Assembly (NCBI GenBank): GCA_037042915.1
Contig: CM073194.1
Span: forward strand, 3,162,001 to 3,226,000
Reading direction: 5' to 3'
Source: Auricularia sp. M13
Lineage: Eukaryota > Basidiomycota > Agaricomycetes > Auriculariales > Auriculariaceae
Length of the DNA: 64,000 nucleotides
Below, piece by piece: positions 1 through 64,000 of the stretch; the stretch's first letter is position 1; each line of letters begins with the position of its first letter. The notes beneath the pieces are model-generated. The model saw nothing but the letters and a program-made list of their open reading frames with translations, did no database searches and was not told the DNA's origin. The translations under genes and the position numbers were made by a program.

Positions 1-570
1 TATTTTTTGAGTATGCTTACGTAATATTCTAACGAGAAATAAGGTTTTGCCAAAATTTTGGCTCTCAACCAAAATTACAAGTTGTCTCAAAAAGCATTTT
101 GAGCACAAGAGAAATTTACATAGGAAATTATTTTTTTTGAAAAGTTTGAGGACCATGAGATTCTCAGTCCCATTGACCCTTTAGATGGTGTCTGGCAGTG
201 GAATTCATTTGCACCGAGCGGGATATTGACCTCCGGATGCTCATCAGCCGTTGGATCTGCTCCTAAATCAAACTGCTCAGCTCCGCTACCAGAGACCTTT
301 TGCTAATTGGCATACAAATGGCTCGTTAAAATCGTCCAATTTGTGCAGATTCATGCTCAGGGCATTGATAGCTTTCGAATGATATATATTACGTAATATT
401 CTATAAGGTTTCAAGCTTTTTGCCAAATTTCAGGGACCTTCTTCATAAAAAGGAAGTTTCTCAGAGAACGGCTCGTTGGATTTCGATAAAAATTATACCA
501 TTGGAAAGCCCTCAACGAGACGCACATTTTCGACCATATAAGTATTGGGGTATATAAAAGTGGCTACACT
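1..570. other. AT-rich non-coding stretch with direct repeat
   Basis: No gene is visible. The stretch is clearly more AT-rich than the rest of the window. A block beginning TACGTAATATTCTA and followed by an AAGG...GCCAAA-TTT pattern occurs at about 20-75 and again at about 390-445, so an imperfect direct repeat is spaced about 370 bp apart. A TATA-like element (TATATAAAA) lies at 551-559, just before the partial secreted-protein copy. The stretch could be part of an unidentified repeat entering the window from the left; nothing in it identifies a family. Confidence 0.4.
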
Positions 571-872
571 TTGACTGTCCCCAACTGTACGCTCAACGCT
601 TCGGTCTTTTCTTCGGCCAGAACAATGCCATTTTCTGGGTAGGAAACCTGTCTCTCTTTCTTTCCTCCAACTGAATTCTTCTCTCTTCTATCTATCTTTT
701 ACTTGCGCAGACCGGAGAATCTGACGAGGAAGGTACCATCCTTCAAGGCGGCTGTGGTGTGCTCGGCTACGCGTGCCAGGCGGACGGCACGCCTCTGCAG
801 GGCACCAACAAGCAGATTACGATTGAGTGCGACGGCTTCAAACCCTTCTGGCTGACGACCAAAGCTCTATGA
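571..872 (+). pseudogene. Partial inverted copy of the small secreted-protein gene
   Basis: Translated in the right frame, about 590-661 and 713-872 give RFGLFFGQNNAIFW and then TGESDEEGTILQGGCGVLGY, ending in TGA at 872. These match the last part of exon 2 and all of exon 3 of the minus-strand gene at 1704-2409. The GT-AG intron between them (about 662-712) is kept at the same place, so the copy came from DNA and not from an mRNA. The 5' half, including the signal peptide, is missing; upstream sequence is AT-rich and unrelated. It is read here as a truncated paralogue in inverted orientation about 0.8 kb from the full gene. A TATA-like box at 551 could still allow transcription, but no good start codon is seen in the right frame. 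Confidence 0.65.
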
Positions 873-1053
873 TTACGAATGGGCTGGACCGATCACGGAC
901 ACGTAGACTTTTTATGTTGTTGCCTAGTTGGTACTAGTAGTGTGTACCATGGACCTAGCCAAATGGATGCTGGATAATGAGATTCTTCTCCTTGATTGAA
1001 CGGTCCCCACGACGCCGCATGCACATAATCACACCGACAGCTTTCACACAACT

Positions 1054-1353
1054 CTAGTTGCTTACTTCGTTGCTGAGTCCGCCAGATGTGCATACGATTG
1101 GAGCTCGTTTCTGTCCGTACATGACACCGACGTACTGGCTTAACTTGCGTTGCGAGTACCAAGACGGGCAGCTGGGAGAGTGATGTACGACCGATTGAAA
1201 GGGCACCATAAGCCAGTGCACTGCGCCGCCACTGGTACACACGGAAAGGAGCAGCAACGGCAAGTAGGCGAAAAGTCTTCCCAGTCTATAAGCCGGTGTG
1301 CGCGTTGCCTCGTCGAAGATGCACCGCAGAATGTCGTCGGGGAAAGAGGCCAT
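1054..1353 (-). other. Possible F-box-like fragment
   Basis: A minus-strand ATG ORF of 99 codons begins MASFPDDILRCIFDEA, which resembles the first helix of an F-box (LP-D-IL--IF). The rest does not continue as a recognisable F-box or leucine-rich protein, and no convincing splice sites extend it. It may be a decayed F-box remnant or chance. The remainder of 873-1703 shows nothing else. Confidence 0.2.
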
Positions 1354-1703
1354 GAAATGCAGTACGAAAGTCGCCCACGCCTGGCCAATGCTCGCGTCCT
1401 GGCCTTACTTGCGGTCCTCGAGGGAACGCTTTTCGACGACACGGTCGTCGGAGAGCTTCCCAAGGCGTTAATTAGTCAAATTTGAGGCTTGGCCCTCCGC
1501 TTTCATGCCACTGTGCGCGTGAAGAGCGACGTTTGGATGCATTTTACATAGTCCTGGAAGTGATGAAGAGAAGAAGAATTTTTAAATCCCGATCCGGAGA
1601 CTGAACACGCGTTACCTCCGCCCGCAACGATTCATTTCTCAGTTGAAGATTTACAGACGATTGCAACGAGAACTACTTGACTTGCGACATAGAACGAGTC
1701 AAT

Positions 1704-2409
1704 CTAGGCCACCGTAGTAACGATACGGAACGGTTTCTTGCTGCTGCATTCGAGCGTAATCTGCTCATTAGTATGCGTGATGACGGGCGTGCCGTCGGTC
1801 TTGGCTTTATACCCAAGCACACCGCACCCGCCCTGCAGGATGGTGCCTTCCTCGTCCGATTCACCAGTCTGAAAAAACACTCGGCTTAACGGACAGAAAC
1901 AGCATAAGTAGCGAATCGCACCCAGTAAACCGAATTATCGTCGTTGAAGAACACGCCGAAGCGCTGCGCATAGCCGGTGCCGCACTTCGCCAGCGTCGTG
2001 TAATACGGCGCGGCCGCTTTGCTCTGGTTCGTGATCGCGATGCACTTGCCCTCCGCGGGGACGAACAGGCGCCCTGCCAGTGCCCCCAGTCTGAGTGAGC
2101 AGCCGACTCTGAGGAATTCGGACAGTTGAGACTCTTACCAGCAGCGGCTTCGTCGGTGGGCAGCCCGTTATTCAGCGACGCGCACTGCTGGAACTGCACG
2201 ACGAGCGGGCCCGTGCCGTCCCCGAGATACGCGACCTGGTTCTTCGCGTTCAGGGTGAACGACTTGAACGTCTTGTTAGATATCGATGCGCTCAGCACGC
2301 CGGCGAACTTGGTCACGCAGTCCGGACTTGCTGCACGGTGCTCGATCGTGATGGCGGTGGCAGACGCCAAGGACGCAAGGGCCAAGGCGGCGCAAGTGAG
2401 AGACAGCAT
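1704..2409 (-). CDS. Small secreted protein, unknown function
   Basis: Three exons on the minus strand (2139-2409, 1922-2073, 1704-1868) join in phase to give about 195 residues. The introns are 65 and 53 nt with GT-AG ends. The protein begins with a clear signal peptide (MLSLTCAALALASLASATA). The mature part has about six cysteines, including CVTKF near the start, a CIAITNQ segment, LAKCGTGYAQRFGVFF, and a C-terminal GGCGVLGY block. No known domain is recognised. The start is the first ATG and places the hydrophobic segment at the extreme N-terminus. An inverted copy of its 3' half lies at 571-872. A role outside the cell is likely from the signal peptide; nothing more specific can be said. 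Confidence 0.75.
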
Positions 2410-3830
2410 CTATGAGAGGACCGCTGGGAGAAAGTCACAGGCTGGAGTCAACGCAACCTATAAGTTAACTGGGATGTGAAACATCCTCCCCTGAGACTTG
2501 AGTCCGATCCTCACGTCCGCCTCCGAGTCGCCCCGCGCTGAAGAGGGCTGCTGACCCGACCTGCTAGCAGCAAAAAAAACAATGACGGGTATGTCATATC
2601 GAGCTCCCCTATGTGCGATCGTCCGTCGGGGCGGCGGTTTGATCATACTGTCATTCGTGCCGAGGTGTCATGCCAGAGCTCGTCGACGGCGAACGCGAAA
2701 GTGGACCATCCGACACGGAGAACTTGGCGCCCGCACTGGTGGTGCTGTCAGTGTCCGATTCAGAAAACGAGTCGGAGGACGTGCCAGTGTGAGCTTTCTC
2801 GCCATGCGTGGATGAGAAGTCTTCAGATTGCTGAGGCCTCCGGCTGAATCCAGCGACCGGAAGATGCAGACTGACTAGTCGGACCGTGAATTGAAGCCTT
2901 GCTCGCAGACAGACAGACAGACGACGGACAGACAGACGGGCGTGGCAAAGTTCGAACGAGCCCCGCCTGATCATGGGGGGCCTTGTTGCTGAGGCCAGAA
3001 TAGCCAGACTGTGGCGGCGGATTATGACTTGCTGCCATCGGTCCATTAGGTCCAGAATATGCAGGAGGTTCAAGCAAGATGCCAGTGCAACCGGTACTCA
3101 AGCTGCTGCTATTTATTCAGCATCGGGACGCGCCTGAGTCGCGAGTCGCGAGGTGAGAATCGTTGCTATACGCGGCTGGTGGTTTAAATGGGTTGAGATT
3201 GTCCGACTCAAGCACTCTCACCGCTACGTATGGTAGGAGAAGGTTAAAACGGTGCTTAAGGAGAAGTTGCTCAGGATACAATTAAACGCGGATCCACTGG
3301 CAGCCCGTAGCAGTGATTCAGGTTACCCTTTCTCAAATTGTGAACCCTCAACGTGGAGCATGCGCACGAGTCGCAGCCTGAAGAGACTGCCCTGAGTGCA
3401 AGTCCAAGGGCGTGAGATGGAGCAGGGCGCGGCGGGATTCTGAGAGAACAGGTATCACAAAATTTCCGAGACTGAGACTCACTCATACTCGGAGTGAGTT
3501 AAACTTCGTGAAGTTGCGCTTACTGTGCAGGTTACACTAGCACGCTGCCACTCCGGACGCGGACTGCGCATGACAGCGGGAGATCGCTCGCGGCCGTCGG
3601 GAGCGATCTCAGGAAGAGGAGCCTGAGGGTCCGGAGATCGCAGCTCGTGAGGTCACCGCACTGGCAGAGCGCCTGACGTGGGCAGGTCGCTCATGAGTGT
3701 ATCTCGGCCGCCGGGACTGGCAGGAGGGAGCGGACTGCCGAGTGAGACCTCGAAACCGAAACCGCAAACATTCCCACTGTGGCGCAGCCTGAGGGGGCGG
3801 TGGGCAGCTTGTGCGCTGACTGGCACCTCA
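2410..3830. other. Intergenic, no gene recognised
   Basis: Only short, overlapping ORFs in several frames are seen here. A short GACA microsatellite (GACAGACAGACAGAC) lies near 2908-2940. No domain, signal peptide or splice-supported gene was found. Confidence 0.5.
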
Positions 3831-4212
3831 CAGCTGTTCTCAAATGTCAGAGAATTCTACAGGTGTGTGTGTTCGGGCTCGTGGATTCGCGCTCCAACGA
3901 GATGCTCCACTTCACCATACAGATTTTACTCCCGAAAACGGCCTATGCTCTCTAAGTCCGTCCCGCGCGCAAATTCCAGCTGTTTGCAAAATTGAGAGAA
4001 ATCCACAGTTGTGTGTGTTCGGACTCGTGGATTCGCGCTCCACCGGCGCTCTCAGTGCCGCCATAGAAATTTGCACGCGGGGCGGACTTCGAGAGCATAG
4101 GCCGTATTCGCGGGTAAAATCTGTATGGTGAAGTGGAGCATCTCGTTGGAGTGCAAATCCACGAGCCCGAACACACACACCTGCAGATTTCTCTCAATTT
4201 TGCAAACAGCTG
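3831..4212. repeat. Foldback (inverted) repeat of about 380 bp
   Basis: The left arm (3831-3975) and right arm (4067-4212) are inverted copies of each other over about 145 bp with modest divergence. A 91-bp spacer separates them. The spacer begins with a third, direct copy (about 3976-4043) of the first 65 bp of the left arm, starting CAGCTGTT and including TGTGTGTGTTCGG and CTCGTGGATTCGCGCTCCA. A transcript across it would form a long hairpin. No transposase is present and no target duplication was recognised. It could be a non-autonomous foldback element or a local inverted duplication. Confidence 0.75.
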
Positions 4213-4682
4213 CAACCCAGTGCACACTGCTGATTCAGGGAAAGCGATGTCGGCGGGCGCAATTGACGTTGTGAGAGATAGGGCGTCGGCGAGAGAGAGA
4301 GAGAGCTGGTGGTGCGTCACACGACCGGAGAATGGAGAGTCGTGTGCCGCTGCGCATTGCCCGGAACGGACGGGGAGGAAGGCGGCGGCTGTGCCTGGCA
4401 TGCCCGGCTTCGGCAAGTCCTGTTTTCCCCTGAAATCTTGAGAAAAAGAAAATCAGCTGGTAATAGAAAGACTGGCTGGTTGTGGGAAGAATGAGAACAG
4501 CAGCAGTAAGTTACTAGACGGGTGAGCTGAAAATAAAAAAAGCCCGAGAGGATTCTCAGCGGTGGCGGGCTTGGCATCACGGCCGGGCGCTCTCAGATTC
4601 TGTTCTCACACTGGCTGAGGCTGGTGATCACACGCTCCTTTCCTTCTCTCTTTCCTCCTTGCACCCTGGCGCAGGCTGCAGC
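4213..4682. other. 5' flank of the Stealth gene
   Basis: No gene is seen. The stretch holds a short GA microsatellite at about 4290-4303 and a short A-rich run near 4530. It must contain the promoter of the plus-strand gene starting at 4683; no defined site is called. Confidence 0.35.
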
Positions 4683-7600
4683 ATGGTCTCGCTCCCGCGC
4701 TGGCACCCGTTGTCGTCGTCGTCATCGTCCAGCGGCACGGCGCTCCCGACGTCGCGCACGCTGCGGCTCGCGGCGCTCGGCGTGTTCCTCGCCGCGAACC
4801 TCTACCTGCTCGCGCACCTCGCCAACGTCCGCCGCGCCGTCGCCGTCTTCTGGGCCGGCAGCGCAGACGCCGTCGACATCGCCGAGACCCTGCGCGAGCG
4901 TCCGTGTCCATCCGCTTCGCTTGTCTGCTGGATGGACGACCGCTGACATCATCTGCAGGCCTGTACATCCCCATCGCGCCCGACGCCCCGCCGCTGCCAC
5001 GCGCGCGGCGCCACCGGCCGACGGACGCGTGTCTCGAGGAGAGCATCGCGCGTGGCGGCATGTGCGACGCGGCCGGCTACGGCGTCCCTGGTCCGTTATC
5101 TCCTTCCCTCTACATTACTTGCTTTACATAACTTACTCTCATCGCAGACAACTTCAAACTGGACCTCGTATGGTCGTGGGTCAACTCGACCGACCCACTG
5201 TGGCGCCGCGCGCGCGCCCAGACGGAGGCCCGCCGCGCCGGCATTCCCGACGCCGAGGTCGACTACGACACCCCCATCTCTCGCTTCGAGTGCGTCCATA
5301 CCTCCCCTACCATGCCTGCCTGCCGCTTATTTAGCTGCTGCAGCAATTACGACGAGCTGCGGTACAGCATGCGCGCGGCGCTCAAAAACTGGGGCGGCCA
5401 CGTGAGGCGCTTTCATCTCATCGCTGCGTGAGTTCCTTTCGCCTTCGGTGTTCCTTTCTCTTTTTCTTTTCTTTGGCCTTGGACGCGGACGTGGAACTCT
5501 GGACACCTGGACACCTGGACACGAGCGCGCCAATCGCCGGGCACTCACGCTCTTACGTGACGGGGTGCAGGGCCGCGCGCGCATCCTTCCAGCGGCACGG
5601 CGCACCGCGTTGCCGCCCACCCCCTGTGCATCTGAGTCTGAAGGCATGCGACAATGGCAATGATCTCTGGCCCTGCTGTCCTGCACGTCGGTGGCGTTCT
5701 GACCGCGTGCGCGACATGCACGCCCGGGCGGCTTTCCGTCCCAGCTGCCGCTCATCAATCTGCCGTGCACCGTTTCGGCGTTGCCATGTCATGTCGCAGA
5801 CACGGTGCTGCGCTCAGTGCGCCCCTGCTGCTGCTGTTATGCGTCTCCCGTGTGTCGTGTTTCTTTCCGGCGGGGCGTTGCCATGTACATCGGACACCAC
5901 AGCGCCAAGGGGTTATCTCCCGTCCGTGGTCGAGTGCCCAGACGCAACACCGCAGCAGTTTGCCATGGACGGCCGCCCAATTCATATTGTCATGTCGTTT
6001 CCCCTCCCCGGCGTCGACCTAATTCTGCTTTCCTTCAATGTTACACCTGCTATCTCTAATAGCGTGTCGTGTGTCGTGTGCTCGCTTGATACGGGGCCGG
6101 GGGAACCGCAACAGTTGGGGCCGCTCAGAGTCAGTGAGTGTGCACCCTTCCGCGGTCGTTGCCTGCGTTTGTTCGGGCCTGTTCGCTGTCGTCCAGGCCA
6201 GGACATGGTCATGATGCTGCCACTGGTCGTGCGCGCGCGGTGGACTGGACTGGGGACCCTAACGGATAACGCGGCCGTCCGTTTGTGCTGCGCATCGTTC
6301 AACGTTCAGCGGCCGCACGCAACTCGTCGGTCCCGCTCCCCGGGAGCTCGAGTCGACGCCCCTCCTGTGATTGTGATGGCGATTGTGGTTTCCTGCGCGC
6401 GCGCCCCTCTGGCGGTTTAGGCGGGACATTGCTATTGCCCTACCTTGCGACAAGGGATGGACGAAGCCCTCCACTTCCACTGTGTCTTCGGTCCTTCATC
6501 CGCTGACAAGAGCATACTTATTATTACGCATTCTGCTACCCGGTTCCCGCGCGGCTGGACTAGATGAATTCTTGACGAATCCTTGCTTCCTATTGCTTGT
6601 CCTGCCTCCGCATTCTCTTTCCCTTCCCCGCACCTTTTCTCTCACGTCGCCCTCCAACTTCCAAATGCTGACGCCTATCTCTCCCTTCCCTTCCACACAC
6701 GCCACAGCGACTTCCCCCTGCCCGCAGAATACCCTTTGCCCAAGTCGCACCCCCAAGCGGCGAACCGCGACAGCTGGCGGATCGGGCAGGTGCCCGCGTG
6801 GCTCGCGCACCCGACGCCCGGGCGCGGGAAGCACTACTGGATACCCGCCAGCCCGGCGGACGCGCACTGGAACGACACCAACACCCACACCAACACCGGC
6901 GCTGTGGTGGAGTTCGCGGTGCACCCGCACGCGACGTTCTTCGACCCGTTCGTCGGGACGAGCTTCTCGAGCTTCGGGATCGAGAGCCAGCTGCCGAATT
7001 TGCGGGGGGCTGCGGACGTTATGTGAGTCCTGCTGCTGTTTTTGCTTTCATTCGCTGACGCGAGATGAAATGCGGGATGCAGAGTGTACCTGAACGACGA
7101 CATGTACTTCCTGCGGCCGATGGTCCCCGCTGACTACTGGAGCCCCGCGTACGGCTTCACCGTGCGCGCGCAGCCGTGGATCGCCGTGCCGCCCACGCCG
7201 GACCCGAAGCCGCAGCGCGGGGAGTGGCAGCCGCTAAGGCAGACGAACGTCATGATCTCCAAGCGGTTTGGGTGCGTGCTGTCTCAATCTCAATGCGTGT
7301 GTTGACGAATGCTGATTTTGCCCGTCTTCTCTCCCCGCCGCGTCGCAGCGCGAGCACGCGCCCGTACCTCTCGCACCAGCCCAAGGCGGGTTCGCTCACG
7401 ATCTGGCGCGAGTTCGCGACGGTCTTCGCGCCGCAGTTCCGGCGCACGCGGCTGCGGCAGTTCCGCGAGGTGTACTACGAGGACGCGTTCGACGCCGTGC
7501 CCGCCGTCTCCATCCCGGACCCGCACGCGCCGCCGCAGTCCGACGCGTCGTCCGGGCTCGTCGCCGCGGCAGAGGAGTGCTGCGCGGCGGGCGGCGCGTG

Positions 7601-8768
7601 CTGCGTGCGCGGCGACGAGGAGTGCTGCGTCGTCGACCCCGACACGCCGTTCCCGTTCGGGCTCGACCCCGAGCTCAACACGAACGGCCGCGGGAAGGGC
7701 AGCGCGACGAAGGGCGATGTGCACACGGTGTTTGGGTTTGGACACTTTGTGATGGAGCGCCATCGCGAGGCGCTGCTGTGGAGCTGGCTCGTGGGCACCG
7801 TGCACGGTAATGCGTCGGGCAAGGCGTGGACGCGCGAGGATGCGGAGCGCGCGTGGACGGCGCTTGGAGGGGTTGGCGAGGTGCTGCGGGTCGCGGCGTG
7901 GAAGGGCGGGGAGCGCGCGACGCAGGAGGGGACGCGGGTCAAGGATACGCTTGCCAAGGCGGGCTTTGCGGCGCCCGATAACACCAACTATAAGATGAGC
8001 AGTCTCGATGGAATGGGTTACATTGACTGGCGCGACGGGTGGAAGGCCGAGAAGGATAACCTTGGCAAGGATGAGGTGCGCGCTGCCGTTTGTTCCTCGC
8101 CAGTTCCTTACTGATACGTTTTTCTCTGCGTTCGTCAGCAATGCCTCATGCGCCGCGCGCACTGTTTCCCGGCAGCCAACACTGTCTCTCAGGCGTTTAC
8201 AGTGCTCGCATTCGAGCGCCCCGAGTGCGGCGACTGCGCGATCCAGGCGCTCGTGCGCGCGTCGGGCCAGCTTGGACTTAACGCATTCCTCCCCGCCGCC
8301 GGCGCGCGCACCGTCCGTGTGTCGGCGCACACGCTCGCGCGCACGCTGCCGCTCGTCGAGGACTGGCGGGGCGTGGACTTCGGCGTCGACGCCGTGCTGT
8401 CCGGCGGCGTGCCCGACTCCATGCAGGACGAGGTGGGCGACGAGGCGGCGGGGGCGCAGCAGGTGGACCTGCGCGCGTGGGTGCTGCGCGTGCTGGACCG
8501 CTACCGCTACGTGCTGGGCGAGACGCCGTACGCGTTCAAGTTCATGCGCTCGAGCAGCGAGGCCGCGAAGGTCGTGCAGGACGTCGACGGGAGCAACGCC
8601 GCGACCGCCTGCCTGAACGACGACATCGAGGACCCGTCGAAGCCCGTCCCCGGGACCGGCACCGGCTGGCTCAGCGGGGGCCCCGTCATGGAGGGCGATG
8701 CCGTCCGCAAGGTGCTGCACGAGTGGCAGACGCGACGGTGGCCCCACAAGGCCGGGTGGGAGTCGTAG
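4683..8768 (+). CDS. Stealth-family sugar-phosphotransferase-like protein
   Basis: Eight exons (4683-4899, 4959-5090, 5148-5289, 5344-5427, 6708-7022, 7083-7271, 7349-8075, 8139-8768) join in phase to 811 residues. A single hydrophobic segment near residues 27-47 suggests a type II Golgi/ER membrane protein. The four Stealth blocks are visible. CR1 is LVWSWVNSTDP at about 120-133. CR2 runs from YDELRYSMRAALKNWG to LNDDMYFL at about 165-305. CR3 is HQPKAGSLTIWREF at about 369-400. CR4 is near 730-765 and ends CLNDDI. Stealth enzymes include GlcNAc-1-phosphotransferase (GNPTAB) and the cryptococcal xylosylphosphotransferase Xpt1, which transfer sugar-phosphate onto glycans. The substrate here is unknown. 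Intron 4 is 1280 bp, far longer than the other introns (about 50-80). All catalytic blocks are present and the frame is unbroken. Confidence 0.88.
5428..6707 (+). other. Unusually long intron (1280 bp) of the Stealth gene
   Basis: The donor GTGAGT follows RRFHLIA and the acceptor CCACAG precedes CGACTTCCC, so that HLIAADFPLP is restored in phase across the junction. The interior has no recognisable domain, no terminal repeats and no tRNA. A CTGGACAC triplet repeat lies at about 5501-5523. Open frames inside, including a 330-codon one, look like chance in GC-rich DNA. Confidence 0.7.
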
Positions 8769-9128
8769 CATTTTATTTTTTGCACTGCACTTCATCATCA
8801 AGTTGCTTTCGAGGATCGGATCGGATTTAGACTTACTATCATCTACATTGACATGCATCGCACACATACATTTTTCACGCTCATATCTATAATACCCCTG
8901 TATCAGAATCGCAACTTGCTTGTACATGATACCCAGAGCTTGACTCCATCCTTCAGTTGAGGAGAGGACCTGCAACTGACATGTGTTGATCTTATCCTGA
9001 TAAAAGCGAGAATTCAAGCTGAAGCTCAAGTGCCGTCGATTCGCGAATATGTAGCGTCTTTCCACTCGAGAACGATCGTTGGACGTTGGCGCCAGGCGCT
9101 CAGGGTGTAGCTGATCCGCGGAGACTGT
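8769..9128. other. 3' flank of the Stealth gene up to the LINE insertion
   Basis: No gene is seen. The sequence becomes more AT-rich after the stop codon, as expected for a 3' UTR. It ends at the target-site duplication of the LINE. Confidence 0.4.
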
Positions 9129-9140
9129 TGCCGAATGTTG
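9129..9140. repeat. Left target-site duplication of the LINE
   Basis: TGCCGAATGTTG lies directly before the 23-T run that is the poly(A) tail of the minus-strand LINE. The same 12 bases (14 with following Ts) occur at 22906-22917. This is the footprint expected of target-primed reverse transcription. Confidence 0.8.
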
Positions 9141-9329
9141 TTTTTTTTTTTTTTTTTTTTTTTGTGGAGCGTCAGATAGGGTTAGAATAACATAGTTATC
9201 CCTTGCCCATCCTTGCCCGCCTTGGCGGGCTGCTGGAGTTAGGACTGGGAGGCAGTCCACATAAAACGACGGCACCGACCGGAAAAATAGCCTTTAGCAC
9301 ACCTGTTGGGGTAGTGTGGGGCTTGAGAA

Positions 9330-12300
9330 TCAACCGACACCATTCCTGGCGTCATTCCCCGTACCCACTAAAAAACCGGTCTGTTTATTCCAAAATTGTG
9401 CTTTCCAGTAATCAGGGTTGGCACTGCGATCTATCCAAGTATCTTCATATAGTACATTGCACAGTGCCTTTGTCTTGTAACGATGTTTATTTGTGAGAAG
9501 TTTATCCTGCACGCGGCGTGATTCGCACATTTTCTTCCATCTTTTGGCCACCTCCTCTTCTGGCATGACCCAGTCTGGATCCTCAGCGTGCTCAATACGG
9601 GTTTCACACCTTATCTTCCAGATCAGGAAGGCGGATTCTGACACAATAATGCAGAAGATGCGCTCCAGCGCACGATTTCTTGCAGACCCCATGTGTCCTA
9701 TTCGCATGGTTGCACAACCCATGATAACCCCGATGTCTATGTCTATGTTGATCTTGCGACTCTTCAGGAAGTCCTGGGCCAAGGCCCATACTGTTTCAAA
9801 ACCTGAGCTCTCGCATTTTAGGAGGATGTGTTCCATGGTCTCAGTTTCCTGGCATGATGGACATGTGGCATATGACGCCCATGGTTCTGGCATTTTGCTG
9901 AAATAGTCGCCAACTTTGTGCGCACCATGGGCCATTTTCCAAAGGAAGTTGCGCACACTGCGCGAAAGGTTTTTGGATTGCAGACTCTGCCAGAACTGAG
10001 ACTCCAGTGGCATGAAGTCTGTCGCATGATGTACACGCCATTTTATTAATTTGAGATTTTCCAAGGTCGCTTTTCGCTGTTTGACTTTTTTCTGGGCGAG
10101 CCATTTTATGGCTCTATGTGCTTCTCTCTGAGTGATATTTGCAATTGCAAGCCCAGGCTTATCAAAGGGCACCAGCTCCTCGAGGTCCAAATCAAAAGGT
10201 GGGCCCACTTCTGCAGCCACAAGGGCCATTTTTCTTGCCTCTCCAACCTGTGGCCAGTGCTTGACTCTGTTCTTGGCTATGCATGTGAACGAGGTCGGTG
10301 CACCTCTGGCACGCAGAGCTGCAGTCGCTGCTCGCATGGCGTCTGCCTCATTTGGCAGATCCATCCATCCAGTGGACTCATGCTTGGGTAAATCAAGGGT
10401 GAGCATTCTTACTACTGCTGCACTGGTGCTGATCATGTGCAGAGGGCAATGTCTTGGTGCCGTTGTTGCTGCCATCTTTATTGCTGTGGCTACACTGCGC
10501 ACATAGGAGTGTGTATCCCCTGGGCAGAAGCCCACTTTGTCGTCGAAATCGTGTTCTGGAAAATATGCTGCAAAGCCGCCCTTAGCAATTGCTGAATCTC
10601 CATTTATGATTGCACCGCAGACGACCACTTCCACAGCTTCTGCATCCTTGTCTCCATGTGGACGTACAGGTGCCTCATCACATATGGTGTCTGTCACCCC
10701 TCTCCCACTGAGGGCCATTGTGTCCACGAAAGCTCTGTAGTAGCTGGCCAGATCATCACCTTGGTGTAGGGTTGGGTTGAAAATTATTGGTTCACCAGTC
10801 TGGATTGCTTCCATGCGACCCTCTGCGAAAGTTTCCCACATGCTGGAGTCTACTTCAGCCTGTGTGGTCGCAGTGTTCCACTTGGGCGCAAGCTCGCTCA
10901 GTATGTCGCGAGCAAACTCCTGGCATTTGAAGGGGTTCTTGCAGCCCTCTGTTCTATCGGTCATGCAGTTGTCGCATATGCAGGTACTAGACTCCTCATG
11001 GTCAAAGTCATCAGGTTCAGCTATCTCTTCGAGATCTTCAACCGTACAGACCGCATGAGAGGTCTTTAGGCATCGCACTTCTCTCCTATATTCTCGCAGA
11101 ACATCTGGTTGTCCCATGGCTGGGTGTGCCCATATGGGCATATCTTCCCTTATGTGCTCTGGGATCTGAGGCGCATCGAGGGCGACATTATATTTAGCTG
11201 CAACCCTCACCATTTGCTGCAAGATGAAAGGTAGTTTCTGCTTGTTGGGTCGCCACACTTGTTGGAAGGGGTTGATGCGTGCGTCTGTTGGCACCCATTT
11301 CTTGTCCTTGTTGATGATGGCAACTCTGAAGATGAAGTCTGCCAGGTAGGTCCACATTGGACGTGTCTCATCATTTTTGATATATGCGCCCACCCATTTC
11401 AGGTATTGCGCATCATTCCTGCTCTCAGTGTGGAACAGACCCAGACCTCCATGGTCTCTACCCAGGCGCAGAGTATCCATATTAATTGGGTGGCGGCGAG
11501 AGCCAGCCCAGAGGAAGTCAAGCGTCATTTTATCCAGGCGTTTTTCCAGCTTGGTTGGCATGCCTTGGGCAGCAGTAAGGTACTGGGTAAATCCGCCTAC
11601 CACAACCTGTGATATAATGCTTCTACCATTAAGCGAGGGGCGCTTACTTTCCCATCTTTGTAGAGTTTCAGCAATTTTGTCCTGGATGGAGGACCAGGCA
11701 TTCACATTCTGCACTCCATTGCCTGGCCAGGTACCAAGTATGCGAATGGGTTCGCCATCTCTGGCAATGCGCACTGAGTCTGGGATGGCAGGGTCCCCAT
11801 CTTTGAGGCATCTCGAATCCAGGACTTGTGTCCTGTACTCTTTTGTACCCATTGGAACGATTTCAGTTTTCTGCACATTGAAGCGAGCACCTGCTGCAAG
11901 GCACCACTGGTCCAGGATCTGGAAGAGGCGCTGGTAAGAGTCATTCTCACTCATGTACACTGTTGTATCATCTGCATACAATGTGGCGATTAGTTTGCCC
12001 TCAATGCCATCAATCTTGTAGCCTTGCAGCTCAGAGCGTCTGAGCATAGCTGAGAGCGGCTCTATTGCCAAGTTAAAAAGCAAGCAGGAGAGGGGATCTC
12101 CCTGCCTGACGCCTCTGGTAACTCTAAACTTTTTGCTTGCAAAGCCATTGATCATGACCACAGTGAAAGCATTTTCATACAGCGTCCTGACCGCATTCAC
12201 AAAGTGCTCTGGGAAGCCAAAGGCTTTGAGAATCTTGTGCAGATAGTCATGTCTTATGCGATCATAAGCTTTTTCCTGGTCCAGTGCCACAATGGCGCCA

Positions 12301-14426
12301 TTTTCTTCCTTGGCTTCAGCGTAATCAAGGATGAGACTCGTGATTTTGGAATGGTCTGTGATACTGCGACCCTGGACAAAGCCAGCCTGAGATTCATGAA
12401 TGAGCTGGGGCGCAATGCTAGCCAGCCTGAGCGCCAAGGCCTTGGTGTAAATTTTGTAGTCTGTGTTGAGGAGAGTGATCGGCCTATAATTTGCGATCTC
12501 ACTTCTATCTCCCTTCTTGTACAGGGGGCACAGCCAGCCTTCTGCAAATTTGGCGTCTGCGTCTAAGCCATGGAGTTCAATATCTTCAAAGACCATTGTC
12601 ATCATACCCACGACGTCAAAGGTTTGATCTTCTTTGCCCCTGGATTTACAGAACTGCTTGTGGATGACTTTCCAGAGTTCATATATGAGTCCATCTAAGC
12701 CAGCAGCTTTCCCACTTTTCGAGGACGCCAGGGATTCTGTTACATCCTCTCTTGATATTACAGCTGCTAGTTTGGCACGCGCACTTGCATCTGCGCGACG
12801 CTCCAGGTGATCTAAAGCGTGCTCTATGGCCTGTGAGCGCGCAGCTTCATCTACGTCCAGATCTTTGGACTGGATCGAGTTGTGGTATTCTCCAGCCAAA
12901 TCTGCCATATCGCGTGATTCCAGAACATACTGTGCTGGTTCACACCCTGGGCGCTTGAGTTGCATCATGGTGTCACGCGGTTTTTTACTTTTCACCCAAC
13001 TGAACCAGGACTTGGACATGGTCTCTGCTTCCAGCCAGACACGTGTTGATCTATTCTGGAATGTGGAGGTGTGCGAGCCATCCTGTAGATTGTAGATCTC
13101 CATTTCAGCTTTTCTGAGCTGCGCTTTTGCCTCTGTGATTTCATCAGGCGAGGATGCTGCTCTCAGGCAGGTTTTGGCAGAGTTTCTCTGTTCTTGCGCT
13201 TTTGTCAGTTTTGTGCGCCTGGCGCAATTGAGATCTTTGCTTCTGGCCTTGGCTGCCTTTCTTATCTGCTCTTTCAGACGTTCCCAGGTACGCTGGGGGT
13301 TGTTGAATACTGTCCTGCCCAAGAGGGCGATGGCGTCCATCTCTGACTGGGCGCTTTTGCCAAGTTTGTACACCTCTGACATGAAAACTTTGTCCCTTGT
13401 TAGGTTCTCAGACATGGTCCAGCGTCCAGGACCAATGTCTGGAGCATCTCTGCACACTAGTTCCACAGAGATTCTGCTGTGGTCATACGTATTTATGCCC
13501 GACACATTAATTTCCCACTGTCTGCTGACCGCACGCATTTTGTTGGTCAGGTAGATCCTATCAATGCGAGACATGGAGGACAGAGACATGTTTCGCCATG
13601 TCCATTCGATGCTATCAGGGAAAGTGTCTCTCCACCCATCGGTGACTTTTAGATATCTTTTAAGGTCTTCAAAGGACTGTGGTGCATCTATCTTTGACAA
13701 TTTTGCAGGGAAGCGATCGATGGGGTCTTCCACCTGGTTGAAATCTCCCAACATGACATCTGGTTTAGGGATCTTACCCTTTGCACGCTTGAGAGTCTTT
13801 TTTAGAGCTTCCCAGAATTCTCTATTTGCCTTGGCAGTGGTGGGTGCATATATGGCAAGGACGGCCAGGCTTGAGTTCCTGTGCCATTCGATTTTGCACA
13901 CTATCGCCCTTCCTGGGACTAGGACGTGAGTGTCAATAGTGCGATAGTTTGTGAGCAGTTTGTTGAAGACCAGCGCCACACCTCCAGCACCTGTGGGATT
14001 TGCTGGCAGCGCACTATTCTCTACGTGGAGGTGCTCGTAGTACTGGTGAATCTCATCAATGTGCTGCGCATCGAGGTGAGTCTCCTGGATGGCCATGATT
14101 CCAATTTTATGACTGCGAATGTCTTCGGCAATCTTTTTCCATTTGATGCTGCCAGCTACCCTCTGTGCGCCCCGGCCTTTCATATTCTCAGAGGCCAGTT
14201 TGATATAGGCCTTGGTGCTCTTCTTTGAGCGCATCTGATTGTCCTGCATTATTGGTAATACTGCATGGTTTGAGTAGTTATTCCCAGCATCAGATGGTGT
14301 CTGTACATATGCTGAGCTCGACCCTGCCACTGATCGTGGCGTAGTTAGGTCGCTTGCATCAGTGCCGGATTTGCCAGACTGATGCGCATCTTGACGCCAG
14401 CCTTCTGGCGTCAGAATGTTGTTCAT
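9330..14426 (-). CDS. LINE ORF2: endonuclease, reverse transcriptase, RNase H, zinc finger
   Basis: From the first ATG (14426) the ORF encodes about 1698 residues; the frame is open a further 111 codons upstream to 14759 without an ATG. Domains in order are as follows. The AP-type endonuclease carries IMAIQETHL, MLGDFNQVEDP, SRIDRIYL and YDHSRISVEL. The reverse transcriptase carries NYRPITLLNTDYKI, AGFVQGRSI, ALDQEKAYDRI, RGVRQGDPLS and the active-site YADD at 11967-11978. An RNase H-like region includes GGFAAYFPEHDF and CPLHMISTSAAVV. A final zf-RVT-like segment has CPSCQETETMEHILLKC. The protein would nick the target and copy the element RNA. All key motifs are present and the frame is unbroken. 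A 5' start upstream of 14426 by a non-ATG codon or splicing cannot be excluded. Confidence 0.88.
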   Translation of the reverse strand: MNNILTPEGWRQDAHQSGKSGTDASDLTTPRSVAGSSSAYVQTPSDAGNNYSNHAVLPIMQDNQMRSKKSTKAYIKLASENMKGRGAQRVAGSIKWKKIAEDIRSHKIGIMAIQETHLDAQHIDEIHQYYEHLHVENSALPANPTGAGGVALVFNKLLTNYRTIDTHVLVPGRAIVCKIEWHRNSSLAVLAIYAPTTAKANREFWEALKKTLKRAKGKIPKPDVMLGDFNQVEDPIDRFPAKLSKIDAPQSFEDLKRYLKVTDGWRDTFPDSIEWTWRNMSLSSMSRIDRIYLTNKMRAVSRQWEINVSGINTYDHSRISVELVCRDAPDIGPGRWTMSENLTRDKVFMSEVYKLGKSAQSEMDAIALLGRTVFNNPQRTWERLKEQIRKAAKARSKDLNCARRTKLTKAQEQRNSAKTCLRAASSPDEITEAKAQLRKAEMEIYNLQDGSHTSTFQNRSTRVWLEAETMSKSWFSWVKSKKPRDTMMQLKRPGCEPAQYVLESRDMADLAGEYHNSIQSKDLDVDEAARSQAIEHALDHLERRADASARAKLAAVISREDVTESLASSKSGKAAGLDGLIYELWKVIHKQFCKSRGKEDQTFDVVGMMTMVFEDIELHGLDADAKFAEGWLCPLYKKGDRSEIANYRPITLLNTDYKIYTKALALRLASIAPQLIHESQAGFVQGRSITDHSKITSLILDYAEAKEENGAIVALDQEKAYDRIRHDYLHKILKAFGFPEHFVNAVRTLYENAFTVVMINGFASKKFRVTRGVRQGDPLSCLLFNLAIEPLSAMLRRSELQGYKIDGIEGKLIATLYADDTTVYMSENDSYQRLFQILDQWCLAAGARFNVQKTEIVPMGTKEYRTQVLDSRCLKDGDPAIPDSVRIARDGEPIRILGTWPGNGVQNVNAWSSIQDKIAETLQRWESKRPSLNGRSIISQVVVGGFTQYLTAAQGMPTKLEKRLDKMTLDFLWAGSRRHPINMDTLRLGRDHGGLGLFHTESRNDAQYLKWVGAYIKNDETRPMWTYLADFIFRVAIINKDKKWVPTDARINPFQQVWRPNKQKLPFILQQMVRVAAKYNVALDAPQIPEHIREDMPIWAHPAMGQPDVLREYRREVRCLKTSHAVCTVEDLEEIAEPDDFDHEESSTCICDNCMTDRTEGCKNPFKCQEFARDILSELAPKWNTATTQAEVDSSMWETFAEGRMEAIQTGEPIIFNPTLHQGDDLASYYRAFVDTMALSGRGVTDTICDEAPVRPHGDKDAEAVEVVVCGAIINGDSAIAKGGFAAYFPEHDFDDKVGFCPGDTHSYVRSVATAIKMAATTAPRHCPLHMISTSAAVVRMLTLDLPKHESTGWMDLPNEADAMRAATAALRARGAPTSFTCIAKNRVKHWPQVGEARKMALVAAEVGPPFDLDLEELVPFDKPGLAIANITQREAHRAIKWLAQKKVKQRKATLENLKLIKWRVHHATDFMPLESQFWQSLQSKNLSRSVRNFLWKMAHGAHKVGDYFSKMPEPWASYATCPSCQETETMEHILLKCESSGFETVWALAQDFLKSRKINIDIDIGVIMGCATMRIGHMGSARNRALERIFCIIVSESAFLIWKIRCETRIEHAEDPDWVMPEEEVAKRWKKMCESRRVQDKLLTNKHRYKTKALCNVLYEDTWIDRSANPDYWKAQFWNKQTGFLVGTGNDARNGVG

Positions 14427-14999
14427 CACGAACTCTCCCCCCGAAGCGCTGCCTCCTGCTTCCTGAGCACCATCATCCACAGAGGGAAGGGCAGCATCAG
14501 AAACCTCTGGTTCGGTGCTCTGGAACGTGTAACCAGACCGATCATTTGTCACCTGAGATGTGTTGTTGGTGGTAATTGGATTTCGCGCTGTACATCTTGC
14601 AGAGAGGGGCCAGCGCACCCATCTCGCGCAGCTGGCATACCGGCCAGCACGGTGAGCTATGCCAGTCAGTACTACTCGCACCGTCCGGACAGTGCGATTT
14701 CCATCAGGCTTCAGCGTCTCCGCGCGGCTCGCTCTTGGTCTAAATAGACCTCCGCTCACTCCCGCTGCTTCCTGTCCCCGGAGGTCAGTAAATTGGGCTT
14801 CAGGAGGGCACTAGCTAGGATTGTGCGTAGCCGGGGTTTGAGGTTGCCAGGGCCGTTGCCGGTTCAGGGCACTGTGCATCTCTGTTTCGTAATGGGAGGC
14901 GTGCTCGTTTGTGAGTGTTCATGCATTAGCTCCCTTGACACGATCATCGCGTGGTTATTTCATGTATGTTACGTGTGTTGGCGTGCGAGTTTGTAGAGC

Positions 15000-16675
15000 T
15001 TGCAGCTGCGTGAGTTGTTGCGATCCGCGCACGTGCGCGAGATATTTCGGTGCGCGCATCAGCGCGAGAAATTGCAGTGTGCGCACTCGCGCGAAGAGTT
15101 GCAGTATGCTCATTCTCGCGAGAGGTTGCGGTGCGTGCGTCTGTGCGAGAAACTGTGTGAGGATCCGCGGTGCGTGCACCTGCACGAGGATCCACTGTGT
15201 TTGCACCTTCGCGAGAGGTTGCGGTGCGCGTTTCTGCGCGAGAAGTCACGGTGTGCTTGCTTGCGCAGGATAGCGCGGCGTGCGCATCCGCGCGAGAGGT
15301 AGCGGTACGTGCATGCGCGAGCGGGCGTGTGTAGTCGCGGTGTGTGTATCTGCGTGAGAAAGCGTGATGCGCTCGCCCGCGCGAGAAATCGCGGTTCGCT
15401 CACCCGCGCGGGAATTCGCGTTGCGCGCACTTGCGCGCGAAACCGCGTTACACGCACCCGTGTGAGGAAGCGCGATGTGCTTATCCGCGCGAGAAGTCGC
15501 GGTGCGCGCATCCGCGCGGGAAGTAGCGGTACGTGCATGCGCGAGCTGGCGTGTGTAGCTGCGGTGTGTGTATCTGTGTGAGAAAGCACGGCGTACGGAT
15601 TTGTGTGAGAAAGTACGGTGCGCTCGCCTGCGTGAGAGGGCGTGATGCGCTCACTCGCGTGAGAATTTGCGTTGCACGCACTCGCGCGAGAATCCGCGGT
15701 GCGCGTTTCCGCGCGAGAGTCCGCGGTGCGCGCATTGCGCGAGAGTGCGCGGTGTGCGCACTTGCGCGAGGACCCGCTGTGCGCTTACCCGCGCGAGAGT
15801 CCGCGGTGCGCGCATTGCGCGAGAGTGCGCGGTGTGCGCACTTGCGCGAGGACCCGCTGTGCGCTTACCCGCGCGAGAGTCCGCGGTGCGCGCACTTGCG
15901 CGCGAATCCGCGGTGCGTGCACTTGCGCGAGAACCCGCGGTGCGCGTTTCTGCGCGAGAATCCGCGGTGAGTCCGCGGTGCGCTCACCCGCGTGAGAATT
16001 TGCGTTGCACGCACTCGCGCGAGAATCCGCGGTGCGCGTTTCCGCGCGAGAGTCCGCGGTGCGCGCACCCGCGTGAGAGTCCGCGGTGCGCGTTTCTGCG
16101 CGAGAATCCGCGGTGCGTGCACCCGCGTGAGAGTCCGCGGTGCGCGCATTTGCGCGAGAGTCCGCGGTGCGCGCACTTGCGCGAGAGTCCGCGGTGCGTG
16201 CACTTGCGCGAGGACCCGCGGTGCGCGTTTCTGCGCGAGAATCCGCGGTGCGTGCACCCGCGTGAGAGTCCGCGGTGTGCGTTTCTGCGCGAGAATCCGC
16301 GGTGCGCGCACCCGCATGAGAGTCCGCGGTGCGCGTACTTGCGCGAGAGTCCGCGGTGCGCGTTTCTGCGCGAGAATCCGCGGTGCGCGCACCCGCATGA
16401 GAGTCCGCGGTGCGCGTACTTGCGCGAGAGTCCGCGGTGCGCTCATCCGTGCGAGATCCACGGTGCACGCACCCGCGCGGGAATCCGCGATGCGCGTACT
16501 TGCGCGAGAATCCGCGGTGCGCTCATCCGCGCGAGAGTCCGCGGTGCGCGCACCTGCGCGAGAATTCGCAGTGCGCATTTCTGCGTGAGAGTCCGCGGTA
16601 CGCATTTCTGTGCGAGAACTTGCGCGAGGGAGCGCGGTGTGCGCGCCTGCGCGAAAAGATTTGCTGTGTGCGTCC
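15000..16675. repeat. 27-bp CpG-rich minisatellite inside the LINE
   Basis: About 60 copies of a 27-bp unit, for example CGCGAGAGTCCGCGGTGCGC followed by GCACTTG, run head to tail. Copies are well conserved from about 15700 to 16650 and more degenerate toward 15000. Because 27 is a multiple of three, several frames stay open on both strands and give nonapeptide repeats (RESPRCAHL on plus, TADSRAETR on minus). Higher-order 81-bp blocks occur, for example about 16305-16440. A longer block starting TAGCGGTACGTGCATGCGCG recurs at about 15300 and 15525. The array lies between the ORF1-type block and ORF2 of the LINE. It may be a spacer, promoter-like array or structured RNA; a protein-coding role is not supported. 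Confidence 0.85.
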
Positions 16676-16950
16676 CGCATGTTCGGTCGTAGTGGCAGCA
16701 CCATTCTATAATTGGGGGAGGTACTACAGCGGAGTCGGGCTTGAGGAAAAGGGGGGCGACGTGGGGAGCCGGCGCGACAGCGTGAATGTGGCGGGCTCGC
16801 AAGAAGGGAGAGTGCGGTGGCGCGGTCAAGAATGCTTATGTGCATGGGTGCGCAGTGACGAGGGGGATGATATCTGCATACAAGAAGGGAGGGGGGGGGG
16901 GTTGTGCACAAGAGCGGCGTGGGCGGCGAGGGGTACGGGGTTCCTGGCTG

Positions 16951-18324
16951 TTAGTGCGTACGGCCTCCGCCACGTCCGCCGCGACTGCCTCCGCGGTTGC
17001 TGGCGCCTCCTCGTCCGCCGCGGTTGGCGTTGCTCCTTGTGCTGCCGGTGCCCTGCGTGCCGCTGTGCTGCGACGCTCCGTTTGCGTTCGTCCACCCTTC
17101 GATGCGAGCCGTTGGGCATTTGCCTGTGGGGTGACCCGCGCTGTTACATACCGAGCAGGACCACGCTGGCTTACGCATTTTGCCGTGTCCTTTGAAAGGG
17201 TGGCGGATGGGTATGGCGCTGACGGCGTCGCGGAGCTCGAAGAGGAGGTCGGGGGGGAGGAAGTCAACGTCGGCATGTACATTGTACTCCTTAATCGACT
17301 CGGTGCTCGCAGTTGTCGTCAGCGAGCGGACTGTTATCGAGTCGAGGAAAGCTTGAATTAAGGGCTCAGCCGCTATTTTGTTCCGAGAGGCGAATGTTTC
17401 GAAGGGCGAGCGGAATTTCGGGCTGGCTTCCCAGGACGGTCCGATGCTGGCGCGTACCTGCGCGCCCCTGAGCTGCGTATTTGTGACGGTCCCCAGGTGC
17501 GACGAGGCGAGGAGGGTGAAGCGAAAAGTCGTGATGCTGGCATTGTCGATCACGTAGTGCCTCTTGTCGCACAGCGCGTCTTCCTGTGTGCGCGTGATGC
17601 CAGTCAGCAAGAATGTGTTCTTGCGGATGCCTTTGCTGCGGGGGTCTGATTCCGCGCTCGTGACCTGCGGTTTGCTGCTCGGGAAGGCTCCTTTGAAAGA
17701 CTTGACCAGCTTCTTGACGACCGCCAGTGGGTGCATGGACGAGGGGTCTATGCCGCCGATGCTGTCGCACGTGAAGACGACTTTCGCCTTCTTGTATCCC
17801 GACCACGCCGAGCGCTGCGTGGGGCAGAGGTTGCTGAGGTGCCCATTTGCTGCCATGCCGTCGATCCGGCGGTTGTTTCCGCTGGAGGCGACGTGGACTG
17901 TGCGCTCATCGAAAGCGGCGTGTAGCTCGAAGTCATCGTCGTCGTCTTCTCCGTCCGTGTCTTCTATGTCCTCCTCCTCGTCGTCGAGATCGTCATCGAT
18001 GTCGTCCTCGGGCGTGTACGCGCGCGGTGGCTGCGCTGCCGGGATGTCCGGTGCTGCATATACGTCGTCGTCCTCGATGGGGTCATCCACCTCCATCTCT
18101 TGCAGGCCTGAGCGTTGGCGAGCGTGGCGGTCGACGGTGTGTTGGCGCCTGGGGGGGTGTCTCTGGGGGTGCCGTGTCTGGGCCTCTTGTTCGTGCACAG
18201 AAAGCTGTCGCTCTCGTCGTTGTGACCTCAGGAGTGACGGCGAGACTTGATCGCCGGCATCTCCTCGCAGGCCGGCTGCCCTGTCTGGGTCCCGCAGGTC
18301 CTCGGCGTCGTCGTGGGTGAACAT
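16951..18324 (-). CDS. LINE ORF1-type protein with CCHC zinc knuckle and RGG tail
   Basis: This 457-codon ATG ORF is the last of five ORFs on the element's sense strand. It has a basic N-terminus, a strongly acidic stretch near residues 100-135 (DDDLDDEEEDIEDTDGEDD), and a central globular part of about 200 residues. A single zinc knuckle CSVCNSAGHPTGKC fits C-x2-C-x4-H-x4-C, and a Gly/Arg-rich end (RGGRGG, RGGSRGGRGGG) follows. Zinc knuckles and basic tails are usual in LINE ORF1 proteins, which coat the element RNA. It ends just before the minisatellite. It is the best candidate for the true ORF1 of this LINE. A host origin is unlikely, given the target-site duplication enclosing the region. 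Confidence 0.65.
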   Translation of the reverse strand: MFTHDDAEDLRDPDRAAGLRGDAGDQVSPSLLRSQRRERQLSVHEQEAQTRHPQRHPPRRQHTVDRHARQRSGLQEMEVDDPIEDDDVYAAPDIPAAQPPRAYTPEDDIDDDLDDEEEDIEDTDGEDDDDDFELHAAFDERTVHVASSGNNRRIDGMAANGHLSNLCPTQRSAWSGYKKAKVVFTCDSIGGIDPSSMHPLAVVKKLVKSFKGAFPSSKPQVTSAESDPRSKGIRKNTFLLTGITRTQEDALCDKRHYVIDNASITTFRFTLLASSHLGTVTNTQLRGAQVRASIGPSWEASPKFRSPFETFASRNKIAAEPLIQAFLDSITVRSLTTTASTESIKEYNVHADVDFLPPDLLFELRDAVSAIPIRHPFKGHGKMRKPAWSCSVCNSAGHPTGKCPTARIEGWTNANGASQHSGTQGTGSTRSNANRGGRGGASNRGGSRGGRGGGRTH

Positions 18325-18395
18325 GTCGCGTAGGAGGTCTCGTGGCGCCGCGAGTGAGTGGTGGCTGGCATTCGTTGCGGGTCCAGGACGGCGGT

Positions 18396-19517
18396 CTATT
18401 CTACAGGAAGTTCAGCGCCTACATTCGACGTCTGTGCAGTAGCAGTGGTTTCGTACCTTGGCCAGAAGCCTTGGGTCGCTGTGTCGTTAGACCCGCCACC
18501 GACTTGCTGTGTGGCCTGCAGCGGGGCGATGGGCTGTCGGGCGGGGCGATTCCTTTCGCGGCCCTGCTGCTCGGCCTGTGGCTCGCCTTGCGCCTGCAAG
18601 GCATCCGCATTTTGAGAGACTTCCAGCGGCCTGGGCGCGCGCGGTAGGAGGGCTGCCGGCTGTATCGGTGGCAGGGGTCGTGACGCAGAGTGCCTGGGCA
18701 TCGGCGCGATCTGGCGTGCACCCGGTTGGGCCGTCGGGGGCTTCAGCGATCTTTCGCGCTGTTGCTCCTGCGTGGCTTCCGAAGGTTGTAGCGGCGGCCA
18801 CATTGAGACGTCGAGCCCTTCGAAAGACTGCCTGCGTCGGTCTCTGCGCTCGACCTCCGTCTGGTGTATTTTTTTCCGGTCACCGGGCGTGGCTGCGTCG
18901 TCCGCGGTTCTGGTTTGCGCTGGGCGTGCTGGGGAGAGCTCGGCGCTTATGGGGGCTGACGCGGAGGGCGACGAGGGGAGGAATGGGTCTGCGGTCGTCG
19001 TTTCCAGTACCTCGTGTTGCAGGCCTGGGACGGCGTGGTCGTCTGGCTGGGTGGCAGGGACGAGGACTTCTTCTAGCTCCATCTGCGAGGTGCGTCTGGG
19101 AGCTTCCGGCAGCGGTGACGAGTGCGGTAGGGCTGGGACGCGCGTCGTGGCCTTGCTGAGGACTCTGCGGCAGGAACGGCTGGTAGATGAGGGTAAGAGG
19201 AAGATGGGGCGTCCCATGGCAGAGTCTGGCGCACCCTGTTCCTCTGCTCGAGGCGCAAGTGTCACTTGTCGTCCCTTGGCAGCCATCTCGGCGGCGCGCG
19301 GGTCTGTATGGCGGCGAAATGAGGGTGGGCGGACCGGGCGAGTAGTAGTCTCGACATACCTCAGAATTCCGCGTGGAGGACCTATTGTGGACGCGCGGTT
19401 CCTGAGCGCCGCCTGCTTGCTCAGCACGGGTGCACGCGCGTTCATGTAGAGTCTTCGCCACCGCCTGGCGCTGGGCTGACGAAAGGGCACGGTAGGGGAA
19501 GAGCAGCCCTGGCCCAT
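18396..19517 (-). CDS. LINE upstream ORF d (373 aa), unknown
   Basis: This ATG ORF starts 57 nt after the stop of ORF c and stops 72 nt before the zinc-knuckle ORF. It is rich in Arg, Pro, Ser and Gln and looks largely disordered (for example PMPRHSASRPLPPIQPAALL). One charged segment, DRKKIHQTEVERRDRRRQ, could bind nucleic acid. No domain is recognised. Its place in a same-strand ORF array inside the LINE suggests an ORF1-related product or the N-terminal part of one. Alternatively it is an open but untranslated frame in GC-rich DNA. Confidence 0.4.
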   Translation of the reverse strand: MGQGCSSPTVPFRQPSARRWRRLYMNARAPVLSKQAALRNRASTIGPPRGILRYVETTTRPVRPPSFRRHTDPRAAEMAAKGRQVTLAPRAEEQGAPDSAMGRPIFLLPSSTSRSCRRVLSKATTRVPALPHSSPLPEAPRRTSQMELEEVLVPATQPDDHAVPGLQHEVLETTTADPFLPSSPSASAPISAELSPARPAQTRTADDAATPGDRKKIHQTEVERRDRRRQSFEGLDVSMWPPLQPSEATQEQQRERSLKPPTAQPGARQIAPMPRHSASRPLPPIQPAALLPRAPRPLEVSQNADALQAQGEPQAEQQGRERNRPARQPIAPLQATQQVGGGSNDTATQGFWPRYETTATAQTSNVGAELPVE

Positions 19518-19573
19518 TCAGCTCTGCTCATCGAAGCCGCGTCAAGGGCGGGCAGGGCGCTTGGATGTGGGAT

Positions 19574-19990
19574 CTACGGCCTGCTACGTGGTCGTGGTAT
19601 GACAAAGTCGTCCCGATCTGGCCGGCCCGGCGTGTTTGAATCGGAGTTGTAATTACAGGCCGCGTCATCCTCGCTCGTACCCCCATCGCGAAAAGGCCGC
19701 AGTGCTGCGCGATCTTCGCAGCATTGCCTCAATACTATCGCATGATTTTCCAGAGATCTCCGGACTTTCCAGAGCTCGGCTTTCGTGCTCGGGTGGCGCA
19801 TAGAGACTGGTTCCTTGCAAATCTCATTTCTGTCGCGATTTGCGTCAGCGCTTGCGTCGTCCACGCTGATCCCTGGCGTGTTTCTGGGGCCTGTGCGCTC
19901 GGCCGAGTGCTTCTCCGGGCGAGTGACTTGATTTCGGAACGCTCGGTGATCTCGGCCTGCCCCTGCTGTCTCGCTTGATGATAACAACAT
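19574..19990 (-). CDS. LINE upstream ORF c (138 aa), unknown
   Basis: An ATG ORF lies between ORFs b and d, 45 nt after the stop of b. It is polar and charged, with few hydrophobic stretches; one region (STKAELWKVRRSLENHAIVL) could be helical. No family is recognised. Confidence rests only on its place in the consecutive array. Confidence 0.3.
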   Translation of the reverse strand: MLLSSSETAGAGRDHRAFRNQVTRPEKHSAERTGPRNTPGISVDDASADANRDRNEICKEPVSMRHPSTKAELWKVRRSLENHAIVLRQCCEDRAALRPFRDGGTSEDDAACNYNSDSNTPGRPDRDDFVIPRPRSRP

Positions 19991-20034
19991 CTGGTCGTTT
20001 AAAATTCGCTCTGGGAGGCTATGGCTACACTCTT

Positions 20035-20565
20035 TTACTCGATAAAATGCACGCGGCGTTCTCTGCCCTCCTTACGCTTCCTCCTCCATTCCAAGGTCTT
20101 ATTGTAGTCGATAACGAGGTGCGTTCCCTTAATTGCCTCGACGTGTGCGGTTTCGCTCTCGGGGTACTGGAGCCAGTGCTGGTCGCGCCTGTCGCGTTGG
20201 CCCCATTTTTGGCCACAGCCGCAGAGGCATGCGTAAGCACGTTTCTTCTGATACGGCCCAGATGTATCCTGCGGGATATCCCGCAGTATGTCATCTATGC
20301 TCGCAGCGACTCGTGCCGTAGGTGGGGCGTGGGTTCCGGTCGGCTGGGACTTGATCGCGTTACGCACGGTCTCGTCTCCTACTGTGCTCGCCGCCATCGC
20401 TGCCGTGCCCTTTGATGGTGCCGGCGTCAGCAGTTCGTGCTTTTCTCTATTCTCCACCTCCTCTCTCAGCGGCAGTATGTTCCACGTCGGGGTCGGTGAC
20501 CTGCTCAGAGGTTCTCCGTTTTCGCCAGAGCTGGCAAGATTCTTGTGCGCCGGTGTGGGGTTCAT
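20035..20565 (-). CDS. LINE upstream ORF b (176 aa), possible zinc-binding segment
   Basis: This ATG ORF begins 17 nt after the stop of ORF a. The first two thirds are disordered. A C-terminal segment, ACLCGCGQKWGQRDRRDQHW, pairs two close cysteines with a downstream histidine and could bind zinc, but no standard finger spacing is met. A basic end (WRRKRKEGRERR) follows. Function is unknown; it is read as part of the element's 5' coding block. Confidence 0.35.
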   Translation of the reverse strand: MNPTPAHKNLASSGENGEPLSRSPTPTWNILPLREEVENREKHELLTPAPSKGTAAMAASTVGDETVRNAIKSQPTGTHAPPTARVAASIDDILRDIPQDTSGPYQKKRAYACLCGCGQKWGQRDRRDQHWLQYPESETAHVEAIKGTHLVIDYNKTLEWRRKRKEGRERRVHFIE

Positions 20566-20581
20566 TTGCCTGCGCCGCTGG

Positions 20582-21229
20582 CTATGTGCAGCGCGGTTGT
20601 ACAGTGCGCGGGCTTGGCAGAGGGGGCGTCCAGTGTTGGGTGCCTGGTCTCACAGTTTTTAAGGGGTGAGACTGGGCGATAGATCGTCTAGGCGCTTTAT
20701 TCTCAATGGATAGGTCTTGGAGGACGTCATTAGGGGTAGGAGCAGCGCCGGGACTCAATGTGTTCGACGCTGTTCGCCTCCATAGTTCTACGTCACTCAG
20801 GTCGGGATTCGAGGAGGTGGACTTTCGCCTCTGACTGAGGAGGGGCATAGCGCCATCTTTGCTCTTCTTTTGTTCCGGGCTAAAAGCTATCTGATCGCGT
20901 TTCACCCTGTGATGGTTGCCATATATACTTTGCTGGCGCCGTGGCTCATTTGTTATTTTCTCATCCCCTCCCCAGATTTCAGATGTGTCGCTCCGTTTCG
21001 TGAGTCCTGCATCCGCCCTAGGACCTTGCTTAAAGAGCCAGCGTGCCTGCGCATTGCTTGTGTGGGGTACGTATTCAAATTCGGGATTCTCCGGGGTTAT
21101 CTTACCTACTCCGCTCGCAGCGGCTTCTTCACGTTCGTCGCGTCGTGCAATGTCATTCCCCACTTTGTGTCGTACTTGGAACGACCTCAGGGTGTGGCTG
21201 CTTTTTTTGTATGCATGTAGGTGAGACAT
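20582..21229 (-). CDS. LINE upstream ORF a (215 aa), unknown
   Basis: This is the first ORF of the array, with an ATG at 21229 and about 1.68 kb of leader before it. It is Lys/Arg/Ser-rich (for example FSPEQKKSKDG and PLLSQRRKSTSSNPDLSD) with no recognised domain. The leader (21230-22905) has only short ORFs in mixed frames and nothing recognisable. Confidence 0.35.
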   Translation of the reverse strand: MSHLHAYKKSSHTLRSFQVRHKVGNDIARRDEREEAAASGVGKITPENPEFEYVPHTSNAQARWLFKQGPRADAGLTKRSDTSEIWGGDEKITNEPRRQQSIYGNHHRVKRDQIAFSPEQKKSKDGAMPLLSQRRKSTSSNPDLSDVELWRRTASNTLSPGAAPTPNDVLQDLSIENKAPRRSIAQSHPLKTVRPGTQHWTPPLPSPRTVQPRCT

Positions 21230-22905
21230 TGTGGAATTCTGACTTTCTTACGCTCCGTTTCAGTATTTGGGCGCTTCTCTCGTCTATTTTGCCGGCGGCA
21301 TAGTGCTTACTCAGTGCCCGGGATGTGCCGGAGTGTGAAAAGAAGGCCTTACTGCTGCTCGGGAGGGGTACATGGCATGCTCTCGCCGCGGTCTCGATCG
21401 AGGGGGACGGCAGGTACGTCTCCGATCTGTATCGCGCGGGCGGCTCGTTTCTCTTACAGTACCAGCACGCAGCTCACTTTAGAAGCGCTCGTCCATGTTG
21501 CTGTAGTATTAGCAAATGAGAGCCGCTCCGTTTCTATGTTCCCTGCCATCCAGATGTCAGATCTCAGCGCGGTCCGATTGACCATGTCTTAGAGAGCTGG
21601 ACGCGGCGAGCCTTTGCGGGTGCTGTAGACGACGTTTGGTGCGCACTGCGCGAGTTCGTACTGGCGATCTGCATCGTCTGTGCTTCGCCGTCCCGTCTCG
21701 CTGGACCTCCGTCTTGCTTTCCACGATCTACTGCTCATTGCCCGCGCCAGGGTCAGTTCTAACGTTGCACACAGGATGTCGAGGGCGGAATCGTTACGGT
21801 ACGTTCGTTCAGACGTCGTTGGGTCAGTCTCTGCGGCTCACGTACTATAAAGGCCAGCGTGTCTCGTCCTTTTCTCAGCATCCCCCAGACTTTCCTTGCC
21901 TCTCAGACATGTGCCGTCCTTTCAAGTGCGTGCTCGCGGCATTCGTGGCCACCATATGAGAGCTTACGCATCGTAGGATCATCATACGCTATCGCTGTGG
22001 CGTACGTGTCCTTCTGTTTTATCACTTCTTCGTTTTTCTCACGTTTCCCAGCATAACATCAGCAATTGGCTCAACCCGCATAGACTCTTTCCTTGCACGT
22101 CGTACTGTTGCTTCAATAAGCCCTGGGCCGAGCGCGTAGAATGTGGATGTCTTCATTGCCAAGACGTGAGCGTCATTCCGTTGATTGCTGCCGGCGATCG
22201 CTGATCTTTTTTTAGTCGCCGGGCAACACCAATAACGTCCCCTCCGGCCACAGCTGCGACGGCTGCGGTGGTCCGCGCCCCGCGTGCTACTGCACGCTTT
22301 TCCATCGCTGCCCTAACCATGGTCTGTAGCTTGATGGCTTCCGGACCCCGCGTGCGCTGCTGGCCAGATCGTAGCGCTGATCAATGTGCGTAAATTTTTC
22401 GTGGGTGCTTGCATTACCGTGCCCGCACGCTCTTGCTGATTATTCCAGGCTCCCGACGTTCTCTAGTGGCCTCCTGTACGTCTTCCCGTCCTCCATTACT
22501 CTTCACTGACTGGTCTCGTCCAGGAATTCGTACGGCGTGGTGTTACAGCTCGGTGGTGGAAAATCTACGTGCTTGGTGTACTTTCTTGGACTTTGCGTTG
22601 TACTTCTAGATACGAGCGCTGGTCTCCCTCGCGCTGCGCGCGAATACATGCCCACTTGCATTTGGCGCTCCTACGTCCTATTCGACTGGGGAATTCGTCC
22701 TTTAACGGCATTCCATTTTTCGCACGTAATGCTCGTTTGTAACGATTTTATTTGCAGCAAATGACGAGCGCATTGCGCAAAGCGCTGCGCCGTGGTACTC
22801 GCAGCGGTCTTGTCCCGGCAGCCTTGTTGTGGCGGCGAGTAGGGCGTTTGGTATGCTCTTGCGCTGGTATTGCTACCGTACATGGTGGTACGGGAAAGAG
22901 CCGCC

Positions 22906-22917
22906 TGCCGAATGTTG
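22906..22917. repeat. Right target-site duplication of the LINE
   Basis: TGCCGAATGTTG here matches 9129-9140 exactly and marks the 5' end of the element. The next gene starts only about 215 bp to the right, so the insertion lies in or next to its promoter. Confidence 0.8.
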
Positions 22918-23131
22918 TTGCATTGTCGCGACATTGTCTTGTAGCTTATCATGTGACGATAAAATTTGAGTTAGGTATGTTATAATTACCCCTTCAGCCA
23001 TCTCATCGCTTGGTAATCACCTGTGGGAGCAGTGCTTCGGGCGTTTTAAGAACAATGTAACAACGGCTTGCTTGCCACACTTCGGTTTGCTCCCGCAAAT
23101 AACTCCGATCCTCCCTTGTCCCCGAGTCGCC

Positions 23132-24908
23132 ATGCCGAAGTCCAAGATAGCGTGGGACCGGACACGCGCAGTCGATGAGATTGCTAGTTACGAATGTAAG
23201 TACCCTCCATATTGCGCTGCTGCTCATCGCATAATCTGGACCAGGGGTGCCGGCACCTTCTGAGATGGTCCGCCCTTATATCGGCCTGCAGGAGCCGCTC
23301 CCACACGCGCTGATGAACGTGATACTGTGTGCTCTGGAGGATCCTCAGCAGCCTGCGGCTTGCGCATTGTGCATTATTGCTTGTCTGCACGCGATCGACG
23401 CAGGGCCTACTCCTCTGCTAAACCAGCAAATTATCCGCTATAATTACCACGACGTCTACACCCGCTGCACGCGCTTCCTCATGCGCAAACGAACCCAGAA
23501 GCAGCAGAAAAGGACGGAGGAGCTGATGTCTAGTTGCAACTGTTACGGCGATAGGCTTGGGAATGCGCTCGTCGAACGCTACCGCTGCGATAAACCTGGG
23601 GTGCACAATCATGCGGCTGGGGACATGGTACTCTGCGAACACCACCCTGACGCGGAGTACATCGGGATACGACTTCGGGCTAAGCTGGAGGACTTTCTTA
23701 TGCAGCTGCACGTCTTTATCAACACTATCGGCACTCTCGAAGGCCTCCAGCTTTCGATGAAGGATGTCATGGACCAAATCGGTACTGCCGTCCTTGCTGC
23801 TATACAACCGCTACACGAGGGCGTCCAAAAACTGTACAACTTTGGCAAAAACAACGCAAAGCAGCGTCGCCAAATGTGGCCTCGATCGCCAGACGAGCTC
23901 CTCCCGTATGGTGTAGAAGAGTCCATGTTCTCCCTTGGACGTCTCTCCGCTCAGCTGTCGTGCTACTCTGCCATGGGCATCGCCGGCGTAATCATGGACG
24001 TCGTTCGTGGTCCTTCCCTGAAGGCATTCATGGATTCTGCACACCTGTCCGGCGCTTTCGTCACCCTGATGTCGGGTGTTATGGACACCCAGAAGCAACT
24101 CCTCGTCATCGCTGCTACCAAGGAACTCGATTCAATGGATTCTCTGCGTGCAGCAGTCTCGCTCAGAGACATCAAGCGCGTAGCACTAGTAGCCCACATG
24201 CTTTGCGTCCCCGAAATCGACCGCGTGCGCTTCAACACCCAGGCCAAACTCCAGAGCGGCATCTGCGACGCGCTGGAGATCACCGACAAGCTCCTGCGGG
24301 CAATTGTGAACTTCCGGTTCCTCTTCCCGGGCGAGTCGGACATGGAGAAGCTCACCAAAATCGCAGAGGATGCATACAGCTCGTACGCCATGCTCGGGGG
24401 AGCACTCCATCGAAGCCTGCGCCGCCCTTACGACACCGCGGTTTACCACGAACACATCCTGAAGTCGTCCAGAATGTCGAGAAGCCTCATCGACCATGAC
24501 CAGGCTGCACGATCGTCTCGGACGACGACGCCGGAGGGGTATCGCGCCCTCGCGATGCGCACGTATGGCGCGATAATGGACTTCACGGAGATCAGGCGTT
24601 GCTGGAACAAAACCTGCACACAGATGGAGATGCTCGCCGGGCACAAATTCCAGCGCTGTTCGTGCTGCAAGGCCGTCCGGTACTGCTCTCCGGCCTGCCA
24701 GCGCGCGGCTTGGGATACGCACCAGATCCCTTGCAAACTCATGCGCGCAAAGGACACTCTCAAACTCATGGACCTTCCGCTGGACAGTATGACACGATTC
24801 CCGAGCCAGGCGAGCGTCGATAAGCTCTGTCGAGATCTTGAGTTGTCGAGGGAGGATCTTCTCGTTATTGTGGACCATCACAAATTATTGGCTTCGCCGC
24901 ACGATTAG
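23132..24908 (+). CDS. MYND zinc-finger protein (575 aa)
   Basis: Two exons (23132-23195 and 23245-24908) are separated by a 49-nt intron with GTAAGT donor; the joined protein has 575 residues. Residues of about 30-470 are mostly helical with no named domain. A MYND finger closes the protein at about 474-514. It starts CWNKTC, continues CSCCKAVRYCSPACQRAAW, and ends H-x3-C (HQIPC). MYND fingers bind proline-rich partners. Proteins with a long helical part and a C-terminal MYND are common in mushroom genomes, but their roles are mostly unknown. It is convergent with the small MYND gene at 25175-26175, with 266 bp between stops. The LINE ends about 215 bp upstream of the start. Confidence 0.8.
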
Positions 24909-25174
24909 ACTGATAATATCCAAATCTTGTAGCTCATGCATGCTGTATCATTATGCCGCAACATATGCAACATCTTTGTTCCGGACTTCAAGCCGGTCCT
25001 CACGCTGGCCTGGTCAAGCACTCCGCACACACTGGTTCGTGTTCTAAACCATCTACGGTCCAAGGATGAAGAAGCTATCATTACCTGGTCCGACTTTAAG
25101 TGTCTACATCGCATACTGTACAGGCGCTCATCCAAGACGCACTAAACGGGAGCTCTAAAATTGAGTTGAAGATA

Positions 25175-26175
25175 TTACCGACTTCCAGGGATGGGCACGT
25201 CCTCTGGATCAAACTTCGCAACATAGCTCCTCAAACACGCCTCCCACGTCGGCGTGCCGTCGTCCATGAACGGCGGGTCCTTGTAGATGTCCTGCAGCGA
25301 CATCAGCCCGACATTCGTGCGGTCGCGCCAGTCGTCGAGGTTCGGCTCGCTCCATTGGATGTGGCGCAGCCGCATGCGCTCTCCGTCGGCATTGGTGAGC
25401 AGCACGAAGAAGTGCAGCCGCGTGTGGTCCGTTGGGTCCACGACGACTTGCCCGATCTCGGGGAAGTGTTCTTCGATGTAGGCCGTTGAGACTACGTCTG
25501 CCTTTTCGAGCTGAAATCCACGGGTTAGATCATCGTATACTGTACAAGGGCTCGGACTCGGGAGGGATGAACGCACGTCGTATTCCTTGATCTTGTCATA
25601 GGGCACGTCCGGCTCAGGGACTATAGTGAGGAGCAGACTGTTGCGCATCAGAAAGGACGTCTCTTTCATTATCAGAGCGTCACGTCGCACCAATGGGTCA
25701 CTGGGCGGTCATGAGGGTGGTTCGGGAGGTCCAGCGCGATTTTCGTGAAATGATGAAAGACAGGTCGCCACAGCGCGATCCAGTCGGTAAGACGCATGTC
25801 CATGTCGAGTTCAAAGCGCTCGCGCGTCCCCTTCTTTGGCTTGGTAGTCCGTATGTCGCCGTTCGGGAGCACGACGGACGGATGGGGCCGGCAGTTGCGT
25901 TTGTGGCCTGCTTTCCAGGAGGTTGCTTGGCATTCCTTTGACTGAGTCCACAGAGTGTAGCATCAGCTAATGTCCTTGGATATTATGTCGATGGGAGAAC
26001 ATACGCAGTAGACGACGACACTGCGAGGTGGCGCACAGACGCACAGACACAAAAAAAGTCAGGACGTGGTGCAAGTCGTGAGACAGCGTGCGCACCGACA
26101 TCGAGAGCAGCGCTTCGCCTCTTCTGGGGGGATCTCGTGATCACAGAAGTAGCAACGATGTACGTGGTCGGGCAT
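25175..26175 (-). CDS. Small MYND zinc-finger protein, copy 1
   Basis: Five minus-strand exons (26096-26175, 26005-26020, 25691-25941, 25577-25637, 25175-25510) join in phase to 247 residues. The MYND finger is at the N-terminus and is split over the first three exons: CYFCDHEIPPEEAKRCSRC, then a 16-nt microexon giving RVVVYC, then SKECQATSWKAGHKRNC. The rest has a conserved WIALWRPVFHHF block and a C-terminal LHFFVLLTNADGERMRLRHI segment with no known family. The gene at 41066-41996 has the same five-exon pattern, including exons of identical length (16 and 251 nt), so the two are paralogues. It is divergent from the dehydrogenase gene at 26558. Confidence 0.8.
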
Positions 26176-26557
26176 GTGGCATGAGAAAGAGGAGCAGATG
26201 GCTTGACGCGACTTCGAACTCCGATAAGGTTGGTGATGTGCCTCCTGTGGCAGTACCCTCGTCTCGATCATTCCAAGAGCACTATTCAATGATACCCTTC
26301 TTTGGTTTTGAACTTTAATGCACTTTCAGAGACTTCGGAATGAATTATTACGGTAATGCTAGTCGTTGGGTGGTCGAATATGAATTCTATGTGTGAGAAA
26401 ACTACTGTACGGTTCTGCAGGACCTTCTTGTCGAAACGCATGTCAAGTTTCTGTCGACGCATGATTTTCAGGACCGACCAGGAAGCCCGTTCCGCTGCTC
26501 CAGCGCTTCAGCGATCCGGCAAAGAGCGGTCCGCTTCCTCGTTTGCCTCGAGCCTCC
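26176..26557. promoter_or_regulatory. Shared divergent promoter region
   Basis: About 380 bp lie between the starts of the small MYND gene (minus) and the FAD-linked dehydrogenase (plus). No specific site is called. A longer MYND 5' extension up to about 26289 is open but not needed. Confidence 0.4.
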
Positions 26558-28257
26558 ATGTTCGCTCGCGCATTGGGCCGATTGCGCCCAATCTCGCGGC
26601 GCTGGGCGCACACGCGGGCCCACCCGCATCTGCGTGCAGTGACCACGGGCGACGTCGAGCATTTCACGCGAATACTCTCGCCCAGCAGCGTGCTTTCCAC
26701 GCTCTCGCCCGTGTCCAGCGCTTCCGATGAGCTCTCCGCGTTCAACCAGGACTGGATGGGAAAATATCTGGGCCGGGCTACGACAGTGCTGAAGCCGCGG
26801 TCAACGCAGGAGGTTGCGGCCATCGTTCGGTACTGCAACGACCAACGAATAGGAATTGTGCCCCAGGGCGGCAATACCGGCCTCGTGGGCGGGAGCATTC
26901 CCATTGGCGACGTCGGGCAGGAAGTTGTGTTGAGTCTGGGTGCGATGAAGGAGGTACGGAGCTTCGACCCCAACAGCGGTGCGCGCTGCTCGCCCGACCT
27001 CGAATAAAATGCTCACAGCCCACCAGGCATTCTTGTAGCCGACGCTGGATGTGTGCTCGAATCTCTGAGTCTTTATCTCGAGCCGCATGGCTATATTATG
27101 CCACTGGACCTTGGCGCGAAGGGAAGGTGTGATCTTGAAAACTACAGTTTTGTGACGGGGAGCGTTGACACCACCTTACAGCTGTCAAATTGGTGGAAAT
27201 GTCTCGACAAACGCCGGCGGACTGCGGCTGCTGCGTTATGGCTCGCTGCATGGTTCTGTTCTGGGACTGGAAGTGGTGCTGCCCGACGGCACCATCCTCG
27301 ATCAACTCTCGACGTTGCGGAAAGACAACACTGGGTACGATCTTAAGCAGCTGTTCATCGGCGCTGAAGGCACTCTGGGCGTCGTTACGGCGGTGTCCAT
27401 CCACACACCACCAGCGTCGTCGAGCGTCAATAACGTCCTCCTGGCCCTACCGCGCTACGACAACGTCATTCCCCTGTATCGCCAAGTTCGCAGACGACTC
27501 GGCGAGATTCTCTCTGCATTCGAGTTCTTCGACAGGTCCTGCTACGACCTAGTCCTCCGGCACGGCCAGCAGCCCGCGCTTCCGGCAGACGAGATTACCG
27601 ACGCCGAGGCCTTCGTGCTGCTCGAGACTTCCGGCGGTCACAAAGAACACGACGAGGCGAAACTCGCAGACCTGCTGGAGGAGCTGCTTGGCGACGGAAG
27701 CCTGGTGACGACCGGCGTGCTGTCGCAGAGCCAGGAGCAGTTCAACGCGCTCTGGCGCCTGCGCGAGGGCATCACGGAGAGCATCGGGCGCGAGGGCAAG
27801 GCGTACAAGTACGACATCTCCATCCCCGTCGCCAAGTTCAAGGAGGCCGTCGACACGACCCGCGAGCACCTGCGCGCCAAGGGCTTGCTGGACAGACACC
27901 CCGGAGGCGTCAAGTTTGTGCTGGGCTATGGCCATGTTGGCGATGGTATGTGTTTGTACTTCTCGTGTCCTCTGCTTTTTGCCACTGACGTTGCATACTA
28001 TATATACAGGAAACTTGCACCTGAACATCGTGGCCGACTCCTACTCGGACGAAATCGCCGCGGCGCTCGAGCCCTTCGTGTTCGAGCTCGTCGCGGGCTA
28101 CCGCGGCTCCGTCTCCGCCGAGCACGGCATCGGGTCGTCCAAGGTCGACGCTCTCAAGTACAGCAAAGGCGAGACCAGCCGGCTGTGGATGAAGAAGATC
28201 AAGGATCTATTCGACCCAAACGGGGTCATGAACCCAGGGAAGGTTCTTCCTTTGTGA
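26558..28257 (+). CDS. FAD-linked D-2-hydroxyglutarate/D-lactate dehydrogenase, mitochondrial
   Basis: Four exons (26558-26978, 27027-27126, 27182-27945, 28010-28257) give 510 residues. The N-terminus [20 protein letters not shown] is Arg-rich and fits a mitochondrial presequence. The FAD-binding PP-loop [12 protein letters not shown], the [21 protein letters not shown] block and [13 protein letters not shown] are typical of the FAD_binding_4 family. The C-terminal oxidase domain has GHVGDGNLHLN and [11 protein letters not shown]. This matches yeast Dld2/Dld3 and D2HGDH, which oxidise D-2-hydroxyglutarate (and D-lactate) and pass electrons onward. All motifs are intact and introns are in phase. 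D-lactate specificity instead of 2-hydroxyglutarate cannot be separated by eye. Confidence 0.9.
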
Positions 28258-29703
28258 GCTGCCGCTTGCAGAAGTGGGGGCAGTGCGACACTGCGATGTC
28301 TGCCACCGGTTTTGATGTCGTGCCACTGGTGTCCGAGTCGACCGCGCCGTCGTATCGGTCTTGGTTAACTATCCTGAATGGTGCGATGTTTGTATCATAT
28401 GCCTAATCGCTACTTGCTTTCGCAATTGGCAGAACAGCGATCTTGCAAGCAGAGAACTTCGGAGGTGTACGTGCAAGGCAGACATCGGTAGTCGTCCGCC
28501 ACATGCGCGGATAAATCCCAACGTGTGCCCTCGCAGAATGGTGTCCATCTGTCCGATCAGCCAACTCCCAATCGACCTCAGCTAGGCTATGCCGGGCATC
28601 GGGCGGTTGCCCGAGACGAACATTCAACGGAGCGGACAGTGCTGGCATCCTAATATCCCCTAGCCTAAGGACCGTCTCTGCAAATCCCCTTCAGATGAAT
28701 GTCCCATAGGGATAGATCGTGAGAAAGGACATATAGTACCTGTCCGCCGGGGTGTTTCTGTGGACGGCGAGCAACTGCCAAGCGTGGTGATGATGGGGGC
28801 CTCACCGTTGAAGTTGTTGTACATCTATTTGAGCACGATTCTCTGGACTCGTGTTCATAGAAGCGCGCGAATGGCAAGCTTCAAGTGCGCGCCAGATGCA
28901 ATGAGGAACCCCATACCTGAGAGGATAGCCACCGCCGCTGTCGTGGCCGGAAGACAGACACGCACTCGGTTTCTCAACCGACAGCAGCACCCGTACATGC
29001 GATCTTTGAATTCATCAAGCTTCCGCTTGATTCAGTGTCTTGAGTGCAAGTGTATTGGGCTGGCTTCATGACGAAGGAGCGGCGTTCAACTGAGGGAGCG
29101 TTGATGCTGGCATGGATCCATCCAGGACGCATGCACGGTCGTTGCTGCCAGTTGAGAAACGAGCGATGTCCATCTCAATGCCGGGGTATAAGGTCACGAG
29201 TGTTTGATGTGGGATGAGGACGTCAAATCTTAGAGAGAGCGGGTTGAAACCTCTTGAGATGTAGAGCGACACGATAAATGTGTGCAGTAGTGGGAATCAA
29301 GTGGGAATACCGAACAATGAGGCATAATCGGCCATGGTTATATACTCGAATGGACTGTAGGCATATTCCGCTGCTGTCCAATACAAGCAACCACCGGAAC
29401 TTGGTGAATTTCGTCCTCCTGTTTATTTGTGAGCGGATCGCCAGTGGTTACCGCCACAATTTTTGTTCCTCGTCAGTTTATCACTAGACTTGTTCCAAAA
29501 CAACTTTCCTTCTTATCTTGAACATACATCCAGTACGCCCAGAGCAGGAGTAGCTACTGAATTTCAGCTGTACCGACGAATTTGGCAAGTCAAGGCGCCC
29601 GCACTGCCACCAATCCTCCGGATGCGGAACCGCATCGCCGCTGTGCCTCCTGACTTCCTGACTCTCCCTGCCCGCCACTTGCACACCGGCTTTGAACGCG
29701 CAT
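28258..29703. other. Intergenic, no gene recognised
   Basis: About 1.4 kb without a supported gene. A minus-strand open frame at 29066-29272 (SRGFNPLSLRFDVLIPHQ) reads like protein but lacks an ATG and splice support; it may be a remnant. Confidence 0.4.
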
Positions 29704-32142
29704 ATGACTGCCTGGACTCCTAATGGCCCTTCAGCTGCGCCCCCAGCATACGAGGCCACAACTACAGCCTCCGTTGCGGCCTGCACGCGAGCCAGAGCAG
29801 ACGGGTCCTCCGAGGTTCTCATTACCCTGACCCCGCCTCTCGTGCCTCCAGAAGCGACGACACGCGTTCCGGTTGATATAGTCTGTGTCATTGATGTCAG
29901 CTCGAGCATGGCGGAGCCTGCTACGCTGCCCGCCGAACCAGGTGCGTAACAAACACGTACGTGTAAGTGCATTTTTGACCTCCCGAATGACAGGGACCGT
30001 TCCAGAGATCACGGTATGTCAATGCGTATTGCTTTGAATTATCCTCATACGATTTCTTCCAGGAACTCTGCATTCTCGACGTTGTCAAGCATGCTCTTCG
30101 GACGATCATCACATGCCTCAATGCGGACGACAGAATCGCAATTGTCACATTCTCTTCGAGGGCCAGTGTCAGTAACTGGTGATCAAGCGGTCTCTTCACG
30201 TGTCTTACGCGTCCTGTAGATTGATGCTGATTTAACGTTTATGGACGATGCTGGCAAGCGAAGCGTCAACACGATTGTTAGCAATCTTCGCCCGTCGGGG
30301 TCAACAAATCTGTGGGACGGGCTGAAGACAGGCATGGACCTACTGAATCCGACCGCACGCGCAACCCTTGCAGCAAATGGTAGTATTCCGACTTCGTGGC
30401 AACTGCCAGCGTACGCGCAACGGGATACGAGCGAGCAGCGCGTCGCGTCCGTGTTCCTGCTCACCGATGGCGCGCCCAATGTCACGCCTCCTCGCGGTCA
30501 CATCCCCATGATCCAGAAGTATCTTGCAGCCAATCCACTCTTGAACTTCAGCATCAACACGTTTGGATTCGGGTATGCTCTTGACTCGCAGCTGCTCCTG
30601 CACATCGCGGAAGTGGGCGGCGGTACCTACGGATTCGTTCCGGACTTGGGGTTCATCGGAACGGTCTTCGTGCATGCTCTTGCCAACACTCTCGCTACCT
30701 TCGCCGTCCGCTGCGCTATCCAAGTCGAGTACGACGGGAGCGCCCTTGAGCTTGCCGTCCTGGGCGAGCCGTTCATCGAGTTCGAGAAAGGCATGCGTGT
30801 GGAACCTGATCTCACTGTGCTTCATATTACAGTCGGTGAATTGCAATACGGGCAGTCTCGCGACTTTGTCATCACTGCCAGGCCTCTCAAACCTCTTGAC
30901 GTCAGCAGCGACACGCCGTTGCTTAATATCCTGGCGACATCTCATCCATGGACTCGGGACAGGCCTCTCACTACCGTGACGACCATCAACGCATCCCAGT
31001 TAGCTGCTACTGAGAGCTCGATTGCTAACTCCCGCATCCTTAACGAAGTGCAGCGGATCTCGTTTGCTGCAACGTTGCTCAGTTTCTTCTCACGCGACAT
31101 GACTTCGGATCTGTTACTGCAGAAGGCGCCTCCATCCACGCCGTCTCACGAATCCCAAACATTCATCGCGTTCGAAAAGCTTGTCCAGGATCTGGTAGAC
31201 CAGCAGCATTCTGCAGCTGCGGACGCTGAGGGACAGGCGCGTATGGCGCTGGAGGCCCCGCATTGGGCTCGCTGGGGACGGCACTACCTCCCTTCCCTCG
31301 CGCGCGCGCATCTGCGCCAGCGCTGCGGCAACTTTCGAGACGCCGGCCAGATGGTGTATGGTAGTGGTTCGCCGCTGTTCATCCATGAGCGGGACCGCGC
31401 GGACGAGGCATTCGACAAGCTTCCGCCGCCGCGCCCCACTTCACGCGCCGACCATACTGGTTGGGCTGGATCTCCGCGCCAGCGCGGTGGGCAGAGGACA
31501 CAGGTGCATAGCATGGCGGTATGGAACTCGCGCGTCGGCCCTTGCTTCTCTGGATCGTGCGCCGTCAGGCTCGCTACTTCTGGAGAGATACGCGTTGACC
31601 AGCTGACCCGCGGAACGATCGTCGCAACTCCCGCTGGTCCTCGCGCCGTCGTCGCAGTCGTCCGAACGCCCACGGTTGAAAGCACCCTGCTCTGCTCGCT
31701 CGGCCATGGCTTGAAGATCACCCCGTGGCACCCTGTCTTTGTTGAGGGAGAATGGCGCTTCCCAGCTGACCTCGTCGCCCCCGCAGTGGCTTCGGAAGCC
31801 GTATGCGACGCTGTGTATTCAGTGCTGCTGGAACCAAGCCCTGACTCGGATGCTCACGCGGCATGGATTGGCGATGTGCTCTGCGTGACGCTCGGCGGCG
31901 GCGCGCAGGACGGGCCGCGATACCATCCTTTCTTATCAGACTACGCCCGTGTACTGCGCAGTCTGAGTCAACTTCCGGGCTGGGAGAATCCAGCGGGTAT
32001 CTTGCGATGCATCGGCACCACAAGGAGTTGTTCAACTGGCCTTATCTGCGGATTCGCTGGAGGGGGTGAGAGACAAATGGGACGAAGGCCGCTTTACACG
32101 GAACGAGGTCTCAGCTCTGTATTATCTCCTGCTTGTGCATGA
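29704..32142 (+). CDS. vWA-Vint (Hint/intein-like) protein
   Basis: Four exons (29704-29941, 29994-30013, 30063-30167, 30220-32142) join in phase to 761 residues. A von Willebrand A domain spans about 50-260, with the MIDAS motif in IVCVIDVSSSM, the strand RIAIVTFSSRAS and LTDGAPN. A linking domain (Vwaint type) follows. A Hint-like Vint domain starts at about residue 563 with CFSGSCAVRL and contains a HGLKITPWHPVF block near 620. Vint domains are related to inteins and hedgehog autoprocessing domains. The leading Cys and internal His suggest it could cleave itself, but activity has not been shown for this protein. No signal peptide is seen, so it is probably intracellular. The 20-nt exon 2 is needed to hold the frame. 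Confidence 0.85.
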
Positions 32143-32870
32143 TCGGTGTTGCATTGTGCTGCTGGTACTTTTGTAGACACATATTGTAGCTCCTAAGTAT
32201 TTGATTTGTAAAGACAGACTGGCGATGTTAGCATCTGTAAGTACGCGGGCTCCAACTTGGAGGGTTTGCTGCAGGGTATCTCAGTGCGACTTGGGGACTT
32301 GCTGCGTGCATGGATGAGGAATTGCGTGATGCGCCTCAAAATGCACAGTACTGAGTAAACGCAGTCGCATACGAAGACCATGAATCCTCCGTGTTTTGGC
32401 CAGGGGACACCAGATAAGCCGCTACCGAACAGCCTGTCCATCTCAATCCAGGGATTGCCATGGGAATGACAACTATGCCCGTGTTGATCTCCAGTCTTGT
32501 CCTCTCGCAAGTGGCCCAGCCTCGCCGGTAGACACGTTAATTGTACTTTGGTTTATATTTTCACAGAAATGCGCAAGCAAGTGGTATGGAGTACTGGGCT
32601 GATTATCGTTCAAACAGTAGGAAAGGTGAGCTGAAGCACTCGTGACCACCCTATTTCAAAGTCCGCTGCCTCGCGTTCGGTTACAAAACTAGAAGAAGCA
32701 TACTATTATCTAGGGGATGGTGCAAAGAAGCAGTACGCCATCTACAGCCTGAATTGCGCCATCTAGCGCTGGTACGATGAAGCTACTTATCTACGCTGCT
32801 CTGAGACCCGGGTTGACCGTAGACTCCTCGGGTCTGCAAAAGTTCCAGTAACTCTCAACTCAAGCGAGTC
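32143..32870. other. Intergenic; left part of tandem unit A
   Basis: No gene is seen. About 32388-32520 and 32700-32870 match 33641-33985 and 34070-34274, upstream of the next Gln/His-rich ORF, and so belong to a tandemly duplicated unit. Confidence 0.5.
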
Positions 32871-33110
32871 ATGTCGCACCATCAGCAACATGGTCACCAC
32901 TATGGTCACCAGCACGGCGGTGGCCATCACCATGTAGGACACTACCACGGACACCACCAAGGACACAACCCTGGCCAGCACGGACACCAGCAGCTTCGTA
33001 ACGCACAGGCGCACGCCGCTCACCACCATAGCCAGCATCAGAGTTACTACTACTACCACTACCACTACCATCACGCGCAAGGTCAGCACCAGGTTCAGCG
33101 GCGGATGTAA
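32871..33110 (+). CDS. His/Gln-rich short protein (cluster member A)
   Basis: An ATG ORF of 79 codons is about half His, Gln and Tyr (MSHHQQHGHHYGHQHGGGHH, then HQSYYYYHYHYHH). The 50 bp before the ATG (GTTCCAGTAACTCTCAACTC and on) match those before the ORF at 34274, so both are copies of one gene. The sequence around its stop (GGATGTAACCCCGCCAAG, then GTGCGTGGCTACTTG) matches the exon-intron border of copy B, so copy A appears to have gained an early stop just before the donor. A His-rich peptide could bind metal, but this is speculation. It may be a decayed copy. Confidence 0.4.
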   Translation: MSHHQQHGHHYGHQHGGGHHHVGHYHGHHQGHNPGQHGHQQLRNAQAHAAHHHSQHQSYYYYHYHYHHAQGQHQVQRRM

Positions 33111-33693
33111 CCCCGCCAAGGTGCGTGGCTACTTGGTAAACTGATTTCGTATTACTTACCAGAGACTGCGCCCAGTCACAGCCTCGTAACGTTGCGGCGC
33201 GCGCTATCGCGTGCTCGGCATTCCGACCACTGCCGTGCGGTGGTCCTTTTCCTCTTGATTGTCCGTTTCATGTGACACTGCCAATGTGGTCGTCTCACCT
33301 CGTGTACTTCCTTGTCTCACGATCGCACCCCACCACCTCTCCCCCGCTTTCACTCCTACTCACCCTCTCCTGTTGCTTGTATCTCATGTACACTGTTTCC
33401 TTCAACTCTTTTCCACACCATGTTGTTCTGGGGAAAAAGATGAGATGATTTTGACATCAAGCTGGGCGACAATAAGTGGGGCATGCTCATAGTAGATACT
33501 GTATGTCTCAGTGAGCCCGGGACCCGAGCGCGCTGTATCAGACTATTAGAGCCGACACGGAGCACGTGGACGAGGTACAACTCGGGTCACTGCAAAAATG
33601 CTCAGTAATTAAGCGAAGTATTGCACTCACCATGTGTCCTCCGTGTTTGGGCGAGAATAGATAAGCCCCTTGGCGGGACCGAACAGCCTATTC
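33111..33693. other. Intergenic between tandem units A and B
   Basis: No gene is seen. Unit B homology to unit A begins at about 33600-33641 (CCTCCGTGTTTGG). Confidence 0.4.
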
Positions 33694-33906
33694 CAGCCGT
33701 TTTCATATCTCAGCGAAATTGATGCAAACGAACGGGGGATATGCGCGGGGCCAATTGTGATCCGGACGGTCCTTGCGGTCGTCTCGACTATCACAGCGAC
33801 GGATTTTGGCACTGATGCCCGACATTTCTATTGCCAGCCGATCAAAACTGCGGAGCGCAAATCCACCGTGCGTTTGCACCATTTCGCTGAGATATAAAAT
33901 CGGCTG
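33694..33906. mobile_element. MITE, 213 bp with about 40-bp terminal inverted repeats
   Basis: The element begins CAGCCGTTTTCATATCTCAG and its reverse complement begins CAGCCGATTTTATATCTCAG. The match continues through CGAAAT and TGCAAACG for about 40-45 bp with a few mismatches. It has no coding capacity. It interrupts a segment that is continuous in unit A (32388-32520), where GAACAGCCTGTCCATCTCAAT runs without a break, which independently proves an insertion. A 2-bp TC duplication is possible; the family is not assigned. Confidence 0.8.
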
Positions 33907-34273
33907 TCATCTCAATTCAGGGATAGTCATGGGAGGACCACTATGCCCGTCTAAATCTCCGGTCATGTTTACGGGTGCCTCTCGCCTTCTGTTACACGGC
34001 CATGAGTTGCGAGCTCAACACGGGGTCACCATTGTGCATGTTCCTCGAGTCTTGGAGCGCCCGTACAATGGAACATTGCGCCATCAGAGGACCCCACGGC
34101 TACTTATCTGCACTGTTTCACGACACAGGTTTATAGCAGAACCTCTCCTTCGACCACTCAGACAGAAGCCGCTCCCTCTCAGAGGGCCTCGGTCGGAATC
34201 CTGAACTTTGAAGTACGTGCGTCCATAGACTACAGTCTGCCATGGTTCCAATAACTCTCAGTTCAAGCGAATC

Positions 34274-34839
34274 ATGGCGCACCGGCAGAACACCCCTGGG
34301 TATGGGCAGCAACATGGTTACGTACCTGGTCAGCAGCATGGTGGCTACCAGCAGATACAACAGCACGGACAGCAGCAAGAACAGCAACACGGACCCCGTC
34401 GTAACCCACTACAACCGAACCCTCCTCATCGTCCCCATGGCCAGAACGGACAGCAAAACCACCCGCACCGCGCTCAGCCTCATCAGAATGCCCCTCACCC
34501 ACACCTCAATGGATATCAGAATCAACTCCAGCACGCAGGACAGCAGAACCCACAGCACCGTCACGCGCAAGCCCAGCGAGTTCAGCAGCATCAACCGGGT
34601 CACCAGGGCCAGCAGCCCGTACGTCTCCGACCCTCACCTCAGCGGCAACCTCAGCAGGCGCAGAGACGGGTCCCACCTGCTCAGCAACAGATTCAGCGGC
34701 CGCCGCAGCCCCTGCCAGGGTGAGTGGCTACTGGAAAAATCATTCTCAATGTCTGTTGACACTCTACTTGAAATTTAGCCCACAGCTCGTCAGAGCTCGC
34801 AAGAATATCGTATACGAGTACGAATATCAGCGTCGCTGA
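34274..34839 (+). CDS. Gln/His/Pro-rich protein (cluster member B)
   Basis: Exon 1 (34274-34719) starts with ATG after the duplicated 5' flank and encodes a low-complexity chain rich in Gln, His, Pro and Asn (YGQQHGYVPGQQHGGYQQ; later VQQHQPGHQGQQPV). A GTGAGT donor at 34720 and an AG at 34778 lead to a short exon 2 (34779-34839) ending KNIVYEYEYQRR. The product would have 168 residues. Without splicing the ORF stops at once after the donor. The prion-like composition suggests a self-associating or structural protein, but no family is recognised. Exon 2 is inferred from splice sites only. Confidence 0.45.
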
Positions 34840-35473
34840 GCTGAAAGTGTCAATGGGATGGTGGATGCGCGAGTTCGCAGTCGCAGTCGCGATACGAGCG
34901 CCTTTCTCAACATTCTCGTCTTCCGCTAGTAAACTACGCCATCGATAGCCGCATCTAGACACTGTGTCGAGATGTTTGTCTTGTTCCCCAAGCTCCGTAC
35001 GTTGAAGAGAGAAATCCTTTACTGGATACATAGTTTTATGAGAGCAGACCTGTCATTCACGAGCAGAAGAAAGCAGACTAGGTGCGGTTGCCCTCAATCT
35101 TCAATACGTAGAAGTTTCACCCTGCGCGAAGAATCACGGTTTGTTTTGCCAATAGATGACCCAGGATCAAACAGGCTGTTAGACTTAATCCAGGAAGTGA
35201 CAACGGAGCCCATCTCCGTTTGCATTGCCAGAGACGTACGCCTTTCGCCTTTTACGAAGCCGCCATGAGTTTCCGTCTCGATAGCTCGCAGTTTCAACCG
35301 TCTAACTCGCTGATTGGGGACGCCGAACCCTTCATGGGTAGATAGCGAGAAGTTGCTTCATATACGGCGTGGCTACTGCTGTTACATCCCCGCTGGCCTG
35401 AGAACATCGTCTTCGCCACGCGGCCCTACTTCAGATACATACACCCGTATGCCAGCACCCCGGACTATCCCAT
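34840..35473. other. Intergenic, no gene recognised
   Basis: Nothing beyond short ORFs. Homology to the flanks of copies A and B was not seen before member C. Confidence 0.35.
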
Positions 35474-36122
35474 ATGAGTCTAAAGACTGCTCTCAAAAGA
35501 GGGATGGGCTCTTTGCCTCCGAAGGACCCTCCTCGCGAGGACACCAGCAGATTACCGCGCCCTTACCAGAACGGAAATATGCATTCGCCCCATTACCAAG
35601 CCCAGAACCTCCAGAACGGCCAGATAAACAGCCCTTATCGCCCAAGTCAAGGTCTCGCTCTGAACGGGCGCCATTATCAGAACTATCGTTAGGACTCGCA
35701 GACATATGGGCCTCAGTACGGACAGCAGGCGTATCGCCCGAAGTACGGGCAACAAAACTACGATCCGCAGTGCGGGCAACAGAACTATCCTCCTCAGTTC
35801 GGACAGCAGAGCGCCCAAGGTGCAGTAGCACATGCACAAGGTTACGGAGTCCAGCACCAGTAGCAGGCGCACCAGCACGTTCGTCCTTGCTCCAGATGAC
35901 TATGCTGCAAGATGTTGACACCGGAATATGCAGCAGAACGTCCCGTATAGCCCACGCCAGAACGCTGCCCAGCAGGACGGATATCACTGATCAGTACCTC
36001 CAGCAGGGACATCAGCATGCACAGGTCGCAACAACACGTTGTGGAGTCCAACACCAGCACCAGGTGCACCAGAACGACCAGCAGCACCAGCGGCGAGACC
36101 ACCGCACCCGACGCCCACCAGT
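35474..36122 (+). pseudogene. Degenerate Gln-rich copy (cluster member C)
   Basis: A 72-codon ATG ORF (35474-35692) is followed in the same frame, after a TAG, by a YGQQ-type tandem repeat (DSQTYGPQYGQQAYRPKYGQ, then QNYDPQCGQQNYPPQFGQQ) and further stops. A segment at about 35829-35880 (CATGCACAAGGTTACGGAGTCC) recurs at about 36016-36070, so about 185 bp were duplicated internally. The end near 36122 has a GTGAGTAACC donor-like site after CACCAGT, as in copy B. It is read as a third, broken member of the cluster. Confidence 0.4.
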
Positions 36123-36672
36123 GTGAGTAACCGCCTTGTGCAGAACGCGATAGCCGGGTGAACACGCCCTGCCTGGCCTGCGTGCCGTCCGCGCAGAGAG
36201 GAATATGTATACGAGAACCCGCGTCGGTAGGAGGAGGATGATGGTGTGGTCGAAGAAGAGCGTGCGGAATCGTAAAAAGAACACGGAACATATGTAACTC
36301 CTTTTGCTATACGAATTTTCAGGTTTTTTAATCTTGTACTCTATCGGGTCGAATATGGCACAGACATCTGTATTGCATTACCTCTGTACAACGCATCGCA
36401 CAAACGGGGAATCGATACTCGAGACAACTTTTGATACACATTGGGATCGGACAGACGCAGACGAAAGTCGGAGCGCGGGGAGACCTAGAGAGGACAGACG
36501 ATGGGACAGCAGACAGCAAGCAAGCAAACACCTCTTTCACACGGCAGAAAGAAAGAGAAAACAAAAGAAGATTTGCAGCGGACGGCATGCGCGGGCTCCT
36601 GACGAGCTGGAAGCCTCCGCAGTCGCCCGCCAAAGCCAAAGTCGAAACGTAGCTACGCGCGGTAGCCCGGCC
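36123..36672. other. Intergenic before the phosphodiesterase 3' end
   Basis: No gene is recognised. The stretch contains the 3' flank of the minus-strand phosphodiesterase. Confidence 0.35.
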
Positions 36673-38954
36673 TCAGCCAGCCAATGGAACTGATCTTGGG
36701 CGTCCTGCACGCCGCACGGAACGCGCTGCGCATGACAGCGACGCTGTTCTTCCCGCGCCGCCCGCCTGGCGCCCGTCGAGCGGCATCATGGGCTTGCGCC
36801 CGCCGCCATCCATACTTAGGCTGGCCATCATGGGTGGCGGCTCGAGCACGCTTGACACGCTGCCCGCGCTCAGTGGCATCGGGACGACGCTGACAACGGA
36901 GCTGCTCGTCGACGGCATGGGCGAGTGGCTGGCCGTCGTGCCCGTCGACGCGACGCTCTGCGCGGGCGAGCGGCCGTACGAGAATGCGGGTGTCGGCGGC
37001 AGCCCGGCGTCGACACTGCCCCACGCACTCGCGAGGCTCGGATGGTGCGGGCGCGCGGAAAGCGGCGTCGCGGACGCCGTCGACGACGGCCGCGCCACAC
37101 GGAACGCCGCGGGGTTCGGGAACTTGGGCGTCGCGTCGTCGACGAGGTCGAGCGCGCACGCGATCGAGAAGCGGTGCGACGTCGCGGGCGACGGCACCGG
37201 CACGAGGTCGCCGCGCGCGTCGTGTTGCGAGCAGATTCGGCGGAAGCGACAACGGGAACACCGAGCGGAACCACGTGTCGTACGTCGCCGTATCCACCTC
37301 CGTATCTATGCGCGGCTGCTGCGGCTCAGCGGTGGTCGCCGCCGTGGTGGAGGACGATGCGGTGGGCGGTGACGAGGGCACGACAGGCGAGGACGGCTGC
37401 GAGGGTGGCGGTGGCGCCGAGCTACGCTTTGCCCACATCTTTGTGTTCTCGGCGCACATGGTCGCGAACTCTTGCATGGCTATACGAAAACACGTCAGAT
37501 CGCGGAAAGGGCTTGGAGACAGTGACGAACATGGAACGATTTCGCTGAGCGCGGAGAACAACGGCTGCGTAAACGTGTTGATGAACGCAATCTGCACGTC
37601 GGCCTGCTTGCGCTCGTCTCCAGCAGCAGCGGCCATGGACACAGGCTGCTCCAGGTAGATCTCGAGCCCGGCCTGCGAAGTCCATTCTTCGTGAAGAACG
37701 TTGCTCCAGTGTTGAGCGGCGGCGTAAGGGCGCAGCTGTGTTGACATAAGCGCGAGAACGAGGGGCACAAGCCCGTTAGTACATACCGGATTAGAAATGT
37801 CGGCGCTCTTGAGCAGCGCCTGGCACAACAACACGCGACGCGTAGGGACGGGGATCATGGCCAGGGCCTCTGGGTCCGCGAGCTGCTTGAAGCGCTGCAT
37901 CCAATCGAAGTGCAAGCGGAGGTCGGTGACCAAGAGAGTCTCGACAAGTAGGTTGCGAAGCTCTGACTGGCGGATGCCGTCTTCGGATAACAGTCGGCTC
38001 ATTCCATGGCGGCGCATGAGCTGGGTGAGGAAGACGCAGTGCATGCGTTCGAGCGGCGAATTGCCGCCGTAGAGCTGGGACAGCGGCGTGTCGGCGTTTT
38101 TGAGGAACATGTTGGACAGGCCTGGGTGGCCGACGTCGTGGCCGATGGAAACGATGTAGAGAATGAAGAGGTCGACGTTGCGCAGCGTCTCGTTGAGCAG
38201 GCCCGGCGCGCGGTCACGCTTCCAGGTGCGGTCCGGCGGGTACAGTTGCAAGACGCTCATGCGCGGCAGGATACGGGCGCGCGAGAGAAATGTGAAGGTT
38301 GCCTGCAGGACGTCGAGGGCGTGGCGGAAGTTGTGATATTGGTTCGCGGGCCGGTAGATGGACGAGAGCTGGCGCAGGAACGGCCGCAGCTGGCTCATGG
38401 ACACCCCGACGTCCTCCTCCATGCCCTCAATGCGCAGGAGCGACGCGAACAGCAGCTCTGTGCAGTATAGCACCTCATCGTCTGTCAGCGACCACGGTTC
38501 AAAGTGCCAGCTGTCTAGCGCCGCAACAAGCTCGCTGTGCCGCTCCGGCGAGGGCAGCACGGACCAGGGGCTGCAGTTTGCGCCGGTGAGCGGCGGGCGG
38601 CCGGGTGAGACAACGCTCACTCACAGGTTAACGGGCAAGTCCAGCACGCGGTTTGTCTCCGTGTGCATCGCGCCCAGGATCTCTGCAAAGCTGCGGGCGG
38701 GAGTGAGTGAGCGTGGGCGCGGCGATCGGCGGGGGGCAGGCTTGCCTGGTGTTGTCCATCTGCGGCGTGTCCCAACCGCCCCAGCCGGAGCCTGAGCCCT
38801 CGCCTCGCATGGCAAGCGCTAGGCCTCCGATGTCGGCACTGCGCGGGCGTTGGCGCCCCATAAGCTCGCCGAGGATGCGCTGGCGGTCGGGGTCGCGGTG
38901 GTGCAGGAAGGGCGACGGCGGCGCCGACGGCGAGTGAACGAGCGGGAAGGCCAT
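36673..38954 (-). CDS. Class I 3',5'-cyclic-nucleotide phosphodiesterase
   Basis: Minus-strand exons 38746-38954, 38625-38690, 37787-38570, 37531-37735 and 36673-37479 are supported. The catalytic domain carries YHNFRHALDVLQATF, the class I signature HDVGHPGLSNMF, LVTDLRLHFDW and the KSADISNP metal site, then WSNVLHEEW. It hydrolyses cAMP, like yeast Pde2. The first intron (38691-38745) uses a GC donor. Two 51-nt introns (37736-37786, 37480-37530) are in frame and open, so retention would not stop translation. After about 37230 the likely reading changes by one base to a Ser/Pro-rich tail (IACALDLVDDATPKFPNP) ending at 36673; the unshifted frame gives an Arg-rich tail. Upstream, a TM-containing frame (LETFLGAVVVLFCGAYL) would join only with one C fewer in the run at 38960-38965. 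Confidence 0.75.
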
Positions 38955-41065
38955 TAGGTGGGGGGCTGAGTCTAAGGCTCGAGAGCTTCTTGGACGGCCG
39001 CACGTGAGTCAAGTACGCGCCGCAGAACAAGACCACCACCGCACCCAGGAATGTCTCGAGGCAGACTGACAGGAAAACTCCGGCCTGATCCGCCTCGCGT
39101 GCCATCCACGCGACGCTCGCCAGTCTCGGCCCCTTGCCACCCGGCCCAACCTCGGCCCGTAAACTCAGTCCCGATTGCACCCCGTCTTCCCTTCCACTTC
39201 GTCGGCCGTGAGCAGAGAGGAGACAGTACAGGCTGCGACTCACCCAACCCAGTCTGCTGCAGCAATCACCATCCCCGCAGTGGCATCGGCACTGCGAATC
39301 AATCGGCACTATACAACACGCTCCCTTCTTGCACACCTGACGAGGCTTAGCCTGCTTAATCATGCACGCAAGCCAATACGAACCCACTCAAAGATCCCGG
39401 CCCGCGCTTCTCGAGCGTTTCACTGTGCTCTGCAAAGTGCCCGGTTTGAGCATGGATCATCATCAGCAGCAGCAACTCGCCAACTCGAACCGGACTAGTG
39501 GCAGTAGTGCTCACCGCATGCTGTGCCACGACCTCATCGCACGTGCCCGGGCCGTATTGCGCAGCTTTGAATACCGAAATGCCGCGAGCCACCAAATTCG
39601 AAGCAGGCTGCGAATCCGGGGCGATAAGACCGTGCGGGAAGCTCGAGCCCGTGGGCTCAACGAAGGCAAGCTGATTATGCGAGTGCATCCAAATGCAGGA
39701 GAGAAATTTTAGTGCTAGCATCGGCACGGCGATGCAGCGATATCATCGGGTATTCGATTCTTAGTCGTGATCTTTTTCGCGCGAATCTGACCGCTGACGC
39801 AGGACGTGCCGCTAATTTGCCATATCGTATGTACGAAGGCCGAATCTGGGGCTGTGTTTGTGGCTGCATACAGAATGATGAGCACTCGTCTGTGGCAAAA
39901 GCATTGAGCAGAACCGAACTGTAATGAACCAGGACTCGGGTCCGACGACTTCCTCACGTTCCTAGATATTCTCCGCGGCAAATGTAAATCTCGCCTAGTA
40001 AGCAGTATCTCGTCCGAGTCCGGTCGGCGCACTTTAACTACTTCTCAGCATCGCTCGAACTTGCCGCAAATATTGCGCCACATACATGTACATCCCACGA
40101 TTAACTCTGTAGATTTCGAAGCAATTGGAAGAAGCTTCACTTGGAGGAGATCTGAATGGCTGACTTGCAGGGTCAGATAATGCCTAGACCAACGTGAAGC
40201 TTCTCAGAATTCGCACATAGCCACTGGTAGACCTGCGCGCCACAGAGAAGCCAGGTATGAGGCATTAAACGAGTTGCATCTACGTCTAGGTAAGAATCGA
40301 GACTCCAAACCTCAACTGGTAAGTACTTAGCATGCGTACCATTGACAGCAGCACCGTGACTGGACGTTGCCAAGCCCAAAGACCGTGAAGATACTGTAAG
40401 GAAGGTACGCGTCAAGGCTTCAGAGCAGCTTGTATATTTCAGGCATGCGAATAGATCCCGCAGTGGCAAGCATGCTGCTTCGCGTGTCAGACTTAATAGG
40501 CAGCGCGCATTATGCTCCAGGCTCACAATAGTAGTTAAAAGTCTCGTGTATCTGGTTAAGTTCTGTAGATTCTAGACCAAGGCTGAGCGAATGTGTCGAC
40601 GATGCAGACGGAAACCGCGTCGAAACGGTTGCAAGGCCGAGTAGAATCGGTGTTTGCTGCACAGGTCCGTTTTAAGGCCGCGCACCCGGGCTTCGGGCAG
40701 CAGTAGTTAAATATAAAGAGATATGCGTCACAAGGAGGGCAGCCCTCTGCTAGTGCAGGGCGTAATGGTGAAAACGGACGATGACGCGAGTCGACGCGAC
40801 TTGAAACTCCGACTCTCCCAGCGGCTGGCTTATCACGAGCGGACCTCACGTGAACTGCAAATTCATATACTATACCGATCATATTTTCATCCAGGACGGG
40901 TAGAGAAGTCTTCGTACCGTTTATCATGTACTGGGCCGAGCAAAGCCTTCCAATTGTGAATGCAACTGCAATGAGGACAGCAATGCGCGGGTGCACGGTA
41001 CATAGATTAGCATGCCCTGGGAGTGCAAGTTGTTGCGACCTGAGCGTCACATCCTGATCTACTTC
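38955..41065. other. Phosphodiesterase 5' region and intergenic DNA
   Basis: 38960-39390 on the minus strand may hold more 5' exons of the phosphodiesterase (see that entry). From 39.4 to 41.06 kb only weak ORFs are seen. These include a 116-codon plus-strand ATG ORF at 39362 without a known domain, and a minus-strand frame near 40.9-41.0 kb with a signal-peptide-like RIAVLIAVAFTIGRLCSA but no ATG. None is supported as a gene. Confidence 0.35.
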
Positions 41066-41996
41066 CTAGTCTTCCATACCGACGCCACGGGCCATCAACT
41101 CCTCTGGTTCGAAGTTGTCCACCATAGCCCTCAGCTTATGAGTCCAGTCTTCGTCAAACTTGGCTGGGCGACGGTAGACGTCCATGTTGCGCACGCTCCA
41201 TTGCAAGCGTCGCACGCGCAACATCTCGCCGTCCGCGTCCTGCAAGAGGAGAACGAAACGCAAGGCCATCAAATCACCGGGCTTGCTCACGATGCCGCCC
41301 AATTCCGGGAACATCTCGTCCATTTCCTCGGTCGTGGCGACACCAGCGCCTACGAGCTATGCATTCCAATGAGTTCTTCATTCCGAGTCGTCCTCAGTCT
41401 AGCCGAAGGGGTGAAGAACTCACCTTATATTTCTTGCACTTCGCAATGTTCGGGTCGCACGGTTCAATGATAAGAAACATACTAATCGTGTATCAGGACT
41501 GCGAGAGAGTGTGTGTGTACTGAGCTTGTCTGGGCGCACCAATGTGTCAAAACGCGTTCCGGCGGCTGGTTCGGCAGGTCCAGGCAGGTGGTTGCAAACT
41601 GCTGGAAAATTCGGCGCCACCGCGCCATCCAGTTGCTCAAGCACATGTCCACATCGAGCACAAAGCGCTCGTCGCTCCCCTTCTTGGGTTTATCGTTGCG
41701 TATCTCGCCAGTCGGGAGGACGACGGACGGATGTGGTCGGCAATTGCTCTTGTGACTCGATTTCCAAGAGATAACTTGGCAATCTTTCGACTAGAGCCGC
41801 TCATGAGTACCTTGGTGTGCGCAATTCGCAGCGTTTGACGTGCTCACGCAGTACACAACTAGACTTAAAACAACAAATTTATGTTAGGTCATTTGGCGAG
41901 AGCGCTCTCGGATAATTAAGGAGCGCACCGGCATCTCGCGCAGCGTTTAGCTTGTTCTGAAGGAATTTCCTTGGTACAATAATAGCAAAGCACCAT
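41066..41996 (-). CDS. Small MYND zinc-finger protein, copy 2
   Basis: Five exons (41929-41996, 41848-41863, 41540-41790, 41424-41481, 41066-41356) join in phase to 227 residues. The N-terminal MYND finger is CYYCTKEIPSEQAKRCARC, then the 16-nt microexon (RLVVYC, with an AAG acceptor), then SKDCQVISWKSSHKSNC. Next come the family blocks WMARWRRIFQQFATTCLDLP and RFVLLLQDADGEMLRVRRLQ. Exon lengths 16 and 251 nt equal those of copy 1 at 25175-26175, and introns fall at the same codons. The two copies are diverged but alignable end to end. Its function is unknown; MYND suggests a protein-binding role. Confidence 0.78.
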
Positions 41997-42364
41997 TCTG
42001 GCAGCTATCAACGTGGAAAGAAGGAGCCAATCGCGATTTCAAGCCCCGCTGACATCACTTTGCTAAGTGCTTATCATTGCTCAGTCCGGTCTGCGCGTGT
42101 TGCCCGCTTTGCCCTCGTCCTCTGGATATTATCAGGAGAAAAAAAAAACCCCATTTTTTGACAATGAAGTCCAACCAGTAACACTGGGTGGCGCTGATAT
42201 AAGGACCCACTGCGGCCAAGTGGCGGTTTCCGCCTGATTCCGCCCCTCTACCTTGACCCTTGCCGCTGTCTGATATCTCCTTTCCTACATTGTGCGCCGG
42301 TAAGCAAGATCTTTGGCACAGATTGCAGCGCAGCTGAATACAGTATGCGCGACCGCACAGAGGC
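41997..42364. promoter_or_regulatory. Divergent intergenic region, MYND copy 2 and F-box gene
   Basis: About 370 bp between two divergent starts, with a short A run near 42138. No specific site is called. Confidence 0.3.
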
Positions 42365-43868
42365 ATGCAGAATCCGCACGCCAGCCGCGTAGCAACCTTC
42401 CCGGCAGAGTTGCTCAGCGAACTATTCGCCGAGCTGCCGTTCAAAGGTCGCCTGCACACCTCGCATACCTGTCGCCACTGGCGCACGAGCTCCCTATCTT
42501 CTCGCGCAAAGCTCTGGACAAGCATCGCGTCGTATGGTCGTGTCCCCGGCGCATTACTGGCTCAGCTCGAGCGGGCTCGACCTCATGCAGTCTCTGTCTT
42601 CGTTGCATTTGTCTGAAAGACGCCCGAAATATTCAGAGACTGCCCAGGCAATCGACAAGCATCTCTTTCACACACGCCTGCTCGTCGTGAATGGGAGCAC
42701 TCACTGGGAGGACCGGACTCGGGCCGAAGCAGCCATGATTTTTACTAGCTTCATGTCTCCTGCGCCGATGCTCGAGGTGTTTGAATTGGAGATATACACC
42801 GATGATACCTGCTCGGAGCACGATACGGACGCGGTGAATCAGAACTTGAACGACTTCGAGACCCGTGTTACTCCTGGTTTTACGATACCACCCGATCTCT
42901 TTGAAGGCGAGGCACCTATGCTCCAGCGCGTTTTGCTATGTGGCGACGTTGAGATTCCTCGCCCGCGCTGCGCTGCCTTCTCAGGGGTGACGCACCTTTC
43001 CTGGCAGTGGGTAGACAACGTTTACGAGCATGATATCCAGGCCATCGAGAGGTCTTTCCCTCTCCTACAGCGCCTCGATATCGACTATGGAGTCTATTCG
43101 TCCGTGGACGCCCAAGACTACGACCGTGCATCGCCCTTGCACCTGCAACAGCTATATCTGCGGGTAGAGGCCAAAAACGATGATGTTTCGCCCATGTGGC
43201 TCCTCCAACACTTTCGGTGCGACATGCTACCCAGTGTTGAGTGTGAGTTCGACGATTACATCGACGACTGGTTCCCTGACTTCTTCTTCAGCGGCGGCAA
43301 CACTGACTATGCGCTGTCATTGTGGAGTTTTCCGACAGACCAGCATGCCTCCTGGACAATCTGTGATCTCGGGGTGCACCCTGGGCGCAGGGAATTGAGC
43401 ATGGACTGTGTACCGCTGGACAAGTTCCCGGATCCCGCGCTCTGGGGGAATGTGGTGCAACTCGAGATGAGCGAGCGATTGGTCGCGGACGTTGCGGCCC
43501 ATCTGGAACCTCTCCCGCGCGTCGCGCAGCTCACGCTCGTATTCAACGTCCCAGGAGGCAATGGAGAATTGGGAGAAGCAGAGGACACAGACATGATTGG
43601 CGTTCTCAGTTATACTTGGTCCATCGAACGCCAATCCTGTGTCCGCAGTTGCGCACCCTTCTCTCTTCGTCCAGCGTGGCGATCTTCGCGTTCACTGCCT
43701 GTTCTGATTTCTCCAGAAGATATCTACACCTTCCTGCGGCGATGCCTCTCATACGCCACTCCGAAGCTCGACGAAATAATCCTCCGGGGCGCTGAGCTTC
43801 TCACGCACGTCCCTGACCAGCTCTGGCGACTCATGAACTCCAGTAACACTCTACAGTACTGTCGCTAA
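42365..43868 (+). CDS. F-box protein
   Basis: The N-terminal F-box is FPAELLSELFAELPFKGRL followed by SHTCRHWRTSSL. The first frame (42365-42601) and the long second frame join if a 46-nt intron (42602-42647, donor GTTGCA, acceptor CCCAG) is removed, giving 485 residues. An alternative donor 12 nt upstream also keeps phase. The rest resembles the irregular leucine-rich region of mushroom F-box proteins (APMLQRVLLCGDVEIPRP, PLLQRLDIDYGVYSS). F-box proteins bring substrates to SCF ubiquitin ligases. The donor is weak, so a frameshift instead of an intron is possible. The C-terminal end may continue past 43868 by another exon (a frame reading STLRALMGGTGLTHLRLGG follows). Confidence 0.65.
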
Positions 43869-44680
43869 GCCTTCCCGAGATGTATTCAACACTTCGCGCA
43901 TTGATGGGTGGGACGGGGTTGACGCATTTGAGATTAGGGGGTAATTCAGAGCACTACAGTAGTAGATATCTGCAGTATATTGTGCTAATACTTACCTACG
44001 TTGGAAATACCCATGTATGTTCCCGCTGCACGATCATATATATACGTTGTATATACGATCATATTTGAATGGGACGAGGTTGATCTCGTGATCGCTGATC
44101 GGAATTCAGCTCCGCTATCTGCGAGTTGAACCACGCTCGCAATCTTCACCACAGCTGGCTCGCAGCCCAGCCGTTTGGCCCCATTTCTGCATAATCAACG
44201 CCCTAGCTGAACAATCTGACTACTGCGTCTTCTCGATGCATAGGAGTAATCCGGGCTCGGCATACCTCAGTGGTTCGCAACCTTTTCCGATGATTCTTGG
44301 CGAATTTCTGGGCGTTTCTCTGCTGCTTGTGTCCGCTTGTTTCCAACAACTCTCGGCGTTGTCTACGACATCCTTGGCGCCTCCTTGGACTAGCAGCAGA
44401 CATGCCTTCTCGCGGGTCAGTGCAGGATTCGACTCTTGGGCCTTTCTCTTCGCGTCGCGTTGCATGGCGATAGATCATTTTGGATTGCATTCTGTATGCA
44501 TGTGACTGGGATGGTGAGTGCTGCACGCGAGCGCCGAGCCCCAGGAAAAATTCCAGTATCCTGGATAGATCGCTCTTAGCCTGGCTTGGTACTGGCATTC
44601 ATTTCCTCAGAGCATCGTCATCTCCGCCAGCAACAAACTGTCTCTAGACCACCTTCGTTATTCTGCCCGCACGACCGACC
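43869..44680. other. Intergenic, no gene recognised
   Basis: No supported gene. The end includes the promoter of the first SKN1-like gene. Confidence 0.4.
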
Positions 44681-47112
44681 ATGGCTTCCAGCGTACCCAT
44701 ACCACGGCCACAGGGATTTCCTCAAGGACAGCGTCGACAATTCTCCAAAGATACAGGTATGTGCGCCTTACTTGCCACACGCTTGCATTGGAAGTTGACG
44801 ATGAACGGAAAGAAGAAAACGCCCACTTGCTAGCAGGCTCGAGCAGCACCGGCTGGTCGACGCCTTCATCTCGACGCTTCTCACATGCCAGCTCCGTCTA
44901 CAGCTTCGGGGCGGACTCCAAGTACCCTGCATCGCCAGTCGGCGGCGACCTACACTCGACATTCGTGCCCAACATAGCTGCAGGCGGCGAGTTCGTGCCG
45001 AGCAGGACGGCGTACGACCCCGCAGAGTCCAACTTCGGACGCGACCCGGACGACGCACTGCACGAGCCCGACCCGCCTGGCTTCAAGTACAGGAGCGGCC
45101 CCTCCACGCGCGGCTGTGGAAATGTAATAACGCTCGCCGTTCTCGTCGCGGCCCTTTTCGCACTCTTCATGGGCTACCCAGTGGCCGACTTTGTGTCCAA
45201 TGGAGGCTTGCGATCCCTCATCAGCTCCAACATCTTCGTCAATGGCACCGGCCAGGCCGCCGTACTGGCCACGGTTCCGAAGCTTGTCGACCCCGACACA
45301 CCGCCAGAAGCGCGCACGCGCAAGGGCTTCGACGGGTACGACTACGATATCGTGTTCAGTGACGAGTTCAACGTCGACGGCCGCACCTTTTATCCTGGCG
45401 ATGACCCGTTCTGGGAGGCACAGGACATCTGGTACGGCGCGACGCGCGATCTTGAGTGGTACGACCCCGACCAGGCCACCACCGGCGACGGCAAGCTGCG
45501 TATAAAGCTCGAGCTCGCCGACCCGCAGATCAACCATAACCTCACAATGAAGTCCGGCATGGTCTCTACTTGGAATAAATTCTGCTTCATGTCTGGCTAC
45601 ATCGAAAGTCTGTGCATCCTCCCGCTCTTACGCGCCGTACTAAACCTTGCACAGTTTCCGCTCAGCTTCCTGGCTTGCCAACGACTGCAGGTTACTGGCC
45701 CGGTGCTTGGCTTCTCGGCAATCTTGGCCGTGCTGGATACGGTGCGTCGACGGACGGCTTGTGGCCGTACTCGTGAGTTCTTGGATTCTTGAACCGGGCT
45801 TTATACATCCTACTCACTGCGCGACGGCAGCTACGACTCCTGCGACGTCGGCGTAATGCCCAATCAGGTTCAGCTTTCTTTCGCGCGCATCAGTAATAGC
45901 ACTCACTGCTGCCTTGCAGACGAACTTGGAGCACACCGAGCCCGTAGCAGCGCTCGGTCCTCTGCCTGTGCCGTACGGCCGCCCAGACTTTAACAACGAG
46001 CTCTCGTGGCTTCCCGGCCAGCGTCTTTCGTGTGTTCATTCCATACACATTGCACCCCTTCTGCCGTCGCTCACATGTACCGTGCAGCGCGTGCACCTGC
46101 AAAGGCGAGGACCACCCCGGCCCCTGGCTTGAGAACGAGGGCCGCTACCGCGGCCGCGGCTCGCCCGAGATCGACATCATCGAGGCGCAGAAGTGCAAGC
46201 GCCGCGGGCCCGACGCGCACCAATGCGTGTCCCAGTCCGCGCAGTTCGCGCCATTCAGCAACACGTACCAGTTCAACGAGGCGGGCACGGAGATCCAGAG
46301 CCCGTGGAAGACGAAACGCAACGCCTACCACGGCTCGGCGCTGCAGCAGAGCGTGTCGTGCATCACGAACGTGTCGGACTCCTCGATGGCCGACGGGCCC
46401 GACGGTGGCGGCTTTGGCATCTTTGGTGCGTGTTGCTATGTCGGGCACATGTTTTGCTGCAGTGGAGTGCTGAACGTGGCGTAGGGTTCGAATACTATGC
46501 CGACCCGGACGACCCGAGCAAGAGCTTCGTGCACTGGGTCAGCGACGGCGAGCGTTCACACTCTGTTTACGGCACGTCCGTTGGGCCCGATCCTTCGGTG
46601 GGCGTTGGACAGCGTTTGGTTGCACCTGAACCAATGGTGCGCGCTCAATTCAGAGGTCTTACCCTCTGCTGTTCTTGATTCTTTCTTTCCAGGCCATCAT
46701 CCTCAACCTGGCGGTGTCAAACTCGTTCCAGACTGTTGACTTTGACGCGATGACATTCCCAAGCTACTTCCTTATCGACTGGGTCCGTGTCTACCAGCGC
46801 AGAGGGACACCCGAGAGCGCTGCTTCGTGTGATCCTCCGGAATATCCGACCACCAAAGTACGTTTTAGCAGGAGCTTAGAGGCTGAAAATACGCTAACTT
46901 GTTTTCAGTACATTCAAGACCATCTAGATGTCTATATGAGTGCGCAATAATAATTCTGCTTGTTTGCCCCGCTCATCGTTCAATAGATCCCAACTTGAGC
47001 TCATGGAGTCAGACGGGTTATCCTCTGCCGAGAAACAGCATGGTACGCACTTCTGGGAGTCTTGTCAATGATGCAATCCGACCTTTTTCAGAGGAATCCA
47101 GGATCGTGCTAA
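44681..47112 (+). CDS. KRE6/SKN1-like beta-glucan synthesis protein (GH16), copy 1
   Basis: Eleven exons (44681-44756, 44813-45607, 45655-45772, 45831-45867, 45920-46029, 46088-46425, 46485-46636, 46693-46857, 46909-46939, 46987-47042, 47092-47112) join in phase to 632 residues. A polar cytosolic N-terminus is followed by one TM segment at about 129-152 ([19 protein letters not shown]) and a lumenal GH16-type domain. [19 protein letters not shown] and the catalytic-type motif [10 protein letters not shown] (about 407-415) are present, as are conserved cysteines ([14 protein letters not shown]). Kre6/Skn1 proteins are type II Golgi membrane proteins needed for beta-1,6-glucan. The C-terminus is RNPGSC. 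A near-identical gene follows in tandem 0.6 kb downstream. The donor of intron 2 (GTCTGT) is unusual. Confidence 0.9.
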
Positions 47113-47738
47113 ACTTTCAGCCATTATCCCGTTTATACACCATAGAATGTATTCCGCTCAGCCCTACAGGGTGTCGATACTGTCCATACCACCTTTTCAT
47201 CTACACCTTCGTTTGACCCTCGCTTTTTGATAACCGCAATGCCCTTCATCATATACAACAGCGGCCGCAAGGCCGAGCCACTCGTTGAGGGGTAGATAGC
47301 TTGACATTGCGTGTACTCATTTTCCCAGCTCTTAGCGTGATATCTTGCTTGGGGCGTCATGCAGGAGGGATATTCTGCGTAAGTAGATTTCTTCTGAAGT
47401 CTTCGAGCCAACTGACACGACTTGGCGGGATTATCCGCAAATAACAGACCATCGGCCTCTAAGAATAGGGCATTGGGGTGCAGTTGGGGAGAAGTTCGGT
47501 AAAGTTAGAACGGGTCCCTGGACGCGTTGTTTACGCGTCTCAGTCGTTACAGCTGAACGGTGGCGGTGGTCGAGGCTTGAGGAGACGAGTGGCTAGCGTG
47601 GGAAAGATCGGCCGGCGAGCGGGATCTTCTGCCTTTCCTGGCTCCCATCCTGATTCCATCCCAACAGCATTCCTCTACGCCGGCGCCACAGCCCATAGCT
47701 GATCCACACTCTTTCTACACCTACGCTCACGTCGAATA
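47113..47738. other. Intergenic between the SKN1-like copies
   Basis: No gene is seen; it serves as promoter region of copy 2. Confidence 0.4.
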
Positions 47739-50091
47739 ATGGCTGGCAATGTGCCCAGGCCGCAGGGCTTTCCGCAGGCTCAACGGCGACAATTTTCACG
47801 CGACACCACTGGTGCGTCCCAGCCGCCACTCAGCATGTTGCGCTGGACATTGACGCACGCGTCGCAGAGGAGCACACGCACCTCATAAGCGCGGCGGGTA
47901 GCGCTGGCTATTCGACGCCTGGACGTTTCTCGCGCGCTAGCTCCATCTACAGCTACGGGGGCGGCGACTCCAAGTACCCGTCGTCGCCGTCAACTTCCGA
48001 CGTGCACTCGACCTTTGTGCCCATAGTAGCACAGGGCGGCCAGTTCATCCCTAGCAGAGAGGCCTACAACCCAGCAGAGTCCAACTTTGGGCAGGACCCA
48101 GACGATGCTCTTCACGAACCAGACCCTCCCGGCTACAAGCACCGGAGCGGCGCGTCGACCCGCGGCTGTGGCAATGTCATCACCATGATTGTCATCGCCG
48201 CCGCCATTCTCGGGCTCTTCATGGGCTATCCGGTTGCCGACTTCATCTCCAACGGCGGTCTACGATCTCTCATTAGCTCTAATATCTTCGTCAACGGCAC
48301 AGGCCAGGCCGCCGTGCTCGCCACCATCCCCAAGCTCGTCGACCCCGACACGCCGCCTGAGGCGCGTACCCGCAAGGGCTTTGATGGCTACGACTACGAC
48401 CTTGTGTTCAGCGACGAGTTCAACGTCGACGGCCGCACCTTCCATCCCGGCGACGACCCTTTCTGGGAGGCGCAAGACATCTGGTACGGCGCAACGCGCG
48501 ACCTTGAATGGTACGACCCCGACCAAGTTTCCACTGGAGATGGCAAGATGCGCATCAAGCTCGAGCTCGCTGACCCCGAGATAAACCACAACCTCACCAT
48601 GAAGTCTGGCATGGTCACGACCTGGAACAAGTTCTGCTTCATGTCTGGCTACGTTGAAAGTGAGTTTTCTGTGGGCCGCCGTCCTGCTAATCTAAACACA
48701 GTGTAGTCTCCGCGCAGTTGCCTGGTTTGCCCACGACAGCAGGCTACTGGCCCGGTGCCTGGCTCCTCGGCAACTTGGGTCGTGCTGGATACGGCGCAGT
48801 GACCGACGGCCTGTGGCCGTACTCGTACGTTCTACAACCGCGCACCATTCCTTGTGCTCATCGTGTCATGGCAGCTACGACTCGTGTGATATTGGCGTGA
48901 TGCCTAACCAGGTCAGGGAATAGCTCGTCTGCGTTCTCGACAGCGGTTCTGACATTTTTCTTGCAGACTAATTTGGAGCACACTGAACCGGTTCCCGCTC
49001 TCGGGCCCCTCCCCGCACCTTACGCTCGCCCGGATTTCAATAACGAACTGTCATGGCTGCCTGGCCAGCGGCTCTCGTATGTCTGGTTTACATCGCTCAC
49101 TGCTCGCACTTACGCTTTCGTAGCGCCTGCACCTGCAAAGGCGAAGATCACCCAGGACCGTGGCTAGAAAAGGAGGGCCGGTACCGCGGCCGTGGTTCGC
49201 CCGAGATAGACATCATCGAAGCGCAGAAGTGCAAGCGCCGCGGACCAGACTCGCACCAGTGTGTCTCACAGTCGGCCCAGTTTGCGCCGTTCAGCAACAC
49301 GTACGAGTTCAATCCCGCCGGCGTCGAGATTCACAGTCCTTGGAAGACGGAGCGTAACGCGTACCACGGCTCGGCGCTGCAACAAAGTGTGTCCTGTACG
49401 ACGAACGTTTCGGACTCGTCCATGGCGGACGGCCCCGACGGCGGAGGCTTTGGCATCTTCGGTGCGCACGGCTTAGTGCTTTGGGTCGCGTTCGCGTTCT
49501 GACTACGCTTCGGGTTTAGGATTTGAGTTCTACGCTGATCCGGTCGACCCTAGCAAGAGCTTTGTGCACTGGGTGAGCGATGGCGAGCGCTCGCACTCGG
49601 TCTACGGCACGGCCGTGGGACCTGATCCGTCGGTCAGCGTCGGCCAGCGCCTCGTCGCCCCGGAACCTATGGCGATCGTCCTCAACTTGGCCGTGTCGAA
49701 CTCGTTCCAGACGGTCGACATGGACGCCATGACGTTCCCGAGCTACTTCCTCATTGACTGGGTCCGTGTCTACCAGCGAAAGGGGACACCGGAGAGCGCT
49801 GCTACGTGCGATCCGCCTGAGTATCCTACGACGAAGGTGTGTCACATTGTCCTTGTACTCAACACTCTGCTGACCTGCTTCGCAGTATATTCAGGATCAC
49901 TTGGACGCCTACATGAGTACGTGACCGATTCCTTTGGCTTGTGCTTCATGCTCACCTCCAAATAGACCCGAACCTGAGCATGTGGAGCCAAACAGGATAT
50001 CCGCTGCCCAAGAACTCGATGGTATGCATTTCACACTCCACACTCATTTCATGTTCTCACTTTGTCCCAGCGTAATCCTGGAGCGTGCTGA
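47739..50091 (+). CDS. KRE6/SKN1-like beta-glucan synthesis protein (GH16), copy 2
   Basis: Ten exons (47739-47811, 47868-48659, 48707-48824, 48875-48911, 48967-49076, 49124-49461, 49520-49836, 49886-49916, 49966-50021, 50071-50091) give 630 residues. It has the same architecture as copy 1: cytosolic N-terminus, TM ([19 protein letters not shown]), DEFNVDG block, [10 protein letters not shown], and a C-terminus RNPGAC. Exons 3-6 have exactly the same lengths as in copy 1 (118, 37, 110 and 338 nt). The intron that splits PEPM and AI in copy 1 (46637-46692) is absent here and the codons are directly joined. The pair arose by tandem duplication; divergence is spread throughout, so it is not very recent. 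Role as for copy 1; the two could be redundant or stage-specific. Confidence 0.9.
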
Positions 50092-51043
50092 TGGACCGTG
50101 GCTCTTGCTGTGCGGGTGGACGGATACGGACTCATATATAGACTGCCCTTGATATCCATAGATTACTTTCTCGCATGGGGGCTAGCCTGTCCTATCTCCT
50201 TTAAATTTTATAGAGGCGCCATCGTTTTTAGGCAGGAAGAATTGAATCTGACGTCGCACTGCACTTTTCAAGCTTCAAGTTGATCCCACGCTTTGGTTCA
50301 ATTGATCGCATGGAAAACAGAGCTTTCCAACTCCGATGCTCTTCCTCTCGTCAGTCTTCGTGGACGAGTTGACGTACTTTCGCTACTAGCTGCAAGTTGC
50401 GGGCATTAGGGCGGTACCATCTGGCCCTTTTTCGGCCTTGACCAAGACTTTCTTTGTCCACCAGCCCGTTTGTGCATTCAAAACGCTACTTTTCGACCTA
50501 CTACTCGATCACCGCCTCTGTCGACGCCACGTGACAGCGGCGGCCCTGGTGGGGCCTCATTGGACAGCATGAGGTGCACGTTCTTCTGCCTGCTGCGAAT
50601 CATCGTTATTCCAAGCCGCAGCCTGATAAGGAACTTGCGATTCTCCGACACAAGAGGATTGGAGGAACTGTCGTCGACTGCGTACATCTCGCGTCATCTG
50701 CCTCTTTTGGGCGCGCAGAAGAATCACCGGAATCAGTGATATCTCGTAACCTTGCTGAAGCAGGTAGCCAGCGGTGCGGCTCGGACCTCGAGTAATACTC
50801 TATTGTACCTCGGTATACTGTACCTCTACCTCGGTACGTACGGCGCAATGTATGCTGCTTGGTTCTGAGGCCCTGGCGTCTGACCGATCAGTTACTGGTG
50901 GCGTGCGTAGCTGCCAGCAGAGTTGCGTCCGCGGCGCAGTCAAGCGATGGGCGAGGCGCCGTATCTTTGAAATCCCCGAGATTCTCTACAAAATGGGCAT
51001 CCGGCACTAGCGACGTCAACCTTGTTCATTTCCACTTTCCGCG
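50092..51043. other. Intergenic, no gene recognised
   Basis: No supported gene. Near 50790-50850 a motif TACCTCGGTA occurs twice with inverted TAC/GTA pieces, giving a small imperfect palindrome. Confidence 0.4.
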
Positions 51044-54000
51044 ATGTCAGCCACTGGCTTGCGTCGTCTTTTCTCGTTTCTCACTTTCGCAACTGCGCTC
51101 TCCCGCGCTGCTTTTACGAACAACACTCTTGCGGCTCGAGATGGCATGGGTGCGATCCCCGTTAACCGGGATGTGTCGAAGTGCCCAGGTGAGATGATCC
51201 CATTACATCTTGGTCAACTTGGCTCATAAACGTAGGCTACAAGCTGCAATCCGTCGACGAAACAGCCTCTGGTCTGACTGCTCAACTTACGCTGGCTGGC
51301 GACGCATGCACGGCATTTGGAAAGGACATCATAGATCTCACTGTGGAAGTCACCTACGACACGCAAACCAGGTACGTAGTTAGTTATTCGCTGCACTGTC
51401 GGACTGACGGGGCCGCCAGACTCCATGTCAAAATCTACGACACAGCCAAGAACCAGTTTCAGATCCCTGAGTCGTTGATTGAGCGTGCCGGACCCGCAGA
51501 CGATGCTTCGGCGGACAAGTCTGACCTTGTCTTCAACTACAATCCCGAGCCTTTCGAGTTCTGGATCACGCGCAAGGGCGACGGCGATAATGTACGGCCA
51601 TTGTTCGATACGCGGAAGAGCTCGCTTCCCGCAACACCAATCCCTCCTGTGCGCTCTGGAGACGACAGTACGGCGCTCCCGGCGTTCAACCTCATTTTCG
51701 AGGACCAGTATCTCGAAGTGTGCACGGTTGTGGCTGACAAGATCCATTACTCACGACCATCAGATCACGTCCGCCCTTCCCAAAGGCGCCAACATCTACG
51801 GGCTGGGCGAATACTACTCATCCAGTGGATTCAGGCGCGACGTTGGGGAGAATGGAGGCGCGGGCACGGTCCAGGCCCTGTACACTTACGGTGCGCTTTG
51901 TTTCCCTCGCCTGTGGTGTGGCCTGACGGATGCTTGTCTAGGTGGCTCTGTCGAGATGGATCGCAACTCGTGAGCCGCATTGGAAACATACCATACGATG
52001 CCTAACGATCCATGCCCAGGTACGGCGTTCAACCCTTCTACATTGAGCACCGCCTGGACGCGTCCGGCAAGGGACAGTCTCATGGTGTCTTTGTCCTCAA
52101 GTGAGTTGTTGACTTGCTGTTGACAATCTCAATCATTGTAACCGCGGTTGTACAGCTCAAACGGCGCCGATATTCTCATGTTGACCCCTCCCGACTCTGA
52201 AGTATCGCTCATTCAATATCGATTCATCGGTGGCATCTTGGACTTCTACGTCTTTTCCGGACCGGGCCCTAAGACCGTCATTGAGCAGTACGGCGCGCTC
52301 TTGGGAAATCCCCTGTGGACGCCCACATGGGCTTTCGGTTTCCATCTATGCCGGTGCGCAACGTCAACTTCCCATGGTGCTTTCCATGGCTGAGGATCAT
52401 AGATGGGGATACACCAATGTGGATGACTGGATGAGCCGCGTAGACAAGATGCGCGAAGCAAACATCCCGCTTGAAGGTTGCTATCACGTACTCGCAATCC
52501 TTCTCATTGCTAACGTTGGTATTTGCAGTTCAATGGGTCGATATCGACATCTACGATGGCTACCGCGACTTCACCAACGATCCCCAGAACTACCCCATGG
52601 ACCGTGTGAAGGAATTCCTGGAATTACTGGTTCGTCTCAATATTTGCTTGACTTGAGATCGTTCTTGACCTATGTTTGCAGGACTCGAATCATCAGCGAA
52701 GTAGGGCACCTGTCGCCACGCCGAGACTTGCACTCACGTCCCTCAGTGATTCCCATTGTCGACGTCGGCATCAAGATCGAACCAGGCGTAAGCAATGCCT
52801 ACGGCCGTCGCGCCCCATAGCTTACCGAGCTCCCAGAACGCTGCGCACGACAGCGGAGTCGACAAGAACGTCTTCATACACATGGTTAACGGATCCATCA
52901 CCCGCGGGAATGTTTGGCCCGGGGATACCGTACGTCGGCGACCTGCCTCTTGAACACGTGCACCTGCTGAGCTGACCCCTTGTCGTGCAGTATTTCCCTG
53001 ACTGGTTCGCGGAGAAAGCTCAATCATGGTGGACCAGTAACCTCAAGGGATGGTACGAGTCTGGTATCAAATTTGCAGGCATTTGGCTGGACATGAACGA
53101 GGTGTGTTTACCATCCTGTCTTTATACCTTTATGATACCCATATCTAACAAACTCCGAGGCTTCCAACTTCTGCGACGGCATATGGTTAGCTTCTGCAGC
53201 ATGACAAGGTTCTCTCAACTGATTGTCCGGGTAGCGGAGTGAACTACGACCCTTCAACGACCAAGAAGCGCGAGATCGAAAGCCAGGCTCTGATCAAGCG
53301 TGCCGACGGGGACATGACTGGTCGCACCAAGTCGGGCAGCGTCAACTTCCCACCTTACAAGATCCACAACGGTGCGTGTCGACTCTGCATGAAGTTGTGT
53401 CTGAATGACTAATTACACGTATTGTGTAGCCGCTGGCGAGCTGTTCCGCGGGTCCATCGACGCGTTCTCAATGCATGCCAACGGCGCCCTTGAATATGAT
53501 CTTCACAACGTGTACGGCCTCGGCGAGGAAAAGGCCACGTTCAACGCTCTCCTCGAGATCAACCCGAACGAGCGTCCTTTCATCATTTCCCGGTCAACCT
53601 ACGCATCAGCAGGTCGCTGGACGGGCCACTGGGTGCGTTTCCCTTGCATTCACCATCTTGAAATTTGACCCGTGTCATCCCAAACAGCTGGGTGACAACC
53701 ACGCAAACTGGTACGTCGTTCACATCGTTCAATTCAACCGTCCCGCTGATGACGGCTGTCAGGTGGACGATGTGGCTCAACATCCAAGGCGTCCTGCAAT
53801 TCACGATGTTCCAAATCCCCATGGTCGGTGCCGACACTTGCGGACACAGTACGTTGCCCGCTGTCTCGGTCTCTCTATTCTATGATAGCGCTCGTCTAAC
53901 TGTCCATAGTCGCCAATACGTCAGAAGAACTGTGCAACCGCTGGATGATGCTGTCTGCGTTCATGCCGTTCTACCGCAACCACCACACCAGGGACGACAA

Positions 54001-55020
54001 CTTCCAGGAGCCCTACCTGTGGGAAAGTGTGGCCGAAGCGTCGCGCATTGCCATTGCTGGTCGTTACTCGCTTCTCACGTACTGGGTCGGTTGCTTCCAT
54101 TTCCTTCTAAGCTGTTGTTCCAGGCTAATACCTCCCGGCGATTTCTTAGGCGACGTTATTCGCAGACGTGTCATTGAGCGGCACGCCGCCAATGCGCGCG
54201 CTCTGGTGGGAGTTCCCCGACGACGCGTCTCTCTTCGGCGTCGACCAGCAATTCATGGTAGGCCCGTCGATCCTCGTGACCCCGTCCTGGAGGAAGGCGC
54301 AACCACAGTGAAAGGTCAGTCCAACAAGTAGCACTCAATCTGCTGTGAGCACATGCGCTTACATCAACGACAGGCGTGCTCCCCGGCAACGAGGAGACGG
54401 AGAACTGGTACGACTTCTGGACGCACGATCTCGCTCTCGGGAAGGGCAACATCACGATGGACGCGCCCCTCAGCAAGATCAACGTGCACATCCGCGGCGG
54501 CAGTGCGCTGTTGCTGCACGCGCAGCCGGCGTACACGACGTTCGAGACGCTCGCCGGGCCGTACTCGCTTGTGCTGGCGCTCGGGCGCAACGGCACGGCG
54601 ACGGGCTCGTACTACCTGGACGACGGCCTGGCGTACCCTCCCGGGCCCAGCACGCGGCTCCGCATCACCGCCGCGGGCGGGAGCGCGACGCTGGAACCCA
54701 AGGGCGAGTTCAAGATCGAACAGAAGGTCACGCAGATCGAGGTGCTCGGCGCGGACGTCAAGCCGACGCAGGTCACCGTCAACGGCGCCGCGCTCCCCGT
54801 GGAGTCCTGGCAGTACGACGAGGGGAAGCAGAAGCTCACCATTTCGCACGACGGCATCGACCTCAACGAGAGCGTGAAGATCGCGTGGGCCCCCGCCCCC
54901 GCCCCCTCTCCCGTGCCCGATCCCTCCCCCACCCCCGCTCCCTCGCCTTCGCCCAACACCCCGCCGCGCGAATGCATCAAGAGGCGGGCGCCCGGCTACA
55001 AAGTGCAGAAACATCCGTAA
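51044..55020 (+). CDS. Secreted GH31 alpha-glucosidase
   Basis: About 21 exons with short introns give about 971 residues. A signal peptide (MSATGLRRLFSFLTFATALS) is followed by the GH31 N-terminal domain (PKGANIYGLGEYYSSSGF) and the catalytic barrel. The barrel holds WAFGFHLCRWGYTNVDDW, VQWVDIDIYDGYRDFT, the nucleophile in FAGIWLDMNEASNFCDG, RPFIISRSTYASAGRWTGHW and the acid/base in LGDNHANWWTMW. A C-terminal beta domain and a Pro/Ser-rich tail (APAPSPVPDPSPTP) end the protein. It releases glucose from maltose or starch oligomers outside the cell. In exon 20 (54150-54314) the conserved run ILVTPVLEEGATTVKG requires one more C than the four present at 54280-54283, so the gene is either frameshifted or misread there. 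Everything else is intact, including an exon of only 19 nt (52682-52700). Confidence 0.85.
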
Positions 55021-55671
55021 AGTATTTCGAGTTTGTTTCGCAGCCTGTCTTTGTATTCTTCGTATCTATGTAAGCAGCTTTGCAAGAAGCTTAGCCTACC
55101 GTTGGACACTGGCGCGAGTCTCCCCTTTGAGATCGACAGGAAGATGTGCTCATCAAAGCGACTCTCACTCTGGTCTGCCATAGAGCTCGAAGGATTTTAC
55201 CAAAGCCGCGTCTACATTATGCTGCCCGTTTCTTCCGGTTCCACCATATTCTTGAGCGATACGTCCATCTCGGAGCAGCAGCCCAGATCTAGTAGCACCA
55301 GAGGCAATGCACCGTCTGGGAAAGGACGGGAGGCAGGCTCACGCACAAATACAAGTTGCAAGCAAACAGGCGAATTCTATTTTCTCGTGAAATTCTGAAT
55401 TGACCATGAAGGCACATAGTTCTATTCAACTATGTCAGCTGAGTTTTTGTTAAAGTTATAGAGTACAGCAGCGCGACGCTGCAAAGGCGTGGTCGGAGAA
55501 GCAAGCAGCAAGCAAAGGACCAGGTTCAGCCAGAGGGTCAGGTACAGAAGGACCGTTGAAGCAAAGCAGTCAGGAGTCAGGAAGAGCAAGGTGGAAGTAG
55601 CGGCGTCATCAGCGGCACATAGAAGAACGAGAGGAAGACGATCTAGAGCCGGGACACAGAGAAGCAAGATT
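55021..55671. other. Intergenic between convergent genes
   Basis: No gene is seen; 3' flanks of GH31 (plus) and the RRM gene (minus). Confidence 0.4.
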
Positions 55672-56691
55672 CTAGAGCTCGGCACTGATGACGCGGAGTA
55701 CATGCGAGCCAACGAGCACGCCGTCCAGCGCGCCCATCGCAGAAGCAGCACAGTGCGGCCCGTCGAACGCAACGACCGCCGTGCCGGGGCTGCCGCGCGC
55801 GAGGCGGACCGCGCGCACGGGGCCGAAGGTTGCGAAGAGCGCGTGGACGTCCGCTGCAGTGGGGAGCGCCGCGGGGCAGAGGTTCAGAGCGATGATGGTC
55901 GTGCTAGGAACTGCAACCGGCGCGACGCGGAGCACGGGGTCGTCGTGAGCGTGGAGGAAAGCTGAAGCAGAAGACATGGGCATGGGAATGTGAATAGGCA
56001 TGGGACGCTCAACAAAGCTCGCCAACCCCATCGCGGGCTTGCGAAAGTTGACGGCCGTCCCGCGGCGGCGACGGGGCGTGCGGTCGCCGCCATCGAGGAA
56101 GCCTAGTGGGTTATACGGGATCATATGCGCTGGTCAGTACTCTGCGGGGGAGCGTATACGAAGTGGGAAGCTGTTCGGTAAATACCTTCGGAACGCTGCA
56201 CAACGGCGAAGGAGACATGGAGTTGGTGGCCTCTGAAAGCTCTAATTCAGGGAACTGTATGTTTGGATTTGCACGTTGTATGCGCGTTACCTCAGCTGGC
56301 TGCCAGACAGCCCACATATCGCCGCCGCAGCCTCGGCGTTCGAAGACATGACGATGAAGCCGCGACGGCGGTTGAACTGGTCGAGCGTCGCCATGATTAC
56401 CGCATGCTCGACGGAGCCGTATGCCGAAAACGCGCGGGTGAACTCTTCCCTGTGAGCAGGGTGAAAAAGCCATCAGCGACGAACACGGTCCGTTATGGAT
56501 GCATATAAGTACTGAGCGAGGTCCGGGGGCAAGCTGAGAACGTAGAGGTTGCGGCGGCTGTCAGCAGGACGGGCGCGTTGCACGCCTAGTCCTTCCATGG
56601 GCAAGGGCGATGTGATTCTGTGCATGTTTAGCCGTGACCTGCCCACACCAGAGGAAAAGAAAAGACGCATATATGCGCACTGACTTTGCAT
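55672..56691 (-). CDS. Two-RRM RNA-binding protein
   Basis: Exons 56681-56691, 56513-56638, 56291-56449, 56186-56232 and 55672-56129 join in phase to 266 residues; an alternative start at 56625 also works. RRM1 (about 35-115) has RNP2 LYVLSL and RNP1 RRGFIVMS, and its last strand (GHQLHVSFAVVQ) is supplied by the 47-nt exon. RRM2 (about 190-266) has IIALNLCP and TAVVAFDG and ends at the C-terminus. A Pro/Met/His-rich linker (PMPIHIPMPM) joins them. It probably binds RNA in splicing or mRNA control; the exact family is not recognised. Further 5' exons upstream (up to about 57.1 kb) cannot be ruled out. Confidence 0.75.
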
Positions 56692-58225
56692 GGGAGCCTA
56701 TGGTATCATCAGAAGAGCTAAGAGCTAATCAGCATCGAGCGCGCAAGATAAGCTACTCCACTATTCGCATACAGGGTGCTCTCGTCAGCCGGATAGGAAA
56801 GCGTGCCCAAGCCATGGGCGCGGGCAGCGTATACGTCGCGATTAACTACGATGGGCGTGGAAGTATGCGCGTAAGCGCACTAGCCAGCTCTGAAGGCATG
56901 GAACACACCGGTCATCGTCTCCGTCGCCTTGTACAACACGGATGCGGGACCTGTCGACGTCGTTCAGCACAGAAAGCCGGGCAGAGCGACGAGGACGTAC
57001 GACCGCCGGCGCCGGCAGACATGCATAGATTAGTGACAACGTGCGGCATGGTCGACGCAGTTAGCAAAGGTGAGAAGAAGAAGGAAAAGAAGCGGGCAGC
57101 GCATTCCAACTCCGTTGCGCGTCCTTTTTCTTCCGCGGCGTGCCCGTTTTGATCCCGCGGCACGCAATCACGTGAGTGCACGTACGCGACGCGCTGCACA
57201 GTCAGAACTGGGCTCCACATTCGGCATGGGGCGAGTGCCTGGATTTTTGGGCGCGTTGACGACTCGCTGGTTGTCGCATTGTCTAAAGGCTTCATTGCGT
57301 GATTCCGCATGGTACCGTCAGGCGGCATGGGATGCAGTTATATCTTCTTTCACATATTGAGAGCCGATACTGTAGGGCGTGCGCATACAGTGCATTGTTG
57401 ACATTAAAGTCGAGCAGCTTTAGCCACGAGCGAAGTCTGGATTAAAGCTCTTGTGTCCAGCCAAGGTAATCTCAGCCAATGTATTTGAGCTGAGAAATTA
57501 CTCAAGTATCTTTTTCTTTTATGTTCACGCGCGTCGCGGGGCCAGAGCTTCTCATGACTCCACTCACGTGACTGCGCGCCGCGGACTGACGGAGCTGGAT
57601 TTCATCGATCGTTGTTTCCCTCGTACTTCATCTATCTATGAGAATCGTGTCAACAACTCGCACGAAGTGCATGTACGCCAGGTGTTTCTCGTGCTTATTC
57701 GTCAACGCTGCCGTTGTCGCACCACACATTCTCCGAGTTAGTCTCCTTCGCCGCCTCTCACGTAGGAAGACAATCGTTCCTAGTTAGATCTCCGAGTCGA
57801 GTTCTGAACAATGGTTTATGCCAGGTCCTTCGAACAAAGACGTCAAGTCAAACACGGCCAAGACTGGCAAAAAGCCTGAAGGAAAAGGCGTTCTCTCACG
57901 GACTGAATATCACTCTCGGTGTCCGGGCGCTGTGATCTGATACTGAATAGGACGGAGACCGCACCTCATTGACTATGCGCACAGGATACTGTGGGCGAGG
58001 CACACATTTGGGTGCGCTATATCTTGTCCAAAATTCTGGATGCATGCGAGCAGCTTATCGTGAGATCAAAGGGGCTGACAGCGGAGGCCGACCGCATCCG
58101 ATCCTAAGCCCGGAACCGCACGGAACTTCCGACGCTACTGATGAGCTCAGCAAAAAAATGCCACAATACAGCCAAAAGTCATCTACGTGCAGAAAAACAT
58201 GGTCCTGAATACCCCAGAACACGAG
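56692..58225. other. Intergenic, no gene recognised
   Basis: Short ORFs on both strands, none with a domain. The part near 56.8-57.1 kb (minus) could hold a missed 5' exon of the RRM gene. Confidence 0.3.
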
Positions 58226-58230
58226 AAAAA
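58226..58230 (-). terminator. Pol III terminator of tRNA-Val
   Basis: Five Ts on the minus strand lie two bases after the tRNA 3' end, the usual RNA polymerase III stop. Confidence 0.7.
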
Positions 58231-58232
58231 CA

Positions 58233-58331
58233 TGATTCGACCCAGGTTCGAACTGGGGACCTTCTGTGTGGTATTTTTGGGAATGACCCAAAGTGTTAGA
58301 CAGATGCGATAACCAACTACGCCACCGAACC
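58233..58331 (-). tRNA. tRNA-Val(AAC) with intron
   Basis: The minus strand begins GGTTCGGTGGCGTAGTTGG. The acceptor stem GGTTCGG pairs with TCGAATC with two G-U pairs. The D arm is GGCGTAGTTGGTTATCGC. The anticodon stem TCTGT/ACAGA encloses CTAACA and about 25 extra nucleotides, so the anticodon is AAC (Val) with an intron one base after it. The T arm is CCCAGTTCGAACCTGGG with the invariant TTCGAAC, and the discriminator is A. CCA is not encoded, as normal in eukaryotes. The A and B boxes are intact and a T5 terminator follows. Confidence 0.88.
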
Positions 58332-58810
58332 CATACGCACAGTCGCAATATGCGCTTATATGACGCCATGATCTGTTAGCTATCCTCTTCACTGTCCTGT
58401 ACATTCAGTGTATACTTCTCCATAAATTATAATGCATGCGCATTGCTGGGCATGTAACAGGATGGCTGTTCTTGTAACCAGGAGCGCCCCCGGTCTCCAG
58501 TTCGCACCTAGGTTGATTCACTTCGTGCACAGTTTTGCTCTATCTCTCAGGGAACCCTCCAGGTATCTCTCGGCTTTCCATCCAGCATACCGATGCCCTC
58601 GTGTGCTTCAAGAAGGACTCTGAAAGTTGTGATCGTGAACAAAACGTCAATTACAAGTTGCCGTAGTGCAACCATCTCAAAGTACTCTAGGTCAACCAGC
58701 CCAAAGTCAAAGTCCGCAAGCACAAGCACCCTCCGAGTCCCAAGTCCTCTACAGCGGCGGTAGCGCGCAGGTGTACGTAAAAATCCTCCAGGTCGTGACT
58801 CGTGAGTGAG
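58332..58810. other. Intergenic, no gene recognised
   Basis: No supported gene between the tRNA and the membrane-protein gene. Confidence 0.4.
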
Positions 58811-59999
58811 TTACTGGTTCAGCGGGGCCGCCTCGACCTCTGTCGACGACGCCAGCTTCAAGTGTTCCCTCCGCGGTTTATACGCGGTTTGTATGACGAA
58901 GATGAGGATCCTGAGTGAGAGTATCCGCGTCAGCATTGCAAACGGGAGGAGGATAAGGGAGGAAGGCGGAGACGCACCAGACGATGGCGACGTCGAGGAT
59001 GCCGCGAATGATGAAATACGCGACGGCGAGCGGGACGACGTCGTGCAGCGTCTTGCTGAGCACGATGGTGACGATGATGACGACGGCTTGGGCAACTAGC
59101 AGCGGGCACAGGCCGGTGCTCAGGAGCTCGACGGCCTGTAAGGTACAAGAAGGCGGGGCTTAGCCCAATGGACAACGGGATGGAGACTAAACTAACCTTC
59201 TCATTGAGGCCCTCTGGCGCAACGGCGAGCTGCTTGCGCAATGCGAGCGCAGAATAGACCATGCTGACGATCGCGATGACCGAGAGCGCGGAGAAGGCCC
59301 AGCCAAAGGTGTCTGTCACGCAGTCAAGCGCTCTGCGGCGGGCGTCAGTGCATTGCACGTCGGGAGCGGTGGGATAGACGCGGACATGATGTGTGCAAGA
59401 TCCTCCTGGGAGACCGAGCTGTGCAAAAGTCACACAATGCGCAGCGGGCAGCCTGAGGGACGACGTACAACAGCGGATTGTTGACGAATGGCAGAGTAAC
59501 GGAGTGGGCGACAATAACCAGAATCCAGAGCACCAAGAGCGTCTCGTTGAGGTATTTCATCCGTCTCCGTGCGCCAGAGAAGAGGAATCGGCTCTCTGCG
59601 CCGTGTGCGCACTCTGAGGTGGCGTCCTTGATGGCGAGCCAGACGACGACGGCGGCGAGGCCCTGGAAGAGGATGGTGAACGTCGTCATGATGGCGGACG
59701 ACTGCTTGTTTAGGCCCTTGTTCTCGATGTCGAGCGCAAGCGACAGCAGCGCCGTCACGCCAGCGAACAGGTGCCCCGCGAACAGCGCGAGCGACGCGAG
59801 CAGCATCAGCAGCCGCGGCCGCACAGGCTTGACTGCGCGCAGCCGGATGAAGACCCACAGCGCGTGCAGCCATTGCAGCAGCGTGAGCACCGCGAAGGCG
59901 AACTGGCCATGAGTTCGTTCAGCACTTCATTTCGAGTTGCAAGGTTGGAGGACGTACCGCGAGCGCAAAGAGCGTGATCTCGGCCTTCTGGTTTGCCAT
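58811..59999 (-). CDS. Multi-pass (about 7 TM) membrane protein, unknown family
   Basis: Five exons (59958-59999, 59465-59902, 59197-59418, 58978-59135, 58811-58910) join in phase to 319 residues. About seven hydrophobic helices are visible: ALAFAFAVLTLLQWLHALWV; LLMLLASLALFAGHLFAGVT; MTTFTILFQGLAAVVVWLAI; LLVLWILVIVAHSVTLPF; AFSALSVIAIVSMVYSALAL; LLVAQAVVIIVTIVL; and AVAYFIIRGILDVAIVWILI. A Cys-containing loop (CTHHVRVYPTAPDVQC) lies between helices 4 and 5, and the tail is short and polar (STEVEAAPLNQ). The layout recalls a seven-helix receptor or transporter-like protein, but no family motif is recognised. There is no signal peptide; the first helix starts within 15 residues of the N-terminus. 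Confidence 0.7.
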
Positions 60000-60630
60000 C
60001 CTGGATTGTCGCTGGCGGGCACAACGCTGGTGGAGGTCAAGAGTCCGCCGGCGTCTTGGCCTGCAATGCCAAGTCGCGCCAGTTGCTGCGGTCCGCGGAT
60101 CAGCGCACAGTGCGCAGCGTTTATTTGGAATCCCGCGAGCTGTGTGTGGCAGTGTGACAAGCACCGTTTCAGCATGTATTCCTCTGTGCACAACCTGCGG
60201 CTCAATTAGCGGCTAGATAGCATCTCAAGTAACACAATCTAAAAATTTGGCAGTACACCGAGGTATGGCTGTAAATCGACCAGGATTGAAATACCAAAAG
60301 GCGAGTGTCGCGGGCCTAACCAACACAGAGACAAAGGAGCTGTGCACGTGGTTTGTATGGAAGACGCAATGAAGAGCGCGTTTTGCGAGGTGTCGGCGTC
60401 GATGCAAGAGAAGCTACGATTGCGGTGAGACACGTCCGCGGAGAACTGCACCCCACGAAGCTGTGCTCAGACTCACGTGTGATACAAACTCTAAAGTTGC
60501 ATCGGAAGGCCCGGTGCGGATGTGCCTGGGTGATCGCTTTCTGTTGCCTTCATAAGCCCTCGGAGCGGCGTCGGAAACATGCGCATCTTTGTCAGACACC
60601 CTCAGACTCAGCATCCTTTCAATCCTCACG
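60000..60630. other. Divergent intergenic region
   Basis: No gene is seen; it separates the divergent membrane-protein and small four-exon genes. Confidence 0.4.
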
Positions 60631-61241
60631 ATGCTCAGCATGAAGACATCATCCGCCATGCTTCCTGAAGCCGTCTTCGAGGAGCCTGCGATGCTCAGCG
60701 CTGCTGAAGTGCAAGTGCACGCCGAAGCGACATATAAGCGCGCCCAGGTGCGTCGGATTTTCCGTACACATAAATTCCCGCTTGACTGACGCGAATGCAG
60801 AGTGTAAAGCATAACAAAACCGATAGCGAAGAGACCGCATCTGCCCTCCATAAACTCGCCCTCGCCGTGTGCGCCAGCGCCGCGCAATGCGGCGATAGGT
60901 CGGGCGTCGCGCAGCACGCACTTGCGCGCGTCTCAAAGTGAGCTCCCTGCCTCTTCCTGATTACACACGGTGAATTCAATGTGGTTTCTAGAAACCTCAC
61001 CATGCTGGACGCCATTCTGGCCGACACCAAGGCAGGCTTCGGATCGGCTAGGCGGCGCACCGTGGAGCGCAGGCTGCTGTCGCTGCAGACTCTGATTTCC
61101 CTGCTCAAAATTGAGCTGAAGGTGCGTCACATTCCCTATGTCCCTCCCCGAGAAATTTCTCCTCACATGGTTATATCTCCTGTATAGATATCGCTCGACG
61201 AACGGCGCTGCGGCCTCATCGAGCGCGACACGCGCGCGTAG
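60631..61241 (+). CDS. Small helical protein, unknown
   Basis: Four exons (60631-60747, 60801-60937, 60992-61121, 61188-61241) join in phase to 145 residues with GT-AG introns of 53-66 nt. The sequence is helical and charged (EVQVHAEATYKRAQSVKHNK, TVERRLLSLQTLISLLKIEL) without signal peptide or TM segment, and could form a short coiled coil. No family is recognised. All four exons keep phase and all three splice-site pairs are consensus-like, which supports a real gene. Confidence 0.55.
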
Positions 61242-64000
61242 CATCCGAACCTGACTCACAATTGACGTCGACAAAACATTGCACTCCATTCAATTCACAC
61301 GCTGTACTTCTAGCCATCCGCATGTTTCGTTCCCATCGCATTCAAGTTCGCACAAAAACATTGTACCGTTATATCAGGTTTCCCAATCAACAATTTTTCC
61401 TTCCAATCCGTTCAATCAAACTTGAGTCTGCAGCCTGACCAACCCCATTCCCTAGGTATTCGGCAATTGGAGGACTCCGAAGGATCTTAGCCACCGCACC
61501 GACCTCGTTCCGGCATCGAGGAGCGCCGCGAGACAGAGCTTAGCGACAAATTGCACCCAAGTCCCTCAGTTAGCATTCCGCGCCACGCGGGTTGAGCAGG
61601 ACTTTCTTGCCCGGCGCCGTCAACGACAGTCATGATGATGAATCTGTGGCCAAGTCCAGAGACCGCGTTTTAAATGCCTGGCCGATAGTTCACAAAGCAC
61701 ATGCACCGGCTCTCGGCGTACCGCAACTAGCAGGACGACCAATGTCCAATCCACCGGCAGAGCCTTGGTCGCTGCAAGACCGCATCTGCACTCCCGGCGG
61801 ACAGACAGGCCCGTCGTGGCCCCAAAACGAGATTCCTCGGCGCCCTCATGCGGTTCAGCAGAACCTGGCGACTGAGCTCAGAGCCATCACTCTGATGCGT
61901 TCAGAACCACGACCTTCTAGCGTTACTGTAACAATGCACGCCGGCAAGCCCGCACTCGCCATGCGCTGTCTCAAGACCGACGATCGCCAGCTGTGTCGCA
62001 GCAGCAGGCAAGCCGAAATGGCAATACCAGAAGGCACGCCGGCGCAGCTACGGGCCCGTGAAACGCCGTGGCAACAGTGTCACGGATAACTTAACTTATA
62101 AACGGGACCGAACGTCACGAATCACGATGCACCACTATATGATAAAAATGTTTCAGGACCGAGGCGATTCGGGAAGGGTAGAGTTGAGGAAGAGATTAAC
62201 CATATGGGCGCGCTGTGCCGGCCATAGCTGAGCCTACTCCGAGTCAAAGCCGGCAAAGTTCAAGTTCTCTGCCGCCCTGGCAGGAATCTGTAAGTACTGG
62301 GCGACGGCGATACTCTGATGTGCAAGGGTAGAGCTCGCACTTGGGTCAATCAGTCACCGTGCAGTGTGCACAGACAAGCTCCTCATTCACGAACTTTGAA
62401 AGGCTGCCAGGTAGAATGCGGGCCATACCAGTGGAGCGGGAAACAGGTGTGCCTCAACCTGATCATGAGGAGAAACGGAACGCAGAGACACTCCAAGTTC
62501 GGATTGTCGTTCCCAGGACACCTGGTTGTATAGTGCATCCGTGGTACACGCTGGAAGAGGCGAGGTAGAACGAACGTCTCCATGGCTAAAGAGAAGGCTG
62601 GGAAGAGGAGGAGGCGTTGAGCGAATACGGTGCACATTGCACGTGGAAGTCGTACAGCGGTACGAGTCGTTCGCCGGCTCAGACTCGAGAGCACATTGCA
62701 AAAGATACTTATCCAGGTCGCACGGATAAGCCGTCCGATAACCGATTCGTCGGGTCGGCAGAAGTAAACATGAAAACGGGCAGGTATACGACGCGCTCAG
62801 GCTGGCGCGCATTGGCGATGGGTGCAGCGGGCGCGCGTACGCGCGGACGTCGTAGCCCGGTCCCAAGATGCCGCGCAGCGTTGTACGTCACGGTAGGCAG
62901 TCCTTGCCGGCCACGCGTCATCCCGGCCAGCCTGAGCGTCCGGAAAGCACATATTGCATGCGTAGGAGCCAGGAAAGCGTGGAACAAGTACCAAGTAGTC
63001 AGCCTGAGCGCTGCATCATGCCAGCATGTCAAGTGACAGAAGAGAAGGAGAAGACGAGTCGCGATTCCAAACTCCGGCGAATCAACCTCGTCTCGTCCCA
63101 CACCCATGACATGCGGGCGCCCCGGAGTGGAGACCGGCGCGCCACCCATTGCACTGTACATGTCTCCTCTGCGGGCCTTCAGATCCCTCTGAGTCGTGAG
63201 TCGTGTTCCTCCGACCGGCGACGGTGCCTGATCACGAGAGCGTCTACCGCCCACAGTACCCCAGATCTAAACCGTGACGTGTCCGCTGTCCGGGAGAGAC
63301 GCGCAAGATCCCAGATTGAGATTCACACTGTGACTCTGGCAGGTGCGCGGTGGGTTCTGTTTGTTAGTGTGGGCCATCGATCTCGAGATTTGGATCTGAC
63401 TGAGTGAGTGAATGAGCCGTGACGCTGACACTGGCAGCTGCAGAATGAATGAATGAACGGACGCCGGCGCGGGCGGGTGTCCCGAAGCGGACGTCCGAGT
63501 CAGGGTGAGGGCTCAGGGCGGGTACGAGTAATCGATTTTTGCACCGAACCTCAGCTCCGACGTCGCCGCAAACCTCATTACATAGGATATGTCGAGCTTT
63601 CACATGAGGAGCTGAGACCGATTCCTAAGGGGTTGCACGTCAACGTCAACAACATTGCGACTTCCGGTCCTGGGTCCGGCAACCTCTTGTTTGCACTGGC
63701 ACGCTGGCAGAGGACGCCGGCTTTCCCACGCCCGGCCGGCGTCTCACTCGGATCGTACAGTTGTCGCCCCTGTGCGGTCAGAAAAGTGACCGCAGACTCG
63801 GAGGGACAGATCGAGTCGTCGTCGCCGCAGGGATGCGTGCCACCGCACCGTGACAGGGGCCTCACGAACCTTTCTTGACTGGAAGAAGAATTCTCTGCTG
63901 GAAGGTGGAAGTGTTGGGGCGACTCCGGCGATGACGAGCTGCTCAATTATAATACTCAGTACTGAGTTGAACACCGTGACGCCCGGAATGCGTTCCCATT
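61242..64000. other. Gene-poor stretch to the window end
   Basis: About 2.8 kb with no supported gene. Open frames at 61592-62089 and 62868-63407 lack domains, splice support and protein-like composition. A GAAT/GAGT short repeat lies near 63401-63460. No terminal repeats or transposase-like sequence were seen. Confidence 0.4.

Follow-up and report, generated by a model that had tools for sequence, protein, structure and literature searches.

The element described here is a full-length 13.8-kb fungal non-LTR retrotransposon (LINE) inserted by target-primed reverse transcription. Within its family, the 3′ halves are nearly identical and the 5′ halves are much older. Since near-identical back halves are joined to very different, older front halves, we propose that front ends have been traded between elements. 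We are confident that the transposed unit, its duplications, the unequal age of the halves and recombination are together shown. The route that we favor from the sequences is template switching between LINE RNAs expressed together, possibly accompanied by gene conversion; for template switching as the main route, we give a probability of about 0.55. The window analyzed was 64,000 nt of Auricularia sp. M13 (GCA_037042915.1, CM073194.1, positions 3,162,001-3,226,000, forward strand). The assembly comprises 14 contigs (52.1 Mb), and the copies were compared within this one genome. The boundaries of the element are as follows.

9141..22905, minus strand: whole LINE (copy c01), 5′ end at 22905 and 3′ end in poly(A), supported by a second whole copy (c02) and the copies' own duplications
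9129..9140, no strand: target-site duplication, 3′ copy, exact match TGCCGAATGTTG
22906..22917, no strand: target-site duplication, 5′ copy, exact TGCCGAATGTTG, with a 14-bp match when 22918-22919 are included
9141..9163, minus strand: poly(A) tail of 23 nt, a run of 23 T on the forward strand

The initial annotation had described a perfect 12-bp duplication beside a 23-nt poly(A), and both were found at these positions. On the element strand, the match between the duplication copies extends to 14 bp (AACAACATTCGGCA), including two A's that possibly belong to the tail. When one mismatch was allowed, the 12-mer was expected 0.45 times in the 64-kb window and was found three times (two exact); 1 of 100 shuffles equaled that. 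When 11-mers taken from the 3′ flanks of ten copies served as controls, 2 of 180 trials gave an upstream recurrence. The 5′ ends of other copies were compared with position 22905, as the annotation had suggested. The copy c02 aligned from 22905 to the poly(A): it is a second copy of the entire 13.7-kb unit, starting at the same base, with unrelated flanks and its own 17-bp duplication. This result identifies the 12-mer as a genuine target-site duplication.

Fourteen copies with a common 3′ end were detected in the genome. Their duplications were exact (11-17 bp) in 13 and imperfect in one. Twelve were full-length (12.6-14.1 kb), which points to a processive reverse transcriptase (RT), and two were 5′-truncated (c06, 10.1 kb; c10, 6.4 kb, with a duplication of only 11 bp). 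Both truncated copies end at their own target duplication. A related ORF1 was present in all fetched copies except the truncated c10, and the conserved 5′ end lay at the duplication in 12 of the 12 copies that reach it. Because the copies run on to their own duplications and carry a related ORF1, the whole interval moved as one unit, as had been claimed. No size comparison for fungal LINEs was found in the literature searched.

The coding content of c01 is given below.

9330..14810, minus strand: ORF2, 1826 codons, single open frame from stop to stop, first ATG at about 14426
13458..14153, minus strand: endonuclease domain, APE type (Exo_endo_phos, 6.4e-10; LINE-1 endonuclease chains)
11856..12515, minus strand: RT domain (RVT_1, 1.2e-38)
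9804..9998, minus strand: zf-RVT-like segment, 24.5 bits, under the Pfam cut-off of 27.5
16954..18411, minus strand: main part of ORF1 with a CCHC knuckle and an RGG tail (motif search, matches in other 5′ types)
18399..19517, minus strand: open frame with the N-terminal part of ORF1 in a different frame; a single frame in several other copies
20038..20649, minus strand: ORF-A, 204 codons, zinc-finger-like, with an SRSPTPTW motif and counterparts in other 5′ types

The RT of ORF2 matched LINE-1 ORF2p at 5.9e-44. The endonuclease and RT assigned to ORF2 by the annotation were thus recovered, whereas sequence searches of Pfam and PDB did not detect the RNase H. Between the RT and the zf-RVT-like segment, Pfam matched nothing at E values up to 10, and the best PDB match was an arginase (E 0.27). 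ORF2 may contain a decayed RNase H domain. The annotation had also counted five further same-strand ORFs. Such frames exist, but the ORFs conserved between copies are three: ORF-A, ORF1 (frame-broken in c01) and ORF2. Among seven same-strand frames of the 5′ half tested besides ORF2, three had counterparts in other 5′ types (ORF-A and the two ORF1 pieces), three matched c01 and c02 only, and one had a single weak match in c11. Pfam gave no credible match for ORF-A or ORF1, and a single-sequence AlphaFold model of ORF1 was useless (mean pLDDT 38.5). Both proteins probably bind nucleic acid.

The RT with LINE-type relatives, the endonuclease domain, the 3′ poly(A), the target duplications of variable length and the 5′-truncated copies with a common 3′ end identify the element as a LINE. 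A same-strand self-comparison of c01 showed repeats only inside the minisatellite region and no long terminal repeats. LINEs of the Tad clade have a CCHC knuckle in ORF1 and an RNase H domain in ORF2. The former was present by motif search; the latter was not detected by the Pfam and PDB sequence searches, and the element was not assigned to Tad. It resembles Tad-like fungal LINEs in its CCHC ORF1, APE-type endonuclease and RT, and differs in the extra ORF-A, in having no detectable RNase H and in being much longer. The names Tad, Deceiver and Inkcap for fungal LINEs appear in PMC3411680 and PMC9674265.

The two halves of the element differ in age, and they meet in or beside the spacer of the ORF1-ORF2 interval.

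9141..14902, minus strand: shared 3′ module (ORF2 and 3′ UTR), 5.76 kb, 95.1-98.5% identity among 11 copies
15026..16603, minus strand: spacer of 27-bp tandem repeats in the ORF1-ORF2 interval, divergent even between c01 and c02

For ORF2, dS was 0.047-0.174 (55 pairs, 11 copies). For ORF1, dS was 1.06-2.08 and dN 0.13-0.53 (15 pairs, 6 copies), and the coding DNA was 70-77% identical. In every pair, dN was lower than dS. About eight types can be distinguished among the 5′ halves, with strong differences between copies. Within types, they were nearly identical: about 99.6% for c01/c02, 99% for c07/c12/c13, and 99.2-99.6% for c06/c11 (first 3 kb shared). With c01 as the reference, high identity ended at 14883-14902 of the window in seven of the ten other fetched copies, at 15307 in c08 and at 16333 in c05. 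From the sequence, the junction is placed in or beside the repeat-rich spacer, although the common edge could merely mark the limit of alignable sequence, with unconstrained spacer beyond it. The minisatellite of the initial annotation is real, with a 27-bp period. However, tandem arrays were weak or short in c06, c07 and c11 and absent from c10; therefore, the repeats cannot be required. The distance from ORF1 to the RT was 4.1-6.0 kb in 13 family copies; of 21 paired loci that do not belong to the family, 18 had a distance of 3.6-4.1 kb.

Recombination among these LINEs is shown by identity tracts, the PHI test and conflicting ranks of ORF1 and RT. Between c01 and c02, identity was about 99.6% at 0-6 kb, 84.6-95.8% across the spacer, 95.4-97.2% at 8-10 kb and about 99.5% beyond 10 kb. 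Further tracts were seen in the pairs c06/c11 and c05/c07. PHI was 0.258 against 0.456 in permuted data, and none of 2000 permutations was as low; we relied on this test, since recurrent mutation inflates Rm (84). The ranks of ORF1 and RT conflicted at loci outside the family, namely the C6 locus (ORF1 69%, RT 74%) and C1:5199113 (ORF1 43%, RT 84%). Their identities outside the family were correlated (Spearman 0.60), and thus most of the older elements need no exchange.

In the mechanism that we propose, the RT would start copying at the 3′ end of one LINE RNA and, within the repeat-rich spacer or close to it, would move to the RNA of a related LINE, completing the copy on the 5′ half of the latter. 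The chimera would be inserted with a single target duplication and would then spread. Internal patches would reflect double switches or gene conversion. The internal patches in c06/c11 equally resemble gene conversion. Crossover after insertion is disfavored by the matched duplications.

The most serious competitor, to which we give roughly one chance in three, is that the 3′ halves were homogenized after insertion by gene conversion among dispersed copies and the 5′ halves are simply old. This explanation agrees with the internal patches of identity whose flanks are intact (in c01/c02 at 6-10 kb; in c06/c11 one 500-bp bin at 90.6%) and with nearest neighbors that shift along the 3′ module. 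Against it, seven of ten copies begin high identity to c01 near one base and remain alike to the tail, the ORF1 coding DNA escaped homogenization at 70-77%, and both truncated copies carry the same module. Moreover, gene conversion alone leaves the longer spacer of the family unexplained. Alternatively, a 5′-truncated ORF2 module could have inserted between the ORF1 and ORF2 of older LINEs, a nested route proposed in section 13 of PMC4120745. It would combine an ORF1 and an ORF2 of different kinds. However, in 13 of 14 copies the partner of the exact duplication right behind the tail is found at the 5′ end of the entire unit, which leaves no old ORF2 in between, and about eight independent events at almost one spot would be required. 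We consider this route improbable as a general explanation; a nested insertion may have occurred once in a founder.

Repeats of 6 kb at 95-98% identity, compared here in the assembly, are hard to assemble, and polishing errors could account for small patches like the one in c06/c11. That repeats were collapsed or mutually corrected is nevertheless quite unlikely: the contigs are few and long, unique flanks with matching duplications surround 13 of 14 copies, and the modules differ by 1.5-4.9%. Still less probable is that the 5′ halves evolved fast, by diversifying selection or local hypermutation, and were never exchanged. The strong differences in ORF1 and the 5′ regions between copies would fit, but this reading is already contradicted by the likeness of 5′ halves within types, and the ORF1 dS is near saturation with a lower dN, which therefore indicates age under constraint and not adaptation. 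Finally, the 12-mer could be a chance match, with a LINE of about 5.8 kb next to unrelated sequence. The annotation had named copies ending near 14.8 or 17 kb, with the upstream ORFs present elsewhere as separate genes, as evidence for chance. High identity to c01 does stop before the 5′ half in nine of ten other fetched copies (in seven of them at about 14.9 kb), but the copies continue to their own duplications at 12.6-14.1 kb. Together with c02 and the conserved 5′ end, these duplications refute a chance match, and we give it almost no weight.

The extreme 5′ end carries a further conserved feature.

22843..22905, minus strand: 5′-terminal RNA structure of about 63 nt with compensatory changes

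The supported pairing of this covarying structure, which forms the first ~63 nt of the element, is nested. MAFFT aligned helix 4 poorly, with 60.4% of cells paired, and this helix was not counted as strong evidence. Of five measures, one, further pair types, did not exceed the shuffles (9 against 9.8, with 438 of 500 shuffles as high). A pattern search also located the structure upstream of several older LINEs. A Kozak-like AUG in the first hairpin was considered as the start of a conserved peptide and rejected. The peptides downstream of this AUG vary from type to type, and the shared 5′ stretch is partly read in different frames, so it is the RNA that is conserved. The structure would be a cis element acting as a promoter, in translation start or in RNA processing. 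R2 and L1Tc are reported to carry HDV-like ribozymes at the 5′ terminus (PMC3774820, PMC4035085), and a structured RNA at the extreme 5′ end is common to those LINEs and this one. In contrast, the pairing here is nested and not an HDV double pseudoknot (compared by eye with that fold), and Rfam gave no match up to E 5. An HDV-like ribozyme was thus not recognized by double pseudoknot or Rfam match.

Related exchanges are described for other LINEs. In the Jockey superfamily (CR1/L2), PMC4120745 reports reticulate ORF1 evolution, with ORF2 constrained and tree-like and ORF1 types shuffled between lineages. That shuffling was inferred between old animal lineages. In the present family, about eight old 5′ halves share one young 3′ half within a single fungal genome, and the junctions and duplications can be read. 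In Magnaporthe, the MGL LINE generates chimeric retroelements by template jumps of a fungal LINE machinery, with a 14-bp duplication around a chimera (PMC2104539). Those chimeras join the LINE to other transcripts and were termed retropseudogenes; here, one LINE is joined to another in full-length products, which have multiplied. LINE-1 of mammals forms chimeras with other RNAs, mostly sense, with foreign 5′-end sequence and a single target duplication (PMC13174262). In the Auricularia family, the partner is instead the whole 5′ half of another LINE, ORFs included. Searches on recombining, long, three-ORF, fungal and 5′-structured LINEs and on tandem repeats in LINEs gave no prior description of the family or pattern among the matches listed (titles and abstract starts, few subscription papers).

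That LINEs renew ORF1, and perhaps escape silencing, by exchanging 5′ halves is a long-held idea, inferred mostly from old, eroded cases. Here, a single genome reveals the junctions, the duplications and the ages, and therefore strains of one fungus offer a test of the route, template switching or gene conversion. As for cis elements, the covarying 5′ RNA is a concrete candidate for a new one in LINEs. More speculatively, these LINEs might form a modular, almost sexual population, in which a single catalytic 3′ half passes among about eight ancient 5′ halves, with repeated exchange in a dedicated ORF1-ORF2 spacer. The 5′ halves would be kept diverse, for example by host silencing of common ones, and a new kind of conserved 5′-terminal RNA structure would be their shared cis signal.

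The 12-mer target-site duplication, the 23-nt poly(A) tail and the single long ORF2 reported in the initial annotation were found again at their positions when the window was re-checked. The parts that delimit the element (c01, a LINE on the minus strand) are as follows, in the order of the element strand.

Ends of the element
22917-22906: duplication, 5' side
22905 (-): 5' end of the element
9163-9141 (-): poly(A) tail
9140-9129: duplication, 3' side

Near 23.0 kb of the window, the excess of A over T on the minus strand also ended sharply. The 5' end that the annotation had placed at 22905 was shared by a second copy, c02, on the same contig, which matched from 22905 to the tail and nothing beyond; its duplication is 17 bp and is different from that of c01.

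The assembly containing the window comprises 52.1 Mb in 14 contigs. With the 3'-terminal 1000 bp as query, 14 places were detected at 98-100%, the element itself included, and the next best were two places at 71-72%, followed by weaker ones. We retrieved ten further copies (c02-c11) and parts of three more (c12-c14). In all 14 copies, the RT domain was 98-100% identical in amino acids. Exact target duplications were found at 13 of the 14 copies, although in several of them one or two of the counted A's may belong to the tail.

Lengths and target duplications of the copies
c01: 13,765 bp; duplication 14 bp (two A's ambiguous)
c02: 13,687 bp; 17 bp
c03: 13,911 bp; 15 bp
c04: 14,124 bp; 15 bp
c05: about 14.1 kb without its 8.6-kb LTR element; imperfect, TCTACGCTACGAG against TCTATGCTACAAG, 11/13 (read from the flanks)
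c06: 10,115 bp, 5'-truncated; 13 bp
c07: 12,631 bp; 17 bp
c08: 13,517 bp; 16 bp
c09: 14,007 bp; 16 bp
c10: 6,430 bp, 5'-truncated; 11 bp
c11: 12,995 bp; 17 bp
c12: about 12.6 kb (from match coordinates); 17 bp
c13: about 12.6 kb (from match coordinates); 13 bp
c14: about 12.8 kb (from match coordinates); 15 bp

The 11-bp duplication of c10 is the weakest, because 2 of 180 trials with control 11-mers also gave a recurrence. Within ORF2 of c05 (contig C3 near 3.77 Mb), the inserted LTR retrotransposon measures about 8.6 kb, and its two 730-bp LTRs are identical.

The 3' modules (ORF2 and 3' UTR; window 9141-14902 in c01) of 11 copies were 95.1-98.5% identical, the first 1.5 kb being slightly below the remainder; the modules of c12-c14 were compared over their last 1 kb, which was 98% identical. 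In untrimmed alignments, dS of ORF2 was 0.047-0.174 and dN 0.004-0.015 (55 pairs). For ORF1, in the 5' half, dS was 1.06-2.08, pS 0.57-0.70 and dN 0.13-0.53 (15 pairs from the six copies with a long frame; ORF1 of c13 and c14 is partial), and pS of ORF-A was 0.46-0.82 (28 pairs, eight copies). dN was smaller than dS for every pair with a finite dS. The 5' halves fell into eight types: c01 and c02; c06 and c11; c07, c12, c13 and c05; and c08, c14, c03, c09 and c04 singly; c10 has no 5' half. Within the third type, c07, c12 and c13 were 99% identical and c05 joined at 90-95%. The closest separate types, c08 and c14, shared 71-80% of nucleotides, with an ORF-A dS of 0.70.

Near-identity to c01 started at window 14883-14902 in seven of ten copies; the edge was at 15307 in c08, at the 5' end in c02, and at 16333 in c05, with 87% across the spacer and the first part of ORF2. 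The spacer between ORF1 and ORF2 (27-bp tandem repeats in c01, window 15026-16603) is divergent even between c01 and c02. The first 6 kb of these two copies differ by 25 mismatches (identity about 99.6%); identity then falls to 84.6-95.8% in the four spacer bins, is 95.4-97.2% between 8 and 10 kb, and returns to about 99.5% for the rest of the element. For c06 and c11, a single bin of 21 was at 90.6%, with the other 20 at 97.6-100%; c05 and c07 share 88.6-95.8% in the 5' half and 66-68% in the two spacer bins. Family members have a longer spacer: their ORF1 and RT lie 4.1-6.0 kb apart, whereas this distance is 3.6-4.1 kb at 18 of 21 loci outside the family and 5.0, 5.9 and 8.1 kb at the other three. 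Recombination is also evident within the 3' module, where the copy closest to a given one shifts with position; PHI was 0.258 against 0.456 when permuted (291 informative sites; 0/2000 permutations as low), and Rm was 84.

A reciprocal crossover between inserted copies would mismatch the duplications, yet 13 of the 14 are exact. Thus, the chimeras either predate insertion, arose in the course of it, or are products of non-reciprocal conversion. We favour template switching, at a probability of roughly 0.55, since whole 5' halves were swapped at a boundary that lies immediately 3' of the spacer repeats, since the 3' module is also common to both truncated copies, and since template jumps of fungal LINEs are on record (PMC2104539). 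Non-reciprocal gene conversion, which would also leave the duplications exact, is a tentative second explanation, with a real but smaller chance of being the route. The tandem repeats may help but are not required, because they are strong in c01-c05 and c09 (with a period that is not always 27 bp) and modest in c08, whereas c06, c07 and c11 have weak arrays and the truncated c10 had none reported.

The first ~63 nt were conserved in every one of the 12 copies extending to the 5' end. A four-helix RNA structure, hand-drawn from single-sequence folds, had 90.7% of cells paired; the figure was 84.5% in shuffles (none of 500 reached the observed value) and did not exceed 38.2% after a shift of 1-3 columns. 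The covariation score was 0.194 against 0.089 (0/500 as high), and pairs with changes on both sides numbered 6 against 3.7 (6/500); further pair types were no higher than in shuffles (9 against 9.8; 438/500 as high). Two both-side changes lie in well-aligned helices (A-U/G-C and G-C/U-A), both dividing the types in the same way. RNAalifold independently recovered three of the four helices, and no Rfam family matched. A genome pattern search with the letters of one pair left free gave 31 places (reversed control pattern, 7), namely the 12 family copies and 19 others. Nine of the 19 lie upstream of a same-strand ORF-A and/or LINE RT match, although some are near-identical pairs, so that the independent cases are fewer than nine. 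In all nine, the free pair was Watson-Crick (four G-C, four A-U, one U-A); a stem-end C-G to G-C swap was observed in two, and one unpaired position in one. At a tenth place, C1:9006465, an RT match lies 3.8 kb downstream, and the remaining nine had no ORF-A or LINE RT neighbour among the matches listed. The first hairpin loop of the 12 copies contains an AUG whose context resembles the Kozak sequence (ACCACCAUGU; ACCAUCAUGU for c14; window ~22881-22883). It falls at nt 21-35, counted from the starts as set, and the reading frames downstream differ between 5' types.

Three ORFs have counterparts across the 5' types: ORF-A, ORF1 and ORF2. ORF-A was detected by tblastn in all 12 copies with a full 5' half. 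ORF1, with its CCHC knuckle and RGG tail, is one long frame in c04, c06 and c08, is split over two overlapping frames in c01, and is further broken in c02. ORF2 contains endonuclease and RT domains and a zf-RVT segment under the Pfam cut-off. The RNase H assigned to it by the initial annotation was not detected by Pfam or PDB sequence search, and the acidic residues of active RNase H were absent, by eye, from the ORF2 segment between RT and zf-RVT. Of the other 5'-half frames compared, three had matches in c01 and c02 only, and a fourth had a single weak match, in c11.

Elsewhere in the window, 30220-32142 encodes a protein with VWA, Vwaint and Vint (Hint, intein-like) domains, and two adjacent SKN1/KRE6-like open frames (44569-45792 and 47699-48706) are perhaps a tandem duplicate. 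DUF6534, a family of mushroom-forming fungi, had 10 matches in the genome at E ≤ 0.001, eight of them above the cut-off, so that the host is probably an agaricomycete.

In the whole genome, ORF-A matched 59 places at E ≤ 0.001 (12 family copies and 47 outside), and a LINE RT lies 2-15 kb downstream of 40 of the 59, family included. Besides the family, 56 more RT matches covered most of the domain at 60% identity or above. Long LINEs that carry ORF-A are apparently common in this fungus. The 21 outside loci at which an ORF1 match was paired with an RT match served as a control; RT was at 67-84% and ORF1 at 20-69%, and the two rankings were positively correlated (Spearman 0.60), which is what a population with only a minority of recent chimeras would give. 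Relative to the element in the window, the LINE at C1:5199113-5203453 had ORF1 at 43% and RT at 84%, and that at C6:335781-342273 had ORF1 at 69% and RT at 74%. Since the latter has the top ORF1 match but is outranked in RT, the exchange of halves may be older too.
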